A DNA stretch of 64,000 bases from Candidatus Limnocylindrales bacterium (lineage in GTDB: Bacteria; Desulfobacterota; Binatia; UBA1149; CAITLU01). The position numbers were made by a program, and so were the translations under genes. Shown here piece after piece: positions 1-64,000 of the stretch (positions within the stretch are counted from its first letter, which is position 1; each line of letters starts with the position of its first letter). The notes beneath the pieces were generated by a model. It saw nothing but the letters and a program-made list of their open reading frames with translations, made no database searches and was not told where the DNA came from. The stretch lies in contig DATNBU010000024.1 of NCBI GenBank assembly GCA_035571835.1, positions 62,001 to 126,000 of the forward strand, in the 5' to 3' direction.

Positions 1-71
1 GATGTCGTTCGCGAAGAGATTTCCGACCGTACACGCGGCCCACTGAACGCGGTCGATGCGAGCAGGCGACG

Positions 72-974
72 TCAGTTGTCGTCGCGCGTTCGCGCACTCC
101 CCAGGTAACTCTGAAGTTGAAAGTCGCGATGGCTGCCGGCCGTCACGGTCTTGAGATAGGGCTTCCACCGCGGCGGCGTTGCCGGCTCGGGCCGGTCGCC
201 CATCACGGTCACGCGCTGGATCACGCGCTCTCCTTCGAAATCGTTCAGCACGTGATGCTGCGTGCAGCGGTTGTCCCACATCGCGATCGTGCCCTGCGTC
301 CAGTGATAGCGCACCGTAAAGCGCGGGCTCGCAACCCAGCGAGTAAGGAACGGCAACAGCGCTTCGCTCTCCTGATGGCTCAGCTCGACGATGCGGCGGG
401 TGAAATGCTCATTGACGAACAGCGCCCGGCGGCCGGTTTCGGGATGGGTCCGAACCACCGGATGCACCGCCATCTGTTCGGGCTTTCCATGCGGCTGCGC
501 GTCGTGCAGCGCGGAAAGCCCGTCGAGGAAGTCGCGCATCGGCGGCGAAAGCTCTTCGTACGCCTTGTACGTGTTCGTCCACATCGTGTCGCCGCCGAAC
601 TCCGGACATCTGACCATGTGAAGGATGGCGATCAGCGACGGGCTTCGCTGGCATGACAGATCGCTGTGCCATTCGTCGGCGACTGCACCCTGGCCGCCGT
701 ACGCATGCAGCTCGAAAAACTCCGGACGCTCGGCATTCAGACTGAGGTTCGGATGCGACTCGAGCTCGCCGAAGAGCTTTCCGAAAGCGATATGCTCGTC
801 GGGCGTCAGGTGCTGATCCGGAAAGAACAGCACCAGATGCTCGGTCAGAAGAGCGCGGATCGCTTCGGCGTCGGCGCGATCGGCTTCCACCAGCCGAATC
901 CTGCGGATTTCCGCTCCAAGCGAGCCGGAGAGTTTTCTTACGTCCAGCGTTGCAGTCTTTGCGGCGGTCGACAT
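72..974 (-). CDS. TauD/TfdA-family Fe(II)/2-oxoglutarate dioxygenase
   Basis: A 300-residue protein of the usual TauD length. Family members use Fe(II) and 2-oxoglutarate to hydroxylate a small substrate in the cytoplasm, often releasing sulfite or cleaving an ether. The iron-binding HxD is seen at H103/D105 (EWHSDLSC), the distal His at about H240 (WDNRCTQHH), and the 2-oxoglutarate Arg at about R254 (VIQRVTVMGD). A GGAGG Shine-Dalgarno lies on the minus strand at 981-985, which supports the start. It is divergent from the FAD monooxygenase at 1159 with about 185 bp between, so the two may share a control region. The substrate cannot be read from the sequence; taurine is only one possibility. 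Confidence 0.88.
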   Translation of the reverse strand: MSTAAKTATLDVRKLSGSLGAEIRRIRLVEADRADAEAIRALLTEHLVLFFPDQHLTPDEHIAFGKLFGELESHPNLSLNAERPEFFELHAYGGQGAVADEWHSDLSCQRSPSLIAILHMVRCPEFGGDTMWTNTYKAYEELSPPMRDFLDGLSALHDAQPHGKPEQMAVHPVVRTHPETGRRALFVNEHFTRRIVELSHQESEALLPFLTRWVASPRFTVRYHWTQGTIAMWDNRCTQHHVLNDFEGERVIQRVTVMGDRPEPATPPRWKPYLKTVTAGSHRDFQLQSYLGSARTRDDN

Positions 975-1158
975 GGTGCACCTCCGATTCGCTTCTCGAG
1001 CGAACCGCCGCGCCGTCGGGCGCGCGGCTGCCGGACGATAGCAGGACTGCCCGCGTGGATCGACGCCCCGCGCAGGCAGCGTGTCTCATCCCTCAGCGTG
1101 AGCGGAACGGTCGCCGCAGTTGCGGCCCCCGGCTATCGTCGATCGAGGAGACCTGAGG

Positions 1159-2847
1159 ATGCCTGTCTTCCAGCCGAATCGCGGAGTGATCGTTCTCGGC
1201 GGCGGCCCCGTGGGCCTGGCTGCGGCGCTCGAGCTGGCGCGCTTCGGCGTGCGCAGCGTCCTCGTCGAGAAGCACGCCGCGACGTCGTGGCATCCGAAGA
1301 CGCGCAACTTCAACACGCGAACGATGGAGATCGCGCGGGGATGGGGACCGGCCGTCTACAAGCGTCTTCGCAGCATCGACACTCCGGACGGCTGGAAGAG
1401 TCCGATCCGCTTTCTCGAAAGCGCGGTGGGCAAAGAGTTCGGGTTCATCGAGTCGCGCGGCTTCGAGGGGCCAGGCCCCGATATAAGCCCTGCGCTGCCG
1501 TCGATGACTTCCCAGGATCTGATCGAGAAGATCCTCGTCGATGCCGTGCGCATGTCGGGCATGGTCGAGCTGCGATTCGCCACCGAAGCCACCCGCCTCG
1601 TCACGGGCGGCTCGCCGGCCGACGACGGTGTCGAGCTCGAGGTGCGCGACGTCGCGACCGGCAACATCGAAACGTTGTCGGCAAGTGCGCTGGTTGCAGC
1701 CGATGGAGCGTCGAGCCTCGTCCGCAGTGAGCTCGGCCTGCGGATGGAAGGCATCCACAGCGTGACCAACGTCGTGAACTGCTACTTTCGCGCCGACATC
1801 GAGCGGCTCATCGGCGAGCGGCGCGGCGTGCTGTTGTTCGTGACCAACGAGCACGCAAGGGGCGTGCTGCAGCCGCTCGACGGTGTCGGGCGCTGGCTCT
1901 GCCAGATCAACGTCCCGATCGAAGAGTGGTCGCTCGAAGTGTTCACCAAGGAGCGCGCACGCCAGTGGCTGCGCGCTGCTGTCGGCGTTGCGGACTTCGA
2001 GCCGGAGATCCTTTCGATCGGTCTCTGGCAGCTCAATGCAACCGTCGTCGAACGCCTCGTCAGCGGCCGGGTCGTGCTTTGCGGCGACGCCGCCCACCAG
2101 TTTCCGCCGACTGGAGGCCTCGGGGTCAACACCGGGCTGCAGGGCATGCACAACGCCATGTGGAAGCTCGCCTGGTGCGTGCTCGGCAAGGCAGGATGGC
2201 CGCTGCTCGAGACCTACGACCTCGAGCGGCGGGGCGTGGCGAAAGAGATCACGTCGCAGTCGCTCGAGAACACGATGAACGTCATGCGGATCAACATGGC
2301 CGCGATGTCCGGAGCCGAGAGCGGTCTCGATGCCGAAGAAGTGATCGCCGCATCACGCCGCTACGGCAATCATCTCGGCGTCGAATTCGGCGCCGCCTAC
2401 AAGTCACCGGCGGTCATCGCCGACGGCACCAGGCCTCCCGCGGTCGAAGATCCGTACTCGGATTACATCCAGTCGGCGACGCCGGGATGCAGGGCGCCGC
2501 ATATCTGGCTCGGGCGTCGCGATGCCCGCTTCTCGACGCTCGATCTGTTCGGTCCCGGGCTCACGCTGCTGGCGGCGTCCGGCGGATCGGCGTGGCGCGA
2601 CGCTGCAGCGTCGATCGCGCGCGAGCTCGATACACGCATCGACTGCTACATCATCGGTGATGCAGGTCTTGCCGACGGCGACGCCTTTGCTCGCGCCTAT
2701 GGAGTGGGGAAGGCCGGCGCAGTCCTGGTGCGCCCGGATGGTCACGTCGCATGGCGTAGCACCACTGACTCAGGTGCTCGCGAGCTCGGCCAATGCGTGC
2801 GAACGATCCTCGCGCTGCCGAGTGGGCAACGGTCCCCGTATTCCTGA
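1159..2847 (+). CDS. FAD-dependent aromatic monooxygenase (PheA/TfdB type)
   Basis: Class A flavoprotein hydroxylase of 562 residues, expected to hydroxylate a phenolic or polyketide-like aromatic with NAD(P)H and O2. Visible motifs are the N-terminal dinucleotide-binding GGGPVG (residues 14-19), the internal AADGASS (DG motif), and the second FAD motif VVLCGDAAHQFPPTGGLG. The last ~100 residues form a thioredoxin-like C-terminal domain as in phenol hydroxylases. The frame is open from 1120, but the ATG at 1159 is chosen because GAGGAG lies at 1145-1150 and the flavin fold begins immediately. The divergent dioxygenase suggests a small oxidative catabolic unit (inference). The substrate is unknown. 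Confidence 0.88.
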   Translation: MPVFQPNRGVIVLGGGPVGLAAALELARFGVRSVLVEKHAATSWHPKTRNFNTRTMEIARGWGPAVYKRLRSIDTPDGWKSPIRFLESAVGKEFGFIESRGFEGPGPDISPALPSMTSQDLIEKILVDAVRMSGMVELRFATEATRLVTGGSPADDGVELEVRDVATGNIETLSASALVAADGASSLVRSELGLRMEGIHSVTNVVNCYFRADIERLIGERRGVLLFVTNEHARGVLQPLDGVGRWLCQINVPIEEWSLEVFTKERARQWLRAAVGVADFEPEILSIGLWQLNATVVERLVSGRVVLCGDAAHQFPPTGGLGVNTGLQGMHNAMWKLAWCVLGKAGWPLLETYDLERRGVAKEITSQSLENTMNVMRINMAAMSGAESGLDAEEVIAASRRYGNHLGVEFGAAYKSPAVIADGTRPPAVEDPYSDYIQSATPGCRAPHIWLGRRDARFSTLDLFGPGLTLLAASGGSAWRDAAASIARELDTRIDCYIIGDAGLADGDAFARAYGVGKAGAVLVRPDGHVAWRSTTDSGARELGQCVRTILALPSGQRSPYS

Positions 2848-3080
2848 TCGTTGTTCTTCGACCCTCCGGATGCGCGCTTCCATCGTCTTCCGAAGCCTGG
2901 CGCCGCATCACATTTTGAGCCTTGTCTCATCGCGCGACGATCCCGCTTGCGAGGCAGATTCCGATCGGCTCGATGCGAACGCGGATGGCAAACCTTGTTG
3001 CTCGATCGCGCCCGCGTACGATGTTTTCAACGTTGTAGATGTCTCGGCGGGGCGACCACCCCTCAACAGGAGAATCGACG

Positions 3081-3878
3081 ATGAGAACAAGATTCCCGCT
3101 TCGCATCGCTCTTTGCCTCGCGGTTCCGTTCGTCTTCGCCATGTCGAGTCAGGCCTCGGCCGGCTGCCTGAAAACCTGCAGCCACGAGATAAAGGACTGC
3201 GCCGCTGCGGCGCGTCCGACGCTGCTCGACTGCAGGCTCGAGTGCCGCTCGTCGGCATCCGACGGTGGAATGGCCGACTGCATGGCCGGATGCAGGGACG
3301 TCCTGACCATGACGAGGTCCACGTGCCGGACCGGACGCTCGAGCTGCATCGATGCATGCAGGGCCGGCGTGGATGATCCGTCCCAGAACCCTCCTCCCGA
3401 TGATCCGTCCGACGATCCATCGGACGATAACCCGGGGAATTCCTCCGGCACGAATTCGGCAAGCTGCATGGGCCAGTGCGGGCAGACGCTCGGAAGCTGC
3501 GCGCATGACGTCGCCGCCGGCGGCGCTTCGTGCATCAAGAACTGCGCATCGGCGGAAGACCATGGGGCCTGTGTCCGCGGCTGCACGTCGGCGGCGCGAG
3601 AAACCGCCAGTGGCTGCAAAGCAGACGCGCGGTCGTGTCACGAGGATTGCGGATTTCCTTCCAGCTCGACGACGACGCTGTCGGGATTGCCGACCACGAC
3701 GTTGTCGGGTCCGACGACGACCGAGCCGGCTGCGACGACGACCCTGCCCGGCGCGACCACGACCTCGACGCTGCCCGCTTGTGAAAATGCCAGCGCACCG
3801 ACGTGCGGCGGTACGTGTCTGTCGAGCACGGCGGAATGTCGCGAGGATTCGGGAAACGTTTGCGCTTGCTTCGAGTGA
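3081..3878 (+). CDS. secreted CX3C-repeat Cys-rich protein with Thr-rich linker
   Basis: A 265-residue exported protein of unknown function. The start at 3081 follows CAGGAG at 3067-3072 and opens a signal peptide (MRTRFPLRIALCLAVPFVFA, cleavage near ASA). The mature part has repeated CxxxC pairs (CLKTC, CRLEC, CMAGC, CIDAC, CMGQC, CIKNC, CVRGC, CHEDC) spaced like disulfide-linked helical hairpins. An acidic Pro/Asp stretch divides the two Cys blocks. A Thr-rich linker (TTTLSG, TTTLPG repeats) leads to a last small Cys cluster. The linker style resembles that of the giant Cys-rich proteins at 37.5-51 kb, so it may belong to the same secreted system (inference). Confidence 0.8.
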   Translation: MRTRFPLRIALCLAVPFVFAMSSQASAGCLKTCSHEIKDCAAAARPTLLDCRLECRSSASDGGMADCMAGCRDVLTMTRSTCRTGRSSCIDACRAGVDDPSQNPPPDDPSDDPSDDNPGNSSGTNSASCMGQCGQTLGSCAHDVAAGGASCIKNCASAEDHGACVRGCTSAARETASGCKADARSCHEDCGFPSSSTTTLSGLPTTTLSGPTTTEPAATTTLPGATTTSTLPACENASAPTCGGTCLSSTAECREDSGNVCACFE

Positions 3879-3995
3879 CGCTGGGCGTTCTCGTGTCCAC
3901 ACCGACGAGCAGGCGTTGCACCGACGCCTGCTCGTGAAGGCGGCCCGGTCATCCGGGCACCGCGCGCTGTGACCTCGGCATGAGCTCGAAGATCC

Positions 3996-4535
3996 ATGGC
4001 CACGATATGGACCATCGGACACTCGACACGCAGCCTCGAGGAGTTTCTCGAGCTGCTGCGCGCGAATCATATCGAAACGGTCGCCGACGTGCGCCGCTAT
4101 CCTGGCTCGCGCAAGTTCCCGCACTTCGGTCGCGATGCGCTTCGCGAGGCACTCGCCGCAGCCGGCATCGGCTACGAGCATTTCGTCGAGCTCGGCGGCA
4201 GGCGAAAGGCCAGGCCGGATTCACCGAACACTGCGTGGAGGAGCGAAGCGTTTCGCGGCTACGCCGACTTCATGATGACTACCGAGTTCGACAGTGCGAT
4301 CCGCAAGCTTGTCGATCTCGCGGAGCGGCGACGCACGGCGATTCTGTGTTCGGAGGCCGTATGGTGGCGCTGCCATCGCGGCCTCGTTTCGGACTGGCTC
4401 AAGGCCGACGGTCACGACGTCCTGCACATCACCGGACGAGCCGTTCCGGAGCCGCATCCGTACACGTCCGCGGCGTCGATTGCCGGCGGACGTTTGTCGT
4501 ATTCCGGTGTCGCGTCGGCTGACGCCGGCGAATGA
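3996..4535 (+). CDS. DUF488 family protein
   Basis: A 179-residue protein with the hallmarks of DUF488: the N-terminal IWTIGHSTRSLEEF, then VADVRRYPGSRKFPHF, GIGYEHFVELGG and the C-terminal CSEAVWWRCHR. The family is widespread and cytoplasmic with no settled biochemical role; the conserved Cys/His/Arg residues look catalytic or metal-binding. It lies alone on the plus strand, 117 bp after the CX3C protein and tail-to-tail with the PaaK-like gene (6 bp apart). Confidence 0.85.
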   Translation: MATIWTIGHSTRSLEEFLELLRANHIETVADVRRYPGSRKFPHFGRDALREALAAAGIGYEHFVELGGRRKARPDSPNTAWRSEAFRGYADFMMTTEFDSAIRKLVDLAERRRTAILCSEAVWWRCHRGLVSDWLKADGHDVLHITGRAVPEPHPYTSAASIAGGRLSYSGVASADAGE

Positions 4536-4541
4536 CCTCCC

Positions 4542-5948
4542 TCAGGCCGCTGCGTGCGGCCGAGCGGCCTTGATCAGCTTGAACTTTCCGGCCCCTTCCT
4601 CGCGTGCGATCCCCGGCACGACCTTCACACGGATCGTCGGCCGAACCGCGCCGAGCTCACACAGACGATCGTGAAGCGTTCGCTCGACGGCGCTGCGGAC
4701 TTCGTTTTCGGCCGCTCCACGCGACAGCGCGAGGGTTACGTCGAGTCCCGAATCGGTCTGTTCGATCTGATACTGGGAAACCGCAGCGACCGCCGCCAGC
4801 GGGCTGCGCAGGTGAATCGGATGGACCTTGACGGTGCCTCCGCCCTCACGCCGCATCTCGAGGATGTCATCCGAGCGACCTTCGAGCGCGATGATGCGCG
4901 CGAACGTACGGCCGCACGCGCATGGATCCTCACTGACCGAAACCAGATCCGTGATCTCGAAACGAATGAACGGCTGGCTCCAGTTGTAGAGATTGGTGAT
5001 CAGGACCTTGTGCCCGGGTTGGCCCGGCGCCACCGGACGGCCGTTCTCGTCGACAACCTCGAAGATGCATCTGTCCTCGTAGATGTGCAGGCCGCAGTGC
5101 TCGCTGCAGTCGGTGGCCGTGATCCCGGTTTCCGTCAAGCCGAGGCAGTTGAACGGCTCGCGGCCCCAGGCCTTGCGCATGCGCTCGGTCATCTGTTCGG
5201 TACGCACCTCGCTCGTGGTCGAGACGATCGCCGGCGCGATGCGCAGCCGTCCTTCGAGCTGTTCGGTCGCCAGCAGATCGAGCACGGACGGATAACCGGT
5301 AAGGGCATCCGGCTGTTGTTCGTTCAGTTTCGAGACCAGCTCGTCGATCGGTTGCGTCGCGCTGAGACGAAGCGGGAGAAAAAGGCCTACCGACATCGAC
5401 GCGGCGCCGCGGCAAGTCATGTGCTTGACGTCGGGAGCGGCGATCTGGGCGAGACGGCGGCGGCGCGGCAACCGCGGAGTCAGGCCCATCATGCGGCTCC
5501 ACCGCAGCGCACCGTCGAGAAAGCCGCGCCAGGCACTGCGATCGTACACGTAAATGCCCTTGCGGCCGGAGCTGCCGCCGGAGGCCATCACGCGGTATTC
5601 GTCGAGGAAGAGCTCGTCGGATGCACCGACTTGCTGCAGATGCTGCTCGAGAGCCGAACAATGCAGGCGAGGGCTGGTTACGAACTCGTCGAGATGGTCC
5701 ATCATCATCGACTTGGTGACCGCGGGCAGTTGCTCGAGACGAACATCGGACCGCGAAAGCCTGCCGCCGTAGAGATCGCGGTAAAACGCCGAGTGGGAAG
5801 TCGCGTGCTCGACGAGCGCGGACAGACGCTCGTGCTGGAACGACTTCAGACGCTCTCTCGGCCATCGCTCGCGCTCGGCGGAGCTGCGGCTTCCGGCGAG
5901 CGCGCTGGCTACGTCCTGCGCGTTCTTCCACCTGTAGCCGAGCGTCAT
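4542..5948 (-). CDS. PaaK-like adenylate-forming enzyme (phenylacetate-CoA ligase/F390 synthetase family)
   Basis: A 468-residue AMP-binding protein of PaaK/coenzyme F390 synthetase length and layout. The ATP-binding loop is ASGGSSGRKGIYVY, the adenine-binding stretch is NCLGLTETG, and the YRTGDL equivalent is FIRFEITDLV followed by the typical PaaK Cys pair (CACGR) and the hinge LEGRSDDILEM. It should adenylate a carboxylate, probably to make a CoA thioester; the substrate is unknown. Its ATG overlaps the stop of the upstream TetR gene (ATGA at 5945-5948), so the two are translationally coupled and the regulator probably controls this enzyme. Confidence 0.85.
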   Translation of the reverse strand: MTLGYRWKNAQDVASALAGSRSSAERERWPRERLKSFQHERLSALVEHATSHSAFYRDLYGGRLSRSDVRLEQLPAVTKSMMMDHLDEFVTSPRLHCSALEQHLQQVGASDELFLDEYRVMASGGSSGRKGIYVYDRSAWRGFLDGALRWSRMMGLTPRLPRRRRLAQIAAPDVKHMTCRGAASMSVGLFLPLRLSATQPIDELVSKLNEQQPDALTGYPSVLDLLATEQLEGRLRIAPAIVSTTSEVRTEQMTERMRKAWGREPFNCLGLTETGITATDCSEHCGLHIYEDRCIFEVVDENGRPVAPGQPGHKVLITNLYNWSQPFIRFEITDLVSVSEDPCACGRTFARIIALEGRSDDILEMRREGGGTVKVHPIHLRSPLAAVAAVSQYQIEQTDSGLDVTLALSRGAAENEVRSAVERTLHDRLCELGAVRPTIRVKVVPGIAREEGAGKFKLIKAARPHAAA

Positions 5949-6595
5949 CGCACCGCTCTTTTTTTTGCGCGGGCAGGCAGCTCGCGTTCTGGGATCTCGA
6001 GACCGAAGATCATCGCCCTGTTCGTCATTTCCATCAGGCGAGGTGGAAAGCTCGATCCTTCTGCGCAGCGCTCGAGCACGGCGCCGGTACCGAGCGCGAG
6101 CACGCCGCGGGCAATGTCTTCGGCCGGGATCGACAGCACGAAGCCGGTCTCTGCCGCCTCGCGTTCGATGAGCGCCGCAATTGCGTCACGAGTCTGCGCG
6201 TGAAGGGCGGCGTAGCGGCGGTTGAGATCGGGATCGCGCGCAGCGTGCAGCCGGAACTCGATCGACAGCAGCGACCACTGCTCGTCTCCACGAAGCTTTT
6301 CATCCCACTGACGGCTGAGTGCCGTTGCGAGCTCGGCCGGTCCGCGCACGGTCTCGGCGGAGCGGCGCATCTCGGCGACCCGCTGCACGATGCGCTGCTC
6401 GAGAAGCGCGAGGAAGAGATCGGCCTTGCTGCGAAACTGCGAGTAGACCGCGCCTTTGGTAAAGCCGGCCTCGTCGGCAATGGCGTCGAGCGATGTCGCG
6501 TGGAAGCCCCGTTCGATGAACACGGTGCGCGCTGCCTCGAGGAGGCTCTGGCGGGTCACTTCGGCTTGTTCGGTGCGAGTGCGTCGCTTCGCCAT
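5945..6595 (-). CDS. TetR-family transcriptional regulator
   Basis: A 216-residue TetR repressor. The N-terminal helix-turn-helix is clear (ATSLDAIADEAGFTKGAVYS, then QFRSKADLF), followed by a helical ligand-binding domain. It is the first gene of a two-gene operon with the PaaK-like enzyme. A 30-bp imperfect palindrome overlaps its own start codon, which points to autorepression. The inducer may be an acyl-CoA or free acid handled by the downstream enzyme (inference). Confidence 0.92.
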   Translation of the reverse strand: MAKRRTRTEQAEVTRQSLLEAARTVFIERGFHATSLDAIADEAGFTKGAVYSQFRSKADLFLALLEQRIVQRVAEMRRSAETVRGPAELATALSRQWDEKLRGDEQWSLLSIEFRLHAARDPDLNRRYAALHAQTRDAIAALIEREAAETGFVLSIPAEDIARGVLALGTGAVLERCAEGSSFPPRLMEMTNRAMIFGLEIPERELPARAKKRAVR

Positions 6596-6623
6596 ACCGG
6601 TAGTATTGCAATACCGGCGGTAT
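6594..6623. promoter_or_regulatory. palindromic operator of the TetR/PaaK-like operon
   Basis: A 30-bp dyad with a perfect 12-bp core GTATTGCAATAC (6603-6614) and matching outer arms ATACCG/CGGTAT. By eye 24 of 30 positions are symmetric. It overlaps the TetR start codon, as expected for an autoregulatory TetR site. Confidence 0.7.
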
Positions 6624-6689
6624 CGAAGTCAAGCCCGCGGCATGGAAGCCCCGCAGGGTGCGCCCGGGAGCGTTCCAGCCGTCTGGCGC

Positions 6690-7124
6690 TCAGACGGCCG
6701 CGGTACGACTCTGGGGGTTGCGGGGTTCGGACGCCCAGTCGATCGCTTCGTCGAACTCGTCGTAGTCGAAGCGACGGATTTCAGCCTCGACGAAATGCTC
6801 GGCGATGTGCGGAGCGATGCTCGCGAGCTTCGTGTCGGCCGCGAGCGCAATCCGGTCGATGTTCCGATGATGCTGTCGCACGAAACGGATGTGCCGCAGG
6901 AAGCTCGCGAAATTTTCCCATCCGGGAAACTCGCGCGCGTGGATGACCAATCCCGTCAGCCGCCCGTGATCGCGAATCCAGCGATCGGCAGTTTCCGAGA
7001 GTGAATCGAAATCACCGGCACGCAGGGCGCGCGCGACTTCGACCACGATGGTCCCGCGATCGGCGAGCAGGCGATGGGTTACTTCGGCGGGCTCGGTGAC
7101 GGGTTCGGTGAAATGTTCAGACAT
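6690..7124 (-). CDS. SpoIIAA-like (STAS/DUF3478) protein
   Basis: A 144-residue cytoplasmic protein of the SpoIIAA-like family, recognised from the pattern of a small beta strand (GTIVVEVARAL), GLVIHAREFPGWENFASFLRHIRFVRQHH, DRIALAADTKLASIAPHIAEHF and the ending EIRRFDYDEFDEAIDWA. The fold resembles STAS/Sec14-like domains; the role is unknown, though members often occur near stress or lipid genes. It is 94 bp upstream, in genomic order, of the TetR gene on the same strand and may be independently transcribed. Confidence 0.82.
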   Translation of the reverse strand: MSEHFTEPVTEPAEVTHRLLADRGTIVVEVARALRAGDFDSLSETADRWIRDHGRLTGLVIHAREFPGWENFASFLRHIRFVRQHHRNIDRIALAADTKLASIAPHIAEHFVEAEIRRFDYDEFDEAIDWASEPRNPQSRTAAV

Positions 7125-7186
7125 GGCTCAACCCCTTGCGAACGCCCTGCGTGGCGTGGACGACGTTCGCGGAATGAAGATTGCGA

Positions 7187-7489
7187 TCACCAATCCGGCT
7201 CCGGCGCGAGCGGCGGCTCGGGAGGAAGCGGTGGCTGCGGAGGTCGTGCTTCCTCCGGGGGCCATGCGGGACTGATCGGTCTGGGCAGGATGTCCGAGTC
7301 TTCTGATCGGGGTGAATCCGGCTGAAGCGGCGCGTTTGCCATCGGATCCCGGTTTTCTTCCACCGCGTCGCCGTCCCAGGGTGACAAAGGATCGTTGTCC
7401 TGCATGTCGACGGACAGCAGCCACACACCGGCAAGCAGGGCTGCGCGAACGAGGATCGGGACTTTCACGCACGTACCGACGAATCTCAT
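7187..7489 (-). CDS. small proline-rich membrane or exported protein
   Basis: A 100-residue predicted protein with one hydrophobic N-terminal segment (VPILVRAALLAGVWLLSV) and a long acidic, Pro-rich tail ending PPQPPLPPEPPLAPEPDW. A good Shine-Dalgarno (GAAGGA on the minus strand near 7497-7502) precedes the ATG. It sits between the SpoIIAA-like and SGNH genes on the same strand. The tail is low-complexity, so homology would be hard to detect. It is probably real because of the ribosome binding site and tight packing, but the product is unrecognised. Confidence 0.5.
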   Translation of the reverse strand: MRFVGTCVKVPILVRAALLAGVWLLSVDMQDNDPLSPWDGDAVEENRDPMANAPLQPDSPRSEDSDILPRPISPAWPPEEARPPQPPLPPEPPLAPEPDW

Positions 7490-7567
7490 ACGATTTTCCT
7501 TCGCGCGGGATCACGATCGGCGCGCAGATGGACCACGAACGCCGCATCGGCCGGTGCACGCCGCGCC

Positions 7568-8722
7568 TCAATGCCTCGCGGCATACTCCTTCGCCAACGG
7601 TCGCAGGATCTCGGTGACTTCGCGCCCGAGCAGCGCGTTCGCATCGGGATTGAGATGGTTGTCGTACTTGAAAAGGATCGGACGCTTCTGCGATTCGGCG
7701 ATCAATACCGGCGCCAGGTCGTGGTACTCCACGCTCGGGTCGACGTCCTTCACGAAATCCAGGTGCGCCCAGCCGCTGATGTTCACGATCACCAGCCGGA
7801 ATTTTTCGGCCCTGGAAAGCTCGACGAACTTTCGAAGAACGAGCATCGTCCGTTCGGACGCGGTCGGAACATGGGTGCCCACCGATGACGCGAGTCCCTG
7901 CCGGTCGGCGTCGGTTTTCTGCCATCGCTCGGCATCCTGCTGCTCGAACTCCTGCCTGTGCTGCGCGAGCGCGAGCCGGAAGCTCAGATAGCTGGCTGCG
8001 TACGAGTGACGCACCAGCCAGCCGCGCTCCTTGAACAGCGGATCGTCGGCTTTCAGGTAGAGCGTGCCGCCTTCCTGGCGCTGCGCAGCCTGCTCTTCCC
8101 GGGACAACGCCTGCGACGGCGATTGTGACGCTTCGGTTGGCGCCGGCAGATCGATTCCGCCGTCGCGAAAGAGGTTGGGCCGCTGCCTCCTGGTATCGAC
8201 GAAGTTGATGAAGATCATGACCACGTCGGGGCGGTAGCGCAGCCCTTCGCGCGCGAGAAAAAGCAGCTCCGCCTCGGTGCCCCAGCCCGGTACACCGGTG
8301 TTGATGACCTCCACGCCGTCGAGCTGGTCCTCGGGAATGTCGGTGAACCGGGCGCCGTACGGAATGCCTGTTCCGAACGTGAAGCTGTCGCCGAGCGCGA
8401 GCACGCGAAGCTTTCCGGGCGGCTTGGCGTAGTCGTATTCGCGATCGCGCAGGCCCTTGCTGTTGATGCGGTAGACGACCGAGAAATCCGACGTCACCTG
8501 AAGCGCCTGCGTGTTCGGCACGAGCGTGACCCCGAGGGTCTCGTCGGGCTGGAGCAGGACGCGCGGCATCCGGTCCGCGTTGGTCAGCTCTTTCAGATAG
8601 AGCCGGTAGTCGATGCCTTGCCGATATCCGTCGAGCCGGAATCCCGCCTCGGTCACGAGAAAAGCGAACACGACGGATGCCGTCACCAGTAGCGCGCGCT
8701 TCGCGACATCCGCCCCGCCCAT
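7568..8722 (-). CDS. membrane-anchored SGNH/GDSL-type hydrolase
   Basis: A 384-residue protein with an N-terminal membrane anchor (RALLVTASVVFAFLVTEAGF) and an SGNH fold: block I is VLALGDSFTFGTG with the nucleophile Ser, the Gly block is VINTGVPGWGT, the Asn block is IFINFVDT, and the C-terminal Asp/His block lies near DNHLNPDAN. Such proteins act in the periplasm as esterases or O-acetyl transfer partners on glycans. The exact substrate is not visible. Confidence 0.78.
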   Translation of the reverse strand: MGGADVAKRALLVTASVVFAFLVTEAGFRLDGYRQGIDYRLYLKELTNADRMPRVLLQPDETLGVTLVPNTQALQVTSDFSVVYRINSKGLRDREYDYAKPPGKLRVLALGDSFTFGTGIPYGARFTDIPEDQLDGVEVINTGVPGWGTEAELLFLAREGLRYRPDVVMIFINFVDTRRQRPNLFRDGGIDLPAPTEASQSPSQALSREEQAAQRQEGGTLYLKADDPLFKERGWLVRHSYAASYLSFRLALAQHRQEFEQQDAERWQKTDADRQGLASSVGTHVPTASERTMLVLRKFVELSRAEKFRLVIVNISGWAHLDFVKDVDPSVEYHDLAPVLIAESQKRPILFKYDNHLNPDANALLGREVTEILRPLAKEYAARH

Positions 8723-8855
8723 CGCCGGAGCCTAAGAGAAGCCGGTCGCCCATGCCACTTTCTGCGATCGTCGGCATCCGGGCCTTCGGCCAGTCCTGGA
8801 ACACAGGAATGACCCGCCGGCTTGCTCGTCGTCGCTGCCAGAGCCGGTTCGTGTT

Positions 8856-9623
8856 ATGCGGACGCGGATGGCTGCCGCTTCACCATCGGCATACTTGAGC
8901 GAGATCTTCGCGTCGTTTCAGGGCGAAGGCTCGCGCGCGGGCCAGCGCCACCTGTTCGTGCGCTTCGCCGGCTGCAACATCCGCTGCCGCTGGTGCGATA
9001 CGCCGGATTCTCTCGTCAAGGTTGCGTCGTGCCGCGTGGACTATCCCGGCGGCGGCTCCGATGTTCTGGCGAATCCCGTTTCCGTCGAGCAGCTGGCGTC
9101 GATCCTCGCCCGCGCTCTCGAAGAAGACCCGTCGATCGCGATGATCGCGATCACCGGCGGCGAGCCGATGGTGCAGAGCGTGTTTCTTGCCGAGTGGCTG
9201 CGCCGCGTGCCGCCGGCGCGTCCGTGCCTTCTCGAAACCAACGCGATGTTCGCGAGCGCACTTCCGGAAGTGCTGCCCGGAATTTCAATCGTCTCGGCCG
9301 ACGTCAAGCTCCCGTCGAACACCGGCGAGCCCGCCCTGTGGGACCGCCATCGGGAATTTCTCCAGGCGTGCGGCCAGACCGAAACCTACGTGAAGATGCC
9401 GGTCGACGCCGGCACGGATCCGTCCGAAGTCATTCGCGCGGCGACGCTCGTCGCCGAAGCCGCGCCCGGCGCGATTCTTTACGTGCAGCCGGTGTCCGAT
9501 CCTCAGACCAACGCATGGACGATCGGAGTGGGACGCCTTGCCGAGCTTGCGGCGCTGGCTGCGACGCACGTCGCCGACACCCGCGTGCTTCCGCAGATCC
9601 ACAAGCTGGTCGGCGTTCGATGA
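8856..9623 (+). CDS. queE: 7-carboxy-7-deazaguanine synthase QueE (radical SAM)
   Basis: A 255-residue radical SAM enzyme that makes 7-carboxy-7-deazaguanine from 6-carboxytetrahydropterin on the path to queuosine. The entry signature [15 protein letters not shown] is diagnostic. The cluster cysteines are C40, C44 and C47 in [11 protein letters not shown], followed by the SAM motif ITGGEPMVQ. An ATG at 8868 (residue 5) is an alternative start. The stop overlaps the glpD start (ATGA at 9620-9623). No canonical queD, queC or queF is next to it; the PTPS-family gene at 52763 lacks the QueD cysteine. Confidence 0.92.
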
Positions 9624-11284
9624 CGGCGCACGCCGGTCCGCTGCGCCAGCGCGAGCTCACCTGGGAACGTCTCGAGTCCGAGACGTTCGACGTCTGCGTG
9701 ATCGGAGGCGGAATCAACGGCGCTGCAGTCGCGCGCGATGCGGTCTTGCGCGGCATGACGGTCGCGCTGCTCGAACGCTGCGATTTCGCGTGCGGAACCA
9801 GCAGCCGCTCGTCCAAGCTCGTGCACGGCGGCGTTCGCTACCTGCAGCAGGGCGACGTCGCGCTGGTGCTCGAGTCGTGCCGCGAGCGCGACGTATTGCG
9901 CACGCGCATTGCGCCGCATCTGGTGCGTGCGCAGCGTTTCGTGTTCCCGATTTACGACGACGACTCGACGCCGGTCTGGCAGCTTCGCATCGGGCTGACG
10001 CTTTACGATCTGCTGGCAGGTTTCCAGAATGTCGCGCGCCACAAGCATCTGAGCGTGGCCGCGCTGCGCGAGCACGAGCCCGCCATTGCCAGCGACGGCC
10101 TGCGCGGCGGAGCGCTCTACTACGATTGCTGGACCGACGACGCGCGCCTGACGCTCGAGACGGCGCTCGCCGCGCGCGGCGCAGGCGCAGCCATGCTCAA
10201 CCATGCCGAAGTCGTCGCGTTCGAGAAGGATTCGACCGGCCGCGTGGTTGCAGCCGGCGTTCGCGACCGGCTCGGCAGCCGCGAGGCGACGGTGCACGCG
10301 CGCTCGTTCGTGAACGTCGCCGGTCCGTGGCTGGACGCGGTTCGCCGGCTCGACGACGGCGGCGCGCCGCCGCGCCTTCGCCTGACCAAGGGTGTTCATG
10401 CGATCTTCGACCGCTCGCGCATCGGCAACCGCGACGCGGTCGTGATGCGCGGCATCGACGGCCGCGTGATGTTCGCGATTCCATGGCAGAGCCAGTCGGT
10501 GATCGGTACGACCGATACGTTCTATACCGGCGACCCGGCCGAATGCCGCGCCGAGCCCGACGACATCGACTACATCCTGGCGGCCGTCAACCGCGCGTTC
10601 CCGCAGGCGAATGTGACCGCGCGTGACATCATTTCGGCGTATGCCGGGCTGCGCCCGCTGGTCGCGCCCGAAGACGAGCGCACCGCGTCCGAAGTCAGTC
10701 GCGAGGATCAGGTCTTCGAAAGCCCCGCCGGCCTTCTGTCACTCGGCGGCGGCAAGCTGACGACGCATCGCAAAGTCGCCGAGCTGCTCGTCGATCGCGC
10801 GGCCGAAAAGATCGGCCGGCGCGTCGGTCCGTGCCGCACCGCCGAAGTGCCGTTGCCCGGCGGCGCCGGGTTCCCGGCCGGAGAGGCCGCGCGCGACGAG
10901 CCGCAGTCGACGGCCGAACACATCCGGCAGCGCTACGGCTCGCTCGCCGGAGAGATCGACGCGCTCGTGCGCGGCGACGGACGCCTTGGCGAGCGAGCCG
11001 TCGACGATCGCCCCGACCTCGTCGCCGAGCTCGTACACGCCGTCGAGTTCGAGCTCGCGTGCTCGATCGACGACGTCCTGTCACGGCGCGTGCCACTCGC
11101 ACTGCGCAGCCGCGAGCGTGCCGGTGATGTCGTCGTTACGGTCGGCGACGTGCTCGCGTCTCGCCTCGGATGGGATGCGGAGCGGACCCGAGCGGAGGTC
11201 GCCTCGTATCGCGAGTATCTGCGGCGCGAAGCGGCCGCCTTTCGCGAGGGCGGCAGTCGGGAAGCCGAGGAATCGGCGGCTTGA
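9620..11284 (+). CDS. glpD: aerobic glycerol-3-phosphate dehydrogenase
   Basis: A 554-residue FAD enzyme that oxidises sn-glycerol-3-phosphate to dihydroxyacetone phosphate and feeds electrons to quinone at the inner membrane. Seen: the FAD-binding [19 protein letters not shown], the GlpD signature [36 protein letters not shown] and AGLRPLV, and a C-terminal helical domain. The frame is open far upstream to 8822, but that part overlaps queE. The ATG at 9620 gives the family start and a 4-bp overlap with queE, implying translational coupling. Confidence 0.93.
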
Positions 11285-11320
11285 AGACCAGCCGGGGTTT
11301 CGCTGTCTGTGCGCCTCATA

Positions 11321-11349
11321 TTGACTTTGTTCCAACGCGGCGACATATC
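11321..11349 (+). promoter_or_regulatory. sigma70-like promoter
   Basis: TTGACT (11321-11326) and CATATC (11344-11349) separated by 17 bp, in the 121-bp gap before the phosphotransferase-like gene and on its strand. Nothing else of note is seen in this gap apart from a T-rich run near 11362-11380. Confidence 0.4.
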
Positions 11350-11405
11350 CGCCCGGGCTTTCTTTGTTTTTTTTCAGAGCCACGCAGGCGTGACGTAACC
11401 AACTG

Positions 11406-12539
11406 ATGCCGCTGCAACCACTCGCCCTCGACAAGAAGGCTCTCACCGACATCGCTGCGGAGTACGGGCTCGGCAAGCTTGGTCCGTCGAGCGGCGCAAT
11501 TCCGCTCTGGGGCAACAAGCGCTACCTGCTCGACGTCTCGAAGACCTGCTACGAGTTGCAGGTTCGTTCGCTCGAGGACGAGTTCGATCTGCGCAGGGAG
11601 CTCGAGCTTCTTTCTTTCCTCGAAAAACACGCGTTTCCGAGCCCGCGGCCGGTGGCCGACCGGCGCGGCCGTCATTTCCTCGAGCGCGAAGGGCACTACC
11701 TGGTGCTCTACCGGCTGGCCAACGGCAAGATGCCGACGCCGGCCGCACTCAACATCAAGGCCGTCAACAGCCTCGGGCGCGCGATCGGCCAGCTCCACAT
11801 CGTCGGGCGCGGCTACAAGAAGGCCATCGACAACCGCTTCGGCTTCGAGAGGATCTTCGAGGCGTATGCGGCCGTGCGGCGGCGCATTCCTCCGTACTTC
11901 AAGAAGATCATCCGCACGATGGACGAGGAGACCGAGTATCTCGGCAACTACCTCGAGACCAAGCTGCCGAAGGGAATCATCCACGGCACCGTGCACTGCT
12001 ACGGGCTGCTCGCCCGCGGCGACGACGTCGTCTCGATCGGAGACTTCGATGCGGCGTGCCGCGGCAAGTACGTGTTCGACCTTGCCACGGCGGTCAACGC
12101 CGCGTGCTTCGTCGACGGCACCTACGTGCTCGAGCGCTTCGAATCGATGATGGCCGGCTACGAGTCGCTTCGCACGCTGTCGCTCGCCGAATGGGATTCG
12201 TTCCCGAACGAGCTTCGCTTTGCCGCGCTGCGCTTCGCGGTCACGCGCCTGTGCGAGTTCTTCGACGGCGAGCCCGACGAGACCGCCCGCATCAACGATG
12301 ACTTCCGCGAGTATCTCGATCGCCTGCGCGTGCTGCGCCGCGAGAAGGAAGGCGGCATGGAAGGCCTGCTGATGGCGATGGCCACCGGCTACGACTACCG
12401 CAAGTACCAGCGCGTCAAGGGCGGCGAGTTCGAAGGCGACGAAGAAGGCGTGCCGGTCGAGGAGCTCGACGAGCCTCTCGACGATGACGAGGACGTCGAC
12501 GATCTGCCCGACGACGAGGACGAGGTCCTGGACGACTGA
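11406..12539 (+). CDS. phosphotransferase-fold (APH/ThrB-II type) protein, probable pseudokinase
   Basis: A 377-residue protein that aligns by eye with homoserine-kinase-type-II/APH proteins: the N-lobe stretch [19 protein letters not shown] with FPSPRPV, and the C-lobe region [20 protein letters not shown]. The catalytic loop, normally HGDxxxxN, reads [10 protein letters not shown] (residues 193-202), so the base Asp is Thr195 and the metal-binding Asn is Gly200. The IGDFD acidic motif is kept (D213, D215). It ends in a 40-residue Asp/Glu tail. The folE start lies 2 bp after its stop, so the two are co-transcribed. It may be a regulatory pseudokinase rather than an enzyme (inference). Confidence 0.75.
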
Positions 12540-12541
12540 TC

Positions 12542-13102
12542 ATGTCCGAGCCCGGCGAATCCCAGGTCCGCGAGATCCTCACGGTTCTCGGCGAAGACAT
12601 CGACCGCGAAGGCCTGCGCAAGACGCCAGCGCGCGTCATGCGTGCGTACAAGTTCTTCACCAAAGGCTACGTTGAGGATCCGCGCGCGGTCATCGGGGAC
12701 GCGATGTTCACCGAGGACTACTCGGAGATGATCATCGTCAAGGACATCGATTTCTTCTCGCTTTGCGAGCATCACCTGCTGCCGTTCTTCGGCCGCGTGC
12801 ACGTCGCGTATCTGCCCAAGGGCCGAATCGTCGGCATCAGCAAGATTGCGAGGCTGGTCGAAACCTACGCCCGCCGGCTCCAGGTACAGGAGCGCATGAC
12901 CGACCAGATCGCGAACACGATCAGCGAGGTGCTCGGCGCGAGCGGTGTCGGCGTCGTGATCGAGGCCGAGCACATGTGCATGCGCATGCGCGGCGTCGAG
13001 AAGCCGAACTCGGTCGTCGTCACGAGCTCGCTCGTCGGCGTGTTCCGCGAAAAAGAAACCCGCCAGGAATTCAACAATCTGATTTCGACCAAGATGCGCT
13101 GA
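12542..13102 (+). CDS. folE: GTP cyclohydrolase I
   Basis: A 186-residue FolE of normal length that converts GTP to dihydroneopterin triphosphate, the entry step to folate and to queuosine. The zinc and active-site motifs are visible: [51 protein letters not shown] and a conserved C-terminal TSSLVG. It follows the phosphotransferase-like gene with a 2-bp gap. Its stop codon lies inside the first unit of a hairpin repeat array, and its last 95 nt are duplicated at 14381-14473. Confidence 0.95.
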
Positions 13103-13168
13103 CGGCGCATCGTTCAGCAGGATGCGCTGAGAGGCGCATCGTTCAGAGGGATGACGCGCAGCGTTCAG
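13093..13168 (+). repeat. 28-bp hairpin repeat array, copy 1
   Basis: Two clear units begin at 13093 and 13121 and a degraded one near 13150. Each has the form GATGCGCTGA, a few bases, GGCGCATC, GTTCAG, so the arms GATGCGC/GCGCATC can pair. The first unit contains the folE stop codon. No run of Ts follows, so it is not a classical intrinsic terminator. Confidence 0.8.
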
Positions 13169-13291
13169 AACACTGCGCTGGCGGCCGATCGCTTGTCCGG
13201 AAAAGCTCGTTCGTGCCAGCGGGCAGCTGAAATCGTCTCGATCGCGCCATTTTTCCTTGTCCGTTCGCTTGGGCTGGCGCAGATTTCGTGC

Positions 13292-14374
13292 GTGCTGAGC
13301 GATTTCCTCATCTCCCATCGCGATGTGATCATCGATTCGATCCGGACACGGGTCGCATCGCGCGAATCTCCGAAACCCACGGAGCGCGAGATGGAAGGCA
13401 TCCCGGTCTTTCTCGATCAGCTTGGCGAGGCGCTACGGCTGGCGGCGCTGAGCGACGTCATCGACCACGACGAGATCGCAAAGAGCGCGGCCCGTCACGG
13501 CCACGAGCTGCTCCGCAGGGGACTGACGATCGGACAGGTCGTGCACGACTATGGCGACGTCTGCCAGTCCGTAACCGAGCTCGCTGTCGATTCCGGAACG
13601 ACCATCTCGAGCAGCGACTTCCGGACGCTCAACCTCTGCCTCGACGATGCGATTGCCGGAGCGGTCACGGAGTTCGCGAAGCAACGCGAGCTCGAAATTG
13701 CCGGCCAGGAAAACGAGCGCCTCGGTGTGCTCGCCCACGAGCTGCGCAATCATCTGAACACGGCCATGCTTGCCTTCGAAGCCATTCGCGACGGGCATGT
13801 GGCTCCGGGTGGCAGCACCGGGCAGGTGCTGGGACGGGCTCTTACCGACCTGAATCTTCTGCTCGGCCGGTCGCTCGCTCACGTCCGGCTCGATGCCGGC
13901 ATCATGCAGCACGAGCGGATTCCAGTTGCCGATCTCCTGGAGGAGATCGCGACCGGATCCTCGATGGTGGCCAGGGCCCGCGGCGTCAAGTTCAGCGTTT
14001 CCGAGGTGGCGGCTGCCGTTGCCATCGAAGGCGACCGGCAGATTCTTTCCGCGGCACTGACCAACCTTCTTCAGAACGCTTTCAAGTTCACGCACAAAAA
14101 CAGTCGCGTCTCGCTGACGACAACTGTCACGTCTCGTCGCGTCGTTTTCGAGGTCGAGGACGAATGCGGTGGTCTGCCCGTCGGTAAAGCCGCGGATCTG
14201 TTCCTGCCGTTCCAGCAGATCGGACCGGATCGTAGCGGTCTCGGACTCGGACTCTCGATCTGCATGCGCGCGGTAACCATGAGCGGTGGTGAGCTTCGCG
14301 TCCGGGATCTTCCGGGCAAGGGCTGCGTGTTCACCCTCGACTTGCCGCGAGCGGGAGTGCCCGTCGAGAACTGA
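13292..14374 (+). CDS. cytoplasmic sensor histidine kinase (RsbRD-like N-terminal domain)
   Basis: About 360 residues with no membrane segment. The N-terminal all-helical part (FLISHRDVIIDSIRTRV, GHELLRRGLTIGQVVHDYG) resembles the RsbRD-type sensor of many delta-proteobacterial kinases. The H-box is LGVLAHELRNHLNTAML, the N-box ALTNLLQNAFKFTHKNS and the G2-box GLGLGLSI. No receiver or response regulator is adjacent, so it is an orphan. The GTG at 13292 is preferred because an upstream ATG at 13151 lies in the repeat array. The gene is bracketed by folE 3'-end sequence on both sides, which suggests it was inserted by recombination. Confidence 0.82.
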   Translation: MLSDFLISHRDVIIDSIRTRVASRESPKPTEREMEGIPVFLDQLGEALRLAALSDVIDHDEIAKSAARHGHELLRRGLTIGQVVHDYGDVCQSVTELAVDSGTTISSSDFRTLNLCLDDAIAGAVTEFAKQRELEIAGQENERLGVLAHELRNHLNTAMLAFEAIRDGHVAPGGSTGQVLGRALTDLNLLLGRSLAHVRLDAGIMQHERIPVADLLEEIATGSSMVARARGVKFSVSEVAAAVAIEGDRQILSAALTNLLQNAFKFTHKNSRVSLTTTVTSRRVVFEVEDECGGLPVGKAADLFLPFQQIGPDRSGLGLGLSICMRAVTMSGGELRVRDLPGKGCVFTLDLPRAGVPVEN

Positions 14375-14380
14375 TCCGTC

Positions 14381-14473
14381 ACTCGGTGGTCGTCACGAGC
14401 TCGCTCGTCGGCTCCTTCCGCGAAAAAAACCCGCCAGGAATTCAACAACCCGATTTCGACCAAGATGCGCTGA
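14381..14473 (+). pseudogene. duplicated 3' fragment of folE
   Basis: This stretch repeats 13008-13102 (end of folE including stop) with a few substitutions and a net 2-nt deletion (GAAAAAGAAACC becomes GAAAAAAACC), so the frame is broken. The match continues into the adjacent hairpin repeat. It starts 6 nt after the histidine-kinase stop codon and forms a direct repeat flanking that gene. Confidence 0.88.
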
Positions 14474-14544
14474 AAGGCGCATCGTTCAGAAGATACGCTG
14501 AAGAGCGCATCGTTCGGAAGATACGCTGATAGCGCATCATTCAC
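14464..14544 (+). repeat. 28-bp hairpin repeat array, copy 2
   Basis: Three units starting at 14464, 14492 and 14520 (28-bp period), of the form GAT(G/A)CGCTGA...GCGCATC(G/A)TTC. They match the array after folE. The array ends 12 bp before the HNH gene stop codon, so an HNH cassette abuts it. Confidence 0.8.
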
Positions 14545-14556
14545 TCCGACGACGTC

Positions 14557-15801
14557 TTACGGCGCGGCCGCCATTCCCCGACATTCCCCGGGGAATGTTC
14601 GCGCATGGGCGAGATTGCCGCGCCTCGCGTCCATGAAGGCGCGGCCGAAGTCGAGGTCGGCCTGATACTGGTTATGTGCCGCGCAGCGCAGCTCGATGTT
14701 CTCGGGCGTAGGAGGTCCGCCCATCGCGAAGGGAGCTCTGTGGTGGAACTCGATGTTGCTGGTCTCGCGGCAGCGACGTCCTCGGCCGTCTACGTAGCAG
14801 CAGCGACCCGAGTCGCGTCGCCATACCTCGCGCCGCACGGCCGCCGGGATGGTCCGGGATCGCTGTTCTCGCTGCGAAGCTGCCGTATCGGCCGCGCGCG
14901 CCATTGAGTCCGGCCGATCGGTGCATTCCGCGTTCGTCGGCGTCGTCGACTTCGGTCGGTCGGTGCAGCCTGCCTTGCGCGCGAGTGTCCGGACGAGCAG
15001 CACGTCGATCGCACGACTGATAATTGCGGCCGGGTCGCGACCGGTCGCCGAGCGGCCGAGCAGATCCTGTAGCGATCGCAGCTTGTCGTGCGTGTCTTCG
15101 TCTACAGTGATCTCGATCTTGTAACGACGCGGGCTGAGCGGAACGATCGGCTTCGGCACTGTTGCCGGCTGCGCTGACGATGGAGCGATTGCAGCGCCGA
15201 CGACCTCGGAGTCCGGCCGATTACTCGAGCAACTGACGGACTCGCGGTCTGTCGAAGTGCACCGATCGCTCGCACTGCCGACCTGCTCGCAATCCATCGA
15301 AGTCGCGCCGGCCGACACCGCCGGCCCATTGTTCGCCGCGCCCCCTGCGCGAGGCCCGGGCATCGCACGAACACGCGACGCCACATCGGCTCGCGGCGCC
15401 AGCTCGGCAACCAGCCGCTCGACTTCGCGCGAGCTCTTGTGCCTGGCGCGCTCGAGCACTCGCACGTGGTTCTCGGCGGTCAGATGCCTCGCCAGCAGAT
15501 GGATCGCGCTGAGATGCACTTCGCCGCGTGCGACCAGATCCAGCACGACCGGAAAGCGGCGCGCCGTGCGCGCAGCCCAGATCCGCTTGGCCGTTACCTG
15601 CTCCGACATGTGGAAGCGCTCCATGCAGAAGCTGAACATGGAGGAGCAGGTATGCCCGGCCCAGAGCTTGCGCTCATCGATCTCGGCGATCGCGACGAGT
15701 AACGCCGCCGTCGTACGACGGTCGCGGGCGACGAGGCACTCGAAGTGATCGAGCAGTTCCTTTTCGGAGAGCTTTGCAATGCTGTCGAAGGATGTCGTCA
15801 T
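14557..15801 (-). CDS. HNH endonuclease with helical DUF222-like N-terminal domain (copy 1)
   Basis: A 414-residue protein. The N-terminal helical region is of the DUF222/13E12-repeat type (LLDHFECLVARDRRTTAALL, SEQVTAKRIWAARTARRFP). A variable Ser/Pro linker follows, then a conserved RRYKIEITVDEDTHDKLRSL region. The C-terminal HNH domain has RDSGRCCYVD, the catalytic EFHHRAPFAMGG, ENIELRC and AHNQYQADLDFG. The final residues (TFPGECRGM) are encoded by the boundary palindrome. A second copy of 417 residues at 58802-60055 is very similar, differing mainly in the linker. Confidence 0.85.
   Translation of the reverse strand: MTTSFDSIAKLSEKELLDHFECLVARDRRTTAALLVAIAEIDERKLWAGHTCSSMFSFCMERFHMSEQVTAKRIWAARTARRFPVVLDLVARGEVHLSAIHLLARHLTAENHVRVLERARHKSSREVERLVAELAPRADVASRVRAMPGPRAGGAANNGPAVSAGATSMDCEQVGSASDRCTSTDRESVSCSSNRPDSEVVGAAIAPSSAQPATVPKPIVPLSPRRYKIEITVDEDTHDKLRSLQDLLGRSATGRDPAAIISRAIDVLLVRTLARKAGCTDRPKSTTPTNAECTDRPDSMARAADTAASQREQRSRTIPAAVRREVWRRDSGRCCYVDGRGRRCRETSNIEFHHRAPFAMGGPPTPENIELRCAAHNQYQADLDFGRAFMDARRGNLAHARTFPGECRGMAAAP
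14581..14598. repeat. boundary palindrome, cassette 1 left
   Basis: Perfect 18-bp palindrome ACATTCCCCGGGGAATGT inside the 3' end of the HNH gene. A half-site CATTCCCCG lies just before it at 14572-14580. Confidence 0.85.
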
Positions 15802-15805
15802 GACG

Positions 15806-15822
15806 ACCCTTGTAACACGGGT
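15806..15822. promoter_or_regulatory. dyad before HNH gene, copy 1
   Basis: ACCCTTGTAACACGGGT, an imperfect inverted repeat (ACCC/GGGT arms, TGT/ACA inside), lies 4 bp upstream of the HNH start codon. The same 17 bp are conserved at 60060-60076 before copy 2. It could be an operator or part of the ribosome-binding region. Confidence 0.45.
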
Positions 15823-16047
15823 TTTTCAGTGGTCGTTCTCCGCAAGGACGCGACGCCTACAGACTTGCGCCTCTCGCGACAAGGCGCGAAGTCCGAGCGG
15901 CGCAACGCGCGAAGCCGCGAAAAAAGCAGAGCGCCCCGTTTCGCTTCGCTATACGCGACGTGAAGCGGCGAAAAATCGGCGTCAAGCGAAATCGACGTCG
16001 CGACGACGCTTCCATAACAAAAATAGCATAGCCGGCCGGGATCCGCG

Positions 16048-16137
16048 CCCGACGCCGCGCTCGTGCGACCGACGGAACCCGACGCCGCGCGCGTGCGTCC
16101 GACGGAACCCGACGCCGCGCGCGGGCGTCCGACGCCG
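16048..16137. repeat. 30-bp tandem repeat in cassette 1 leader
   Basis: Units start at 16048, 16078 and 16108, each opening CCCGACGCCGCGC and ending in CGTCCGACGGAA or a variant. Cassette 2 has only one degenerate equivalent, so the array expanded in copy 1. From 16206 to 16436 I see no gene or clear signal. Confidence 0.75.
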
Positions 16138-16182
16138 CGCGTGTATGATCCGACGAAAGCGTTCGGACCCGGCAGCATCGCC

Positions 16183-16202
16183 AACATTCCCCGGGGAATG
16201 TT
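16183..16202. repeat. boundary palindrome, cassette 1 right
   Basis: Perfect 20-bp palindrome AACATTCCCCGGGGAATGTT. It is followed by CG and then sequence unrelated to the copy-2 flank. Confidence 0.88.
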
Positions 16203-16436
16203 CGTGCAGCACGGACGTCGCCGCGCTGGCGTGCGGCGCATCGCAACAACAAGCCCATCGCCGGTAGTGGCATCGACACCAGCCGGTCGACGCGAGCCGG
16301 GATCTAGCCGCGCGAATCAGGCTCGTCCGTCGCCATGACGACTCGAGAGCATTTCTCTCACAACGAACACCCTGCTGGACGTCTCTTTACCGCGCAACAA
16401 TACGCTTGGCGGAGTAACAGCTTCATCGACGCTGCT

Positions 16437-18698
16437 TCACTCCCGCTCCGTCCCCTTCACCTGAAACCGCACGACACCGTACGTCTGCGCACCATCCGCG
16501 AGCACCAGCTCGTGCTGCCCGCGCACCGGTTCCCACATCAGCGGCGTCGCGGCGTGGCCGAGCTCGCGGCCGTCGAGTCGCCAGACCGTCTGCGCGGTTG
16601 CCGAGCGTGCCACGAGCGGAATGCGCTGGCGCTCTTTCGGAATGTCCGGATCGATCGCGAAGCGGCTGCCGTCGGCCGGCGCGGCGATGCGCGGCCAGTC
16701 GTCGAGGGGCTCGGCCGCGATATCTTGCGCGACATCGGTCGCGACATCGGGCTGCGTACCGGCGCGGTAATGCTCGCTGCGCGCGGGCTCGGCGTCGCGA
16801 GCGAACGCAGTCCATGCGTCGACGATTCCGTTGGGCATCGCCGGCGCGGCGCTCGCGACGTCGGCGTGCAGATAGCCCATCACGTCGTTCCAGACCGGTG
16901 CGGCGCCGGTGGTGCCGCTGACGTCGTGCATCGGCTCGCCCGAAAAATTGCCGACCCACACACCGACGGTGTAGCGGCTCGAAAAGCCGATGCACCAGTT
17001 GTCACGCATGTCCTTGCTCGTGCCGGTTTTCACGGCGCTCCAGAAGCGCGTCGCGAGCGGGTTTTCCAGATGGAACGTCGTCGCGCGGCTCTCGCGGTCG
17101 GCGAGGATGTCGCCGACGAGCCACGCCGTCTGCTCGTCGAACACCGCTCGCGACTCGCGCGCGTTTTCCGGACGCAGAGTGAGCGGGCTCCAACTGCCGC
17201 GGTTGGCGAGTGCCCGATACGCGCCGACGAGCTCCCACAGGCTGACGTCCGCCGAACCGAGCGCGAGCGACGGGCCGTACCAGCTTCCGCCCTGCGTGAC
17301 GCCGTCGAATCCGAGCTGCCGAAGCGTTGCGACGAATGAGTCTTCGCCCGCGAGCATCAGCATCCGCACCGCCGGAATGTTGAGCGACGCGGCCAGCGCG
17401 GTGCGCACCGACACCAGCCCGCGGAAGTTCCCGTCGTAGTTGGCCGGACGATACAGGCTGCCGTCGACGGGAACTTCGAGCGGCTCGTCCTCGAGCAGCG
17501 TCGCCGGAGTGACGAGCCCGCGCCCGAGCGCGAGCGCATAGAGGAACGGCTTCAGTGAAGATCCCGCCTGCCGTTTCGCGCGGACGCCGTCGACGTCGGA
17601 CGCGCGCGAAAGCCCGCGGACAGATCCGACATAAGCCAGCACCTGTCCGCTCGCATTGTCGACGACCAGCACCGCGCCGTCGCCTGCCGACCGGTCCTGG
17701 AGATCGCTGAGGCGGCGATGCAGCGACTCGACGGCGAGCGCCTGCACGCGCGCATCGATCGACGACTCTACGTCGCGGCATGCCGGTGCGCCGGCGACGA
17801 GGCGTCTCGCAGCATGCGGTGCGAGGTTCGTGCGCGGGCCCTGCGAGTCGGGCGTGCTCGCAACGCGCCGCACGGCTTCTTCGACGGCCGCCGGATCGGC
17901 ATCGAAGCGTGCTGCCACGCGCCGCGCGCGCGGAAGCAGCTCGGCCGCCGCGGCGTTGGGCGCGCGGATCGACGCGGCCAGCGCACTGCTTTCCTGCGAA
18001 GTGAGGCCATGCGGTGCCTTCGCGAAGATCGCGTAGGCCGCAGCGCGAACGCCTTCGACCTCGCCGCGCACCGGCACGAGGTTGAGGTAGGCCTCGAGGA
18101 TCTCGTCCTTGGTCCACGCGCGTTCGAGAGCCCATGCGGCGCGCATCTGTTGCCATTTTTCGATTGGACCGCGCTGGCTTCGGCCGGAGGTTTCGTCGCG
18201 CTGGCTCGCGCCGGACCTCTCATCGCGCTGGCTCTCGCCGATCCTCTCATCGCGCTGGCTCTCGCCGCGCTCTGCGCCCGTCCGCCTGCTGCCGCGTGCG
18301 AGCGAAGGGTCGAGGAGTGCCGCGAGCTGCATCGTGATCGTGCTTGCGCCGCGCCGGCTGCTGCCGTCGATCCATTGCTGTACAGCCGCCAGGATCGCTC
18401 GCCAGTCCACGCCGCCGTGTTCGGAAAACCGCCGGTCCTCCGAAAACACGACGGCGTCGACGAACGACGGCGAAACTTCCGCGAGAGCCGTCCACGCAAG
18501 CCTTCGCCGGGCGGGATCCGTTCTCGTCTCGTGCAGCACCTCGCCGCTCCGGTCGAGCACGCGCAGGTCCGACGGGCACCACGCGCCGCGCACCTGCTCG
18601 AAAGAAGGAAGCGCGCGCACCCGCGAGATGCTCCACTGGAACACGCCGGCCGCGATCAGCAGCGAAACGGCAAGCGTGCAGTAGAGAGCTCGTCGCAT
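16437..18698 (-). CDS. pbpC: penicillin-binding protein 1C
   Basis: A 753-residue bifunctional peptidoglycan synthase anchored in the inner membrane by an N-terminal segment (ALYCTLAVSLLIAAGVFQW). The glycosyltransferase domain shows SEDRRFSEHGGVDW and GASTITMQLA. The transpeptidase shows SxxK in GSSLKPF, SLN and KTGTSKD. A C-terminal PBP1C domain follows (about the last 90 residues). The true start (18698) lies 1 nt after the alpha-2-macroglobulin stop; pairing of the two genes is a well-known conserved arrangement. Oddly, a 27-bp repeat inserts four SQRDE-type 9-mers in the loop between glycosyltransferase motifs. Confidence 0.93.
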   Translation of the reverse strand: MRRALYCTLAVSLLIAAGVFQWSISRVRALPSFEQVRGAWCPSDLRVLDRSGEVLHETRTDPARRRLAWTALAEVSPSFVDAVVFSEDRRFSEHGGVDWRAILAAVQQWIDGSSRRGASTITMQLAALLDPSLARGSRRTGAERGESQRDERIGESQRDERSGASQRDETSGRSQRGPIEKWQQMRAAWALERAWTKDEILEAYLNLVPVRGEVEGVRAAAYAIFAKAPHGLTSQESSALAASIRAPNAAAAELLPRARRVAARFDADPAAVEEAVRRVASTPDSQGPRTNLAPHAARRLVAGAPACRDVESSIDARVQALAVESLHRRLSDLQDRSAGDGAVLVVDNASGQVLAYVGSVRGLSRASDVDGVRAKRQAGSSLKPFLYALALGRGLVTPATLLEDEPLEVPVDGSLYRPANYDGNFRGLVSVRTALAASLNIPAVRMLMLAGEDSFVATLRQLGFDGVTQGGSWYGPSLALGSADVSLWELVGAYRALANRGSWSPLTLRPENARESRAVFDEQTAWLVGDILADRESRATTFHLENPLATRFWSAVKTGTSKDMRDNWCIGFSSRYTVGVWVGNFSGEPMHDVSGTTGAAPVWNDVMGYLHADVASAAPAMPNGIVDAWTAFARDAEPARSEHYRAGTQPDVATDVAQDIAAEPLDDWPRIAAPADGSRFAIDPDIPKERQRIPLVARSATAQTVWRLDGRELGHAATPLMWEPVRGQHELVLADGAQTYGVVRFQVKGTERE
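18170..18277. repeat. 27-bp in-frame minisatellite in pbpC
   Basis: Four units of 27 bp (18170, 18197, 18224, 18251), each opening CGCGCTGGCT. On the coding strand they give 9-residue repeats such as GESQRDERI. The reading frame is preserved. Confidence 0.85.
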
Positions 18699-18699
18699 G

Positions 18700-21600
18700 C
18701 TACGGCTCGACGATGAGGTCGGTGTTCGGGGCCTCGCCGAACACTTCCGGCGCATACAGCGCCTCGACGCGCGTCGGCGGCAGGTGGAAGCTGCCGGCCT
18801 GGTTGAGGCGGATCGCATATTCGATGAACGCGTGACCGTCGGGCATCTGCTCGACGTACGCGCGCCATGATTCGTGGCTGCGCTCGACGTAGCGCGGCCA
18901 CAGCACGCCGTCTTTCATCTGCTGGATCCAGTCGGACCACGAAAGCTGCGGCGGCGGCGCTGCGCGTCCGAGGCCGCTGGCAAGATGCGACGCGCCGGTC
19001 GGAAGCGGATCCTCGATGACGACCCACCACATCGGCCGCTGCGCGTCGATGTCGAGGCGAATGCCCATGCGATCGCCGCGGCTCCACTTGCCGGGCGTGC
19101 GCGCATCGATCGCACGAACCGTTTTCGTGATGCGGTATCCGGCGGCGACCGGAGCCGTACGCGCGACTGCTGCGCGCGACGTCGTCGTGATCCACGGCTT
19201 GCCGCTGCCCTGCTGCGCGACCGCCATCGTCGCCTCCGCCGGCGGCCACGGCAGCGTGACCGGCGCGGGCTCGGGCACGGACCATTCGATGGCTCGCGCC
19301 TGGTCGGCGAGCGCGACGGTGGTGCGGCCGGCGACCGGCTCGCTCTCGTAGGTTTTTTCGAACGTGCGCATCGCGAGCACGGCCCAGGCATTGGCGACCG
19401 TCGTGTCGAGCGCTCCGTCCTTGCGGCGCGCGACGAGGCCGCGCAGGATCCGCGGCGCGTCTTCCTTCCAAAGGTTGCGCTCGGCCACGAGCAGCAGCAG
19501 GCGCGCGGCGTTCGAATCCGGACCCGCCATCATCCACCAGATCGCGTCGTCTTTTTCGGTCGTGAAGACGAGCGTCGTGCCCGACAGGTCGAGCCGCGCG
19601 CGCAGGATTCTTTCGGCGGCGCGCCGTTTGCTGTCGGCCGCCGGCAGCTGCGCTGCACCGGCGCCGACCGGCAGATGAAGAAGGATGCTCCACCAGTCGA
19701 GCACGCTCGACGTCGGCCACAGCTCGGGCTGGATCGCGATCGTCGAGAGCATCGCCGGATCGGCGGCGCCGATGCGCGCGAGCGCTTCGACGGCGGCGAG
19801 CTTGCGCAGCGAAAGATCCGGAAGCGGCAGCCACGACGGGCGAACGACGCTGCCGTTCACGTAGCCGACGAGTCCGTCCTTCATGCGCGTCAGGAGCTCT
19901 TCCGGAATCTTGCGCCCCGCTGCCGTCGCGATCGAGATCACGTATGCCGTCAGGCGGTCGTCGCCCGGCGTCTGGCCGGGGAAGTACCCGAGCAGTCCGT
20001 CACCGTCGATGTACGTGCCGAGCTCGCCCATGATCTTCTGCCACGCGTCGTCGTCTTCGCGTCCGATTGCGATCGATACGCGCTGCTCGAGGCACGAGTA
20101 CCGGTAGTGCGCGAGCCAGTCCTTCAGCGGCGCGACGCCTGCAGCCAGCGATGCGGCGGCACTGACGACGATGCCGCTTCCGGCAGCGCCGGTATCGGCA
20201 TCGGCGGGCGCCCGCACCGGCATCGAGATCGAACCGTCGAGCTGCGCGAGCGTGGACTGCACGACGCGCACCGGCTCACGCGGAATGATCCGCTGGCGGA
20301 TCGTGAGCAGGTCTTCGGCGGCCGGCGCGGCCGATGCGCGCATGCTGTAGACGAGCTCGCTCGCACCGGCGGGAACCTTGACCGGCCATACGAGCACGCG
20401 CGACTCGCCCGGGCCGACGGCAACTTCCTGCGCGGGAAGGTCGACCTTGCCGGCATTTCCGTTTGCTTCGGCGCTTCCGAACGCGCGCACGACGAGCGGG
20501 CTCTGGCCGGTGTTTCGCACCGTGAACTCGGCTCCGAGCTCGTCGCGCTCGCGCGCGAGCGGCGGAAGGCCCGACAGGATCGACAGCTCGCGGTTCGCGC
20601 GAATGGTCGTGCTGCCCTTGCCGAACTGGCCCGCGCCGGCCGTCGCGACCGCGACGATCCGGAACGACGTCAGCGAATCGTTGAGCGGCACTTCCACGTC
20701 GGCTTCGCCGGCCGCGTCGAGCTTGACGCGCGGCGACCAGAACAACAGCGTGTCGAACAGCTCGCGCGTCGATCCGTTGCCGCCGCCGCCGCCGGTCGGC
20801 AGTGCCTTCTTGCCGAAGTGCCGCTTGCCGATCACCTGGCCCTGCGCGGTCGATGTCTCCACCTCGCAGCTGCGGTGCGACATCATTGCATCGAGCAGGT
20901 TCCAGCTGCGGTTTTCGGAAAGCTCGAGCAGGCCTTCGTCGACGGCGGCGATCGCGACTTCGCTGCCGGCCTCGGGCGGCCTTCCTTCCGGATCGCGCAC
21001 GCGCACGTGCACCCTGGCTTTTTCGCGCGTGCGGTACAGCTCGCGGTCGCTTTTCACGTCCACGGCCAGGCGATGGGTCTTCCAGTCGACGGTGAGCTCG
21101 GTCAGCCCGAGCTTGAATGCCGGCCGGCCGAGATCGAGGAGCGCAGTCGGCTGAACGTCGCCGACGCGACCTCGCACGGCGAGCACCGAGATGAAAATGT
21201 TCGGGGCCTCGTCGCCGCCGATCGCAACCTCGACGACCGGATTCTCACCGGTGAGATGGACGACCTGCGTGAGACCGACACCTTCGCGCTCGGTGGTGAC
21301 GAGCGCGGTCGCTTCGCGAAACGGCATGCGGACCTGGAGCCGCGCCGTTTCTCCCGGTTCGTACGAACGCTTCTCCGGAACCAGCTCGATGCGATCGCCC
21401 GCGTGATTTTCAAAGCCCGAGCTTTCCTCGCCGACCCAGACTTCGGAGTGCGTCGTGGCGGTGTTGCCTTCGGGGTCGGTGACGATGGCTTCGAGCACGA
21501 CCTGACCGTCGGCGGGAGCCTTGGCCTCGCACCGGAAGCGGCCCTGCGCGTCGCTCCGGCCTTCGCACAGCACGCCGAGGCGTCTGGTCTCCGACGTGTT

Positions 21601-24510
21601 GTCGTAGTCGTAGAAACCGCCGACGAGGCGTTTGCGGTGCGACAGCCAGCGGCGCGACGCGGCTTCGATACGGACCGGCGTACCTGCCGACGGCTTTCCG
21701 TCGGTCGTCAGCACGACCACCTGCGGATGCAGCGTCTCGCCGGTATCGAGCCAGTCCTCGACGCGGAGGCCGGGCACGCGCGAAGCTGCCATCAGAGTCC
21801 GCGTGGTCGCGACGTTGACGGTCTCGCCGTTCGGATCGCGGAACTCGGCTTCGACGACGAGGTCGGTCGGCCGATCGATGGCCGGCAGGTCCGCGAGCGT
21901 GACGCGGCCTGCGCCGGCAGCGTCGAGCGTCAGCTCTTTTTTGGGAAGCGATCGCGACACCGGCTCGCCGGAGCCTTCGCCGTCACAGTCTCCTTCCTCG
22001 CAGTCGTCCGATTGCGCCGCTTCTTCGATCGGGCCCGCGGCGAACGTGAAGCCTTCGTAATCGTCGGGCGCGGTAAACGCGCCGGGCACGAGCTCGCTGC
22101 GCAGCACCACCGGCAGGCCCGAAGCTGCGCCGCCCGACAGGTAGCGAACCGACAGGTCGACGTCGACCGACTTCGGCCGGGCGGGAAGCGTCGGCGGAAC
22201 GATCACGTCGCCGTGCATCAGCGGCACGCGAAACTGCTCGACGCGAAACGTTCCGGATTCGACGACGGATGATCCGGCCGTGAACTGCACGGTGTAGGTG
22301 CCGAGCGTCGCGCCGGCCGGCACGGCCCACTCGCCAGCGGCCAGACCCTGATCGTCGAACGCGACTTCGATCGGATAGGACTGGCCGCTGGCGGTGTGCT
22401 CGATCGTAGCCTTGACCGATCGTGCGTCCGCCGGCGGAATCTCGAATCCCGATGCGATCGTGCGCGTGCGCAGCACGTGCTTCATGTGGACGGTTTCGCC
22501 CTGGCGATAGAGCGGCCGGTCGAACACGGTGCGCAGCGCCGGACCGCCGCCGGACCATTCGCCGCCCGAAACGTGGAAGCGCCACGCTTCGATGCCGTCG
22601 CCCCACGACGTATGCACGAAGCTCATGTCGCCGGCGGTGCGCGCGACCACGAGAAGCCCGGAATCGAGCCCGGATATCGCCGGCGACGACGTGTAGTCGT
22701 ACGAGACGTCCGTCTCTTCCCCTTGCGGCTCGACGGCCGCGCCGTCGTTCCAGCAGCTCGGCAGGTCGGTCTGCTTCGGCAGCATGCGGAAACGCGCGAC
22801 ACCGTCGGCGCCTGTCTCCGCGGACGCGAGCTCCTTGCCGTTGCAGTCGCTGACCGTGACGCGCGCGCCGCCGACCGGGGACGCCGTGTCGAGCGTGGTC
22901 ACCCATGCGATCGAGCTCTCGCGGCCGTACTTGAAGTGCACCGCAAGGTTGGTGACGAGCACGCCCGCTGCGACGTACATCGTGCGCCCGGTGCTGAGCA
23001 GCGCCGCGCCGAGCATCGGGCTTGCGAGCTCGACGATATGCAGGCCCGGCCTCTCGAGCGGGATGCCGACGACTTCGGTCTCTTTCGAAGGCAGCGGTTT
23101 CGGAAGCGTGAAGCTCGTCTTTTCGCCGGCCGTCTCGAGACGCCGCGTTTCGGGCTCCGGCGCCGCGCCGGGCGCAGTCTTCGCTGGTGCGACTTTGGGG
23201 AACTCGAAGATCGAATGGTGCCTCGAGACGGCGCCGAGCCGGCGCAGCCAGCCGAGAATGCGCGCCGGATCGTCCGCGCTCACGCGCACGTCGACGCCCG
23301 TTACCGGCGGGGTGCCGTCGGCTACCGCTGCCGCGGTAGCGCGCGTGCCCGGTACGATCTGCTCGATGTTGCGAAGCGTGACCGGAAGCGCCGGCTCGGC
23401 ATTGCGCTCGACGATGCCGAACGGCGCCGCGAACTTGGCGAGCACCGGCATCGCTCCGGTCTTTGCAACGAGCGCGGGCGCCTCGAGCACGCGGCCGGCA
23501 TCGTCGCGAAGGTCGCGCGGAAGCTCGACCGTGTACGCCGCGTTCTCGGAAAACGGTCCGGGAAAAATCACCGTGGTGATTTCGCCGTCGCTGTCGTCGG
23601 CGGGCTTCGGCTTCTGCTCGCTTCCGTCCGGTCCTTTCAGCCGGATCGCATCGAACGCTTCGCGCGAAATCGGCGCGGTGAAATTGAGCCGGATCGGCTT
23701 GATCGGCACGCAGCCGGCGCGCGCATTCTCGCGAGTACACGAAAGCTCGACGTCGAATCGCGAGCGCGTCTTGAACTCGAAGACCTGGGGCTTGTCGGTC
23801 GCGATGCCGCTGGTCGAGCGAATGCCGGCCGACCACTGCAGGCGCACCTTCCTGTCGTTCGGAAACGTGCGTCGCGCCCGGATCGCGAGGATCGGCGGCG
23901 ACGGGCGCGACCACGACGACAAGGTTGCAAGAATGGCATCGAGATCCGCGCCTTCGACCTTGTCGGCTTCGATGCGTCCGGGAAGGCCGTCGACGTAGAA
24001 TCCGATCCGGCCCTGCGCCTGCGCGAAGTCGACGTCGGCATCGAGACCGAGCAGGAAGACCTGCTGCTCGTCGATGCCTTCGTACTCGCCCGGCGTCGGC
24101 GTGATCGAAATGACGGCGGGCCCGCCGGTCGAGAACGCGAAGGCTCGTTTGCCGCCGGCCGGGCTTCCGCTCGTCGACCTGAGATCGTCACGCAGCGTGA
24201 ACGTGCAGCGCACTCCGCCGGCGACGGGTTTCTCGAAGTCGTAAACCCAGTTGGTTGCATCGATCCAGCGGCTCGAGCCCTTGGCCGGACAGTCGATGAC
24301 GAACGGCGGTGCGAGGTCGCGAAGATCGCCGAACGGAACCATCGGCGCTGAAAATCGCGCGGTGACCTGATGCGGTTGCTTGACGATCCCCTGCGGCGAG
24401 AACTCCTGCACCGTAACCGCGGCGGCACGCGCCGACGGTGTGAACAGAGACACGAGCAGCAGGGAGACGAAAAGGATGTGAGAAGACCGGTACGGCCGAA
24501 GGGTTTTCAC
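18700..24510 (-). CDS. bacterial alpha-2-macroglobulin (YfhM-like)
   Basis: A 1936-residue periplasmic protease trap. A signal peptide (HILFVSLLLVSLFTPSARA) begins at a GTG start; no lipobox Cys is seen, unlike E. coli YfhM, so it may be soluble. Repeated MG-type beta domains fill the first ~1250 residues. The thioester motif CLEQ lies at about residues 1473-1476 (YSCLEQ) in the terpenoid-like helical domain. It is followed by pbpC (1 nt apart) and preceded by a TolC-like gene 83 bp upstream, all on the minus strand. The family is thought to guard the periplasm when the wall is breached, with PBP1C repairing it. Confidence 0.93.
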   Translation of the reverse strand: MKTLRPYRSSHILFVSLLLVSLFTPSARAAAVTVQEFSPQGIVKQPHQVTARFSAPMVPFGDLRDLAPPFVIDCPAKGSSRWIDATNWVYDFEKPVAGGVRCTFTLRDDLRSTSGSPAGGKRAFAFSTGGPAVISITPTPGEYEGIDEQQVFLLGLDADVDFAQAQGRIGFYVDGLPGRIEADKVEGADLDAILATLSSWSRPSPPILAIRARRTFPNDRKVRLQWSAGIRSTSGIATDKPQVFEFKTRSRFDVELSCTRENARAGCVPIKPIRLNFTAPISREAFDAIRLKGPDGSEQKPKPADDSDGEITTVIFPGPFSENAAYTVELPRDLRDDAGRVLEAPALVAKTGAMPVLAKFAAPFGIVERNAEPALPVTLRNIEQIVPGTRATAAAVADGTPPVTGVDVRVSADDPARILGWLRRLGAVSRHHSIFEFPKVAPAKTAPGAAPEPETRRLETAGEKTSFTLPKPLPSKETEVVGIPLERPGLHIVELASPMLGAALLSTGRTMYVAAGVLVTNLAVHFKYGRESSIAWVTTLDTASPVGGARVTVSDCNGKELASAETGADGVARFRMLPKQTDLPSCWNDGAAVEPQGEETDVSYDYTSSPAISGLDSGLLVVARTAGDMSFVHTSWGDGIEAWRFHVSGGEWSGGGPALRTVFDRPLYRQGETVHMKHVLRTRTIASGFEIPPADARSVKATIEHTASGQSYPIEVAFDDQGLAAGEWAVPAGATLGTYTVQFTAGSSVVESGTFRVEQFRVPLMHGDVIVPPTLPARPKSVDVDLSVRYLSGGAASGLPVVLRSELVPGAFTAPDDYEGFTFAAGPIEEAAQSDDCEEGDCDGEGSGEPVSRSLPKKELTLDAAGAGRVTLADLPAIDRPTDLVVEAEFRDPNGETVNVATTRTLMAASRVPGLRVEDWLDTGETLHPQVVVLTTDGKPSAGTPVRIEAASRRWLSHRKRLVGGFYDYDNTSETRRLGVLCEGRSDAQGRFRCEAKAPADGQVVLEAIVTDPEGNTATTHSEVWVGEESSGFENHAGDRIELVPEKRSYEPGETARLQVRMPFREATALVTTEREGVGLTQVVHLTGENPVVEVAIGGDEAPNIFISVLAVRGRVGDVQPTALLDLGRPAFKLGLTELTVDWKTHRLAVDVKSDRELYRTREKARVHVRVRDPEGRPPEAGSEVAIAAVDEGLLELSENRSWNLLDAMMSHRSCEVETSTAQGQVIGKRHFGKKALPTGGGGGNGSTRELFDTLLFWSPRVKLDAAGEADVEVPLNDSLTSFRIVAVATAGAGQFGKGSTTIRANRELSILSGLPPLARERDELGAEFTVRNTGQSPLVVRAFGSAEANGNAGKVDLPAQEVAVGPGESRVLVWPVKVPAGASELVYSMRASAAPAAEDLLTIRQRIIPREPVRVVQSTLAQLDGSISMPVRAPADADTGAAGSGIVVSAAASLAAGVAPLKDWLAHYRYSCLEQRVSIAIGREDDDAWQKIMGELGTYIDGDGLLGYFPGQTPGDDRLTAYVISIATAAGRKIPEELLTRMKDGLVGYVNGSVVRPSWLPLPDLSLRKLAAVEALARIGAADPAMLSTIAIQPELWPTSSVLDWWSILLHLPVGAGAAQLPAADSKRRAAERILRARLDLSGTTLVFTTEKDDAIWWMMAGPDSNAARLLLLVAERNLWKEDAPRILRGLVARRKDGALDTTVANAWAVLAMRTFEKTYESEPVAGRTTVALADQARAIEWSVPEPAPVTLPWPPAEATMAVAQQGSGKPWITTTSRAAVARTAPVAAGYRITKTVRAIDARTPGKWSRGDRMGIRLDIDAQRPMWWVVIEDPLPTGASHLASGLGRAAPPPQLSWSDWIQQMKDGVLWPRYVERSHESWRAYVEQMPDGHAFIEYAIRLNQAGSFHLPPTRVEALYAPEVFGEAPNTDLIVEP

Positions 24511-24593
24511 GCGCGCGACAATACGCCCGATGTCGCGGAACCCGCAATGCCGTCGCAGCCCGCAATGTCGCGGAAGATGCCGCGGCCGCTAGC

Positions 24594-26531
24594 TCAGAAC
24601 AGATACCACCACGGCTTGCCGGGCGCGCTCGGGCTTTGAATCTCGATCCCGAAACGGGCGAGCAGGGTCCCCTCCGCCATGCGGAGCCGGGTAACGGCGC
24701 GGGCGTGGTCGGTGATCGCCCGCACCTCGGATGCAAGCGCGATCGCGAGCTTCTCCTGGAAGTCGAGCACGTCCTTCGTCGTGACCGCACCGAGCTCGTA
24801 GCGGCGCGTCTGGTTGCGGACGTTCTCTTCGGCAAGCTCGCGTGACGCTTTCGATGCGGTGACGCGCTTGGCCGCCGATTCGACGTCGGCCAGTGCACGC
24901 TCCACGTCGAGAGCGACGTTCGAGATCGTCTGCTCGAGGTCGCGGGACGCCTGGCGGACCTCGATTTCGGCCTTCGCGACGTCGGCGCGGGCGCGGGCAT
25001 TTCCGAACGGGATCTCGATCTCGAAGCCGACGGCGTAGTCGTGGAAATCGTCTCCCCACAGGTCGAACGCATCGCCGTATCCGCCGCCATAGATCGATCG
25101 CACCTGCTGGCGCTGGTTCTCGTCAAGGATCGGTTCGCCCGTCTCCGTGTCGCGCAGCACCTGGGCATCGCCGGACAGTCCGAGGAATCCGTAGTGGCCG
25201 ACGAGGCTGAGATCCCAGAGCCGCTGGTTGTGCTCGTTCTTCTCCTGGATGCGACGGCGGCCGAGCGCGTATGTCGCTGCACGGATCTCCGCGCGGCACT
25301 CGGCGGCGGTTCGAAGACTCGACTGCCGGTCGAGCTCGATCGGCGTCACGACGTGTTCTTCGACGGGGACGACCGGCTCGGGCGCCTTGCCGGCCGCGGC
25401 GCCGAGCATGACCTTGTACTGCAGGTCATGAGCAGCAACCGTCAGTGCGTTCTCGATGACGATCGAACGTTCGAGGCGTGCGGCTGCATCGGCTTCGGCT
25501 TCCTTGACTGCCACCGGCGCAAGCAGCCCGACGTCGACCTTGGCCTGGGCTTCGCGCACGAGCTCACGCGCGAGCGCAATCGATCGCCGGCTGACCTCGA
25601 GCTCGGCCGCTGCCTGCTCGTACGTCCAGTACACGTCGATGATGTCGGAGACGAAACGCGAAAGATTCGCTTCGAACTGCGCCAGCGACTCCTCGGCATC
25701 CGACCTCGCGACGAGCACGGCGGTGGTCTCGTTGCTGGCCCAGAAATTTCTGAGCAGCGGCTGCCGGAACGAAAGCGTGAGCCGCTCGTCGTAACGCGGA
25801 TTGAGACCGTAGAACGGGGAATTGGTGTGGACGGCCTGGTTGTTCCAGGTCAGGTCCATGAAGCCTCCGCTTCGGAACAGCTTCGAGAGCGACGCGCCCG
25901 AGCGAATCGCCCGTTCGTTGAAGACCGGACTGGTTCCCGACGTGAGCGAGCTGGCCGACGGTGCGCGGATGTCGCTGCCGACGACGTTCGCGTGCACTTT
26001 CGGATCGAACGGCTCGGTCGCGCCGAACGGCTCCCACGCGTCGCGATTCGGGATCTCTCCCTGCGCGCGGATTCCGGGATTGTTCGCGACCGCGAAACGC
26101 ACGGCTTCGGTAAGGCTGAGGCGCCTCGGCTCGCCCTGCGTGCGGCTGATCTCTCCGAGCATGCGCTCGACGATCCGGGCGGCGGTCGCATCGGCGCCTG
26201 CCATGCCGTTGGTCGGATGGTGGACCTCGGGCGATGGAGCAGCGAGCGCGTCTTTTGCCGGACGCGAGTGCATCAGCCCGGGCGCCGGTATCGCGACCGG
26301 CGCTCGTCCGGAAGCTTCCTTTTTTTCGCGCTGCGTTCCGGCCGTATCGTCGGCGGGATCCTGCGCACGAGCCTGCACGGCCGCGAGCACGATGGTCACG
26401 GCCAGCAGGGCGAACAGCCGCTTGTGCGAGCGCGGCGAGCGGCCGTCGCCTCGTCGAAGGCTCGATCCGGACAAACGGCAGCAATTCCGCGATAGCCGGA
26501 ACAGGCGCTGGTGAAAAAATCCGTGTGTCAT
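24594..26531 (-). CDS. TolC-family outer membrane efflux protein
   Basis: About 645 residues; the start at 26531 is chosen because the signal peptide (KRLFALLAVTIVLAAVQARA) follows, though the frame is open to 26654. The body has the two repeated OEP-type halves with long coiled helices (RRLSLTEAVRFAVANNPGIR; later EIEVRQASRDLEQTISNVAL and ALADVESAAKRVTASKASRE). It is longer than typical TolC because of an N-terminal extension and insertions. No inner-membrane pump or adaptor is adjacent; the neighbours downstream on the same strand are alpha-2-macroglobulin and pbpC. Confidence 0.85.
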   Translation of the reverse strand: MTHGFFHQRLFRLSRNCCRLSGSSLRRGDGRSPRSHKRLFALLAVTIVLAAVQARAQDPADDTAGTQREKKEASGRAPVAIPAPGLMHSRPAKDALAAPSPEVHHPTNGMAGADATAARIVERMLGEISRTQGEPRRLSLTEAVRFAVANNPGIRAQGEIPNRDAWEPFGATEPFDPKVHANVVGSDIRAPSASSLTSGTSPVFNERAIRSGASLSKLFRSGGFMDLTWNNQAVHTNSPFYGLNPRYDERLTLSFRQPLLRNFWASNETTAVLVARSDAEESLAQFEANLSRFVSDIIDVYWTYEQAAAELEVSRRSIALARELVREAQAKVDVGLLAPVAVKEAEADAAARLERSIVIENALTVAAHDLQYKVMLGAAAGKAPEPVVPVEEHVVTPIELDRQSSLRTAAECRAEIRAATYALGRRRIQEKNEHNQRLWDLSLVGHYGFLGLSGDAQVLRDTETGEPILDENQRQQVRSIYGGGYGDAFDLWGDDFHDYAVGFEIEIPFGNARARADVAKAEIEVRQASRDLEQTISNVALDVERALADVESAAKRVTASKASRELAEENVRNQTRRYELGAVTTKDVLDFQEKLAIALASEVRAITDHARAVTRLRMAEGTLLARFGIEIQSPSAPGKPWWYLF

Positions 26532-26684
26532 CAGTGCGCGGTCGGGAGCGTCCGGATCATCGGAACCTTTGCCGGACCGTGCGGACCTGCACAGCACGCA
26601 GCGGCTCGTATTGGAGCGGCGGAACTCAACGAAAGCGCACCTTTTTCGCAGCATGAGCAGGTGTCAAGTCGCGGCGGCGGTTTG

Positions 26685-26713
26685 TTGACATCCGGAGGGG
26701 GCGGGAATATCCG
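26685..26713 (+). promoter_or_regulatory. sigma70-like promoter before aminotransferase
   Basis: A consensus TTGACA (26685-26690) and TATCCG (26708-26713) with a 17-bp spacer, about 80 bp before the aminotransferase ATG. The -10 is weak. Confidence 0.4.
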
Positions 26714-26790
26714 ACGTCGGGAGATCCGAGGCCGCCGAGGCGTACGTCTCTGCGGACGAAGCTCACGGCCTCTTTCCCCCGCTCGAACCC

Positions 26791-27939
26791 ATGCTGAAGA
26801 AGTACCTGCTCGCGCCGGGACCGACTCCGGTTCCTCCCGAGGTGTTGCTCGCGATGGCATCGCCGGTCGTGCTGCACCGTACGCCCGGGTTCAGCGAGTT
26901 GTTCCGGCGCGTGTCGGATGCGTCCGCGCGGCTGTTCGGTACCGACGGACCGGTGCTGACGCTCTCGTCGAGCGGAACCGGCGCAATGGAAGCCGCGGTC
27001 ACGAACACGCTTTCGCCGGGCGACCGCGTGGTTGTCGTCAGCGGCGGAAAATTCGGCGAGCGCTGGGGGGAGATCTCGCGCACGTACGGTCTCGAGGTCG
27101 ACGAGATCGACGTCGAGTGGGGAACGCCGGTCGATCCCGGCCTGGTCGCGGACGCGCTGCGGCGGAGCCCCGGGACGCGCGCGGTGATGATCCAGCACAG
27201 CGAAACATCGACGACCGCGCTGCACCCTGTCGAGGAGATCGCAAAGCTTACGCGCGGCACCGATACGCTGCTGATCGTAGACGGGATCACGTCGGTCGGC
27301 GTGCTCGACTGCCCGATGGACCGTACCGGCATCGACGTGCTCGTGACCGGCTCGCAGAAGGCGCTGATGCTTCCGCCCGGCCTTGCGCTGATCGCGCTCA
27401 GCGAGAAAGCGTGGAAGGCAAACGCGAAGGCAAAGCTGCCGCGCTACTACTTCGATCTCGCCAAGGCCCGCAAGAGCCTCGACGAAAACACCAGCGCGTA
27501 CACGCCGGCAGTGACGCTGCTGTACGGACTCGACGCCGTCTACCGGATGGTCGAGACCAACGGCGGATGGCCCGCGGTCTATCGCCGACATCGGATTCTT
27601 TCCGAAGCCGCGCGGCGCGGAATCGAGACGATGGGGCTTCGCCTGCTCGCACCGGCCGCGCCGAGCCCGGCCGTGACGGGAGTGTGGGTTCCCGACGGAA
27701 TCGACGGCGGCGCGATCACCAGATACGTGCGCGACGTCCTCGGCGTCACGATCGCGGGCGGACAGGGAAAGCTCAAGGGGAAGATCCTGCGGCTTGCCCA
27801 CATCGGTTACGCTGACACGTTCGACGTGGTGGTCGGACTGTCGGCAATGGAAATGGCACTGCGGCACTTTGGAAGGGACGTTCCGCTCGGTCGCGGACCG
27901 GGCGCAGCCCAGGAAGTGCTGCTCGAAATGTATGCTTGA
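26791..27939 (+). CDS. class V aminotransferase (alanine-glyoxylate/serine-pyruvate type)
   Basis: A 382-residue PLP enzyme. Seen: the N-terminal LLAPGPTPVPPEVLLAMASP, the phosphate-binding LSSSGTGAMEAAVTN, QHSETSTTALHPVEEI and LIVDGITSVG with the PLP Asp, and the Schiff-base Lys in GSQKALMLPPGLALI. It lies directly upstream of serA. Fused or neighbouring pairs of this enzyme with SerA are common, so it probably acts as the phosphoserine (or serine) transaminase of the serine pathway (inference). Confidence 0.88.
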   Translation: MLKKYLLAPGPTPVPPEVLLAMASPVVLHRTPGFSELFRRVSDASARLFGTDGPVLTLSSSGTGAMEAAVTNTLSPGDRVVVVSGGKFGERWGEISRTYGLEVDEIDVEWGTPVDPGLVADALRRSPGTRAVMIQHSETSTTALHPVEEIAKLTRGTDTLLIVDGITSVGVLDCPMDRTGIDVLVTGSQKALMLPPGLALIALSEKAWKANAKAKLPRYYFDLAKARKSLDENTSAYTPAVTLLYGLDAVYRMVETNGGWPAVYRRHRILSEAARRGIETMGLRLLAPAAPSPAVTGVWVPDGIDGGAITRYVRDVLGVTIAGGQGKLKGKILRLAHIGYADTFDVVVGLSAMEMALRHFGRDVPLGRGPGAAQEVLLEMYA

Positions 27940-27946
27940 AGCATCG

Positions 27947-27967
27947 GGACAGGTTTTTCACCTGTCC
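27947..27967. repeat. GGACAGGT hairpin
   Basis: GGACAGGT, TTTTC, ACCTGTCC: a perfect 8-bp stem between the aminotransferase stop and serA. The core resembles the larger GGGACAG hairpins at 34263 and 60445. It could attenuate serA transcription or be a REP-like relic. Confidence 0.6.
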
Positions 27968-28001
27968 ACGCAACTCATGAACGAGAAAGAGAGAGGCTGA
28001 C

Positions 28002-30912
<2,911 letters not shown>

Positions 30913-30925
30913 GCCTGGAGCCGGC

Positions 30926-31636
30926 ATGAACCCGTTCGACATCGACGAGTGCCTTCGTTTCGGCTGGGACGCCGTCGGACGGCGGCCGGCTTATCTCGTC
31001 GGCGTCACGGTACTGGTCGGCGTGCTCTCGTTCGTGCCGCAGAGCATGCTGCGCGGGCTCGTCTCCGCGAATCCGGCGATCGCGCTGCTGGCCGAAATGG
31101 TCATCTTCGCGGCTTCGATCCTGCTCGCCGTCGGTACCAACGCTTTCTATCTGAAGGCGCACGACGACCTTGCGACGTCGCGCATGAGCGATCTGTGGCA
31201 TCCCCAGGCGTTCGGCCCATTCCTGCGCGTCGTGCTGCTGTTCGTTGCGATCTCGATCCCGTTCCTGATCGCGGTTGCGGTCCTCGCAGGCATCGCCGGC
31301 GCGATCTGGGAGAACCACTCGTCGATTGCGGTGTTCCTCATCTTCACCGCGTTCTCGGCGTTCTGCGCCATGCTGGTGTTCATGACGCGCTTCATGTTCG
31401 CTCCGCTGCTGGTCGTGGACCGCACGATCGGTGCCGTCGATGCGATGAAGGAAAGCGCACGGCTGGTCGACGGCAGGATGGGAAAGTTTGCGCTCCTCGT
31501 CCTCGTGGTCGGGATGCTCAACATTCTCGGACTGCTTTTCTTTGTGGTCGGGATTCTGGTGACGGCGCCGATGTCGCGGCTGGCGTGGACACACGCCTAT
31601 CGGCTTGCGACTGCCCCCGAACAGACTGCAGCGTGA
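30926..31636 (+). CDS. multi-pass membrane protein
   Basis: A 236-residue integral membrane protein, 13 bp after purA with CTGGAG before the ATG. It has about six hydrophobic segments (e.g. YLVGVTVLVGVLSFVP, EMVIFAASILLAVG, LLFVAISIPFLIAVAVLAGI, LLVLVVGMLNILGLLFFVVG). The later VVDRTIGAVDAMKESARLV resembles YciC/DUF975-type proteins in which a conserved amphipathic VxDxxxxxxxAlxxS motif precedes the last helices. Function unknown. Confidence 0.75.
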   Translation: MNPFDIDECLRFGWDAVGRRPAYLVGVTVLVGVLSFVPQSMLRGLVSANPAIALLAEMVIFAASILLAVGTNAFYLKAHDDLATSRMSDLWHPQAFGPFLRVVLLFVAISIPFLIAVAVLAGIAGAIWENHSSIAVFLIFTAFSAFCAMLVFMTRFMFAPLLVVDRTIGAVDAMKESARLVDGRMGKFALLVLVVGMLNILGLLFFVVGILVTAPMSRLAWTHAYRLATAPEQTAA

Positions 31637-31637
31637 G

Positions 31638-32210
31638 CTAGCGCGCGTCGGCGACTGTCACGGGCGCAAACAATTCGTCGGCGAACAGGTCGAGCCCGAA
31701 GGTTGTCGGCGGCAACGGATCGGAGCCGGACGCGGTTCCGCGCTGCCGGTAGACCCGCGGCTCCGGATCGGGATCGGCGAACCATTCGACCTGGCGCGAG
31801 CGGAGATTCGCGATCCAGTAGTTCTCGACGCCTGCTGCAGCATAGATTCGCGATTTGGTAAGGCGATCCTGCGCGAGCGTGCTGTCGGCGACTTCGACGG
31901 CAAGCATGCAGACGTCGGGATGCTCGGATTGCCACTCGTCATCCCTGATCGGAACGACGGCAATATCGGGTTCGGGTACGGAAAACGCACCGGCGATCAC
32001 GGGAAGCTGCGACCGGACGATCGCGCGACCGTCGAGCAGCTTCGCGAGCCTCGTCGAGATTCTCCACGTTGTTGCCGCGTGTCGAGGGTTCTGCGGCGAC
32101 TTCGCTACGATCAGACCGTCGAGCAGCTCAACAGGCTCGTCGGAATCGAGGAGACCGTCCTCGACGAGCTGGAAGTACTGTTTCGACGAGTATCCTGCCG
32201 CGCGGTTCAT
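31638..32210 (-). CDS. Uma2 family (DUF820) PD-(D/E)xK protein
   Basis: A 190-residue protein of the Uma2 nuclease-like family. Motifs: the opening YFQLVEDGLLDSDEPVELLDG, EPDIAVVPI with the catalytic Asp, LAVEVADSTLAQDR with the Glu, and KSRIYAAAGVENYWI with the Lys. The ATG at 32210 fits the family start. The role is unclear; copies are abundant in cyanobacteria and some other phyla and often appear with mobile DNA. Its stop lies 1 bp from the end of the convergent membrane-protein gene. Confidence 0.85.
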   Translation of the reverse strand: MNRAAGYSSKQYFQLVEDGLLDSDEPVELLDGLIVAKSPQNPRHAATTWRISTRLAKLLDGRAIVRSQLPVIAGAFSVPEPDIAVVPIRDDEWQSEHPDVCMLAVEVADSTLAQDRLTKSRIYAAAGVENYWIANLRSRQVEWFADPDPEPRVYRQRGTASGSDPLPPTTFGLDLFADELFAPVTVADAR

Positions 32211-32334
32211 CGTCGATTCCACTTCGCGACCGTAGCAAACCGCGGTGGCTGCCGGAAGCCCCGTCGATGATGGCGCTGTATGATGGCGCTGTAATGTAGC
32301 GGCGTCGTATTCTGACCGCTCCAGGCTCTCCAGC

Positions 32335-34218
32335 TCAGTACCCCGCGGGTACGCCGCCTTTCCTCGGATCGCTCGTCGCATGAAGCACGCGTGCGCCTGT
32401 TGCCGGTGACTGCTCGACAGCCTGCACCGATGCCTTGGCGGGCATCGGAATGATCTTGTGACCGGCGCGCTCGAGCGCGCGCCGGGTATCGTCGGGAATT
32501 CCCGGCTCGAGCATCAGCACGTCGGGAAGCCACTGGTGATGAATGCGCGGCGCGGAGACGGCGGCATCGGTGGACAGCCCGAAGTCGACGACGCCGAGCA
32601 GCGTCTCGAGTGTGGCCGTGATGATCAGCGGTCCTCCGGACGCGCCGGCGACCAGCCGCACTCGCTTTCCGTCGAGGACGATGACCGGCGTCATGCTCGA
32701 CAGCGGGCGCTTTCCGGGTGCGATCGCGTTGGCTTTGGTGCCGACGAGTCCGAACGCGTTCGGTTTGCCCGGCTGCACCGAGAAATCGTCCATCGTGTTG
32801 TTCAGCACGATGTCGCGGCCGGGCACCGAGATGCCGGCGCCGAAGCCGGTGTTCACGCTGGTCGTCAGCGCGGCGGCGCTGCCGTCGGCATCAATGACCG
32901 AGATGTGCGACGTGCCGGCGTCGTTGGCCGCGCCGGTGCCCGGAGCGATCTGCGACGATGGCAACGCGTGCTTCCAGTCGAGCCGCGCGCGGATCTCCGC
33001 GGCGTGCGCCGGTCCGAGCAGACGTTTCATCGGTACGTCGGTGAAATCCGGATCGCCGTAGAACGTCGCGCGATCGGCGAAGACCGATTTGAGCGTTTCG
33101 GCGAGTAGGTGTGCCCACGTCGGGCTCTGCGGCTGGATGCTTGCAAGGTCCCATGCCGCGAGCACGCCGAGCGCCTCGTCGAGCACCGCGCCGCCGGAGC
33201 TCGGCGGCGGCATCGAGACGATCTCGCGTCCGCGATAACGCATGGTCAGCGGCGCGCGCTCGATGGCGCGGTAGTTGCGCAGGTCGGTGGCGTCGAGAGG
33301 GGACGCCGCTTGCCGAATGTCCGGCGCAGCCGGTCGCAACGAGTCCGGGCCCGCTGCCCGCCCATTGTCCGCTGAAGCGGCCGGCGAACCGGGCTGCGAA
33401 GCCGTTCGCGCATTGTCCGGCACCGCCGGCGTCGGGATGCCGCGTCCGTGCCACAGCGAAACCGTGCGCACGATGTCGGCGGCGATCTCTCCTTCGTAGA
33501 AATCCTTCACGCCGACCTTCACGACGCGCTCGAGCGTCGCCGCCAGGTCCGGGCGGCGCAGGATCTCGCCTTCGCGTTTCGGAGAGCCGTCTTCATGCAG
33601 GAACACGCTCGCAAGGCCGGCGTCCGCAGCGATGCGGGCGCGTCCTGCGGCGATCATCGATGCGAGGTGCGCTTCGATCGCGAAGCCGTCGCGCGCGATC
33701 CGGATTGCCGGCGCAGCGACGTCGGCAAGCTTCAGCCGGCCGTAGCGCTCGAGTGCGAGCTCGAATCCGCGCAGTTCTCCGGGGACGCCTGCGGCAAGCG
33801 GCCCGGTCTTGCTGGCTTCGCTGTCGACGGTGCCGTCGGCGCGCACGAACATCGTTTCGGTCGCACCGCGCGGAGCCGTCTCGCGGAAATCGATCGTCCG
33901 GGCACGCGAGCGCCGCGCATCCCACAGCACCAGGAAACCGCCGCCGCCGATTCCGGACGATGACGGATTGACGACGCCGGTCGCGAGAGCCGCGGCCACC
34001 GCCGCATCGACCGCGTTGCCGCCGCGCTCGAGCATCTCGACGCCGGCCGCGGATGCGAGCCTGTGCTCGGCAGCGACGGCGCCGTGCGCCGCTTCGATCG
34101 ATGCCGCCCGCGCCCCGACCGCAGCGCCGCCGAGGATTGTGACAACGATAGCGCCGGCGGCAGCACAACGAACAGCGCCGAGGCGCGCTGCGGGAAGGAT
34201 CGACCTGCGATGGCGCAT
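32335..34218 (-). CDS. ggt: gamma-glutamyltranspeptidase
   Basis: A 627-residue periplasmic Ntn-hydrolase precursor with a signal peptide (GAIVVTILGGAAVGARA). The small-subunit nucleophile Thr is in GTSHISVIDADG, with NTGFGAGISVPG and LNNTMDDFS after it, and SSMTPVIVLDGKRV and GASGGPLIITATLE near the end. The large subunit carries RGGNAVDAAVAAALATGVV. An extra Ala/Pro-rich stretch (about residues 265-310) with repeated Asn/Arg-Ala motifs is inserted in the large subunit. It degrades glutathione or transfers its glutamyl group. Confidence 0.92.
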   Translation of the reverse strand: MRHRRSILPAARLGAVRCAAAGAIVVTILGGAAVGARAASIEAAHGAVAAEHRLASAAGVEMLERGGNAVDAAVAAALATGVVNPSSSGIGGGGFLVLWDARRSRARTIDFRETAPRGATETMFVRADGTVDSEASKTGPLAAGVPGELRGFELALERYGRLKLADVAAPAIRIARDGFAIEAHLASMIAAGRARIAADAGLASVFLHEDGSPKREGEILRRPDLAATLERVVKVGVKDFYEGEIAADIVRTVSLWHGRGIPTPAVPDNARTASQPGSPAASADNGRAAGPDSLRPAAPDIRQAASPLDATDLRNYRAIERAPLTMRYRGREIVSMPPPSSGGAVLDEALGVLAAWDLASIQPQSPTWAHLLAETLKSVFADRATFYGDPDFTDVPMKRLLGPAHAAEIRARLDWKHALPSSQIAPGTGAANDAGTSHISVIDADGSAAALTTSVNTGFGAGISVPGRDIVLNNTMDDFSVQPGKPNAFGLVGTKANAIAPGKRPLSSMTPVIVLDGKRVRLVAGASGGPLIITATLETLLGVVDFGLSTDAAVSAPRIHHQWLPDVLMLEPGIPDDTRRALERAGHKIIPMPAKASVQAVEQSPATGARVLHATSDPRKGGVPAGY

Positions 34219-34262
34219 GGCGGTTGCCTACGGCGTGGGGTCGACTGTTGCAACGGTCTGCA

Positions 34263-34317
34263 GGAAATCGGGGACAGACACTGATTTTCGGAAATCGGTG
34301 TCTGTCCCCGATTTTCC
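34263..34317. repeat. REP-like long hairpin (GGGGACAGACAC)
   Basis: A near-perfect inverted repeat of about 27 bp per arm, with GGGGACAGACAC in the left arm and GTGTCTGTCCCC in the right, in the gap between divergent ggt and the ArgA-like gene. The GGGGACAG ends are typical of REP-type elements mobilised by RAYT transposases; none is encoded here. It could also act as a transcription barrier. Confidence 0.75.
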
Positions 34318-34372
34318 GTCAGGCGTTCGCTTGCAACGCTGGCAGTCGGCGCGTATGCGCCGGTTCACGTCG

Positions 34373-35440
34373 ATGCATCCCGAGCCTGCAGAGAAACAGT
34401 TCTATCTGAAGGACTTTCGCCACCGCGCGATCCTCTTTCACGTCGAGGATGCGCGCCAGTTCGAGCGCCACGCGTCGGACATGCTTCTCGAGCTCAAGGA
34501 AAACCCGACGCTGGTGATCCTGGTCGCGCGACGGTTTCCGCGGAAGCGGCGGCTCAGGCCGCTGAGGCTTGCGCGCCGCGATTTCGAGAAGAGCCCGACC
34601 ACGCTCGTTCCGTTGTCGGAACGTCTCATGGACGACTGCCGGGTCGACGTGTACCTGCCGCGCGGTCTCGCCGGCGCTCGCGCGCTGGCGTATTCGCGCC
34701 AGCTCGCGGTCCGGCTCGGCGTAAGCAAGGTGGTCATCGTCGACGAGCGCGGCGGGCTCGATGCCGGCTCCGGCACACGCTCGTTCGTGCACGCCGCTGC
34801 GCTCGCGCGAGTCGTCCGTGCCGAAGAAGACTGCGGCGACTGGGGACTGTCCGAGCTCCAGCAGTTGCTGGCTGCGGTGCGCTCGGGCATCGAGGCGGTC
34901 AACCTCACCACGGCCGAAGGCGTCGAGGCCGAGCTGTTCACGTACCAGGGCACCGGCACGCTGGTCACGGCCGAGGAGTACTGCACCGTCGACCGTCTCG
35001 GCGTCGAGCATTTCCAGGAAGCCGAACGGCTGCTCGCACGCGGCGAGCGCGAAGGCTTCCTGCTTCCGCGCAGCGAGGAGCAGAAGCACCGGTTGCTGCT
35101 CGCCGGCTACGGCGCATGGTTCGGCGGCACGAGGCTTGCCGGGGTCTGCGGCCTCGAGACCGAAGCCTATTCACGCCGGCGCATCGGCGAAGTGGTCGGC
35201 CTCTACACGATCACCAGGTTTCAGGGCGAGGGCGTCGGCGACCGGATGCTCGATCATCTGATCGACGTGGCCAAGGAAGCCGGCCTGCGCGCGCTGTTCG
35301 CCTGCACGTCGAACCAGCGGGCGGCGTCGTTCTTCGAACGCTGCGGATTCGAGCGCGTGAGCGCCGACAAGGTTCCCAGCGTGAAATGGGTCGGCCGGCG
35401 CGCCGACGCATTGCCGATGGTGCTGTGGCTCGAACTGTGA
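34373..35440 (+). CDS. N-acetylglutamate synthase-like protein (ArgA type)
   Basis: About 355 residues, starting at ATG 34373 (34355 is an alternative). The C-terminal 150 residues are a GNAT acetyltransferase of ArgA style: REGFLLPRSEEQKHRLL, IGEVVGLYTITRFQGEGVGD, the acetyl-CoA loop QGEGVGDRML and FACTSNQRAASFFERCGFER. The middle has ELFTYQGTGTLVTAEEY, like the kinase-domain end of ArgA. The N-terminal ~200 residues look like a reduced amino-acid-kinase fold. It probably acetylates glutamate for arginine synthesis. The frame is open back to 33809, but that part is antisense to ggt. Confidence 0.75.
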   Translation: MHPEPAEKQFYLKDFRHRAILFHVEDARQFERHASDMLLELKENPTLVILVARRFPRKRRLRPLRLARRDFEKSPTTLVPLSERLMDDCRVDVYLPRGLAGARALAYSRQLAVRLGVSKVVIVDERGGLDAGSGTRSFVHAAALARVVRAEEDCGDWGLSELQQLLAAVRSGIEAVNLTTAEGVEAELFTYQGTGTLVTAEEYCTVDRLGVEHFQEAERLLARGEREGFLLPRSEEQKHRLLLAGYGAWFGGTRLAGVCGLETEAYSRRRIGEVVGLYTITRFQGEGVGDRMLDHLIDVAKEAGLRALFACTSNQRAASFFERCGFERVSADKVPSVKWVGRRADALPMVLWLEL

Positions 35441-35489
35441 ACAGATCCGGTCCCGGCGGCAGCGCGCCGGACAAGACAGAGGAGTCTTC

Positions 35490-35783
35490 GTGGCACGGTA
35501 TTTGAGAATGCTTGGAATCGCGCTCTGTGTGCTCGGCATCGCCGGTTCGATCTGGTGCACGTTCGGCGTCGTCGGCGACGATACCTATTACGACGCGGCC
35601 AGGGCGCTCGAGAAGTACCCGGGCAACGTGCTCTACACGACGGAGTTCAAGATGGCCGAGCCGCGTCACATGCTGCTTCTGGCCGGCGCATGGTCATCCG
35701 CACCGGCGGGACTGATACTCGGCAGCATCTGTCTCGGTATCTCGGCGGCGCTTCGCCTGCTGCAGTCCGAGCGACGACCGTAA
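35490..35783 (+). CDS. small membrane protein
   Basis: A 97-residue protein with two hydrophobic segments (MLGIALCVLGIAGSIWCTFG and AGLILGSICLGISAALRLL) around a polar loop. The GTG start at 35490 has GAGGAG at 35479-35484. No family recognised. It is 49 bp after the ArgA-like gene on the same strand. Confidence 0.65.
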   Translation: MARYLRMLGIALCVLGIAGSIWCTFGVVGDDTYYDAARALEKYPGNVLYTTEFKMAEPRHMLLLAGAWSSAPAGLILGSICLGISAALRLLQSERRP

Positions 35784-35849
35784 GCCGACCAGCGAGGATG
35801 CGCACCGGGGCGCGTTGACCTCCGTGAGTCCGGCTGGCACGGTGGCGCA

Positions 35850-36971
35850 ATGCCGTCGGCAAAATCGCTTGTTTCTACCGGGATTTCTGCGGTTTTTCTG
35901 CTGGCGGGCGCAACCGTCGCGCTTGCGGACGACACCGGGCCGACGTTCACGTTCGGGTCGTCGGTATCGTTTGACGTCGACATCAATCAGCCTCGAAAAC
36001 AGAACACGGACGAGAACAGGAAGACATACGCAGACGGCGAGTCGGAGGAGTCGTTCAACATCGACCTCGTACAGATCGGCGTGAGCGGAACCCGCAGCAT
36101 CGTCAGCTACGGAGCCAAATTCGATTTCGGCGACTGGTCCGAGGTCGTCGACAACGACATCGGCGACGAGGCTGCGCTTCAGGAGATGTACCTGGCCGTC
36201 GATGCGGGCTTTGCGGTGTTCTCGGCAGGACGCATACCGACGCCGATCGGCTATGAAGTCGTCGAGCCGTGGGCCGACCCCAACATCAGCCGCTCGCGTG
36301 CGTGGTTCTACCAGCCGGTCAGTCATGACGGCGCTGCCATTGCCGGAGTAGCCGGTCCGGTGAGCATGATGGCGGCGGTCGTCAACGGCTTTCACACCAG
36401 CGACAACGATCAGAACAATCCCGACGACGAATACGGCGTGATCGCGTCGATCGGCTCACGAATCCCGGGCGCAGACCTGCGGCTGAGCGCAATCTACAGC
36501 GATGAGAAAGACTCGGTCCGCAAGGTCGAGCTGAACGGCCTGATCTCCGGAAGCCGCGACCACTGGCGCTACGGGCTCGAAGGCACGTGGTTCGACGGCG
36601 ACGGTCACTCTCACAACGCTTCGCGTGCGCCGCTCGATGCGACGGTCGGCGACGTAACCGGCTACGGCGGGGCGACATTCGGACACTGGAGCGGCGACAT
36701 GCGCCTTTCCTGGACCGATCAGAAAGGCACGAACAAGAATTTCGAACGGCGCAATCACGAGAACATCGTCAGCTTCACGCTGACCGGCGGCTACGAGATC
36801 GTCGATGGCGTGGTGCTGCGCGCCGAATATCGCGTCGACAGCTCGAGCGACCGGATCTTCGACGATCACAATTCGTACACCGACAAAGTCACCGGTCCGT
36901 ATGGCCAGACCGACCTGATCAACGTCGTCAACGTGCAGCTGATGTGGACCCCCGCGACCGGGCAGAACTGA
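35850..36971 (+). CDS. outer membrane beta-barrel porin-like protein
   Basis: A 373-residue exported protein with a signal peptide (STGISAVFLLAGATVALA). The mature part has alternating beta strands and the features of BBP2/OprP-like porins: VGSFNI-type strands, FDFGDWSEVVDNDIG, YLAVDAGFAVFSAGRIPTPIG with a conserved inward loop, and a final strand. It ends in Asn rather than Phe. Channel specificity is unknown. It stands 66 bp after the small membrane protein and may be its own transcript. Confidence 0.72.
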   Translation: MPSAKSLVSTGISAVFLLAGATVALADDTGPTFTFGSSVSFDVDINQPRKQNTDENRKTYADGESEESFNIDLVQIGVSGTRSIVSYGAKFDFGDWSEVVDNDIGDEAALQEMYLAVDAGFAVFSAGRIPTPIGYEVVEPWADPNISRSRAWFYQPVSHDGAAIAGVAGPVSMMAAVVNGFHTSDNDQNNPDDEYGVIASIGSRIPGADLRLSAIYSDEKDSVRKVELNGLISGSRDHWRYGLEGTWFDGDGHSHNASRAPLDATVGDVTGYGGATFGHWSGDMRLSWTDQKGTNKNFERRNHENIVSFTLTGGYEIVDGVVLRAEYRVDSSSDRIFDDHNSYTDKVTGPYGQTDLINVVNVQLMWTPATGQN

Positions 36972-37087
36972 GCAGTGCGTTGAACCTGAAACCGGCGATT
37001 TTCATCTCCGCCTGAAAACGCGTTCAGCTGTTCTCCGGCCGGCTTGCGGAGTCACGGAACGACTCCAGCGCGTAGTCGCGCAGCGGG

Positions 37088-37312
37088 CTATTTCTCGATG
37101 ACGATGCGCAAATGGGTCGGCAGTGCCTCGACGCTGAGCACAGCGTAGCCCTCGGCTTCGGCGGCCGCGGGTAGATCTCGCTCCGAGCGCGGATCGTCGA
37201 CGAGCACCTCGATCTGATCGCCCGGAGCGACAATCTCGAGCACGCTCTTCGCCTTGGCCCAGTTGACCGGGCAGCGCAGTCCTCGCGCATCGACGCTTCG
37301 GATGGGGTCCAT
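37088..37312 (-). CDS. TusA/SirA-like sulfur carrier protein
   Basis: A 74-residue protein of TusA length. The family motif is GLRCPVNWAKAK with the conserved Cys-Pro near the N-terminus, followed by the two-strand/two-helix pattern IEVLVDDPRSERDLPAAAEA. Such proteins carry persulfide for tRNA thiolation or other sulfur transfers, though distant relatives have other roles. It lies alone, convergent with the porin gene. Confidence 0.85.
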   Translation of the reverse strand: MDPIRSVDARGLRCPVNWAKAKSVLEIVAPGDQIEVLVDDPRSERDLPAAAEAEGYAVLSVEALPTHLRIVIEK

Positions 37313-37426
37313 TGTGCGCGACTGTCATCGCGTCGCGCAGGAGAGTCAAAATGTGACGCGCGATGGAAAGCCTGAACGGCGGCTCAAATCCTCAGCTTTT
37401 GCAGGACGTTTCAACGAGATGCACGC

Positions 37427-37455
37427 TTGCTAACGGTCGCTTCGGACGGTTAGGA
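37427..37455 (+). promoter_or_regulatory. promoter-like element of Cys-rich paralogue A
   Basis: TTGCTA, 17 bp, TTAGGA, about 88 bp before the ATG. The same arrangement (TTGCTT, 17 bp, TTAGGA) precedes paralogue B at 40458. The remaining gap from 37313 shows nothing else notable. Confidence 0.5.
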
Positions 37456-37542
37456 ATGATGCGGGGAGTCGCGTCCTGACAGGCCGGCTCCAGAAGTATT
37501 CCCGCGCGAACGCCAGCCGGAAAAAGTGAGGAGAGCCTTCCC

Positions 37543-40293
37543 ATGCTTACCAGTACCCGTTTCTTCGTCTCGATGACGCTCGCCGCCGGCCTCGCGGCGG
37601 CATCCCTTCCGTCACCGGCCTCCGCCTTTACGACCGTCGAGCAGAAGTGCCGCACTTCGGTTTCGAAGTCCGGCGACAAGTACGCCAAGACTGCGCTCAA
37701 GGCGATGACCACGTGCCACAAGAAACGCGATGCCGATGCGTCCCTCAGCGGCACCGACTGCAACGACATCGACATGGCCGATTCCGCGAACAAGGTTCCC
37801 GCGGCGCAAACCAAGTTCGAGTCGACCGTCAATTCCAAGTGCGTCGGTGTAACTCCGGCCGCCGTGTCGTACGAGAATTGTCCGGCTCCGTGCAACGTCC
37901 TGGTTCCGGCCATCGCGACTTTCTCCGACGTCGTCGACTGTCTCTCGTGCCTGACCGACAACAACAGTGAGTCTTTCAGCGAGACCGCGAACGGCAGCCC
38001 GAGCTCTCCGCCGCTCACCGATCCCGAAGCCGCGTGCCATTCCGCGATCGTCAAGAGCGGAAGCAAGTTCTACAACAAAATTCTCAAGGCGATCACCAAG
38101 TGCCAGTCCAACGCCGAGAAGGACGGTGCCACCGGCATCACCACCTGCGCGAACGCGGGCTTCGAGACGACTGACCTTTACGATTCGTGCTTCTGGCCGG
38201 TCTACGACACGTGCACGGACGTCGAGCTGCCGAACGCGACGCTCGGCGCGTGCGCCGATCACCTGACGGACTTCGATCTCGCCCAGTGCGTGTGCGATGC
38301 CGCCAAGTCGTCCGCGCAGGAGCTCGGTCCGGAGTTCTTCGATCTGACCGGCGTCGTCACGACCACTACGACGACGACCACCAGCACCACGTCCACGACC
38401 TCGACGACCAACACGACGATCCCGGGCCTGCAGGATCCGAAGTGTCCGGATTTCGGCGAGCTGACCCTCTACTCGCGCGACAGTCTGGACCCATGCACGA
38501 GCAACACCGACTGTACGTTCCCGCGGACGTGCAACACGTCGATCGGCTATTGCACGACGGTTGCCGACCTCGACAGCGGCTGGACCGGCAACGCGCACAA
38601 CTCCGACATCAACGACGGCGTGGTGACGCGGGCGACGCTCGTCTGTCCGGGTCCTGCCCCGGCGTGCGGGGAATGCACGATCGGAGGTATCGATCCATCG
38701 ACGGACAATTGCCGCTGCTCGAACAATTCGCGGACGGTCTGTGACGATCCGTTCGCGCCCTCGGCGAGCCAATGCCCGGCGTGCGTCGGCGGATCCGGCG
38801 TCAACGGCAACACGTGCGCGAGCAACACGGACTGTAATTTCCCGTCATGCGCCGGCCGCTGTTCGGGTAATGTCGCCTATACCTGTGCGACGAACGCGGA
38901 TTGCCATACTCCGATTACCCCGGCGAACTACGGCAATTGCTCGACATCGACCGCGCCGAACTTCAAGAAGAAGTGCGGAAACGGGACGTTCTGCGACAGC
39001 AACGCCGACTGCATCGGCACGTGCTCCGGGCACGCGGGCTGCGAGTGCTTCTTCGGCGCTCCGTTCCCGCTCAACTCGGCCGGCACGGCGGTGTGCGTCG
39101 TCAACCGCTTCGCCAATGACATCAGCGGTACGGCCAACGTCGACCTCGGCTCGGGCGACATCACGGCCAATCTGCGCACGCGCATCTATCTCGGCATCAC
39201 GCAGGCCAAGCCGTGTCCGGTCTGCGGCGGCAAGTGCAGCCAGAGCCCGACCAAGGTGTGCGCGAACAACACGGACTGCGTGACGCCGTCGCCAGGCGGT
39301 ACGTGCGGCTCCTACGACCCCGTCGCGGGCGACGGCCTCCGGGGCGGTACGTGCAGCGGCGGCATCAACGGCGGGCTGTCGTGCGATGCGACCGCGACCA
39401 ACGCGACGTTCCCGGCAAGGACCAGTGGCGGCGTGGCGCAGCTTCCCGGCGGAGGCTCCTACAGCCTCGACTGCATGCCGAGCGATGGAGCCAACGTCTC
39501 GGGAACGGGCCTCGTCATCGACCTCGAGCAGACGACGGGCACGTCGACCTTGCCGTCGACTCTGGACTGCGACGCTGCTGGCCCCGGGACTGATCTGTGC
39601 CCGTGCATGCAGTGCTCCAAGGACAAGACCAGGGGCTGCTCAACGGACGCCCAGTGCACCACGCAGGGCCGCTTCTGTTCGAACTACAACGATCCGGTCA
39701 CGTTCAACTGCACGACGAACAGCGACTGCACGCTCGTCAATACGGGAACCTGCACGCTGCTGAGCGGGACGAAGTGCTCGAATGCGGCCACCCGAAGCTG
39801 CTCGACCAACGCCGACTGCGGCATGCAGCCGGGCGGGACATGCACGCTCTCGACGTGCTCGTCGCCGGGCCTCGGAGACATCCCGCAGCCGAACAAGTGC
39901 ACGAGCGGCCTGTGCGAGGACATCGGTGACGGCTTCAACGGCCGATGCACCGTCGGTCCGGACCAGGGCTACTGCGACGGCCTGCTGCGCATCGACGGCA
40001 CGGGCATGAACGCATGCGCTTCGAACTTCGATTGCACGAACGGGGATCACTGCACGCTGTCGCAGCGCAGGCTGTGCTTCCTCGATCCGATCGTCGCGGT
40101 TGGCGATCCTGATCCGAGCTTCCCGATTGCGGGCTCGACCTTCTGTGTACCGCCGACCGAGTACCCGGCGATCAATACGGTGGCCGGACTGCCGGGACCG
40201 GGCCGCGTGATCAGCCAGGGCGGCGCGAAAACGTTCTGCCACAACAACCACGGCGTCCAGTACACGCCGGGCGGCTCGCCGCCCTGTCCATAA
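37543..40293 (+). CDS. giant secreted Cys-rich protein, paralogue A
   Basis: A 916-residue exported protein of unknown function with a signal peptide (MLTSTRFFVSMTLAAGLAAA, cleavage near ASA). Residues ~29-267 hold two similar helical Cys modules (CRTSVSKSGDKYAKTALKAM; CHSAIVKSGSKFYNKILKAI). A poly-Thr/Ser linker spans ~270-295. From ~300 to the end is a Cys-dense module with about nine CxxNxDC-type units (CTSNTDC, CASNTDC, CATNADC, CDSNADC, CANNTDC, CTTNSDC, CSTNADC, CASNFDC) and Gly-rich inserts. No membrane anchor or C-terminal sorting tail is seen. A terminator follows at 40321. It is highly similar in its last 600 residues to the genes at 40569 and 46585. Confidence 0.85.
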   Translation: MLTSTRFFVSMTLAAGLAAASLPSPASAFTTVEQKCRTSVSKSGDKYAKTALKAMTTCHKKRDADASLSGTDCNDIDMADSANKVPAAQTKFESTVNSKCVGVTPAAVSYENCPAPCNVLVPAIATFSDVVDCLSCLTDNNSESFSETANGSPSSPPLTDPEAACHSAIVKSGSKFYNKILKAITKCQSNAEKDGATGITTCANAGFETTDLYDSCFWPVYDTCTDVELPNATLGACADHLTDFDLAQCVCDAAKSSAQELGPEFFDLTGVVTTTTTTTTSTTSTTSTTNTTIPGLQDPKCPDFGELTLYSRDSLDPCTSNTDCTFPRTCNTSIGYCTTVADLDSGWTGNAHNSDINDGVVTRATLVCPGPAPACGECTIGGIDPSTDNCRCSNNSRTVCDDPFAPSASQCPACVGGSGVNGNTCASNTDCNFPSCAGRCSGNVAYTCATNADCHTPITPANYGNCSTSTAPNFKKKCGNGTFCDSNADCIGTCSGHAGCECFFGAPFPLNSAGTAVCVVNRFANDISGTANVDLGSGDITANLRTRIYLGITQAKPCPVCGGKCSQSPTKVCANNTDCVTPSPGGTCGSYDPVAGDGLRGGTCSGGINGGLSCDATATNATFPARTSGGVAQLPGGGSYSLDCMPSDGANVSGTGLVIDLEQTTGTSTLPSTLDCDAAGPGTDLCPCMQCSKDKTRGCSTDAQCTTQGRFCSNYNDPVTFNCTTNSDCTLVNTGTCTLLSGTKCSNAATRSCSTNADCGMQPGGTCTLSTCSSPGLGDIPQPNKCTSGLCEDIGDGFNGRCTVGPDQGYCDGLLRIDGTGMNACASNFDCTNGDHCTLSQRRLCFLDPIVAVGDPDPSFPIAGSTFCVPPTEYPAINTVAGLPGPGRVISQGGAKTFCHNNHGVQYTPGGSPPCP

Positions 40294-40320
40294 AGACCTC
40301 GGTCATCGGCCGAACGTCGC

Positions 40321-40354
40321 GACGCCCCGCTGTGACTCGTCACAGCGGGGCGTC
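40321..40354 (+). terminator. terminator after paralogue A
   Basis: GACGCCCCGCTGTGA, CTCG, TCACAGCGGGGCGTC: a 15-bp stem, followed by GTCATTTGG, so the T run is weak. The stem core matches the terminator after paralogue C (50943). Confidence 0.8.
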
Positions 40355-40457
40355 GTCATTTGGAGCTCTGAACGAGGGTTACCACCAGATAAGGCCACGA
40401 CGGGCCTTCGTCGCACTGCGTCGAGACCTCGCGACGCCCGCAACGCCGAGTAATCTC

Positions 40458-40486
40458 TTGCTTACGCACCCTTTCGTTGGTTAGGA
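40458..40486 (+). promoter_or_regulatory. promoter-like element of Cys-rich paralogue B
   Basis: TTGCTT (40458-40463), 17 bp, TTAGGA (40481-40486). It is 82 bp before the ATG, a position very close to the matching element before paralogue A. Confidence 0.5.
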
Positions 40487-40568
40487 GTATGTTACGCGGC
40501 CGGCTTCCGGGGACGATACTGCGACCGCTGCCCGCCATTGTTTTCCAGAACCAGGGAGGAGTCTTTTC

Positions 40569-43295
40569 ATGTCCTACATGACACGTTTTTTTGTCGCCGC
40601 GTCGCTGACGCTGGGGCTCGCCGCCGCGGGTCTTCCGTCGCCGGCCTCGGCCGCCTTCACCGATGCCCAGCTCGGGTGCCGCAAAGAGATCGGGAAGTCC
40701 GGCACCAAGTACGTAAAGACGGCGATCAAATCGATGACCAAGTGCCACAAGTCGCAGGACAAGGACGGCGGCGCGGTCAACTGCAACAACATCGCGGCGA
40801 CCGATCCGGACAACAAGGTCCCCGCCGCCGCCGACAAGATCGAAGCGAAGGTCGTCGACAAGTGCACCGGCATCAATCCCACCGACGTGCTCTATGACGG
40901 CTGCCCGATCCCGTGCCACGGCGCGGTACCGACGGTCACGACTTTCGCGAACGTCGTCGACTGCATCGTGTGCCTGTCCAACAGCGACACGCAGAGCTAC
41001 AGTGACGAGGCCAACGGCAGCCCGACGGTACCGCTGACCAACGAGGCCGATCTCGACTGCCATTCGTCGATCGTCAAGAACAGCAGCAAGCTCTACAACT
41101 CGGCCGTCAAGAACGCCACGAAATGCCAGGCGAGCTACGACGAGCTCAACGATATCTCGACGTGCACGGGCAGCGGGTTCGCGGCGCTGACCAGCGACGC
41201 GTACGACAAGTGCCACGAAGCGGTCCAGGGCGACTGCTCTGCGGCGACGCTGCCTGGCACGACTCTCGATGCGTGCGGCGGCTCGGCGACCGCGTCGGCG
41301 CTGGCGACGTGTGTCTGCACGGCGGCGCTGAACGATGCGCAGACCAACGCGCAGCAGATCGTCGACCTGTCGGGACCGGTCGCCACAACGACGACGACGA
41401 CGACCACCACCACCTCGACGACGCTGATTGTCGGCGATGTCCAGTGTCCGGACCTCGGCGAGCTGACCCTGTACTCGCGCGACAGCCTGGATTCGTGCAC
41501 GAGCAACAGCGACTGTACCGCTCCGCGCACGTGCAACACCGCGATCGGATACTGCACGACCGTGGCGGATCTCGACAGCGGCTGGACCGGCAACGCGCAC
41601 AACTCCGACATCAACGATGGCGTAGTGACGCGCGCTTATCTGTACTGTCCGGGTCCCGCGCCGGCTTGCGGCGAATGCGATGTGCTCGGGATCGACCCGT
41701 CGCCGGGCAACTGCCGCTGTGAAAACAACTCGCGGACGGTCTGCGACAACCCGTTCGCATCGTCGGCCAGCGAATGCCCCGCGTGTGTCGGCGGCTCGGG
41801 CGTCGCCGGTAACACGTGCACGAGCAACACCGACTGCAATTTCCCGACGTGCAGCGGTCGCTGTTCGGGCAACGTCGCAGCTACTTGTGCGACGAACGCG
41901 GACTGCCATATTCCGGTCACGCCGGCGAACTACGGCAATTGCTCGACGTCGACGCCGCCGAACTTCAAGAAGAAGTGCGGAAACGGAACGTTCTGCGACA
42001 GCAATGCCGACTGCGTCGGCACCTGTACCGGCCAGGCGGGTTGCGAGTGCTTCTTCGGCGCTCCGTTCCCGCTCAATTCGGCTGGCACCGCGGTGTGCGT
42101 CGTCAACCGCTTCGCCAATAACATCAGCGGTACCGCCAACATCGATCTCGGCGCGGGCGACATCACGGCCAACCTGCGCACGCGCATCTACCTCGGCATC
42201 ACGCAGGCCAAGCCGTGTCCGGTCTGCGGCGGCAAGTGCAGCCAGAGCCCGACCAAAGCGTGCGCGAACAACGCGGATTGCGCGACGCCTTCACCGGGCG
42301 GCACGTGTGGCTCGTACGACCCCGTCGCGGGCGACGGCCTCCGCGGCGGTACGTGCAGCGGCGGTATCAACGGCGGGCTGTCGTGCGATGCGACAGCGAC
42401 CAACGCAACATTCCCGGCACGAAGCAGCGGCGGCGTGGCGCAGCTTCCAGGTGGAGGCTCCTACAGCCTTGACTGCCAGCCGAGTGACGGGGCGAACGTC
42501 TCGGGAACGGGCCTCGTCATCGATCTCGAGCAGACGACCGGAATGACGAGCTTGCCGGCAACCCTCGACTGCGATGGTGCCGGTGCCGGGACCGATCTGT
42601 GCCCGTGCATGCAGTGCTCGAAGGACAAGACGAGGGGGTGCTCGTCCGATTCGCAGTGCGCCGCGCAGGGCCTGTTCTGTTCAGCGTTCAACGATCCGGT
42701 CACGTACAACTGCGCGAGCAACGACGACTGTACGCTCGTCGATACGGGGACCTGCACGCTGCTGAGCGGGACGAAGTGCTCGAACGCGGCCACCCGAAGC
42801 TGCTCGACCAACGCCGACTGCGGCATGCAATTCGGTGGGGAGTGCACGGTTTCAACGTGCTCGTCGCCGGGCATCGGAGACATCCCGCAGCCGAACAAGT
42901 GCACCGGCGGCCTCTGCGAGGACAGCGGCGACGGCTTCAACGGAAGATGCACGGTCGGACCGGACCAGGGTTACTGCGACGGCCTGCTGCGCATCGACGG
43001 AACGGGCATGAACGCGTGCGCTTCGAACTTCGATTGCACGAACGGAGACAAGTGCACGCTGTCGCAGCGCAGGCTGTGCTTCCTCGACCCGATCGTCGCG
43101 GTCGGCGATCCTGATCCGAATTTCCCGATCGCGGGCTCGACCTTCTGCGTACCGCCGGTGGAGTACCCGGCGATCAATACGGTGGCCGGCTTGCCGGGGC
43201 CGGGCCGCGTGATCAGCCAGGGCAGCGCGAGAACGTTCTGCCACAACGACCACAACGTGGAGTACACGCCGGGCGGTTCGCCGGCCTGTCCGTAG
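40569..43295 (+). CDS. giant secreted Cys-rich protein, paralogue B
   Basis: A 908-residue exported protein with a signal peptide (FFVAASLTLGLAAAGLPSPA) after a strong GGGAGGAG Shine-Dalgarno. It has the same plan as paralogue A: two helical Cys modules (CRKEIGKSGTKYVKTAIKSM; CHSSIVKNSSKLYNSAVKNA), a Thr linker near residues 274-287 and the ~600-residue CxxNxDC module. The N-terminal half is much more diverged from A than the C-terminal half. It ends YTPGGSPACP with no anchor. Function unknown; the disulfide density and secretion suggest a surface or extracellular structural or binding role (inference). Confidence 0.85.
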   Translation: MSYMTRFFVAASLTLGLAAAGLPSPASAAFTDAQLGCRKEIGKSGTKYVKTAIKSMTKCHKSQDKDGGAVNCNNIAATDPDNKVPAAADKIEAKVVDKCTGINPTDVLYDGCPIPCHGAVPTVTTFANVVDCIVCLSNSDTQSYSDEANGSPTVPLTNEADLDCHSSIVKNSSKLYNSAVKNATKCQASYDELNDISTCTGSGFAALTSDAYDKCHEAVQGDCSAATLPGTTLDACGGSATASALATCVCTAALNDAQTNAQQIVDLSGPVATTTTTTTTTTSTTLIVGDVQCPDLGELTLYSRDSLDSCTSNSDCTAPRTCNTAIGYCTTVADLDSGWTGNAHNSDINDGVVTRAYLYCPGPAPACGECDVLGIDPSPGNCRCENNSRTVCDNPFASSASECPACVGGSGVAGNTCTSNTDCNFPTCSGRCSGNVAATCATNADCHIPVTPANYGNCSTSTPPNFKKKCGNGTFCDSNADCVGTCTGQAGCECFFGAPFPLNSAGTAVCVVNRFANNISGTANIDLGAGDITANLRTRIYLGITQAKPCPVCGGKCSQSPTKACANNADCATPSPGGTCGSYDPVAGDGLRGGTCSGGINGGLSCDATATNATFPARSSGGVAQLPGGGSYSLDCQPSDGANVSGTGLVIDLEQTTGMTSLPATLDCDGAGAGTDLCPCMQCSKDKTRGCSSDSQCAAQGLFCSAFNDPVTYNCASNDDCTLVDTGTCTLLSGTKCSNAATRSCSTNADCGMQFGGECTVSTCSSPGIGDIPQPNKCTGGLCEDSGDGFNGRCTVGPDQGYCDGLLRIDGTGMNACASNFDCTNGDKCTLSQRRLCFLDPIVAVGDPDPNFPIAGSTFCVPPVEYPAINTVAGLPGPGRVISQGSARTFCHNDHNVEYTPGGSPACP

Positions 43296-43317
43296 ACGAT
43301 CGGCTCGCAACGGCGAG

Positions 43318-43340
43318 TCGGGCGCCGGTTCGGCGCCCGA
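43318..43340 (+). terminator. GC hairpin after paralogue B
   Basis: TCGGGCGCC, GGTTC, GGCGCCCGA: a 9-bp GC stem just after the stop codon and just before a second, A/T-flanked hairpin. Confidence 0.6.
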
Positions 43341-43343
43341 TGC

Positions 43344-43381
43344 AAAAAAGGGGATCGGTGCAATGCACCGATCCCCTTTTG
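43344..43381. terminator. bidirectional intrinsic terminator
   Basis: An A6 run, a long stem GGGGATCGGTGCA/TGCACCGATCCCC, then TTTT. It sits between convergent paralogue B and the first beta-helix gene and could stop transcription from both sides. Confidence 0.85.
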
Positions 43382-43409
43382 TCAGGCGCCGCCGGAGGCT
43401 CTCGTTCCC

Positions 43410-44264
43410 TCAGAGGCAACTCAACGTCGATCCGGCAGCGGGCGGTATCATGCGATCGAGCTGGCAACTGCAAGGTGCGGTGCCGCCAATGTCTCCGTCA
43501 TCCTCGCACAGGTTGTGCGTGAAGGTCGCGTTCGCATAGACGGCATTGATCGGTATCGAGTCTTCGCCTCCCTCGATCACTACGTTATCCGTCAGCCGGA
43601 AATACGTGGTATCGGTGTTGTTGATACCTGCGTACGTGTAACCCCTTATCATGTTCTTCTGAATCAACGGTCCGGTCGCCGAACTCCTTCCGACGATGTG
43701 GATGCCGATGCTGCCGCCATCAATCCGGTTGTTTTCGATGACGTCGCTCGAATCGAGCAAGACCATATCGATCCCCGTCCCACCGGCAGGCGACTGGATG
43801 ACATTGCGCTGGTAGGCCTTGCCGTTGTTGCCGCCGTTGGCCCAGAGAATGCCGGTTGTGGCGTTGACAATTTTCATTTCCCTTACGGTGCCGCAATTCT
43901 TGACACCCGCGGAAAAAGTTCCAGTTCCATTGACGATATCGTTCACGGTGTCATTGACCGTACCTTGTACGATGCTGGTGACCCCCGAACCATCTTCACA
44001 CTGCACAGCGGGTCCGCATCCGGCCGATCGAATGCACGTAATCGTATAGCCGTTGGTATCGAGATTTTTCCCATTGGTCATCGTGATGCAGGCATCGGCG
44101 TTGGTCGAGGAGATCGCCCCGTTCAATTTCCAGTCGCCTGATCCACCGTAAGATCCGCAGCTGGTGATGAGGCCGACGGCCATCGCGGACGATGCGGAAC
44201 CGCCGATCAGGCCGACCATCGCAAAAAAAGCGGCGAGCATCATGCTGGAGCGTTCATTCTTCAT
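43410..44264 (-). CDS. secreted right-handed beta-helix protein 1
   Basis: A 284-residue exported protein. The start at 44264 has a strong GAGGAGGATT Shine-Dalgarno on the minus strand and opens the signal peptide (SMMLAAFFAMVGLIGGSASS). The mature part shows parallel beta-helix rungs: NLDTNGYTITCI, MKIVNATTGILWANGG, GIDMVLLDSSDVIENNRIDG, GIHIVGRSSATG, YAGINNTDTTYFRLTDNVVI. Paired Cys residues lie near both ends. No catalytic motif of a lyase or hydrolase is obvious. It is in the same orientation as the second beta-helix gene and 83 bp after it. The region looks less GC-rich than its neighbours. Confidence 0.78.
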   Translation of the reverse strand: MKNERSSMMLAAFFAMVGLIGGSASSAMAVGLITSCGSYGGSGDWKLNGAISSTNADACITMTNGKNLDTNGYTITCIRSAGCGPAVQCEDGSGVTSIVQGTVNDTVNDIVNGTGTFSAGVKNCGTVREMKIVNATTGILWANGGNNGKAYQRNVIQSPAGGTGIDMVLLDSSDVIENNRIDGGSIGIHIVGRSSATGPLIQKNMIRGYTYAGINNTDTTYFRLTDNVVIEGGEDSIPINAVYANATFTHNLCEDDGDIGGTAPCSCQLDRMIPPAAGSTLSCL

Positions 44265-44347
44265 TGAGAAAATCCTCCTCCCGGGTTTGGTTCTGGAATT
44301 TGCCGGAATCTTGTCTTTCACAGGTGCGTACATGGCGTGCTCCTTCC

Positions 44348-45901
44348 TCACAGCAGTGGGTAGAGGATGGGCGGATCATCCGTTTCGCACTGATCGGCGC
44401 ATGCGCACATCAGGTGGCTGTAGGCTGCCAAGTCGAGCGAATGGCATCCCGTAGCGGTCGGTGTTGCGTCGCGATACAGAAGGTTGTTCTTGAACTCGGC
44501 GTACGCCGAGGTGGTGTGGTCCGTGGTGTGCAGTGGGTTCGTGCTCGACTCGCGCACGACGTTGTTCGTCAATTGCGATTTGCCGAGTCCGCTGTTCACC
44601 ACGCCTCCGATGACCAGCCCTTGAGTTCCACCGCGTAGATAGTTGTTGGTGACCGTGGATGAGTTGCGGTTCGCCATCCATACGTCGGCCGCCGTAGTGA
44701 CGGCGGTGATGACACTGTTCTTCAGTGCGGCGAGGGGATATCCATTCGAATTGCTCACTCCAACATCCGGTCCATCCATTCGAACCGCGTCGATCGTTGC
44801 GCAGTTGATGATCCCATTGGCGAACGCACCGCGAATGCCGCCTTTGTTTACGCCGGACGAGCTGTCTTTGATCGTGACCCCGCTGACATTGGCACATGTG
44901 ATCGCAGTGCCGCCGCTCAACGAATTCATGATCGTGTGTCCGTTGAGGTCGATCGTTACGCCCGCAGCGGCTATGTTGAGGCAAGTTCCGGATGTGGCTG
45001 CGAGGTCATAGTTGGCGGATAACGTCGTATTGGTGGTGATGTTCGACGGACATGCCGTCGTCGATGCGTATTCGGGGAACTCGTAAGCGATGTCGGTCGT
45101 CGTATCGCAGATGGAGCTGCCGTAGACACAATCGTCATCGTCACAATAGGTGTGACCATCTCCGCTCGGGCTACCCGCAACATCGATGCAATACGCCGGA
45201 TCCGGGGCCGCGTCGCCAGGATTCTGTTCGCGGAGATAGTTGCTCCGAAAATCAACTAGGTCCGTATCGCTGTGGATCTGGTAGTATTTCCCGTCATTGA
45301 TCACATTTCGTTCGATCCGGGCTGACCGAAGATCGCTCGTATCAGCCATTCCGGTGATGTAAATGCCGCCATTGGTCGCGCGAATATTATTAAATGAGAT
45401 GGCCGATGAGCCTTTTGCGAGATCGCCGTAAAACCCGAACGTATCGGCATTGATGTATGTGTTGGTGAGAGACTGAAGCGGATTACCGGTGTTATACACG
45501 CCGTATCCGGCCCGCCCGTCGATAACCACGCCCTCGATGGTCGAGCAGTTTGCAATTCCGTAGACGCTCGTCCCCGAGATCGTCCCTTTCGTCGTCCCGG
45601 TGTCTTGAATCGTTATGCCCGTGTTAGCACAGTAGATTGCGGCAGTGCCGGCGCCGGTACCGGTTCGGCTGATATTGTGGCCTTTGAGATCGATGACGCC
45701 GGTCCCCGACACGTTAAAGCAAATTCCGCCCGATCCGAGATCATAGTCGGTCGTCAGCTCGAACAGTCCGAAATAAGGCGAGGCCGACAGGTCGATGCTC
45801 GACCCAGGACACGACGTTGCGTGTGCGTTGAATGAAGAGAAGAAAATTACAGCTGCGACTTCGATGACGATCCATCGCGGCAGCCATTTCTGGTTTTGCA
45901 T
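44348..45901 (-). CDS. secreted right-handed beta-helix protein 2 (double repeat)
   Basis: A 517-residue exported protein, starting at 45901 after a GGAGGGG Shine-Dalgarno, with signal peptide WIVIEVAAVIFFSSFNAHA. It contains two homologous halves, each opening with CPGSSI/CPSNIT and going through GVIDLKGHNISRTG / GVTIDLNGHTIMNS, GITIQDTGTTKGTI / GVTIKDSSSGVNKGGI and GVVIDGRAGYGVYN / AVRMDGPDVGVSN. Between the halves is a short Asp/Cys stretch (YCDDDDCVYG). The relation to the downstream 284-aa protein is clear from rung style. Function unknown. Confidence 0.78.
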   Translation of the reverse strand: MQNQKWLPRWIVIEVAAVIFFSSFNAHATSCPGSSIDLSASPYFGLFELTTDYDLGSGGICFNVSGTGVIDLKGHNISRTGTGAGTAAIYCANTGITIQDTGTTKGTISGTSVYGIANCSTIEGVVIDGRAGYGVYNTGNPLQSLTNTYINADTFGFYGDLAKGSSAISFNNIRATNGGIYITGMADTSDLRSARIERNVINDGKYYQIHSDTDLVDFRSNYLREQNPGDAAPDPAYCIDVAGSPSGDGHTYCDDDDCVYGSSICDTTTDIAYEFPEYASTTACPSNITTNTTLSANYDLAATSGTCLNIAAAGVTIDLNGHTIMNSLSGGTAITCANVSGVTIKDSSSGVNKGGIRGAFANGIINCATIDAVRMDGPDVGVSNSNGYPLAALKNSVITAVTTAADVWMANRNSSTVTNNYLRGGTQGLVIGGVVNSGLGKSQLTNNVVRESSTNPLHTTDHTTSAYAEFKNNLLYRDATPTATGCHSLDLAAYSHLMCACADQCETDDPPILYPLL

Positions 45902-46483
45902 GCGTACCCCTCCTGATTGACGTTGTTCATCGCCGAATTGCGAGTGCTCCGTGTATGCGGGGCCGGTTGGCACGAGGTCAATGCAAAGCGACGTGGGAAT
46001 TATGTTGGCGTATCTAAAGAGCGTGATCGGAAATTCATTCACGCAAGCGCGCGTGTAGCTACGCACGTATTACGGATGTCATGTAGAGGCTGCGTGCGCG
46101 TCGTAGCTACGCGCGAGTTGAGAACGAGACGCAGCATCGCGCACTTGCGTGCAGCACCGTTGGCGTATCGATGTTCGCCGGCGTGGCACTGCCAGACGCC
46201 GAACCGCACAACGCACCGACTGGTGAACGACGCAGGAGGCGTTGTGACGGGAGCCGGCATGCCCGACGAAAAAAACGAATCCGAGTCGTTTCGGAACTGA
46301 AAAGGCCTCAAGGCAGGCGGGGGCTTCTGTGCCGCAGCGTACTTTGCGACTTCGAGCCACGGCCCAAATTTCGTTCTCGTATCAATCAGTCCGCGTTTCT
46401 ATAGCGCTCTGGCAACAATGGTGTCAGTAGCAAGAAGGCGGGCGACGAGGAGCGTCACCCTCCGCACCTGCGCTTTTTTACCC
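45902..46483. other. gene-free control region
   Basis: Divergent spacer between the beta-helix operon and paralogue C. I see no convincing gene. Two copies of GTAGCTACG lie 46 bp apart (46056-46063 region and 46102-46111, the latter the palindrome CGTAGCTACG), possible regulator sites for the divergent genes. Confidence 0.35.
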
Positions 46484-46512
46484 TTGACCCAGCGTGGCTG
46501 GCCCTGTCTACA
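46484..46512 (+). promoter_or_regulatory. sigma70-like promoter of paralogue C
   Basis: TTGACC (46484-46489), 17 bp, TCTACA (46507-46512), about 73 bp before the ATG at 46585. Confidence 0.5.
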
Positions 46513-46584
46513 ACGCAGCGGGCCACGACCACGCCCGCCGCCCTGTTCTCGGCCTGTAGTCTTACCAACCCGGAGGGGACCTGT

Positions 46585-49500
46585 ATGAAGCCTCGCTCGA
46601 ACGTATCCGCATTCCTTCTCAGTACATTCGGCGTCTCCATCGCGATGGCGATGACCGCTTTTCCGGCCTTCGCGATCACCAACGACCAGCAGGGCTGTGT
46701 GAACGCGATCAACAAGGCCGGCGCCAAGGTCGCGGCCACGCAGGGCAAAGACAACGCCGCGTGCGTCAAGGCGGCGGGTTCCGGGAATCTGGAAATGCAG
46801 ACCACCGACCAGTGCGTGATGGCCGACAACAAGGGCAAGGTCGCGGGCGCAGAAACGAAGACGACCGACGCCGAGTCGTCGAAGTGCAGTCCGCCGCTGC
46901 CGGCGATCGCGTTCACCGGTGCCGCAACGGCAAACACGGCAGCGATCAGCGAAGAGGTTGCACTGCTGAGCGCGATCTACGGATCCACGGTCCACACCGC
47001 GATGCTGACCGATCATGACGGCGCCGCGTGCCAGGCCGCCGTGACGAAGTCGTACGAGAAGCTCGGATCGACGCGGCTCAAGGCGTTCAACGGGTGCAAG
47101 AAGGACTTTCTCAAGTCGAACCCGGGGGCGACCGCGGTTCAGCTCCAGGTCTGTCTGACAACGCCGAGCTCTGCCGATCCGAAAGGCAAGGTCAGCGGCG
47201 CGACCACCAAGCTGTCGGATACCGTCACGGCGAAATGCGCCGGCGTCGCTCTGGCGACGGCATTTCCGGGCTGCTCTGCCCAGGCCGGCTCGGCCGCGAC
47301 CCTGTCCGCATGCGTGGCGCGTAACGTCGAGTGCCGCATGTGCCTGATGACCAACGCCATGGACAACCTTTCGACTCCCTGCGACCAGTTCGACGACGGC
47401 GTCGTGAACCAGACGTGCCGCCAGTGCGGCAACGGCCTCGCCGAAGCGCCCGAGCCTTGCGACACGGCCGGCGACTCCGCATCCTGCGATTCCGACTGCA
47501 CGACCATTTCTTGCGGCGACGCGCATACCAACCTTGCAGCCGGCGAAGCGTGCGACGCCGGCACTGAAACCGCCGCCTGCGATGACGACTGCTCGCTGCC
47601 TTCGTGCGGCGACGGCAACCTGAACACTGCTGCCGGCGAAGTCTGCGACGACGGCAACGCCACCAACGGCGACGGCTGCGACAACAACTGCACCGTCTCG
47701 GCCTGCGGCAACGGGATTGCGGCCGGCAGCGAAGCCTGCGACGACGGCAATACCGTCAATACCGACGCGTGCCTCAATACCTGCGTGGTCGCGACCTGCG
47801 GCGACGGCGTCCGCTGCAACGGTGCCGGATGCGTCAGCGGCCCGTCCGGCGGGGCGGAATCCTGCGACGACGGCAACGGCCTGAACACCGACAACTGCCT
47901 CACCAACTGCGCGGCAGCGACCTGCGGTGACGGCAACCTCTGCAGCTCGCCGGGCTGCACGACCGGTCCGACCGGCGGCCTCGAGCAGTGCGACAACGAC
48001 GGTTCCAACAGCAACGTCACGCCCAATGCGTGCCGCACCAACTGCAAGCTCCCGACCTGCGGCGACGGCGTGACCGACGCGGGCGAAGGCTGCGACGACG
48101 CGAACGCGGTCAACACCGATCACTGTCTGAATACCTGCGTGGTTGCGACCTGCGGCGACGGCGTCCGGTGCAACGGCGCGGGTTGCGTGAGCGGCCCGTC
48201 CGGAGGCGCAGAGGCCTGTGACGATGCCAACGGTTCGAATACCGACAGCTGCCTGACCAACTGTGCCGCGGCGACCTGCGGCGACGGCAATCTCTGCAGC
48301 ACGCCGGGCTGCACGACCGGTCCGACCGGCGGCGTCGAGCAGTGCGACAACGACGGCTCCAACAGCAACGTCACGCCCAACGCGTGCCGCACCAACTGCA
48401 AGCTCGCGAGCTGCGGCGACGGAGTCACCGACGCCGGTGAAGGCTGCGACGACGGCAATGCTGTCAACACCGACCATTGTCTGAACAGCTGCGTGGTCGC
48501 CACGTGCGGCGACGGCGTCAAGTGCAACGGCGCCGGCTGCGTCAGCGGCCCGAGCGGCGGCGCGGAGGCCTGCGACGACGGCAACGGCCTGAACACCGAC
48601 AACTGCCTTACGACCTGCGCATCGGCGGCCTGCGGCGACGGATTCCTGTGCAGTGCCCCTGGGTGCACGACCGGTCCGAGCGGCGGCGTCGAGCAGTGCG
48701 ACAACGACGGCTCCAACAGCAACGTCACGCCGAACGCCTGCCGCACCACGTGCCGCACTGCTTTCTGTGGCGACAACGTCACGGACGCCGGCGAGACCTG
48801 CGACAGCGGCGGCGTGAACACCGTGTCGTGCGACTCCAACTGCACGTCCGTCGCGTGCGGCGACGGCTTCATCAACTCCGCGGCAGGCGAAACCTGCGAC
48901 GGCGGAGGCGAAACCCTGACGTGCGATGCCAACTGCACGGCCAGGGTCTGCGGCGACGGCACGATCAACACGACCGCCGGCGAAATCTGCGACGACGGCA
49001 ACACCGCCAGCGGCGACGGCTGCTCGTCGACGTGCCAGAGCGGTGCGGGTTCGGGCGAATCCGATCCTGGATGCCCCAATCTCGGCGAGCTGGTGCTGTA
49101 CTCGCACGACAGCCTCGACGCGTGCACGAGCAACGCGGACTGCACGGTCCCTCGCACGTGCAACACGTCGATCGGCTACTGCACGACGGTTGCCGACCTC
49201 GACAGCGGCTGGACCGGCAACGCGCACAACTCCGACATCAACGATGGAGTCGCGACACGCGCGTACCTCGTTTGTGAAGGACCGCCGTCGCCCGGCTGCG
49301 GCCAATGCGAAGTGGCGGGAATCGATCCGTCGACGGACAACTGCCGCTGCTCGAACAATTCGCGAACGGTGTGTGACGAACCATTCGCGTCTGCGGTGAG
49401 CGAATGCCCGGCGTGCGTCGGCGGCTCGGGAGTCAACGGCAACACGTGCACGAGTAATACCGACTGCAATTTCCCGACATGCGCCGGCCGCTGCTCGGGT

Positions 49501-50919
49501 AACTCGGCCTTTACCTGTACGACGAACGCGGACTGCCATACTCCGGTCACTCCGACGAACGTCGGCAACTGCTCGACGTCGACGGCGCCGAACTTCAAGA
49601 AGAAGTGCGGAAACGGAACGTTCTGCGACACCAACGCCGACTGTATCGGCACGTGCTCGGGCCAGGCGAGCTGCGAGTGCTTCTTCGGCGCTCCGTTCCC
49701 GCTCAACTCGGCCGGCACGGCGGTGTGCGTCGTCAACCGCTTCGCCAACGATATCAGCGGTACGGCCAACGTCGATCTCGGCTCGGGCGACATCACGGCC
49801 AACCTGCGCACGCGCATCTACCTCGGCATCACGCAGGCCAAGCCGTGTCCGGTCTGCGGCGGCAAGTGCAGCATTCTGACGACCAAGACGTGCGCGAACA
49901 ATTCGGACTGCCTTGCGGGGCAAGGCACGTGCGGCTCGTACGACCCCGTCGCCAGCGACGGGCTCCGTGGCGGCACGTGCAGCGGCGGCATCAACACCGG
50001 CCTGTCGTGCGATGCGACGGCGACCAACGCGACGTTCCCGGCACGAAGCAGCGGAGGCGTAGCGCAGCTTCCGGGTGGAGGCTCCTACAGCCTCGACTGC
50101 ATGCCGAGCGACGGAGCCAACGTCTCGGGAACGGGTCTCGTCATCGATCTGGAGCAGACGACGGGCACGTCGACCTTGCCGTCGACTCTGGACTGCGACG
50201 CTGCCGGTCCCGGGACCGACCTGTGCCCGTGCCTGCAGTGTTCGAAGGACAAGACGAGAGGCTGCTCATCGGACGCCCAGTGCGCCACGCAGGGCCGGTT
50301 CTGTTCCGCCTTCAACGACCCGACCACGTTCAACTGCACGACGAACAGCGACTGCACGCTCGTCAACACGGGCACCTGCACGCTGCTGAGCAACACGAAG
50401 TGCTCGAACGCGTCCACGCTGAGCTGCACGACCAACGCCCAATGCGGGATGCAGCCGGGCGGGACATGCACGCTCTCGACATGTTCGTCGCCGGGCATCG
50501 GTGACATCCCGCAACCGAACAAGTGCACGAGCGGACTCTGTGAGGACATCGGCGACGGGTTCAACGGCCGATGCACGGTCGGACCGGACCAGGGCTACTG
50601 CGACGGCCTGCTGCGCATCGACGGGACGGGCATGAACGCGTGCGCTTCGAACTTCGATTGCACGAACGGGGATCACTGCACGCTGTCGCAGCGCAGGCTG
50701 TGCTTCCTCGATCCGATCGTCGCGGTCGGCGATCCTGATCCGAGCTTCCCGATTGCGGGCTCGACCTTCTGTGTACCGCCGACCGAGTTCCCGGCGATCA
50801 ATACGGTGGCCGGACTGCCGGGACCGGGCCGCGTGATCAGCCAGGGCGGCGCGACCACGTTCTGCACGACGGACCACAACGTCCAGTACACGCCGGGCGG
50901 CATCCCGGCCTGCCCGTAA
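46585..50919 (+). CDS. giant secreted Cys-rich protein with Myxo-type Cys repeats, paralogue C
   Basis: A 1444-residue exported protein, the largest of three paralogues. After a signal peptide (VSIAMAMTAFPAFA) comes a helical Cys region to ~275. Residues ~275-822 are tandem DUF4215/myxobacterial Cys repeats (CGDG...GE.CDDGN...DGC...C). This array includes three copies of an exact 118-residue super-repeat. There is no poly-Thr linker; a short SGAGSGESDPGC joins to the ~600-residue CxxNxDC module shared with A and B. The last ~70 codons are almost identical to A at the DNA level. A strong terminator follows. Function unknown; a secreted or surface adhesive or binding role is an inference. Confidence 0.88.
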   Translation: MKPRSNVSAFLLSTFGVSIAMAMTAFPAFAITNDQQGCVNAINKAGAKVAATQGKDNAACVKAAGSGNLEMQTTDQCVMADNKGKVAGAETKTTDAESSKCSPPLPAIAFTGAATANTAAISEEVALLSAIYGSTVHTAMLTDHDGAACQAAVTKSYEKLGSTRLKAFNGCKKDFLKSNPGATAVQLQVCLTTPSSADPKGKVSGATTKLSDTVTAKCAGVALATAFPGCSAQAGSAATLSACVARNVECRMCLMTNAMDNLSTPCDQFDDGVVNQTCRQCGNGLAEAPEPCDTAGDSASCDSDCTTISCGDAHTNLAAGEACDAGTETAACDDDCSLPSCGDGNLNTAAGEVCDDGNATNGDGCDNNCTVSACGNGIAAGSEACDDGNTVNTDACLNTCVVATCGDGVRCNGAGCVSGPSGGAESCDDGNGLNTDNCLTNCAAATCGDGNLCSSPGCTTGPTGGLEQCDNDGSNSNVTPNACRTNCKLPTCGDGVTDAGEGCDDANAVNTDHCLNTCVVATCGDGVRCNGAGCVSGPSGGAEACDDANGSNTDSCLTNCAAATCGDGNLCSTPGCTTGPTGGVEQCDNDGSNSNVTPNACRTNCKLASCGDGVTDAGEGCDDGNAVNTDHCLNSCVVATCGDGVKCNGAGCVSGPSGGAEACDDGNGLNTDNCLTTCASAACGDGFLCSAPGCTTGPSGGVEQCDNDGSNSNVTPNACRTTCRTAFCGDNVTDAGETCDSGGVNTVSCDSNCTSVACGDGFINSAAGETCDGGGETLTCDANCTARVCGDGTINTTAGEICDDGNTASGDGCSSTCQSGAGSGESDPGCPNLGELVLYSHDSLDACTSNADCTVPRTCNTSIGYCTTVADLDSGWTGNAHNSDINDGVATRAYLVCEGPPSPGCGQCEVAGIDPSTDNCRCSNNSRTVCDEPFASAVSECPACVGGSGVNGNTCTSNTDCNFPTCAGRCSGNSAFTCTTNADCHTPVTPTNVGNCSTSTAPNFKKKCGNGTFCDTNADCIGTCSGQASCECFFGAPFPLNSAGTAVCVVNRFANDISGTANVDLGSGDITANLRTRIYLGITQAKPCPVCGGKCSILTTKTCANNSDCLAGQGTCGSYDPVASDGLRGGTCSGGINTGLSCDATATNATFPARSSGGVAQLPGGGSYSLDCMPSDGANVSGTGLVIDLEQTTGTSTLPSTLDCDAAGPGTDLCPCLQCSKDKTRGCSSDAQCATQGRFCSAFNDPTTFNCTTNSDCTLVNTGTCTLLSNTKCSNASTLSCTTNAQCGMQPGGTCTLSTCSSPGIGDIPQPNKCTSGLCEDIGDGFNGRCTVGPDQGYCDGLLRIDGTGMNACASNFDCTNGDHCTLSQRRLCFLDPIVAVGDPDPSFPIAGSTFCVPPTEFPAINTVAGLPGPGRVISQGGATTFCTTDHNVQYTPGGIPACP
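47797..48810 (+). repeat. 354-bp super-repeat in paralogue C
   Basis: Equivalent codons (TGC of CGDGV(R/K)CNGAGC) occur at 47797, 48151 and 48505, an exact 354-bp period. Units 1 and 2 are complete; unit 3 diverges after ~300 bp. This points to recent in-frame tandem amplification. Confidence 0.88.
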
Positions 50920-50942
50920 GTCGCTGCCAGGCGGCTGAAGCG

Positions 50943-50978
50943 AAAACGCCCCGCTGTGATTTCACAGCGGGGCGTTTT
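50943..50978 (+). terminator. intrinsic terminator after paralogue C
   Basis: AAAACGCCCCGCTGTGA, TT, TCACAGCGGGGCGTTTT: a 17-bp perfect stem flanked by A and T runs. Confidence 0.92.
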
Positions 50979-51297
50979 GCTTTTGGATCCGCGGCCCTTC
51001 GTTTGTGCAGCACCGGTTTGATGGTTGCCGGTATTGTGGTTTTTGCCACAACGAGGAAGCACGCCGCCATGATCGCCGTGCTGTGGATAACTGTCCGGCG
51101 TCGCCTGCAAACACCTGTTCGTCGCCGCGAACTCCATGCTCCGACGGCCGAAGCTTCGGCAGCATATGCACGTTCCGGGATATCAGCGCTCGGCGCGTGA
51201 ACGTCGTAACGTCGCGCCGACATGCGGCCATGTCATTGACCGTCCGGCGCCGCTTTCGATACGCGTGGTGCATCCCGATCCGCTCTGGAGTGCGCCG
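50979..51297. other. gene-free spacer before XRE gene
   Basis: About 320 bp with no convincing gene. A small hairpin TTGTGG/CCACAA (51034-51051) is present. A weak Shine-Dalgarno CTGGAG at 51285-51290 belongs to the XRE gene. Confidence 0.35.
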
Positions 51298-51555
51298 ATG
51301 AAAACCAAGCTTTCGAAGATTCTCTACGACAAGGGCTGGACCGAAATGGAGCTTTCGCGGCGCACGGGTCTCGCGCAGAGTTACATCAACCGGGTCAAGA
51401 ACGCGCGCGTCGTGCCGACGGTCCGCACCGCGCTCAAGATCTGCCGTGCGCTCAACGTCGCCGTCGAGGACGCGTTCGTCTACGAGGACAAGCCGTACGG
51501 TGTCACGCATTCCGTGTATTTTCCGAGCTCCCACGCCCTGGTCGCCGAGGACTGA
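51298..51555 (+). CDS. XRE-family small DNA-binding protein
   Basis: An 85-residue protein with an N-terminal helix-turn-helix of XRE/Cro type (LSKILYDKGWTEMELSRRTG, LAQSYINRVKNARVVP, then TALKICRALNVAVEDAFVY). There is no further domain beyond a ~17-residue tail. The frame is open to 51136, but the ATG at 51298 with CTGGAG fits the domain start. It stands alone between paralogue C and dus; its target is unknown. Confidence 0.85.
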   Translation: MKTKLSKILYDKGWTEMELSRRTGLAQSYINRVKNARVVPTVRTALKICRALNVAVEDAFVYEDKPYGVTHSVYFPSSHALVAED

Positions 51556-51659
51556 CGCGGGCGGGCGGCAATTCGGCCGCGGCCCGGACTCGGTGGTTTC
51601 TCCGGGGCCGGATTCGGGGCAATTCGGCCGCGGGCCGGATTTGAGATAGACGACCGGTG

Positions 51660-52745
51660 ATGGAGCCCGGGCTGCTGAGGCCGCTTTCGATCGGACCGGT
51701 CGTCACGCGCACCAACCTCATCCTTTCACCGATGTCGGGAGTGACCGACTGCGCGTTCCGCACCACCGTGCTCGAGGCCAGCGGTCGGGATGCCGTCGGC
51801 CTGCTCGTCAGCGAATTCGTCGCGGCGGAAGGCCTTTCGCGCGACAACGCCAAGACCATCGCGATGCTCCGCTACCAGGAAGTCGAGCGGCCGTTCTCGA
51901 TCCAGATCTTCGGCGCCGACGTCGACCGCATGGTGCGTGCCGCCGAGATGGTCGAGGAGATCGGCGCCGACATCGTCGACATCAACTGCGGTTGCCCGGC
52001 GCCGAAGGTCGTTCGTCGCGGAGGCGGCGCCCAGCTGATGCGCACACCCGACGTGCTGCGCGACATCCTCGTCGCGGTGCGTGCCGCGGTCTCCATCCCG
52101 GTAACGGTCAAGATCCGCGCCGGCTGGGACGATGCCAGCCGCAACGCCGTCGAAGTCGCACGCATGGTCGAAGGCGAAGGCGCGGCGATGCTGGCGGTGC
52201 ACGGGCGCACCCGGCTCCAGCTCTACAGCGGCGAATCCGACTGGAACCTGATCGGCGAGGTCGCGAGCCGGCTCTCGATCCCGGTGATCGGTAGCGGTGA
52301 CGTCATCGATGCCGAAGGCGCGCTCGAGCGGCTGCGCGGCGGTTACGCCGACGGTGTGATGATCGGCCGCGGCGCGATCTCCAACCCGTGGATCTTCGGA
52401 CAGACGCTCGCGCTCGCGAATGGATACGAGGTCCGCGACCCGTCCACGCTCGAGCGCATCGCGATCCTCGAACACTTTGCCGGCTCGCTTGCCGAAACCA
52501 AGGACCTGCGGGCCTATCTCGGTCGCCTGCGCGGGCTTGCGTGTCACATGGCCAAGGGTCTTCCGGGCGGCGCGGCCACAAGGCGCGTGCTCGGCAAGGC
52601 GACGCTTCCCGCCGACATCCTGCGCATCGTGCGCGAGTTCCTGCTCGAAGGCCGCCGCTTCGAAGAGCTCGTCGAAGACGACGCCCGCCTCCCGGTGATG
52701 CCGACTGCTGACGCCGACGGCGATGCGATCGCCGAAGTCGCCTGA
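51660..52745 (+). CDS. dus: tRNA-dihydrouridine synthase (DusB-like)
   Basis: A 361-residue FMN enzyme that reduces uridines in tRNA. Seen: the N-terminal LILSPMSGVTDCAFR, FSIQIFGADVDRMVRAAEM, the catalytic-Cys signature DIVDINCGCPAPKVVRRGGGAQLM, VKIRAGWDD, AVHGRTRLQLYSGESDW and VIGSGDVID / GVMIGRGAISNPWIF. ATG at 51660 (GTG at 51657 is directly before). It is 17 bp from the PTPS gene. Direct repeats of GGCAATTCGGCCGCGG occur at 51567 and 51618 upstream. Confidence 0.93.
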   Translation: MEPGLLRPLSIGPVVTRTNLILSPMSGVTDCAFRTTVLEASGRDAVGLLVSEFVAAEGLSRDNAKTIAMLRYQEVERPFSIQIFGADVDRMVRAAEMVEEIGADIVDINCGCPAPKVVRRGGGAQLMRTPDVLRDILVAVRAAVSIPVTVKIRAGWDDASRNAVEVARMVEGEGAAMLAVHGRTRLQLYSGESDWNLIGEVASRLSIPVIGSGDVIDAEGALERLRGGYADGVMIGRGAISNPWIFGQTLALANGYEVRDPSTLERIAILEHFAGSLAETKDLRAYLGRLRGLACHMAKGLPGGAATRRVLGKATLPADILRIVREFLLEGRRFEELVEDDARLPVMPTADADGDAIAEVA

Positions 52746-52762
52746 CAAAACGGAGTCTGCGG

Positions 52763-53251
52763 ATGCAGTCGAGCTTCGAGGTCTTCGTCAGCAAGGAATC
52801 CTTCAAGTTCAATGCGGCGCATTTCATCGCGTATCCGGGTTTCCGCGAGCGCCTGCACGGGCACAACTACCGCGTGTCGGTGCGGATGGAAGGTCCGGTC
52901 GGCGACGACGGCTACGTCGTCGATTTCGGCGACATCAAGCGCGCGACCCGCGAAGTCTGTGCGACGCTGAATGAGCGCGTGATCGTCCCGATGCTGTCGG
53001 ACGTGCTGAAGATCGAAGTCGACGCCACGGAAGTCCGCATGACCTGCGAGGACGGCATGCGCTTTTCGTTTCCGCTCGGCGACTGCGTGCTGCTCGACAT
53101 CCGGCATTCGTCGGCCGAAGAGCTTGCGGCGTTTCTCGGCGAGCGTCTGAAGTCCGAGCTTCCGATCCTCGCGCGCCGCGGCGTGCGCGTCCTCGAAGTC
53201 GGCGTGGCCGAAGCTCCGGGTCAGGAAGCCCGCTTCCGGATCGAGCTGTGA
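52763..53251 (+). CDS. 6-pyruvoyltetrahydropterin synthase family protein, PTPS-III-like
   Basis: A 162-residue PTPS-fold enzyme. The zinc ligands H20 (FNAAHF) and H32/H34 (LHGHNY) are present. The catalytic Cys of QueD (CxxxHGH) is Arg28 and the adjacent residue is Glu29 (GFRERLHGH). In PTPS-III proteins a Glu replaces or abuts that Cys, and the enzyme makes the folate precursor 6-hydroxymethyldihydropterin in place of FolB. So it may serve folate rather than queuosine. It is co-transcribed with dus, and its stop overlaps the cytochrome gene (GTGA). Confidence 0.82.
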   Translation: MQSSFEVFVSKESFKFNAAHFIAYPGFRERLHGHNYRVSVRMEGPVGDDGYVVDFGDIKRATREVCATLNERVIVPMLSDVLKIEVDATEVRMTCEDGMRFSFPLGDCVLLDIRHSSAEELAAFLGERLKSELPILARRGVRVLEVGVAEAPGQEARFRIEL

Positions 53252-53526
53252 TCCGTCGCGGCGCGGCCGCAGCATTGGTGTGCGCGCTGCTCGCGGGCGG
53301 CTGTGCAGGTCCACTGCCCGAAGAAGGCAGCGCCGATGCGCGGCTGTATTCCGACCGATGCGGCACCTGCCACCGCGCGTATCAGCCGAAGACGCTGACT
53401 CCGGCGATGTGGCGCGTGCAGGTCGAGCGCATGGACAAGAAATTTCTCGAGGCGAGGGTGCCGCCGCCGACAGCTGCCGAGCGCGACCGCATTCTCGCGT
53501 ATCTTACGCGCAACGCGGGCGGCTGA
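53248..53526 (+). CDS. lipoprotein cytochrome c-like protein
   Basis: A 92-residue protein. A GTG start at 53248 overlaps the PTPS stop. A lipobox (LAGGC, Cys19) marks it as a membrane lipoprotein, and one haem-binding motif CGTCH lies at residues 38-42. Met residues after it (PAMWRVQ, ERMDKKF) could be the sixth ligand. It is small but within the range of mono-haem c-type cytochromes. Partners are not visible. Convergent with pepP with 3 bp between the stops. Confidence 0.78.
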   Translation: MIRRGAAAALVCALLAGGCAGPLPEEGSADARLYSDRCGTCHRAYQPKTLTPAMWRVQVERMDKKFLEARVPPPTAAERDRILAYLTRNAGG

Positions 53527-53529
53527 CGG

Positions 53530-54894
53530 TCACGCCTTCGCTGCCAACGGCTTCGCGGCGGACGGCTTTGCGGCGAGCGCGCGCTTGCGGATCTTTTCGA
53601 TCTCGCCGCGACCCTTGATTACGTCGCTCGTCATGATTTCGCGGCCGCCGGCCGTCACCAGGATGTCATCCTCGATGCGGATGCCGACGCCGCGGAACTT
53701 CTCGTCGACCAGCAGGTCGCTGCGCACGTAGAGACCGGGCTCGACGGTCAGCACCATGCCTTCCTCGAGCACGCGCGAGCTTCCGGACGTGCGGTAGCTG
53801 CCGGCGTCGTGCACGTCCATGCCGAGCCAGTGACTGGTGTTGTGCATGTAGAACGGCGTGTACGCGTTGCGCTCGATGCATTCGTCGACGGTACCGGTCA
53901 GCAGCCCGATCGAGATCAGACCTTCGACCAGCACGCGAAGCGCGGTGCGATGGACTTCCTCAATGGCGATGCCGGGGCGCACGGCCTCGATCGATGCCTC
54001 CTGGGCCGCAAGCGCGATGTCGTAGAGCTCCGCCTGGCCGGCGCTGAACGACGCGCCGACGGGGAACGTTCGCGTGATGTCGGCGCAGTAGCCGCCGTAC
54101 TCTCCGGCCGCGTCGACGAGCAGCAGCTCGCCGTCGGCAAGCGCGCGGTCGTTGCTGGTGTAGTGCAGCACGGTCGCGTTGGCGCCGCCGGCACAGATGC
54201 TGCCGTACGCAGGCCCGGTGCAGCCGCCGTAGCGGAACTCGTACTCGAGAAGCGCCTGCGCCTGGTACTCGGTCTGGCCCGGACGCAACGTTTCCATCAG
54301 CCGCATGTGCGCGGCCGCACTGATGCGGCCCGCCTCGCGCATACGATCGATCTCCTCGGGCCGTTTGTGCAGGCGGAATTCGGCCAGCAGCGCCGTGGCT
54401 TCGCTGACTACGATCGGGTCGCCGCCGCGCCGCGGCCGTTCGGCGTTGGCCTCATGCACCAGCTCGAGAACGCGCTGGTTGACGTGCGGATCGCGGCTGT
54501 GTGCGTAAAAGAGCCGGTCGGCGCGCCGAAGCTGCCGGAGCAGCACTGCCCACGTCTCTTCGATCGGGAACGCATGGTCAGCGCCGTAGGTTTCGCGCGC
54601 GCCTTCGACGCCCGCGCGTTTTCCGGTCCACGTCTCGGACTTCTCGTCGCGCGCGCGTACGCACAGCGTAAAGCCGTCTTCTTCCTTGCCGTGATTCGAC
54701 AGCAGCAGCGCGCAAGGCTCCTCGAAGCCGCTGAGGTAGCGCACGTTGGTGTCGGGACGATACGTGTAGTGGACGTCGTTGGCGTACACCGCCTCCGGCG
54801 TCTCGGGGAGGAACAGAACCGCGCCGTCGAGCGCGGCGCGCACTGCCGCTCGCCGCTCGGCAAACGCTTTGGGCGGCGGACCGTGAAGAGTCAT
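53530..54894 (-). CDS. pepP: Xaa-Pro aminopeptidase
   Basis: A 454-residue M24 metallopeptidase that removes N-terminal residues before proline. The N-terminal domain opens AFAERRAAVRAALDGAVLFL. The metal ligands are visible: two Asp in LLVDAAGEYGGYCADITRTF, His in NTSHWLGMDVHDAG, Glu in LTVEPGLYV and in GIRIEDDILVT. The Ala/Lys-rich C-terminus (AAKPSAAKPLAAKA) is a short simple repeat. Confidence 0.93.
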   Translation of the reverse strand: MTLHGPPPKAFAERRAAVRAALDGAVLFLPETPEAVYANDVHYTYRPDTNVRYLSGFEEPCALLLSNHGKEEDGFTLCVRARDEKSETWTGKRAGVEGARETYGADHAFPIEETWAVLLRQLRRADRLFYAHSRDPHVNQRVLELVHEANAERPRRGGDPIVVSEATALLAEFRLHKRPEEIDRMREAGRISAAAHMRLMETLRPGQTEYQAQALLEYEFRYGGCTGPAYGSICAGGANATVLHYTSNDRALADGELLLVDAAGEYGGYCADITRTFPVGASFSAGQAELYDIALAAQEASIEAVRPGIAIEEVHRTALRVLVEGLISIGLLTGTVDECIERNAYTPFYMHNTSHWLGMDVHDAGSYRTSGSSRVLEEGMVLTVEPGLYVRSDLLVDEKFRGVGIRIEDDILVTAGGREIMTSDVIKGRGEIEKIRKRALAAKPSAAKPLAAKA

Positions 54895-54939
54895 TTCGAA
54901 TTCTCCTGAATGGTGCTCGGCATGTGTCGACCTGCGCGC

Positions 54940-56643
54940 TTACTCGATGGTCGGAACGGTCTCGGCTACCGCCTGGATGCCGGGATCGAGCAGCAGCTCG
55001 AGGCGTGCTTCGCCGAGAGCCTGCGCGATACGGGCGACGGGGTCACTCTGTGCCCGCACCTGGCCGCCGAGGTCGGCAAGCTGCGCGACCAGGCTGTCCT
55101 TCTTCGGATAATACACGAGCTGGACCTTGTCCGGATCGTGAATTCCGGCGGCGTTGGCCGCCGCATGGACGGCGTCGGCGAACGTGCCGATCTCGTCGAC
55201 GAGGCCGCGCTCGAAAGCCTGCTGCCCGGTCCACACCCGCCCGCCGCCGAAGCGATCGATATCCTCGGGCTTTTTCTTGCGTCCGGTGGCGACGCGCTCG
55301 AGGAAGAGGCGGTACGTGTCGTTGATCTGGTCGCGCACGAGCGCGAGCTCTTCGGCATCCATCGGCTTGTCGAGATCGAAGAGCCGCGAATAACGACCGC
55401 GCGACAGGGATTCGGTGTGCACGCCGACGCGCTCGAGCAGGCCGCTGACATCCGGCTTGAAAAACACGACACCGATCGAGCCGGTAAGCGTTCCGGGTGC
55501 AGCCACGATGCGGTTGGCTGCCGACGCAAGGTAGTAGCCGCCGGAAGCCGCCACGTCGCCGAGAGATGCGATGACGGGCTTTTTCTTTGCCGCATCGCGA
55601 ATCGCGAGCCAGATCTCGTCGGATGCCGCCGGCGAGCCGCCGGGGCTCGCCACGCGCAGCACGATCGCGGAGATATCGTTGTCGCGCGCAGCTTCAGCGA
55701 GCGCTTCGCTGACGGTCCGCGAGCCGGCGCTTCCGCCGCCCGGCCGGCTCTTCCCGGTCGTGATCGCACCAACCGCGTGCACGACGGCAATCGACGGGCC
55801 GTCGCCGATTCCGAGCGAGGCCGGTGTGACGCGCGTGTAGATCTCTTCCTTGACTGTTTCGGGCGGAGTGCCGCTGCCGAGCTCGGACAGCACTTCCGAC
55901 GGTGCGCGCACGGCGTTGGCGATGCCGGCATCGACGAGCTGCTGGGGCTTGGTAATCCCGCGGTTGATCGCCTTGTCGAGCTCGGCCGGAACCAGGTTGC
56001 GTGCGCTTGCGAGCGTGCGCACGAGCTGGGCGTGCACGTCGTCGAGGATCGATTCGAGCATCTCGCGGTGGGCGGGCGTCATCGACTCGCGCGAAAGCTC
56101 GTCGCCCGCGCTCTTGTATTCGCGGATCTGCTCGACCTGCATGCGGACGTCGACTTTGGGCCACACACCGCCGAGAAATACCGCCTGGGCCTGCATGCCG
56201 GTCAGCATCGGCGCCGAAGCCGGCGCGACGTACACGGCGTCGGCGGCCGACGCGATGAAGATCTCCTTGCTGGCCGGGGACAGCTCGACTTCGAGCTCGG
56301 CGATGACCCTTTTGCCGGCCGCCTTGACCAGCGACAGTGCGCTGCGGATTTCCTCGGCCTGCGCCCAGCCGGCATCGAGCGCACCGATGCGCACGATCAC
56401 GCCGGCGATGCGGCCGTCATGGCGCACCTTGCGCATCGCTTCGTCGAAGATCGCGATCGAATGCCCGCGGTCGATCAGGCGCGAAAGGAAATTTCCCGGT
56501 GGGGATTCCGAAAACGAACCTGCGACATCGACGACGAGATAACTGCCGGAAGCGATCGTCGGCCCCCGCATCCACAGCCACAGCGCCACGGCGAGGACCG
56601 CAAAGCTGGCCAAACGAACGAACAATCGGAAACGTGCGAACAT
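54940..56643 (-). CDS. sppA: signal peptide peptidase SppA (long form)
   Basis: A 567-residue inner-membrane serine protease of the double-domain 67K type that degrades released signal peptides. Start at 56643 with one membrane segment ([18 protein letters not shown]). The general base Lys is K177 in [16 protein letters not shown], and the nucleophile Ser is S367 in [13 protein letters not shown]. Both halves carry the crotonase-like repeats ([28 protein letters not shown]). It is divergent from the lipoate-ligase-like gene (56 bp). Confidence 0.93.
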
Positions 56644-56699
56644 CGAAGCGCTTCGTGCAGCTTGGCATTTTGACCGGATAGCGCAACGGTCCGCGCGCG

Positions 56700-57743
56700 A
56701 TGCATCCTGCAAAAAAACTCGTGATCGAGCTCGGGGGCGTGGAGGATGCGCCACGGACGTTCGCACGTGATCAGCTCGCTGCGCTTCGCTCGGCCGACGA
56801 CGGTTGCGCACGCGTCCGGGTATGGCGACGTGACGAAGCCGGCATTCTGCTCGGCCGCTTCCATCGCGCCGATGCGGCCGCGTGTGCGGCGGGTTTAGTC
56901 TCGCGCCGTTTGTCGGGCGGTCGCATCGTGCCGGTCGGACCGGGTACTGCGTGCGTGACGCTCGTCGTGCCGGTCGTCGACTGGCTCGATCCGACCAGCG
57001 CGTCGCTTCGGCCCGACCAGATCCTGAACCGTGCGCTGCGTCCGCTGCTTTCGATGCTGCGCGACCGCGGCGTCGATGCGTTCTATGGCGGGCGTGATCT
57101 GATCACCGTGAATGGGCGCACGGTCGCGCACGCATCGTTTACGGTCATGCGCGACGGCATCGGCATCATCGAGATGCACATGGCCGACCGGGCTACGTTT
57201 CGCGACCTTGCCGCTTTGCTCGACCGTTGTGATCCGGCCGGTGTGGCCGGAGTAGACCGCGACGGCTTCGCGACGGCGACGTCCGTCGCCGAGCTGCTCG
57301 GCGCGAACGCATCCGCATGGACCGACGACGGATGGGCGCAGGCATTCGCCGGATTCGCCGCCACGAGCTTCTCGTGCGAAGTCGCGACCGCGGCCGATTC
57401 GGACGCTGACGTGACGATGGCCGATGTCGACGCCGCGCACGGGTTTTTCCAGAGCCCCGGGCCTGTCGCCGTCGATCGGCGGACGGCCGCGGAGGTCGCG
57501 ATGCTCGGCGTCGTCGAGTGCGCCGGAAGCCTTCGCGGTGACCGCCTGACCGCGCTCGAGATCACCGGCGATCTGATCGCGCCGTTTCACACGCTCGACG
57601 ACATTGCCGCCGAATGCGAAGGCGAGCCGCTTCGGCCGGCATCCATTCGAAAGGCACTCGCGCGTGCGCTCGCGAGGCCGCGAAGCTTCGTGCTCGGGAT
57701 CCGGGAGCTCGACCAGCTCGTGCTTCGTCTCGCGTCCGGCTAG
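56700..57743 (+). CDS. lipoate/biotin protein ligase-like protein, catalytic Lys missing
   Basis: A 347-residue protein of the LplA/LipB/BirA fold. The RR.SGG motif is present (VSRRLSGGRIVPVGPGTACV, residues 68-84), and the core continues GGRDLITVNGRTVAHASF. In LplA-type enzymes the invariant Lys lies in KISGxA; here the aligned position is Thr141 (GRTVAHAS). An extra C-terminal domain follows from ~250. It may be an acyl-carrier-like, octanoyl-transfer or non-catalytic relative. No lipoylated complex genes are adjacent. Confidence 0.72.
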   Translation: MHPAKKLVIELGGVEDAPRTFARDQLAALRSADDGCARVRVWRRDEAGILLGRFHRADAAACAAGLVSRRLSGGRIVPVGPGTACVTLVVPVVDWLDPTSASLRPDQILNRALRPLLSMLRDRGVDAFYGGRDLITVNGRTVAHASFTVMRDGIGIIEMHMADRATFRDLAALLDRCDPAGVAGVDRDGFATATSVAELLGANASAWTDDGWAQAFAGFAATSFSCEVATAADSDADVTMADVDAAHGFFQSPGPVAVDRRTAAEVAMLGVVECAGSLRGDRLTALEITGDLIAPFHTLDDIAAECEGEPLRPASIRKALARALARPRSFVLGIRELDQLVLRLASG

Positions 57744-57960
57744 TGCGAATGGCCTCCGGCTGATGCGAATCGACGGACAAGTCTGCCGCGACAATCGGCG
57801 GTGGCATCACCGTTGACTCCCGCCGATGACACTTTGGGATCATGGAGCGGACGGCTCCCTGCGTATTGCCTGATGGCGCTGTGCATGGCATTCCTCCCGC
57901 CAATCGCGAAATTGGAGCTCATCAGGATGAGCCCCATCGTCGTCAAGGATGCGGAACGCC

Positions 57961-58203
57961 ATGAGCGAAGAGCAAGCCAGGAAAGACAACCTTCTCGATC
58001 AGATCGCCGACGTGCACGAGCACTTCATCGACCTGATGAACCAGCGTCTGCCCGAGATCGGTGAGCGCGAGCTCGAGCTCTACTTCGGCGTGCTCGGCAA
58101 GCTGGTCGCCAAGCTCGAAGAGCGTGACAAACCGCTTCGGGCCGCAGCCCAGGAAGTCTTCGCGGACGTGGCGTCGATGGTCATGACCGAGCTCGCGCGA
58201 TGA
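57961..58203 (+). CDS. small helical protein
   Basis: An 80-residue predicted all-helical acidic protein (NLLDQIADVHEHFIDLMNQR, ELELYFGVLGKLVAKLEERD). ATG 57961 is preferred over 57949. Its stop overlaps the start of the SnoaL-like gene (ATGA at 58200-58203), which supports it as real. No family recognised. The 216-bp gap before it holds a hairpin GCTCATC/GATGAGC (57917-57932) and no clear gene. Confidence 0.65.
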   Translation: MSEEQARKDNLLDQIADVHEHFIDLMNQRLPEIGERELELYFGVLGKLVAKLEERDKPLRAAAQEVFADVASMVMTELAR

Positions 58204-58625
58204 CCGGTGCCGAGCTCGAAGCGCACACCAGGAAAATCAACGACGAAACCTACGCGGCCTGGAACGCCCACGACCCGGATCGCGTGGCGGCGGTGTTCGC
58301 GGTGAACGCGGTGCTGCGCGAAGCGGGATCGGGCGTCGAGCACGGCGGCCGGGCAGCGATTCGCGAGCGCGCGGTGCTGCTGCTCACCGCGTTCCCCGAT
58401 TTTCGGCTGGAGAAAGTCGTGCTGCTGGTCGACGGACGTCGTCATGCCGACCGGTGGATCATGACGGGCACGCACGATGGTGAGCTGTTCGGCATCCCGG
58501 CGACCGGAAAGAAGATCCAGCTCGAGGGATCGACGTTCACGACACTCGACGACGACGGGCTGGTGATCGAGGACGTGCAGTACACCGACAACGCATCACT
58601 CGCCGTGCAGCTCGGCCTCGGCTAG
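58200..58625 (+). CDS. SnoaL-like NTF2-fold protein
   Basis: A 141-residue protein of the SnoaL/NTF2 fold: the long first helix (KINDETYAAWNAHDPDRVAAVF), then RAVLLLTAFPDFRLEKVVLLVDG, WIMTGTHDGELFGIPATGKK and FTTLDDDGLVIEDVQYTDN. Members are polyketide cyclases, dehydratases or ester-binding proteins; the exact role here is unknown. Overlaps the small helical gene by 4 bp. Confidence 0.85.
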   Translation: MTGAELEAHTRKINDETYAAWNAHDPDRVAAVFAVNAVLREAGSGVEHGGRAAIRERAVLLLTAFPDFRLEKVVLLVDGRRHADRWIMTGTHDGELFGIPATGKKIQLEGSTFTTLDDDGLVIEDVQYTDNASLAVQLGLG

Positions 58626-58801
58626 CCGAAACAGCCGCGTCGCACCTCGCCGTCGCCTGTCTGATTCGTATCGCTACCGTGGTTTCGGTCCCGAGCAGAC
58701 GGTCATCGGTATGTTCGGCGACCCGAACGCCCGAGGAAGTCGCGTGCGCCTTCGCTACCAGGACCGTTTCACATCGGCAAGATCCGCACTGCGACGACCT
58801 C

Positions 58802-60055
58802 TCACGGTGCAACCTCCATCCCTCGACATTCCCCGCGGAATGTTCGCGCATCGGCGAGATTGCCGCGCCTCGCATCCATGAAGGCACGGCCGAAGTCGAG
58901 GTCCGCCTGATACTGGTTGTGCGCCGTGCAGCGCAGCTCGATATTCTCCGGCGTAGGAGGTCCGCCCATCGCGAACGGAGCTCTGTGGTGGAACTCGATG
59001 TTGCTGGACTCGCGGCAGCGACGTCCTCGGCGGTCTACGTAGCAGCAGCGTCCTGAATCGCGTCGCCATACCTCGCGCCGCACGGCCGCCGGGATAGTCC
59101 GGGATCGCTGTCCTCGCTGCGAAGCCGCCGTATCGATCACGGGCATTGTGGCGGGTCGATCGGTGCACTCCGCGTTCGTCGACGTGGTTGGCTTCGGTCG
59201 ATCGGTGCAGCCTGCCCTGCGCGCGAGTGTCCGGACGAGCAGCACGTCGATCGCACGACTGATGATCGCAGCCGGGTCGGGACCGGTCGCCGACCGGCCG
59301 AGCAGATCCTGCAGCGACCGAAGCTTGTCGTGCGTTTCTTCGTCTACGGTAATCTCGATCTTGTAGCGGCGCGGGCTGAGCGGAACGATCGGCTTCGTCG
59401 CGGTTGCCGGCTGCGCTGACCGTAGGGCCATTGCGACTCCGACGACCTCGGGGTCCGGCCGATTACTCGAGCAGCCGGCGGACTCGCGGTCTGCCCAAGT
59501 GCGCGGATCGCTCGCATCGCCAGCCTGATGGCGAACCGGCGAACACCCATCGGCCAACGTTGGCGCTGCCACCACCGGCCCGTTGCTCGCCGCGTTCGCA
59601 CCGCGACGCCCGGGCATCGCCCGAACACGCGACGCCACATCCGCTCGCGGCGCCAGTTCCGCAACCAGCCGCTCTACCTCGCGCGAGCTCTTGTGCTTGG
59701 CGCGCTCGAGCACTCGCAGGTGGTTCTCGGTGGTCAGATGCCTGGCCAGCAGATGGATCGCGCTGAGATGGATCTCGCCGCGTGCGACCAGATCCAGGAC
59801 GACCGGAAAGTGGCGCGCCGTGCGCGCAGCCCAGATCCGCTTGGCGGTTACCTGCTCTGACATGTGGAAGCGCTCCATGCAGAAAATGAACATGGAGGAG
59901 CAGGCATGGCTGGCCCAGAGCTTGCGCTCGTCGATCTCGGCGATCGCGACGAGAAGCGCCGCGGTCGTACGACGGTCGCGTGCGACCAGGCACTCGAAGT
60001 GATCGAGCAGTTCCTGTTCGGAGAGATTTGCAACACTGTCGAAGGATGTCGTCAT
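58802..60055 (-). CDS. HNH endonuclease with helical DUF222-like N-terminal domain (copy 2)
   Basis: A 417-residue protein closely similar to the one at 14557-15801. Differences cluster in the middle linker (residues ~150-210). Catalytic motifs are kept: EFHHRAPFAMGG, ENIELRC, AHNQYQADLDFG. The C-terminus reads TFRGECRGMEVAP because the palindrome has one changed base (CCCCGCGG). Both copies look intact, suggesting selection or recent spread. Confidence 0.85.
   Translation of the reverse strand: MTTSFDSVANLSEQELLDHFECLVARDRRTTAALLVAIAEIDERKLWASHACSSMFIFCMERFHMSEQVTAKRIWAARTARHFPVVLDLVARGEIHLSAIHLLARHLTTENHLRVLERAKHKSSREVERLVAELAPRADVASRVRAMPGRRGANAASNGPVVAAPTLADGCSPVRHQAGDASDPRTWADRESAGCSSNRPDPEVVGVAMALRSAQPATATKPIVPLSPRRYKIEITVDEETHDKLRSLQDLLGRSATGPDPAAIISRAIDVLLVRTLARRAGCTDRPKPTTSTNAECTDRPATMPVIDTAASQRGQRSRTIPAAVRREVWRRDSGRCCYVDRRGRRCRESSNIEFHHRAPFAMGGPPTPENIELRCTAHNQYQADLDFGRAFMDARRGNLADARTFRGECRGMEVAP
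58826..58843. repeat. boundary palindrome, cassette 2 left
   Basis: ACATTCCCCGCGGAATGT, one asymmetric base pair compared with the perfect form at 14581. Lies inside the 3' end of the HNH gene. Confidence 0.8.
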
Positions 60056-60059
60056 GACG

Positions 60060-60076
60060 ACCCTTGTAACACGGGT
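60060..60076. promoter_or_regulatory. dyad before HNH gene, copy 2
   Basis: ACCCTTGTAACACGGGT, identical to 15806-15822 and at the same distance from the start codon. The rest of the leader up to 60356 matches copy 1 in blocks; no gene is seen in it. Confidence 0.45.
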
Positions 60077-60356
60077 TTTTCAGGCGTCGTTCTCCGTAAG
60101 GATGCGACCGCCATCAGGCATGCGCCTTTCGCGAAAATGCGCGAGATCTGAGCGGCGCAACGCGCGAAGTCGGCGAAAAAAGTCGTGCGCCCTGTTTTGC
60201 GTCGTTATAGGCGACCTGAAGCGGCGAAAAATCGCGTCAAACGAAATCGACATCGCGACGACGCTTCAATAACAAAAGTGGCATAGCCGGCCGCGATCCG
60301 CGCCCGCCGCCACGCGTGCGCGTCCGACGAAACCTGGCGGAACCGCCGCCATCGCC

Positions 60357-60376
60357 AACATTCCCCGGGGAATGTT
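60357..60376. repeat. boundary palindrome, cassette 2 right
   Basis: Perfect AACATTCCCCGGGGAATGTT, preceded by CATCGCC as in copy 1. Confidence 0.88.
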
Positions 60377-60444
60377 CGACTGAACCCGTTTGATCAAAAA
60401 CCCCGAGCAGGGGACCTCGCACGAAATCCCGAAGACCCCAAAAT

Positions 60445-60483
60445 GGGACAGGTACATCTACACAACGCGTATGTACCTGTCCC
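60445..60483. terminator. REP-like hairpin/terminator (GGGACAGGTACAT)
   Basis: A 13-bp perfect stem GGGACAGGTACAT/ATGTACCTGTCCC with T5 on the plus side. It lies 6 bp beyond the stop of the minus-strand membrane gene, so it can serve as its terminator. Its GGGACAG ends match the hairpins at 27947 and 34263. Confidence 0.7.
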
Positions 60484-60489
60484 TTTTTC

Positions 60490-61122
60490 TCAACGACCTT
60501 CCACCCAGCGTCCGGCAAGCGTCACGAGGACGTAGACCGCCAGCGTGCTCATGACCATCGCCGTCACCGACTGCGGAATCGGACCAAACGTGGTCGCCGT
60601 CTGAAGGACGACGAGCACGATGCCGAGGCGGAAGCAGCGCGTGCGTGCCTTCGCGCCGGCGAGCGACGTCATCACAAGCTGCACGCTGCCGACGACGAGC
60701 ACGACTTCGAGAAGCCATGCCGCGACCGGATGATTCCAGAGGGCGAGGCCGAGTTTCGTCGTGCCGCCCGCGATGGTCAGGTCAGGTCGATGCACGACGA
60801 GATCGAGAAACCAGTGCGACAGCGTGACTGCCGCTACTGCAGCGGCTTCGCGTGTTGCGAGCCCGAGCCACCGGCGCGCACCGGCAAACGCCACTGCCGA
60901 CCAGACGACGGATCCGGCCAGGCTGTGCGTCCACGGCATGTCGTAGAGATCGAGCGGATTGGAGAGCAGCGAATGATCGAGCCGCGCGTGCTCGACGCCG
61001 GCAAGGATCGCGAGCACCCACAGCACGTCGACGAATTGTGCCGCCAGCAGCAGGAGCCACAGCGGCGCACGAGGCGCCGCGCGCTTTGCGACGAATGCAG
61101 ACGTGTAATGGCCGGCAAACAT
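60490..61122 (-). CDS. multi-pass membrane protein (YdjM-like)
   Basis: About 210 residues starting at ATG 61122. The start FAGHYTSAFVAKRAAPRAPL, followed by a string of hydrophobic helices (LWLLLLAAQFVDVLWVLAIL, WTHSLAGSVVWSAVAFAG) and HWFLDLVVHRPDLTIAG, fits a membrane permease or metal-dependent-hydrolase-like family common in Acidobacteria and relatives. The conserved His residues (GHY, TH, HW, HRPD) may bind metal. Function not established. Confidence 0.7.
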   Translation of the reverse strand: MFAGHYTSAFVAKRAAPRAPLWLLLLAAQFVDVLWVLAILAGVEHARLDHSLLSNPLDLYDMPWTHSLAGSVVWSAVAFAGARRWLGLATREAAAVAAVTLSHWFLDLVVHRPDLTIAGGTTKLGLALWNHPVAAWLLEVVLVVGSVQLVMTSLAGAKARTRCFRLGIVLVVLQTATTFGPIPQSVTAMVMSTLAVYVLVTLAGRWVEGR

Positions 61123-61189
61123 GGCGCCCCCATACGCTGCGATGACCCGATGCGATGCAAGCGCGGACGGAGAGCATGCGAGATGCGGC

Positions 61190-61249
61190 GAAGTGGGGAC
61201 TTGCCAGATGTGGCGAAGCGGGGACCTGCCAGATGCGGCGCCTCCGTAT
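61190..61249. repeat. 25-bp tandem repeat
   Basis: Two and a half copies of a 25-bp unit starting AGATG(C/T)GGCGAAG at 61190, 61215 and 61240, between murJ and the membrane gene. Confidence 0.8.
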
Positions 61250-61265
61250 CGCCACCCGCGAAACG

Positions 61266-62873
61266 TCAGCGCCGCAGGGCCATCCGCCGGATGCGTGCGA
61301 GCATCGCAGTGGCGTCGCCGATGCCTGCCGCCGACGTGATGGCGAGATACGTCACTCCGTACGGAACGAGCACCGCGACGGCGAGCACGATCGGAGGAAG
61401 CCCAAGCGCGAAGCGCTCGATCAAAAGCCCGGCCAGCGCAGCAACCGCAGCCGAGCCCCACAGCGTGAGCAGGCGTTCGCGTGCAAGCCCGGTGCGTCCG
61501 ATGCGCTTGTTGAGCGTGTGGCGAAGCAGCGAGAACTCGACCCAGCCGGCCGTACCCGATGCTGCGGTCAGGAACGCAACTCCCCATTTCGGATCGACAC
61601 CGACGATCCCGGGAAGATGAAGCGACGCGAACCATCCGAGCGTGGTTCCGACGAGCACGCGCGTCGCGGCATAGCGAAGCGGCGTGCCAGTGTCGTGAAG
61701 CGCGTAGTAGACCGACGAGTAAAGCCGCCCGAGCGTGGAGGCGAGCAGCCCGATCGACGATCCGGCGAGAATCCCCCAGACCCAGACCGCATCGTTGGCG
61801 CCGAAACGTCCGGTCTGGAACAGCGCGGCTGCAATCACGCGCCCGAGCGCGACGAACGCCATCGCCGACGGGACGATGAAGAACGCGACACGACCGAGGC
61901 CCGCGTCGAGCCGCGCGCGCAGCAGCCGTGCGACTTCGTCGTGATCCCCGATCACGCGCGACATCGCCGGCAGCTCGGCTGCAGAGACGGACATTCCGAA
62001 CAGGCTGACCGGAAGCGTGTAGAGCGTCTGCGCATTGGCGAGTGCGGTGACCGCGCCGGCGGGCAGGAAGCTCGCGATCACCGAGTCGACGTATGCGCTG
62101 ATCTGCACGACGCCGCGCCCGACGAATACCGGGCCGAACGTGCGCACCACCGTGCGAGTCCCCGGCGAGCCGACTCCGAGCGACGGCCGCACGCCGCGCA
62201 CCAGGCGCCGCACGACCGGAAGCTGCACGAGCAGCTGCAGCGCCGCTCCGGCGACCGATGCCCACGCCAGCGCGACCGCAAGGTCGGGCGTACGGATGTA
62301 CGTGCCGAAGTAGAGCATCGCGGCGATCATCGCCGCGCTCCAGACTACCGGCGCCGTGTACGAGAGAAGAAAGCGGCGGTGGCTGTTGAGGATCCCGAGG
62401 CACCACGCGGACAGCACGAGAAGGCCCGTGCCGGGGAAGATGATGCGCACCATCCGCAGCGTCAGCTCGCGCTTCTCGCCTTCGAAGCCCGGTGCGATCA
62501 GATCGACGAGCCGCGGCGTGAACGTGATGCCGGCGAGCACGAGCAGGCTCGTGACGAGTGCGAGCAGCGTCGCGACCGCGCCGGCGACGCGTCGCGCCTC
62601 GGCCTCTTCTCCCCTGGCGAGAAGCTTCGAGTAGACCGGGATGAACGACGCCGACAAGACGCCTTCGCCGAAAAGGTTCTGCAGGAAGTTCGGAATGCGG
62701 AATGCGGCGTTGAATGCGTCGCCGGGGTCCGACTGGCCGAAATAGTGCGCGAACACTCTCTGGCGGACGAGCCCCGCCACGCGCGACAGCAGGATGCCGG
62801 TTGCCACCAGCACCGCGTGGGCCGCCGTGCCGGCACGCTCGCGGCGTTCTGTTTCTGCGGCCGATTCGCTCAT
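61266..62873 (-). CDS. murJ: lipid II flippase MurJ
   Basis: A 535-residue MOP-family membrane protein with about 14 helices that flips lipid II for wall synthesis. Seen: LSRVAGLVRQRVFAHYFGQS, DAFNAAFRIPNFLQNLFGEG and VLSASFIPVYSKLLARGEEA, as in MurJ/MviN. The true start is 62873, overlapping the upstream gene stop (ATGA at 62870-62873). The longer open frame to 63959 is not coding. Confidence 0.93.
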   Translation of the reverse strand: MSESAAETERRERAGTAAHAVLVATGILLSRVAGLVRQRVFAHYFGQSDPGDAFNAAFRIPNFLQNLFGEGVLSASFIPVYSKLLARGEEAEARRVAGAVATLLALVTSLLVLAGITFTPRLVDLIAPGFEGEKRELTLRMVRIIFPGTGLLVLSAWCLGILNSHRRFLLSYTAPVVWSAAMIAAMLYFGTYIRTPDLAVALAWASVAGAALQLLVQLPVVRRLVRGVRPSLGVGSPGTRTVVRTFGPVFVGRGVVQISAYVDSVIASFLPAGAVTALANAQTLYTLPVSLFGMSVSAAELPAMSRVIGDHDEVARLLRARLDAGLGRVAFFIVPSAMAFVALGRVIAAALFQTGRFGANDAVWVWGILAGSSIGLLASTLGRLYSSVYYALHDTGTPLRYAATRVLVGTTLGWFASLHLPGIVGVDPKWGVAFLTAASGTAGWVEFSLLRHTLNKRIGRTGLARERLLTLWGSAAVAALAGLLIERFALGLPPIVLAVAVLVPYGVTYLAITSAAGIGDATAMLARIRRMALRR

Positions 62874-63610
62874 GCCGGATCGGCCGGCTCGAGCCCGAGA
62901 AGAATCCTGCCGACCGCAAGCATCCACAGCAGAAGCACGAAATTGGCGGGCATGTTGATCATCATCGTCGCGTCGGAGAAGCCGGTGTACGCCATGACGA
63001 CGCCGGCGCACGCCGTCGTGAATCCGCCGAAGACCGCGAGCCAGCCGATCCACGGCGCGAAACGCGAGTCGGCGTGCATCGCGACCCCGTAGATCGCGGT
63101 GGTCGAGCCGAGCACGATGCTGAGCATCGCGGCAAGGCCGACTTCGATCTGGCGCACGGCGAACGCCGCGGCGAACAGCGGAAAAACCGACGGCTCCGAA
63201 GCTCCGGCCCATGCGTCGACCATGCGCTTGAGCGCAATGCCGTCGACGGCCTGAAGTGCCGCCGCGAGCGCGATCCCTGCAGTCGCACCCGCGGCACCGA
63301 TGCGTGCCCACCAGGCGCCGCGACCCTCGGCAAGTACGCGCTCGAGGACGAGGAGCGCGCCGCTCATCAGCAGCACGCCGGCAAGCTGCATCAGATGACT
63401 CGCAACCCACACGCGATCGGCGGCGTATTCGGTGAACGCGTCGATTGCATCGTTCGGATCGGCCTGCATCGGATGCAGCCAGGTGCCTGTGGCGAGCAGC
63501 ACGACGCCGGCGACGGCAGCAATTCCGCCGCCGGTGGTTGCTCTCCGGTCCATCAGGGTCGCGCGTCGCTCCATCAGGTTCGCTGGTCGCTCCATCAGGT
63601 TCGCTCGCAC
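62870..63610 (-). CDS. multi-pass membrane protein with N-terminal repeat
   Basis: A protein of up to 246 residues with about six hydrophobic segments (GIAAVAGVVLLATGTWL, HLMQLAGVLLMSGALLVLE, FVLLLWMLAVGRILLGL). Unrecognised family. The N-terminus is three 7-residue repeats (ANLMERP, ANLMERR, ATLMDRR) coded by a 21-bp tandem array that supplies several in-frame ATGs, so the real start is uncertain. It is co-transcribed with murJ. Confidence 0.7.
   Translation of the reverse strand: MRANLMERPANLMERRATLMDRRATTGGGIAAVAGVVLLATGTWLHPMQADPNDAIDAFTEYAADRVWVASHLMQLAGVLLMSGALLVLERVLAEGRGAWWARIGAAGATAGIALAAALQAVDGIALKRMVDAWAGASEPSVFPLFAAAFAVRQIEVGLAAMLSIVLGSTTAIYGVAMHADSRFAPWIGWLAVFGGFTTACAGVVMAYTGFSDATMMINMPANFVLLLWMLAVGRILLGLEPADPA
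63547..63609. repeat. 21-bp tandem repeat at gene start
   Basis: Three 21-bp units (63547, 63568, 63589), each containing TCCATCAGG. They encode in-frame heptapeptides at the start of the membrane protein gene. Confidence 0.85.
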
Positions 63611-63678
63611 GGTCGCAGGCGTGCCTGCGCGCAGGATTGTCCAGAGGGCTGCATGATTCCTTCGGCGAGGGCCGGGGC

Positions 63679-64000
63679 TTACGAAACCCGACGGTTGATT
63701 CGATCCCAGCGGATCCCGGACTCGTCCGATGCATAGTAGACGAACGATGCCACGCCGACGACGGCCTCGAGCGGAATTGCACCGTAAATCCGTGAGTCGC
63801 GCTCGTCGACGCGATTGTCGTTGAGCACGAACACGTGGCCGGCCGGTACGCCGCGGCGCTCGAAGAACAGGCTCGAGAACGCTCCCGCCGTGCGCGTGAA
63901 GTAGCAGTGGCTTCCGACCGCCTCGGTGACGACGAGCGGATTGGTTTCGGCCTCTGCATCCGTCTCAGCCTTTGCGTCGTCCTCGGACTGAGCAGCGTGA
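63679..64000 (-). CDS. lepB: signal peptidase I, C-terminal part (cut by window edge)
   Basis: The 3' part of a gene that runs off the window; stop at 63679-63681. The visible ~107 residues include the SPase I C-terminal motif: VPAGHVFVLNDNRVDERDSR followed by IYGAIPLEAVVG. The usual GDNR of box E is NDNR here. The catalytic Ser and Lys would be in the missing part. The next genes downstream on the strand are the membrane protein and murJ. Confidence 0.8.
   Translation of the reverse strand, partial: HAAQSEDDAKAETDAEAETNPLVVTEAVGSHCYFTRTAGAFSSLFFERRGVPAGHVFVLNDNRVDERDSRIYGAIPLEAVVGVASFVYYASDESGIRWDRINRRVS

Follow-up and report, generated by a model that had tools for sequence, protein, structure and literature searches.

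A locus of a large, order-wide family of exported-looking, cysteine-rich modular proteins in an uncultured bacterium

Introduction

What kind of system is encoded by a tandem of long, Cys-rich paralogues that carry the same C-terminal half and different N-terminal halves? Such a tandem is found in the window, which denotes the whole stretch of 64,000 nucleotides analyzed here and which belongs to a genome of 5.46 Mb in 46 contigs (98.4% complete). The initial annotation of its three genes, designated A, B and C in this study, proposed a family of three giant secreted proteins that make up a dedicated extracellular or surface system in a 13-kb block. This first reading of the locus is partly supported, and it is replaced here by that of one locus of a large family distributed throughout the order.

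Architecture of the three proteins

The three reading frames proposed by the initial annotation were confirmed (Table 1). All of them are intact, start with ATG and have a purine-rich Shine-Dalgarno-like sequence just upstream, and their GC contents at the three codon positions are 0.51-0.54, 0.58-0.61 and 0.85-0.86, respectively. With 908-1444 aa, the description of the products as giant was overstated.

Table 1. Features of the locus, with positions in the window
Feature	Position	Strand	Basis
BBP2/OmpL-like porin gene, upstream; beside a family gene in most order relatives	35850..36971	+	PF07642 1.1e-22
Protein A, 916 aa	37543..40293	+	ORF and paralogue alignment
A, signal peptide, 28 aa, end ASA/F	37543..37626	+	by eye
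A, helical Cys module (N-module), 242 aa, duplicated three-helix unit	37627..38352	+	AlphaFold and hhalign
A, linker including poly-Thr run	38353..38436	+	ORF and paralogue alignment
A, C-terminal module (C-module), 618 aa, 62 Cys	38437..40290	+	alignments
Hairpin after A, stem nearly equal to that after C, without T run	40321..40354	+	boundaries by eye
Protein B, 908 aa	40569..43295	+	ORF and alignment
B, helical N-module, 240 aa	40656..41375	+	N-module comparisons
B, C-module	41439..43292	+	alignments
Terminator-like hairpin after B; A run before, T run after	43346..43380	+	by eye, absent from scan list
Beta-helix protein between B and C, outside the family	43410..44351	-	PF13229 2.7e-6
Second ORF between B and C, exported-looking by eye	44348..46066	-	Pfam E<=1: no match
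Protein C, 1444 aa	46585..50919	+	ORF and alignment
C, helical N-module of a lineage other than A/B, groups with own-genome L053 (100/99)	46675..47397	+	trees, AU test
C, Myxo-type/DUF4215 Cys repeats, ~556 residues, 73 Cys	47398..49065	+	TIGR02232 1.3e-18, DUF4215 1.6e-9
C, C-module	49066..50916	+	alignments
Intrinsic-terminator-like hairpin after C, 16-pair stem	50943..50978	+	terminator scan

Each protein begins with a signal-peptide-like N-terminus, recognized by eye without a predictor. Behind the signal peptide, which was likewise cut by eye, A and B contain 78 Cys residues each and C contains 148; these totals are all even, while two sub-parts of C hold odd numbers by the boundaries chosen here (13 in the N-module and 73 in the repeats). 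The three paralogues are thus Cys-rich and exported-looking, in line with their annotation as secreted proteins. The absence of an anchor was also corroborated, as the best Kyte-Doolittle mean over 19 residues in the last 60 windows is 0.78-0.88, indicating no hydrophobic tail, and searches of NCBIfam together with hydropathy found no anchor or sorting tail in A, B or C. Inside the N-module, one stretch reaches 1.75 in A and 1.56 in B.

A and B matched no Pfam or NCBIfam family at E<=1, and C matched such families in its repeats only, where the whole-protein score is 66.5 bits for TIGR02232 (curated cut-off of NCBIfam, 20.8) and 38.3 bits for DUF4215 (curated cut-off of Pfam, 27); no binding domain of a known family was recognizable in any of the three. 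A literature search by name found no paper on DUF4215. Poly-Thr linkers, noted in the initial annotation, are seen in A and B. The annotation had further described the N-terminal parts as swapped, being either helical or built of Myxo-type repeats; an exchanged N-part in C is upheld below, but the alternative itself is not, since C carries both the helical N-module and the Myxo-type repeats. The motif CxxNxDC occurs eight times in A, eight times in B and seven times in C. Over the whole genome, the corresponding DNA pattern gave 145 matches (78 + 67) versus a single match for the pattern read backward, and its abundance is therefore not a matter of chance.

No sigma-70-like promoter site was found in positions 36900-51700, versus 1.8 expected. 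Behind each of the three genes lies a separate hairpin, so an operon is unlikely; the hairpins after A and C have nearly identical stems. Among the 13 order genomes, the larger of the two opposite-strand ORFs between B and C has relatives in its own genome only.

Two domain families

The C-module comprises 617-618 aa with 62 Cys in each of the three proteins, in agreement with the shared module of about 600 residues in the initial annotation. A tblastn search of the genome with the C-module gave 40 matches, which were grouped into 19 genes, and one more member (L047_4721) was recognized from its neighborhood. The family of three is therefore one of about 20 genes, whose frames total ~17,450 aa or about 1% of the genome bases, a sum in which the starts were set mechanically and one frame is cut. 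Alignment of the 19 C-modules revealed 31 invariant columns, 23 of which are Cys, and a core of the type CxCYFGAPxPLSSGGTPxCVVNRF..SGT...LRTxVYLG...PCPxC. Stretches with CxxNxDC, present in A-C as annotated, are inserted around this core; they are optional and do not belong to it, since four of the 19 C-module proteins (L045, L046, L048 and L050) have no CxxNxDC, and the 358-aa frame of L109 has the core without such inserts (by eye) and without an N-part.

A match of the C-module to a characterized family was sought with Pfam, NCBIfam and a profile search of PDB sequences, and none was found. Specifically, one of the 19 members matched Pfam at E<=0.1, with one family only (Dumpy_DPY, 0.0013); among 16 N-modules, four weak matches appeared, each in one member (best, 0.0041); and the profiles of both modules gave no match to PDB sequences at E<=1. 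Nanobody chains for the C-module of A (E 0.48-0.64) and two phage families of unknown function (0.077 for A and 0.0099 for C) were set aside as weak. Kinship of the C-module with phages or plasmids was rejected, as tblastn yielded no hit at E<=0.001 among 50,697 phage records and 72,556 plasmid records. Internal duplication of the C-module was rejected as well, with hhalign probabilities under 2 among four chosen segments.

Structure prediction, which had been suggested as a check, succeeded for one module and failed for the other. The model of the C-module (pLDDT 36.8) is useless, whereas the N-module of A was modeled confidently from an alignment of ten rows (pLDDT 88.9, pTM 0.88). The two halves of the N-module alignment match each other (hhalign probability 97.8, E 7.9e-13), so this module arose by duplication of a three-helix unit, and it carries conserved Cys. 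In L051 (G000:C35:3000-16000, positions 5872-8196), a helical N-module is joined to RCC1-type repeats without a C-module, which indicates that the helical N-module is an independent domain.

The N-parts vary among the members of the family and include the helical module, Myxo/DUF4215 repeats and dockerin-like halves, and poly-Thr linkers also occur. Judged by eye, L044, L045 and L046 contain several short Cys repeats of another type behind the C-module. Elsewhere, members stand in adjacent pairs at L038 and L047 in the same genome, at L149 and L150 in G377 and at L103 in JACRCR. A second family locus with common neighbors was observed in this genome (L042) and in three other records (L103, L104 and L107), and two family genes stand side by side in L103.

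Distribution among genomes

Profile searches, which covered the own phylum and yield lower bounds as family counts per genome, detected the C-module at E<=1e-10 in 5 of 297 sampled genomes of the phylum, all in the own class, and at E<=1e-6 in 28 of the 148 class genomes, among them every one of the 13 from the order. The N-module is distributed more widely (52 of 148 class genomes at E<=1e-5). A scan of genome contigs with two short patterns gave seven loci, including one in a Candidatus Binatota bacterium and three in Deltaproteobacteria bacterium records (Myxococcota by NCBI ranks); the same kind of scan with a single protein gave none. In a word search of a survey of the Binatota (PMC8262859), the group to which this lineage probably belongs, the word "surface" occurs once, referring to lake water, and "extracellular", "secret", "cysteine", "adhesi" and "pili" are absent.

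An old single-gene locus expanded in this lineage

The gene order serA, purA, ggt, GNAT, BBP2 porin, family gene, dusB, ptps, pepP and sppA is conserved fully or partially in ten further order genomes (L125, L128, L130, L131/L106, L132, L134, L135/L105, L136, L138 and L141). A family gene is found at the same place in 11 of the 12 other order genomes, and all nine genomes that have both flanks on one contig carry a single family gene there; in G373 (L134) and G375 (L146) a contig end cuts the place, where more copies may lie. In the four stretches taken from G377, no family gene was found at this place. The window has three family genes at this position, with two opposite-strand ORFs between B and C. 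One gene in nine relatives versus three here implies a lineage-specific expansion, namely a triplication, of one old gene. A dedicated conserved cluster was thus rejected, and the 13-kb block is better described as an old single-gene locus that has expanded in this lineage.

An all-against-all comparison of the neighbors confirmed that synteny is conserved and picked out a small number of protein groups present at several unlinked loci; no family-specific partner gene was found, and no neighbor group recurs at most of the family loci. Among the recurring groups are a membrane protein (near L042, L049, L056, L104 and L107), an exported-looking repeat protein (near L040, L047, L055 and L104) and a glutathione-transferase-like protein, named by eye (near L043, L044, L053 and L054).

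A constant C-module and an exchanged N-part

Over the C-module, A, B and C share 85.9-89.4% pairwise identity, with dN of 0.068-0.094, dS of 0.33-0.45 and dN/dS of about 0.16-0.21; on these substitution rates, the C-module is under purifying selection. At four-fold sites, the identity of the C-modules clearly exceeds chance, with 0.72 for A/B (221/306), 0.79 for A/C (243/309) and 0.73 for B/C, the chance level being 0.50-0.51 for A/B and A/C, while the N-parts stay close to chance, with 0.51 for A/B (32/63; chance 0.45) and 0.41 for A/C (18/44; chance 0.41).

Phylogenetic analysis of the C-module united A, B and C in one clade (100/100), next to which stands G371 (97/96), from the same genus. 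In the N-module tree, however, C groups with L053 (100/99), a protein of the same genome that combines a helical module with Myxo-like repeats (by eye), and the tie of A to G371 is weak (86/75). An AU test, run after the trees had been seen and with C flagged as a long branch in the N-module tree, rejected A, B and C as one clade of N-modules (p 0.0011) but did not reject A and B as one clade (p 0.299), so C is the one protein whose N-part can be called exchanged. In C, a copy of the local C-module thus appears to have been combined with an N-part from another lineage, and the nearly common hairpin behind A and C fits this view. Two histories of A and B agree with the data, namely a plain duplication in which the N-part evolved fast, or older N-parts with a homogenized C-module.

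Possible function

Our preferred reading, which is tentative, is that A, B and C are exported, disulfide-stabilized modular proteins of a large order-wide family that most likely act extracellularly, either at the outer surface or within the matrix around the cell. The proteins would be exported by Sec and then by type II secretion, for which two secretin genes over the cut-off are present in the genome, and their Cys would be oxidized to disulfides. The C-module might serve as the constant part, docking or assembling on a partner common to the family, and the helical N-domain as the exchangeable part that sets specificity, presumably held away by the flexible Thr linker in A and B or by a disulfide-repeat stalk in C. 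The common partner is suggested by the conservation of the C-module, a pattern that gene conversion between the tandem copies could produce by itself.

An alternative role in uptake is raised by the porin gene upstream of A: an exported capture protein might hand its substrate to the BBP2 porin, the two forming one unit. A porin match is present in 11 of the 13 order genomes, the own genome included, and the porin adjoins a family gene in 10 of these 11; in G373, both lie at contig edges. However, the whole neighborhood (serA, purA, ggt, dusB, ptps, pepP and sppA) is conserved too, so this adjacency may be plain synteny. Moreover, G371 has the family gene at this place and no porin match, the porin of G372 contains an internal stop, and the own genome contains one porin match, which leaves its other family genes without a porin beside them. 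An uptake unit of this kind is considered unlikely. The many dockerins of the genome (37 matches to Dockerin_1, of which 27 are marked as exceeding the cut-off, 8 of them only jointly with frame neighbors) suggest a different possibility, in which the family would provide the cargo or the base of a dockerin-held scaffold, and by eye the first half of several members resembles a dockerin, that of L043 scoring 18.6 bits against a cut-off of 22.9. On the other hand, the half of L041 alone gave no dockerin match, L037, L040, L041 and L043, which carry these halves, had no Pfam match as whole proteins at E<=0.01, and dockerin is absent from A, B and C (Pfam, E<=1). Cohesin (PF00963) gave no match in the own genome at E<=0.01, in a search whose control yielded matches in 2 of 14 genomes and over the cut-off in one. 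Assembly on such a scaffold is considered quite improbable.

Differing N-parts on a constant C-part, an exported look and tandem expansion would also be expected of secreted factors against other bacteria, with the activity residing in the exchangeable N-parts. This explanation is regarded as very unlikely, as no catalytic or pore-forming family was found in the NCBIfam and Pfam searches, the comparison of neighbors revealed no obvious small partner gene kept alongside, and weapon genes are rarely kept at one place across an order. Binding or storage of metals through the many Cys of the C-module is highly improbable: exported Cys-rich chains are expected to be oxidized to disulfides, with which the even Cys totals agree, and no metal-binding Pfam family matched A, B or C.

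Beyond the preferred reading of surface or matrix proteins, a broader and more doubtful proposal is an order-wide surface system that pairs, by recombination, a constant, disulfide-rich C-module with a set of N-terminal heads (helical, disulfide-repeat or dockerin-like) in about 20 genes covering 1% of the genome. Tandem copies would keep the constant part alike while the heads diverge, giving a recognition or matrix repertoire from two undescribed domain families. These two families are delimited here by boundaries, invariant Cys and one confident model, with no Pfam match common to their members, and family models would name many unassigned proteins of this lineage and offer a starting point for studying surface construction in these uncultured bacteria. 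The tandem array with its constant C-part and exchangeable N-part provides a testable case of modular evolution.

Comparison with known systems

Several known systems share single features with the family. The TIGR02232 myxo_disulf_rpt and DUF4215 repeats are represented by five stretches of each in C, but they are confined to the middle of this protein, and A, B, the helical module and the C-module are without a match. DUF7107, a family of short Cys repeats, had no match in A, B or C at E<=1; it matches L055 of the same genome (G000:C28:500-12000, positions 4309-6042, minus strand; 577 aa, 1e-23), which contains 17 CxxNxDC motifs. By eye, both ends of L055 resemble dockerins; the second scores 15.1 bits (cut-off 22.9), and the first gave no dockerin match. 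Dockerin-bearing extracellular proteins resemble some members in the dockerin-like halves, recognized by eye and with one weak score, and differ in that the genome has no cohesin match and A-C carry no dockerin.

The N-module model resembles the tandem three-helix bundles of the PhoU type in its duplicated three-helix unit. In VIA-align, the best Z is 8.6, and PhoU-like chains reach 7.0-8.4 among the best twelve; these values lie below the level that the tool states to be common among helical bundles, and the likeness is read as a common arrangement. Foldseek found no match to the PDB at E<=0.001 (best E 0.22) and a best value of 1.2 against BFVD, and, unlike the PhoU-type bundles, the N-module is exported-looking and Cys-rich.

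The overall layout proposed here would resemble that of a head-stalk-base surface receptor or adhesin, for example, myxobacterial TraA. TraA is described as consisting of a PA14 head, a Cys-rich stalk and MYXO-CTERM, and its Cys-rich repeats were proposed to act as a stalk for the PA14 head (PMC3325183). The likeness is an analogy of an exported head on a Cys-rich stalk, and the family is not a TraA: A, B and C have no match to PA14, TIGR04201 or MYXO-CTERM at E<=1, and where TraA carries MYXO-CTERM, they end in the C-module without a hydrophobic tail.
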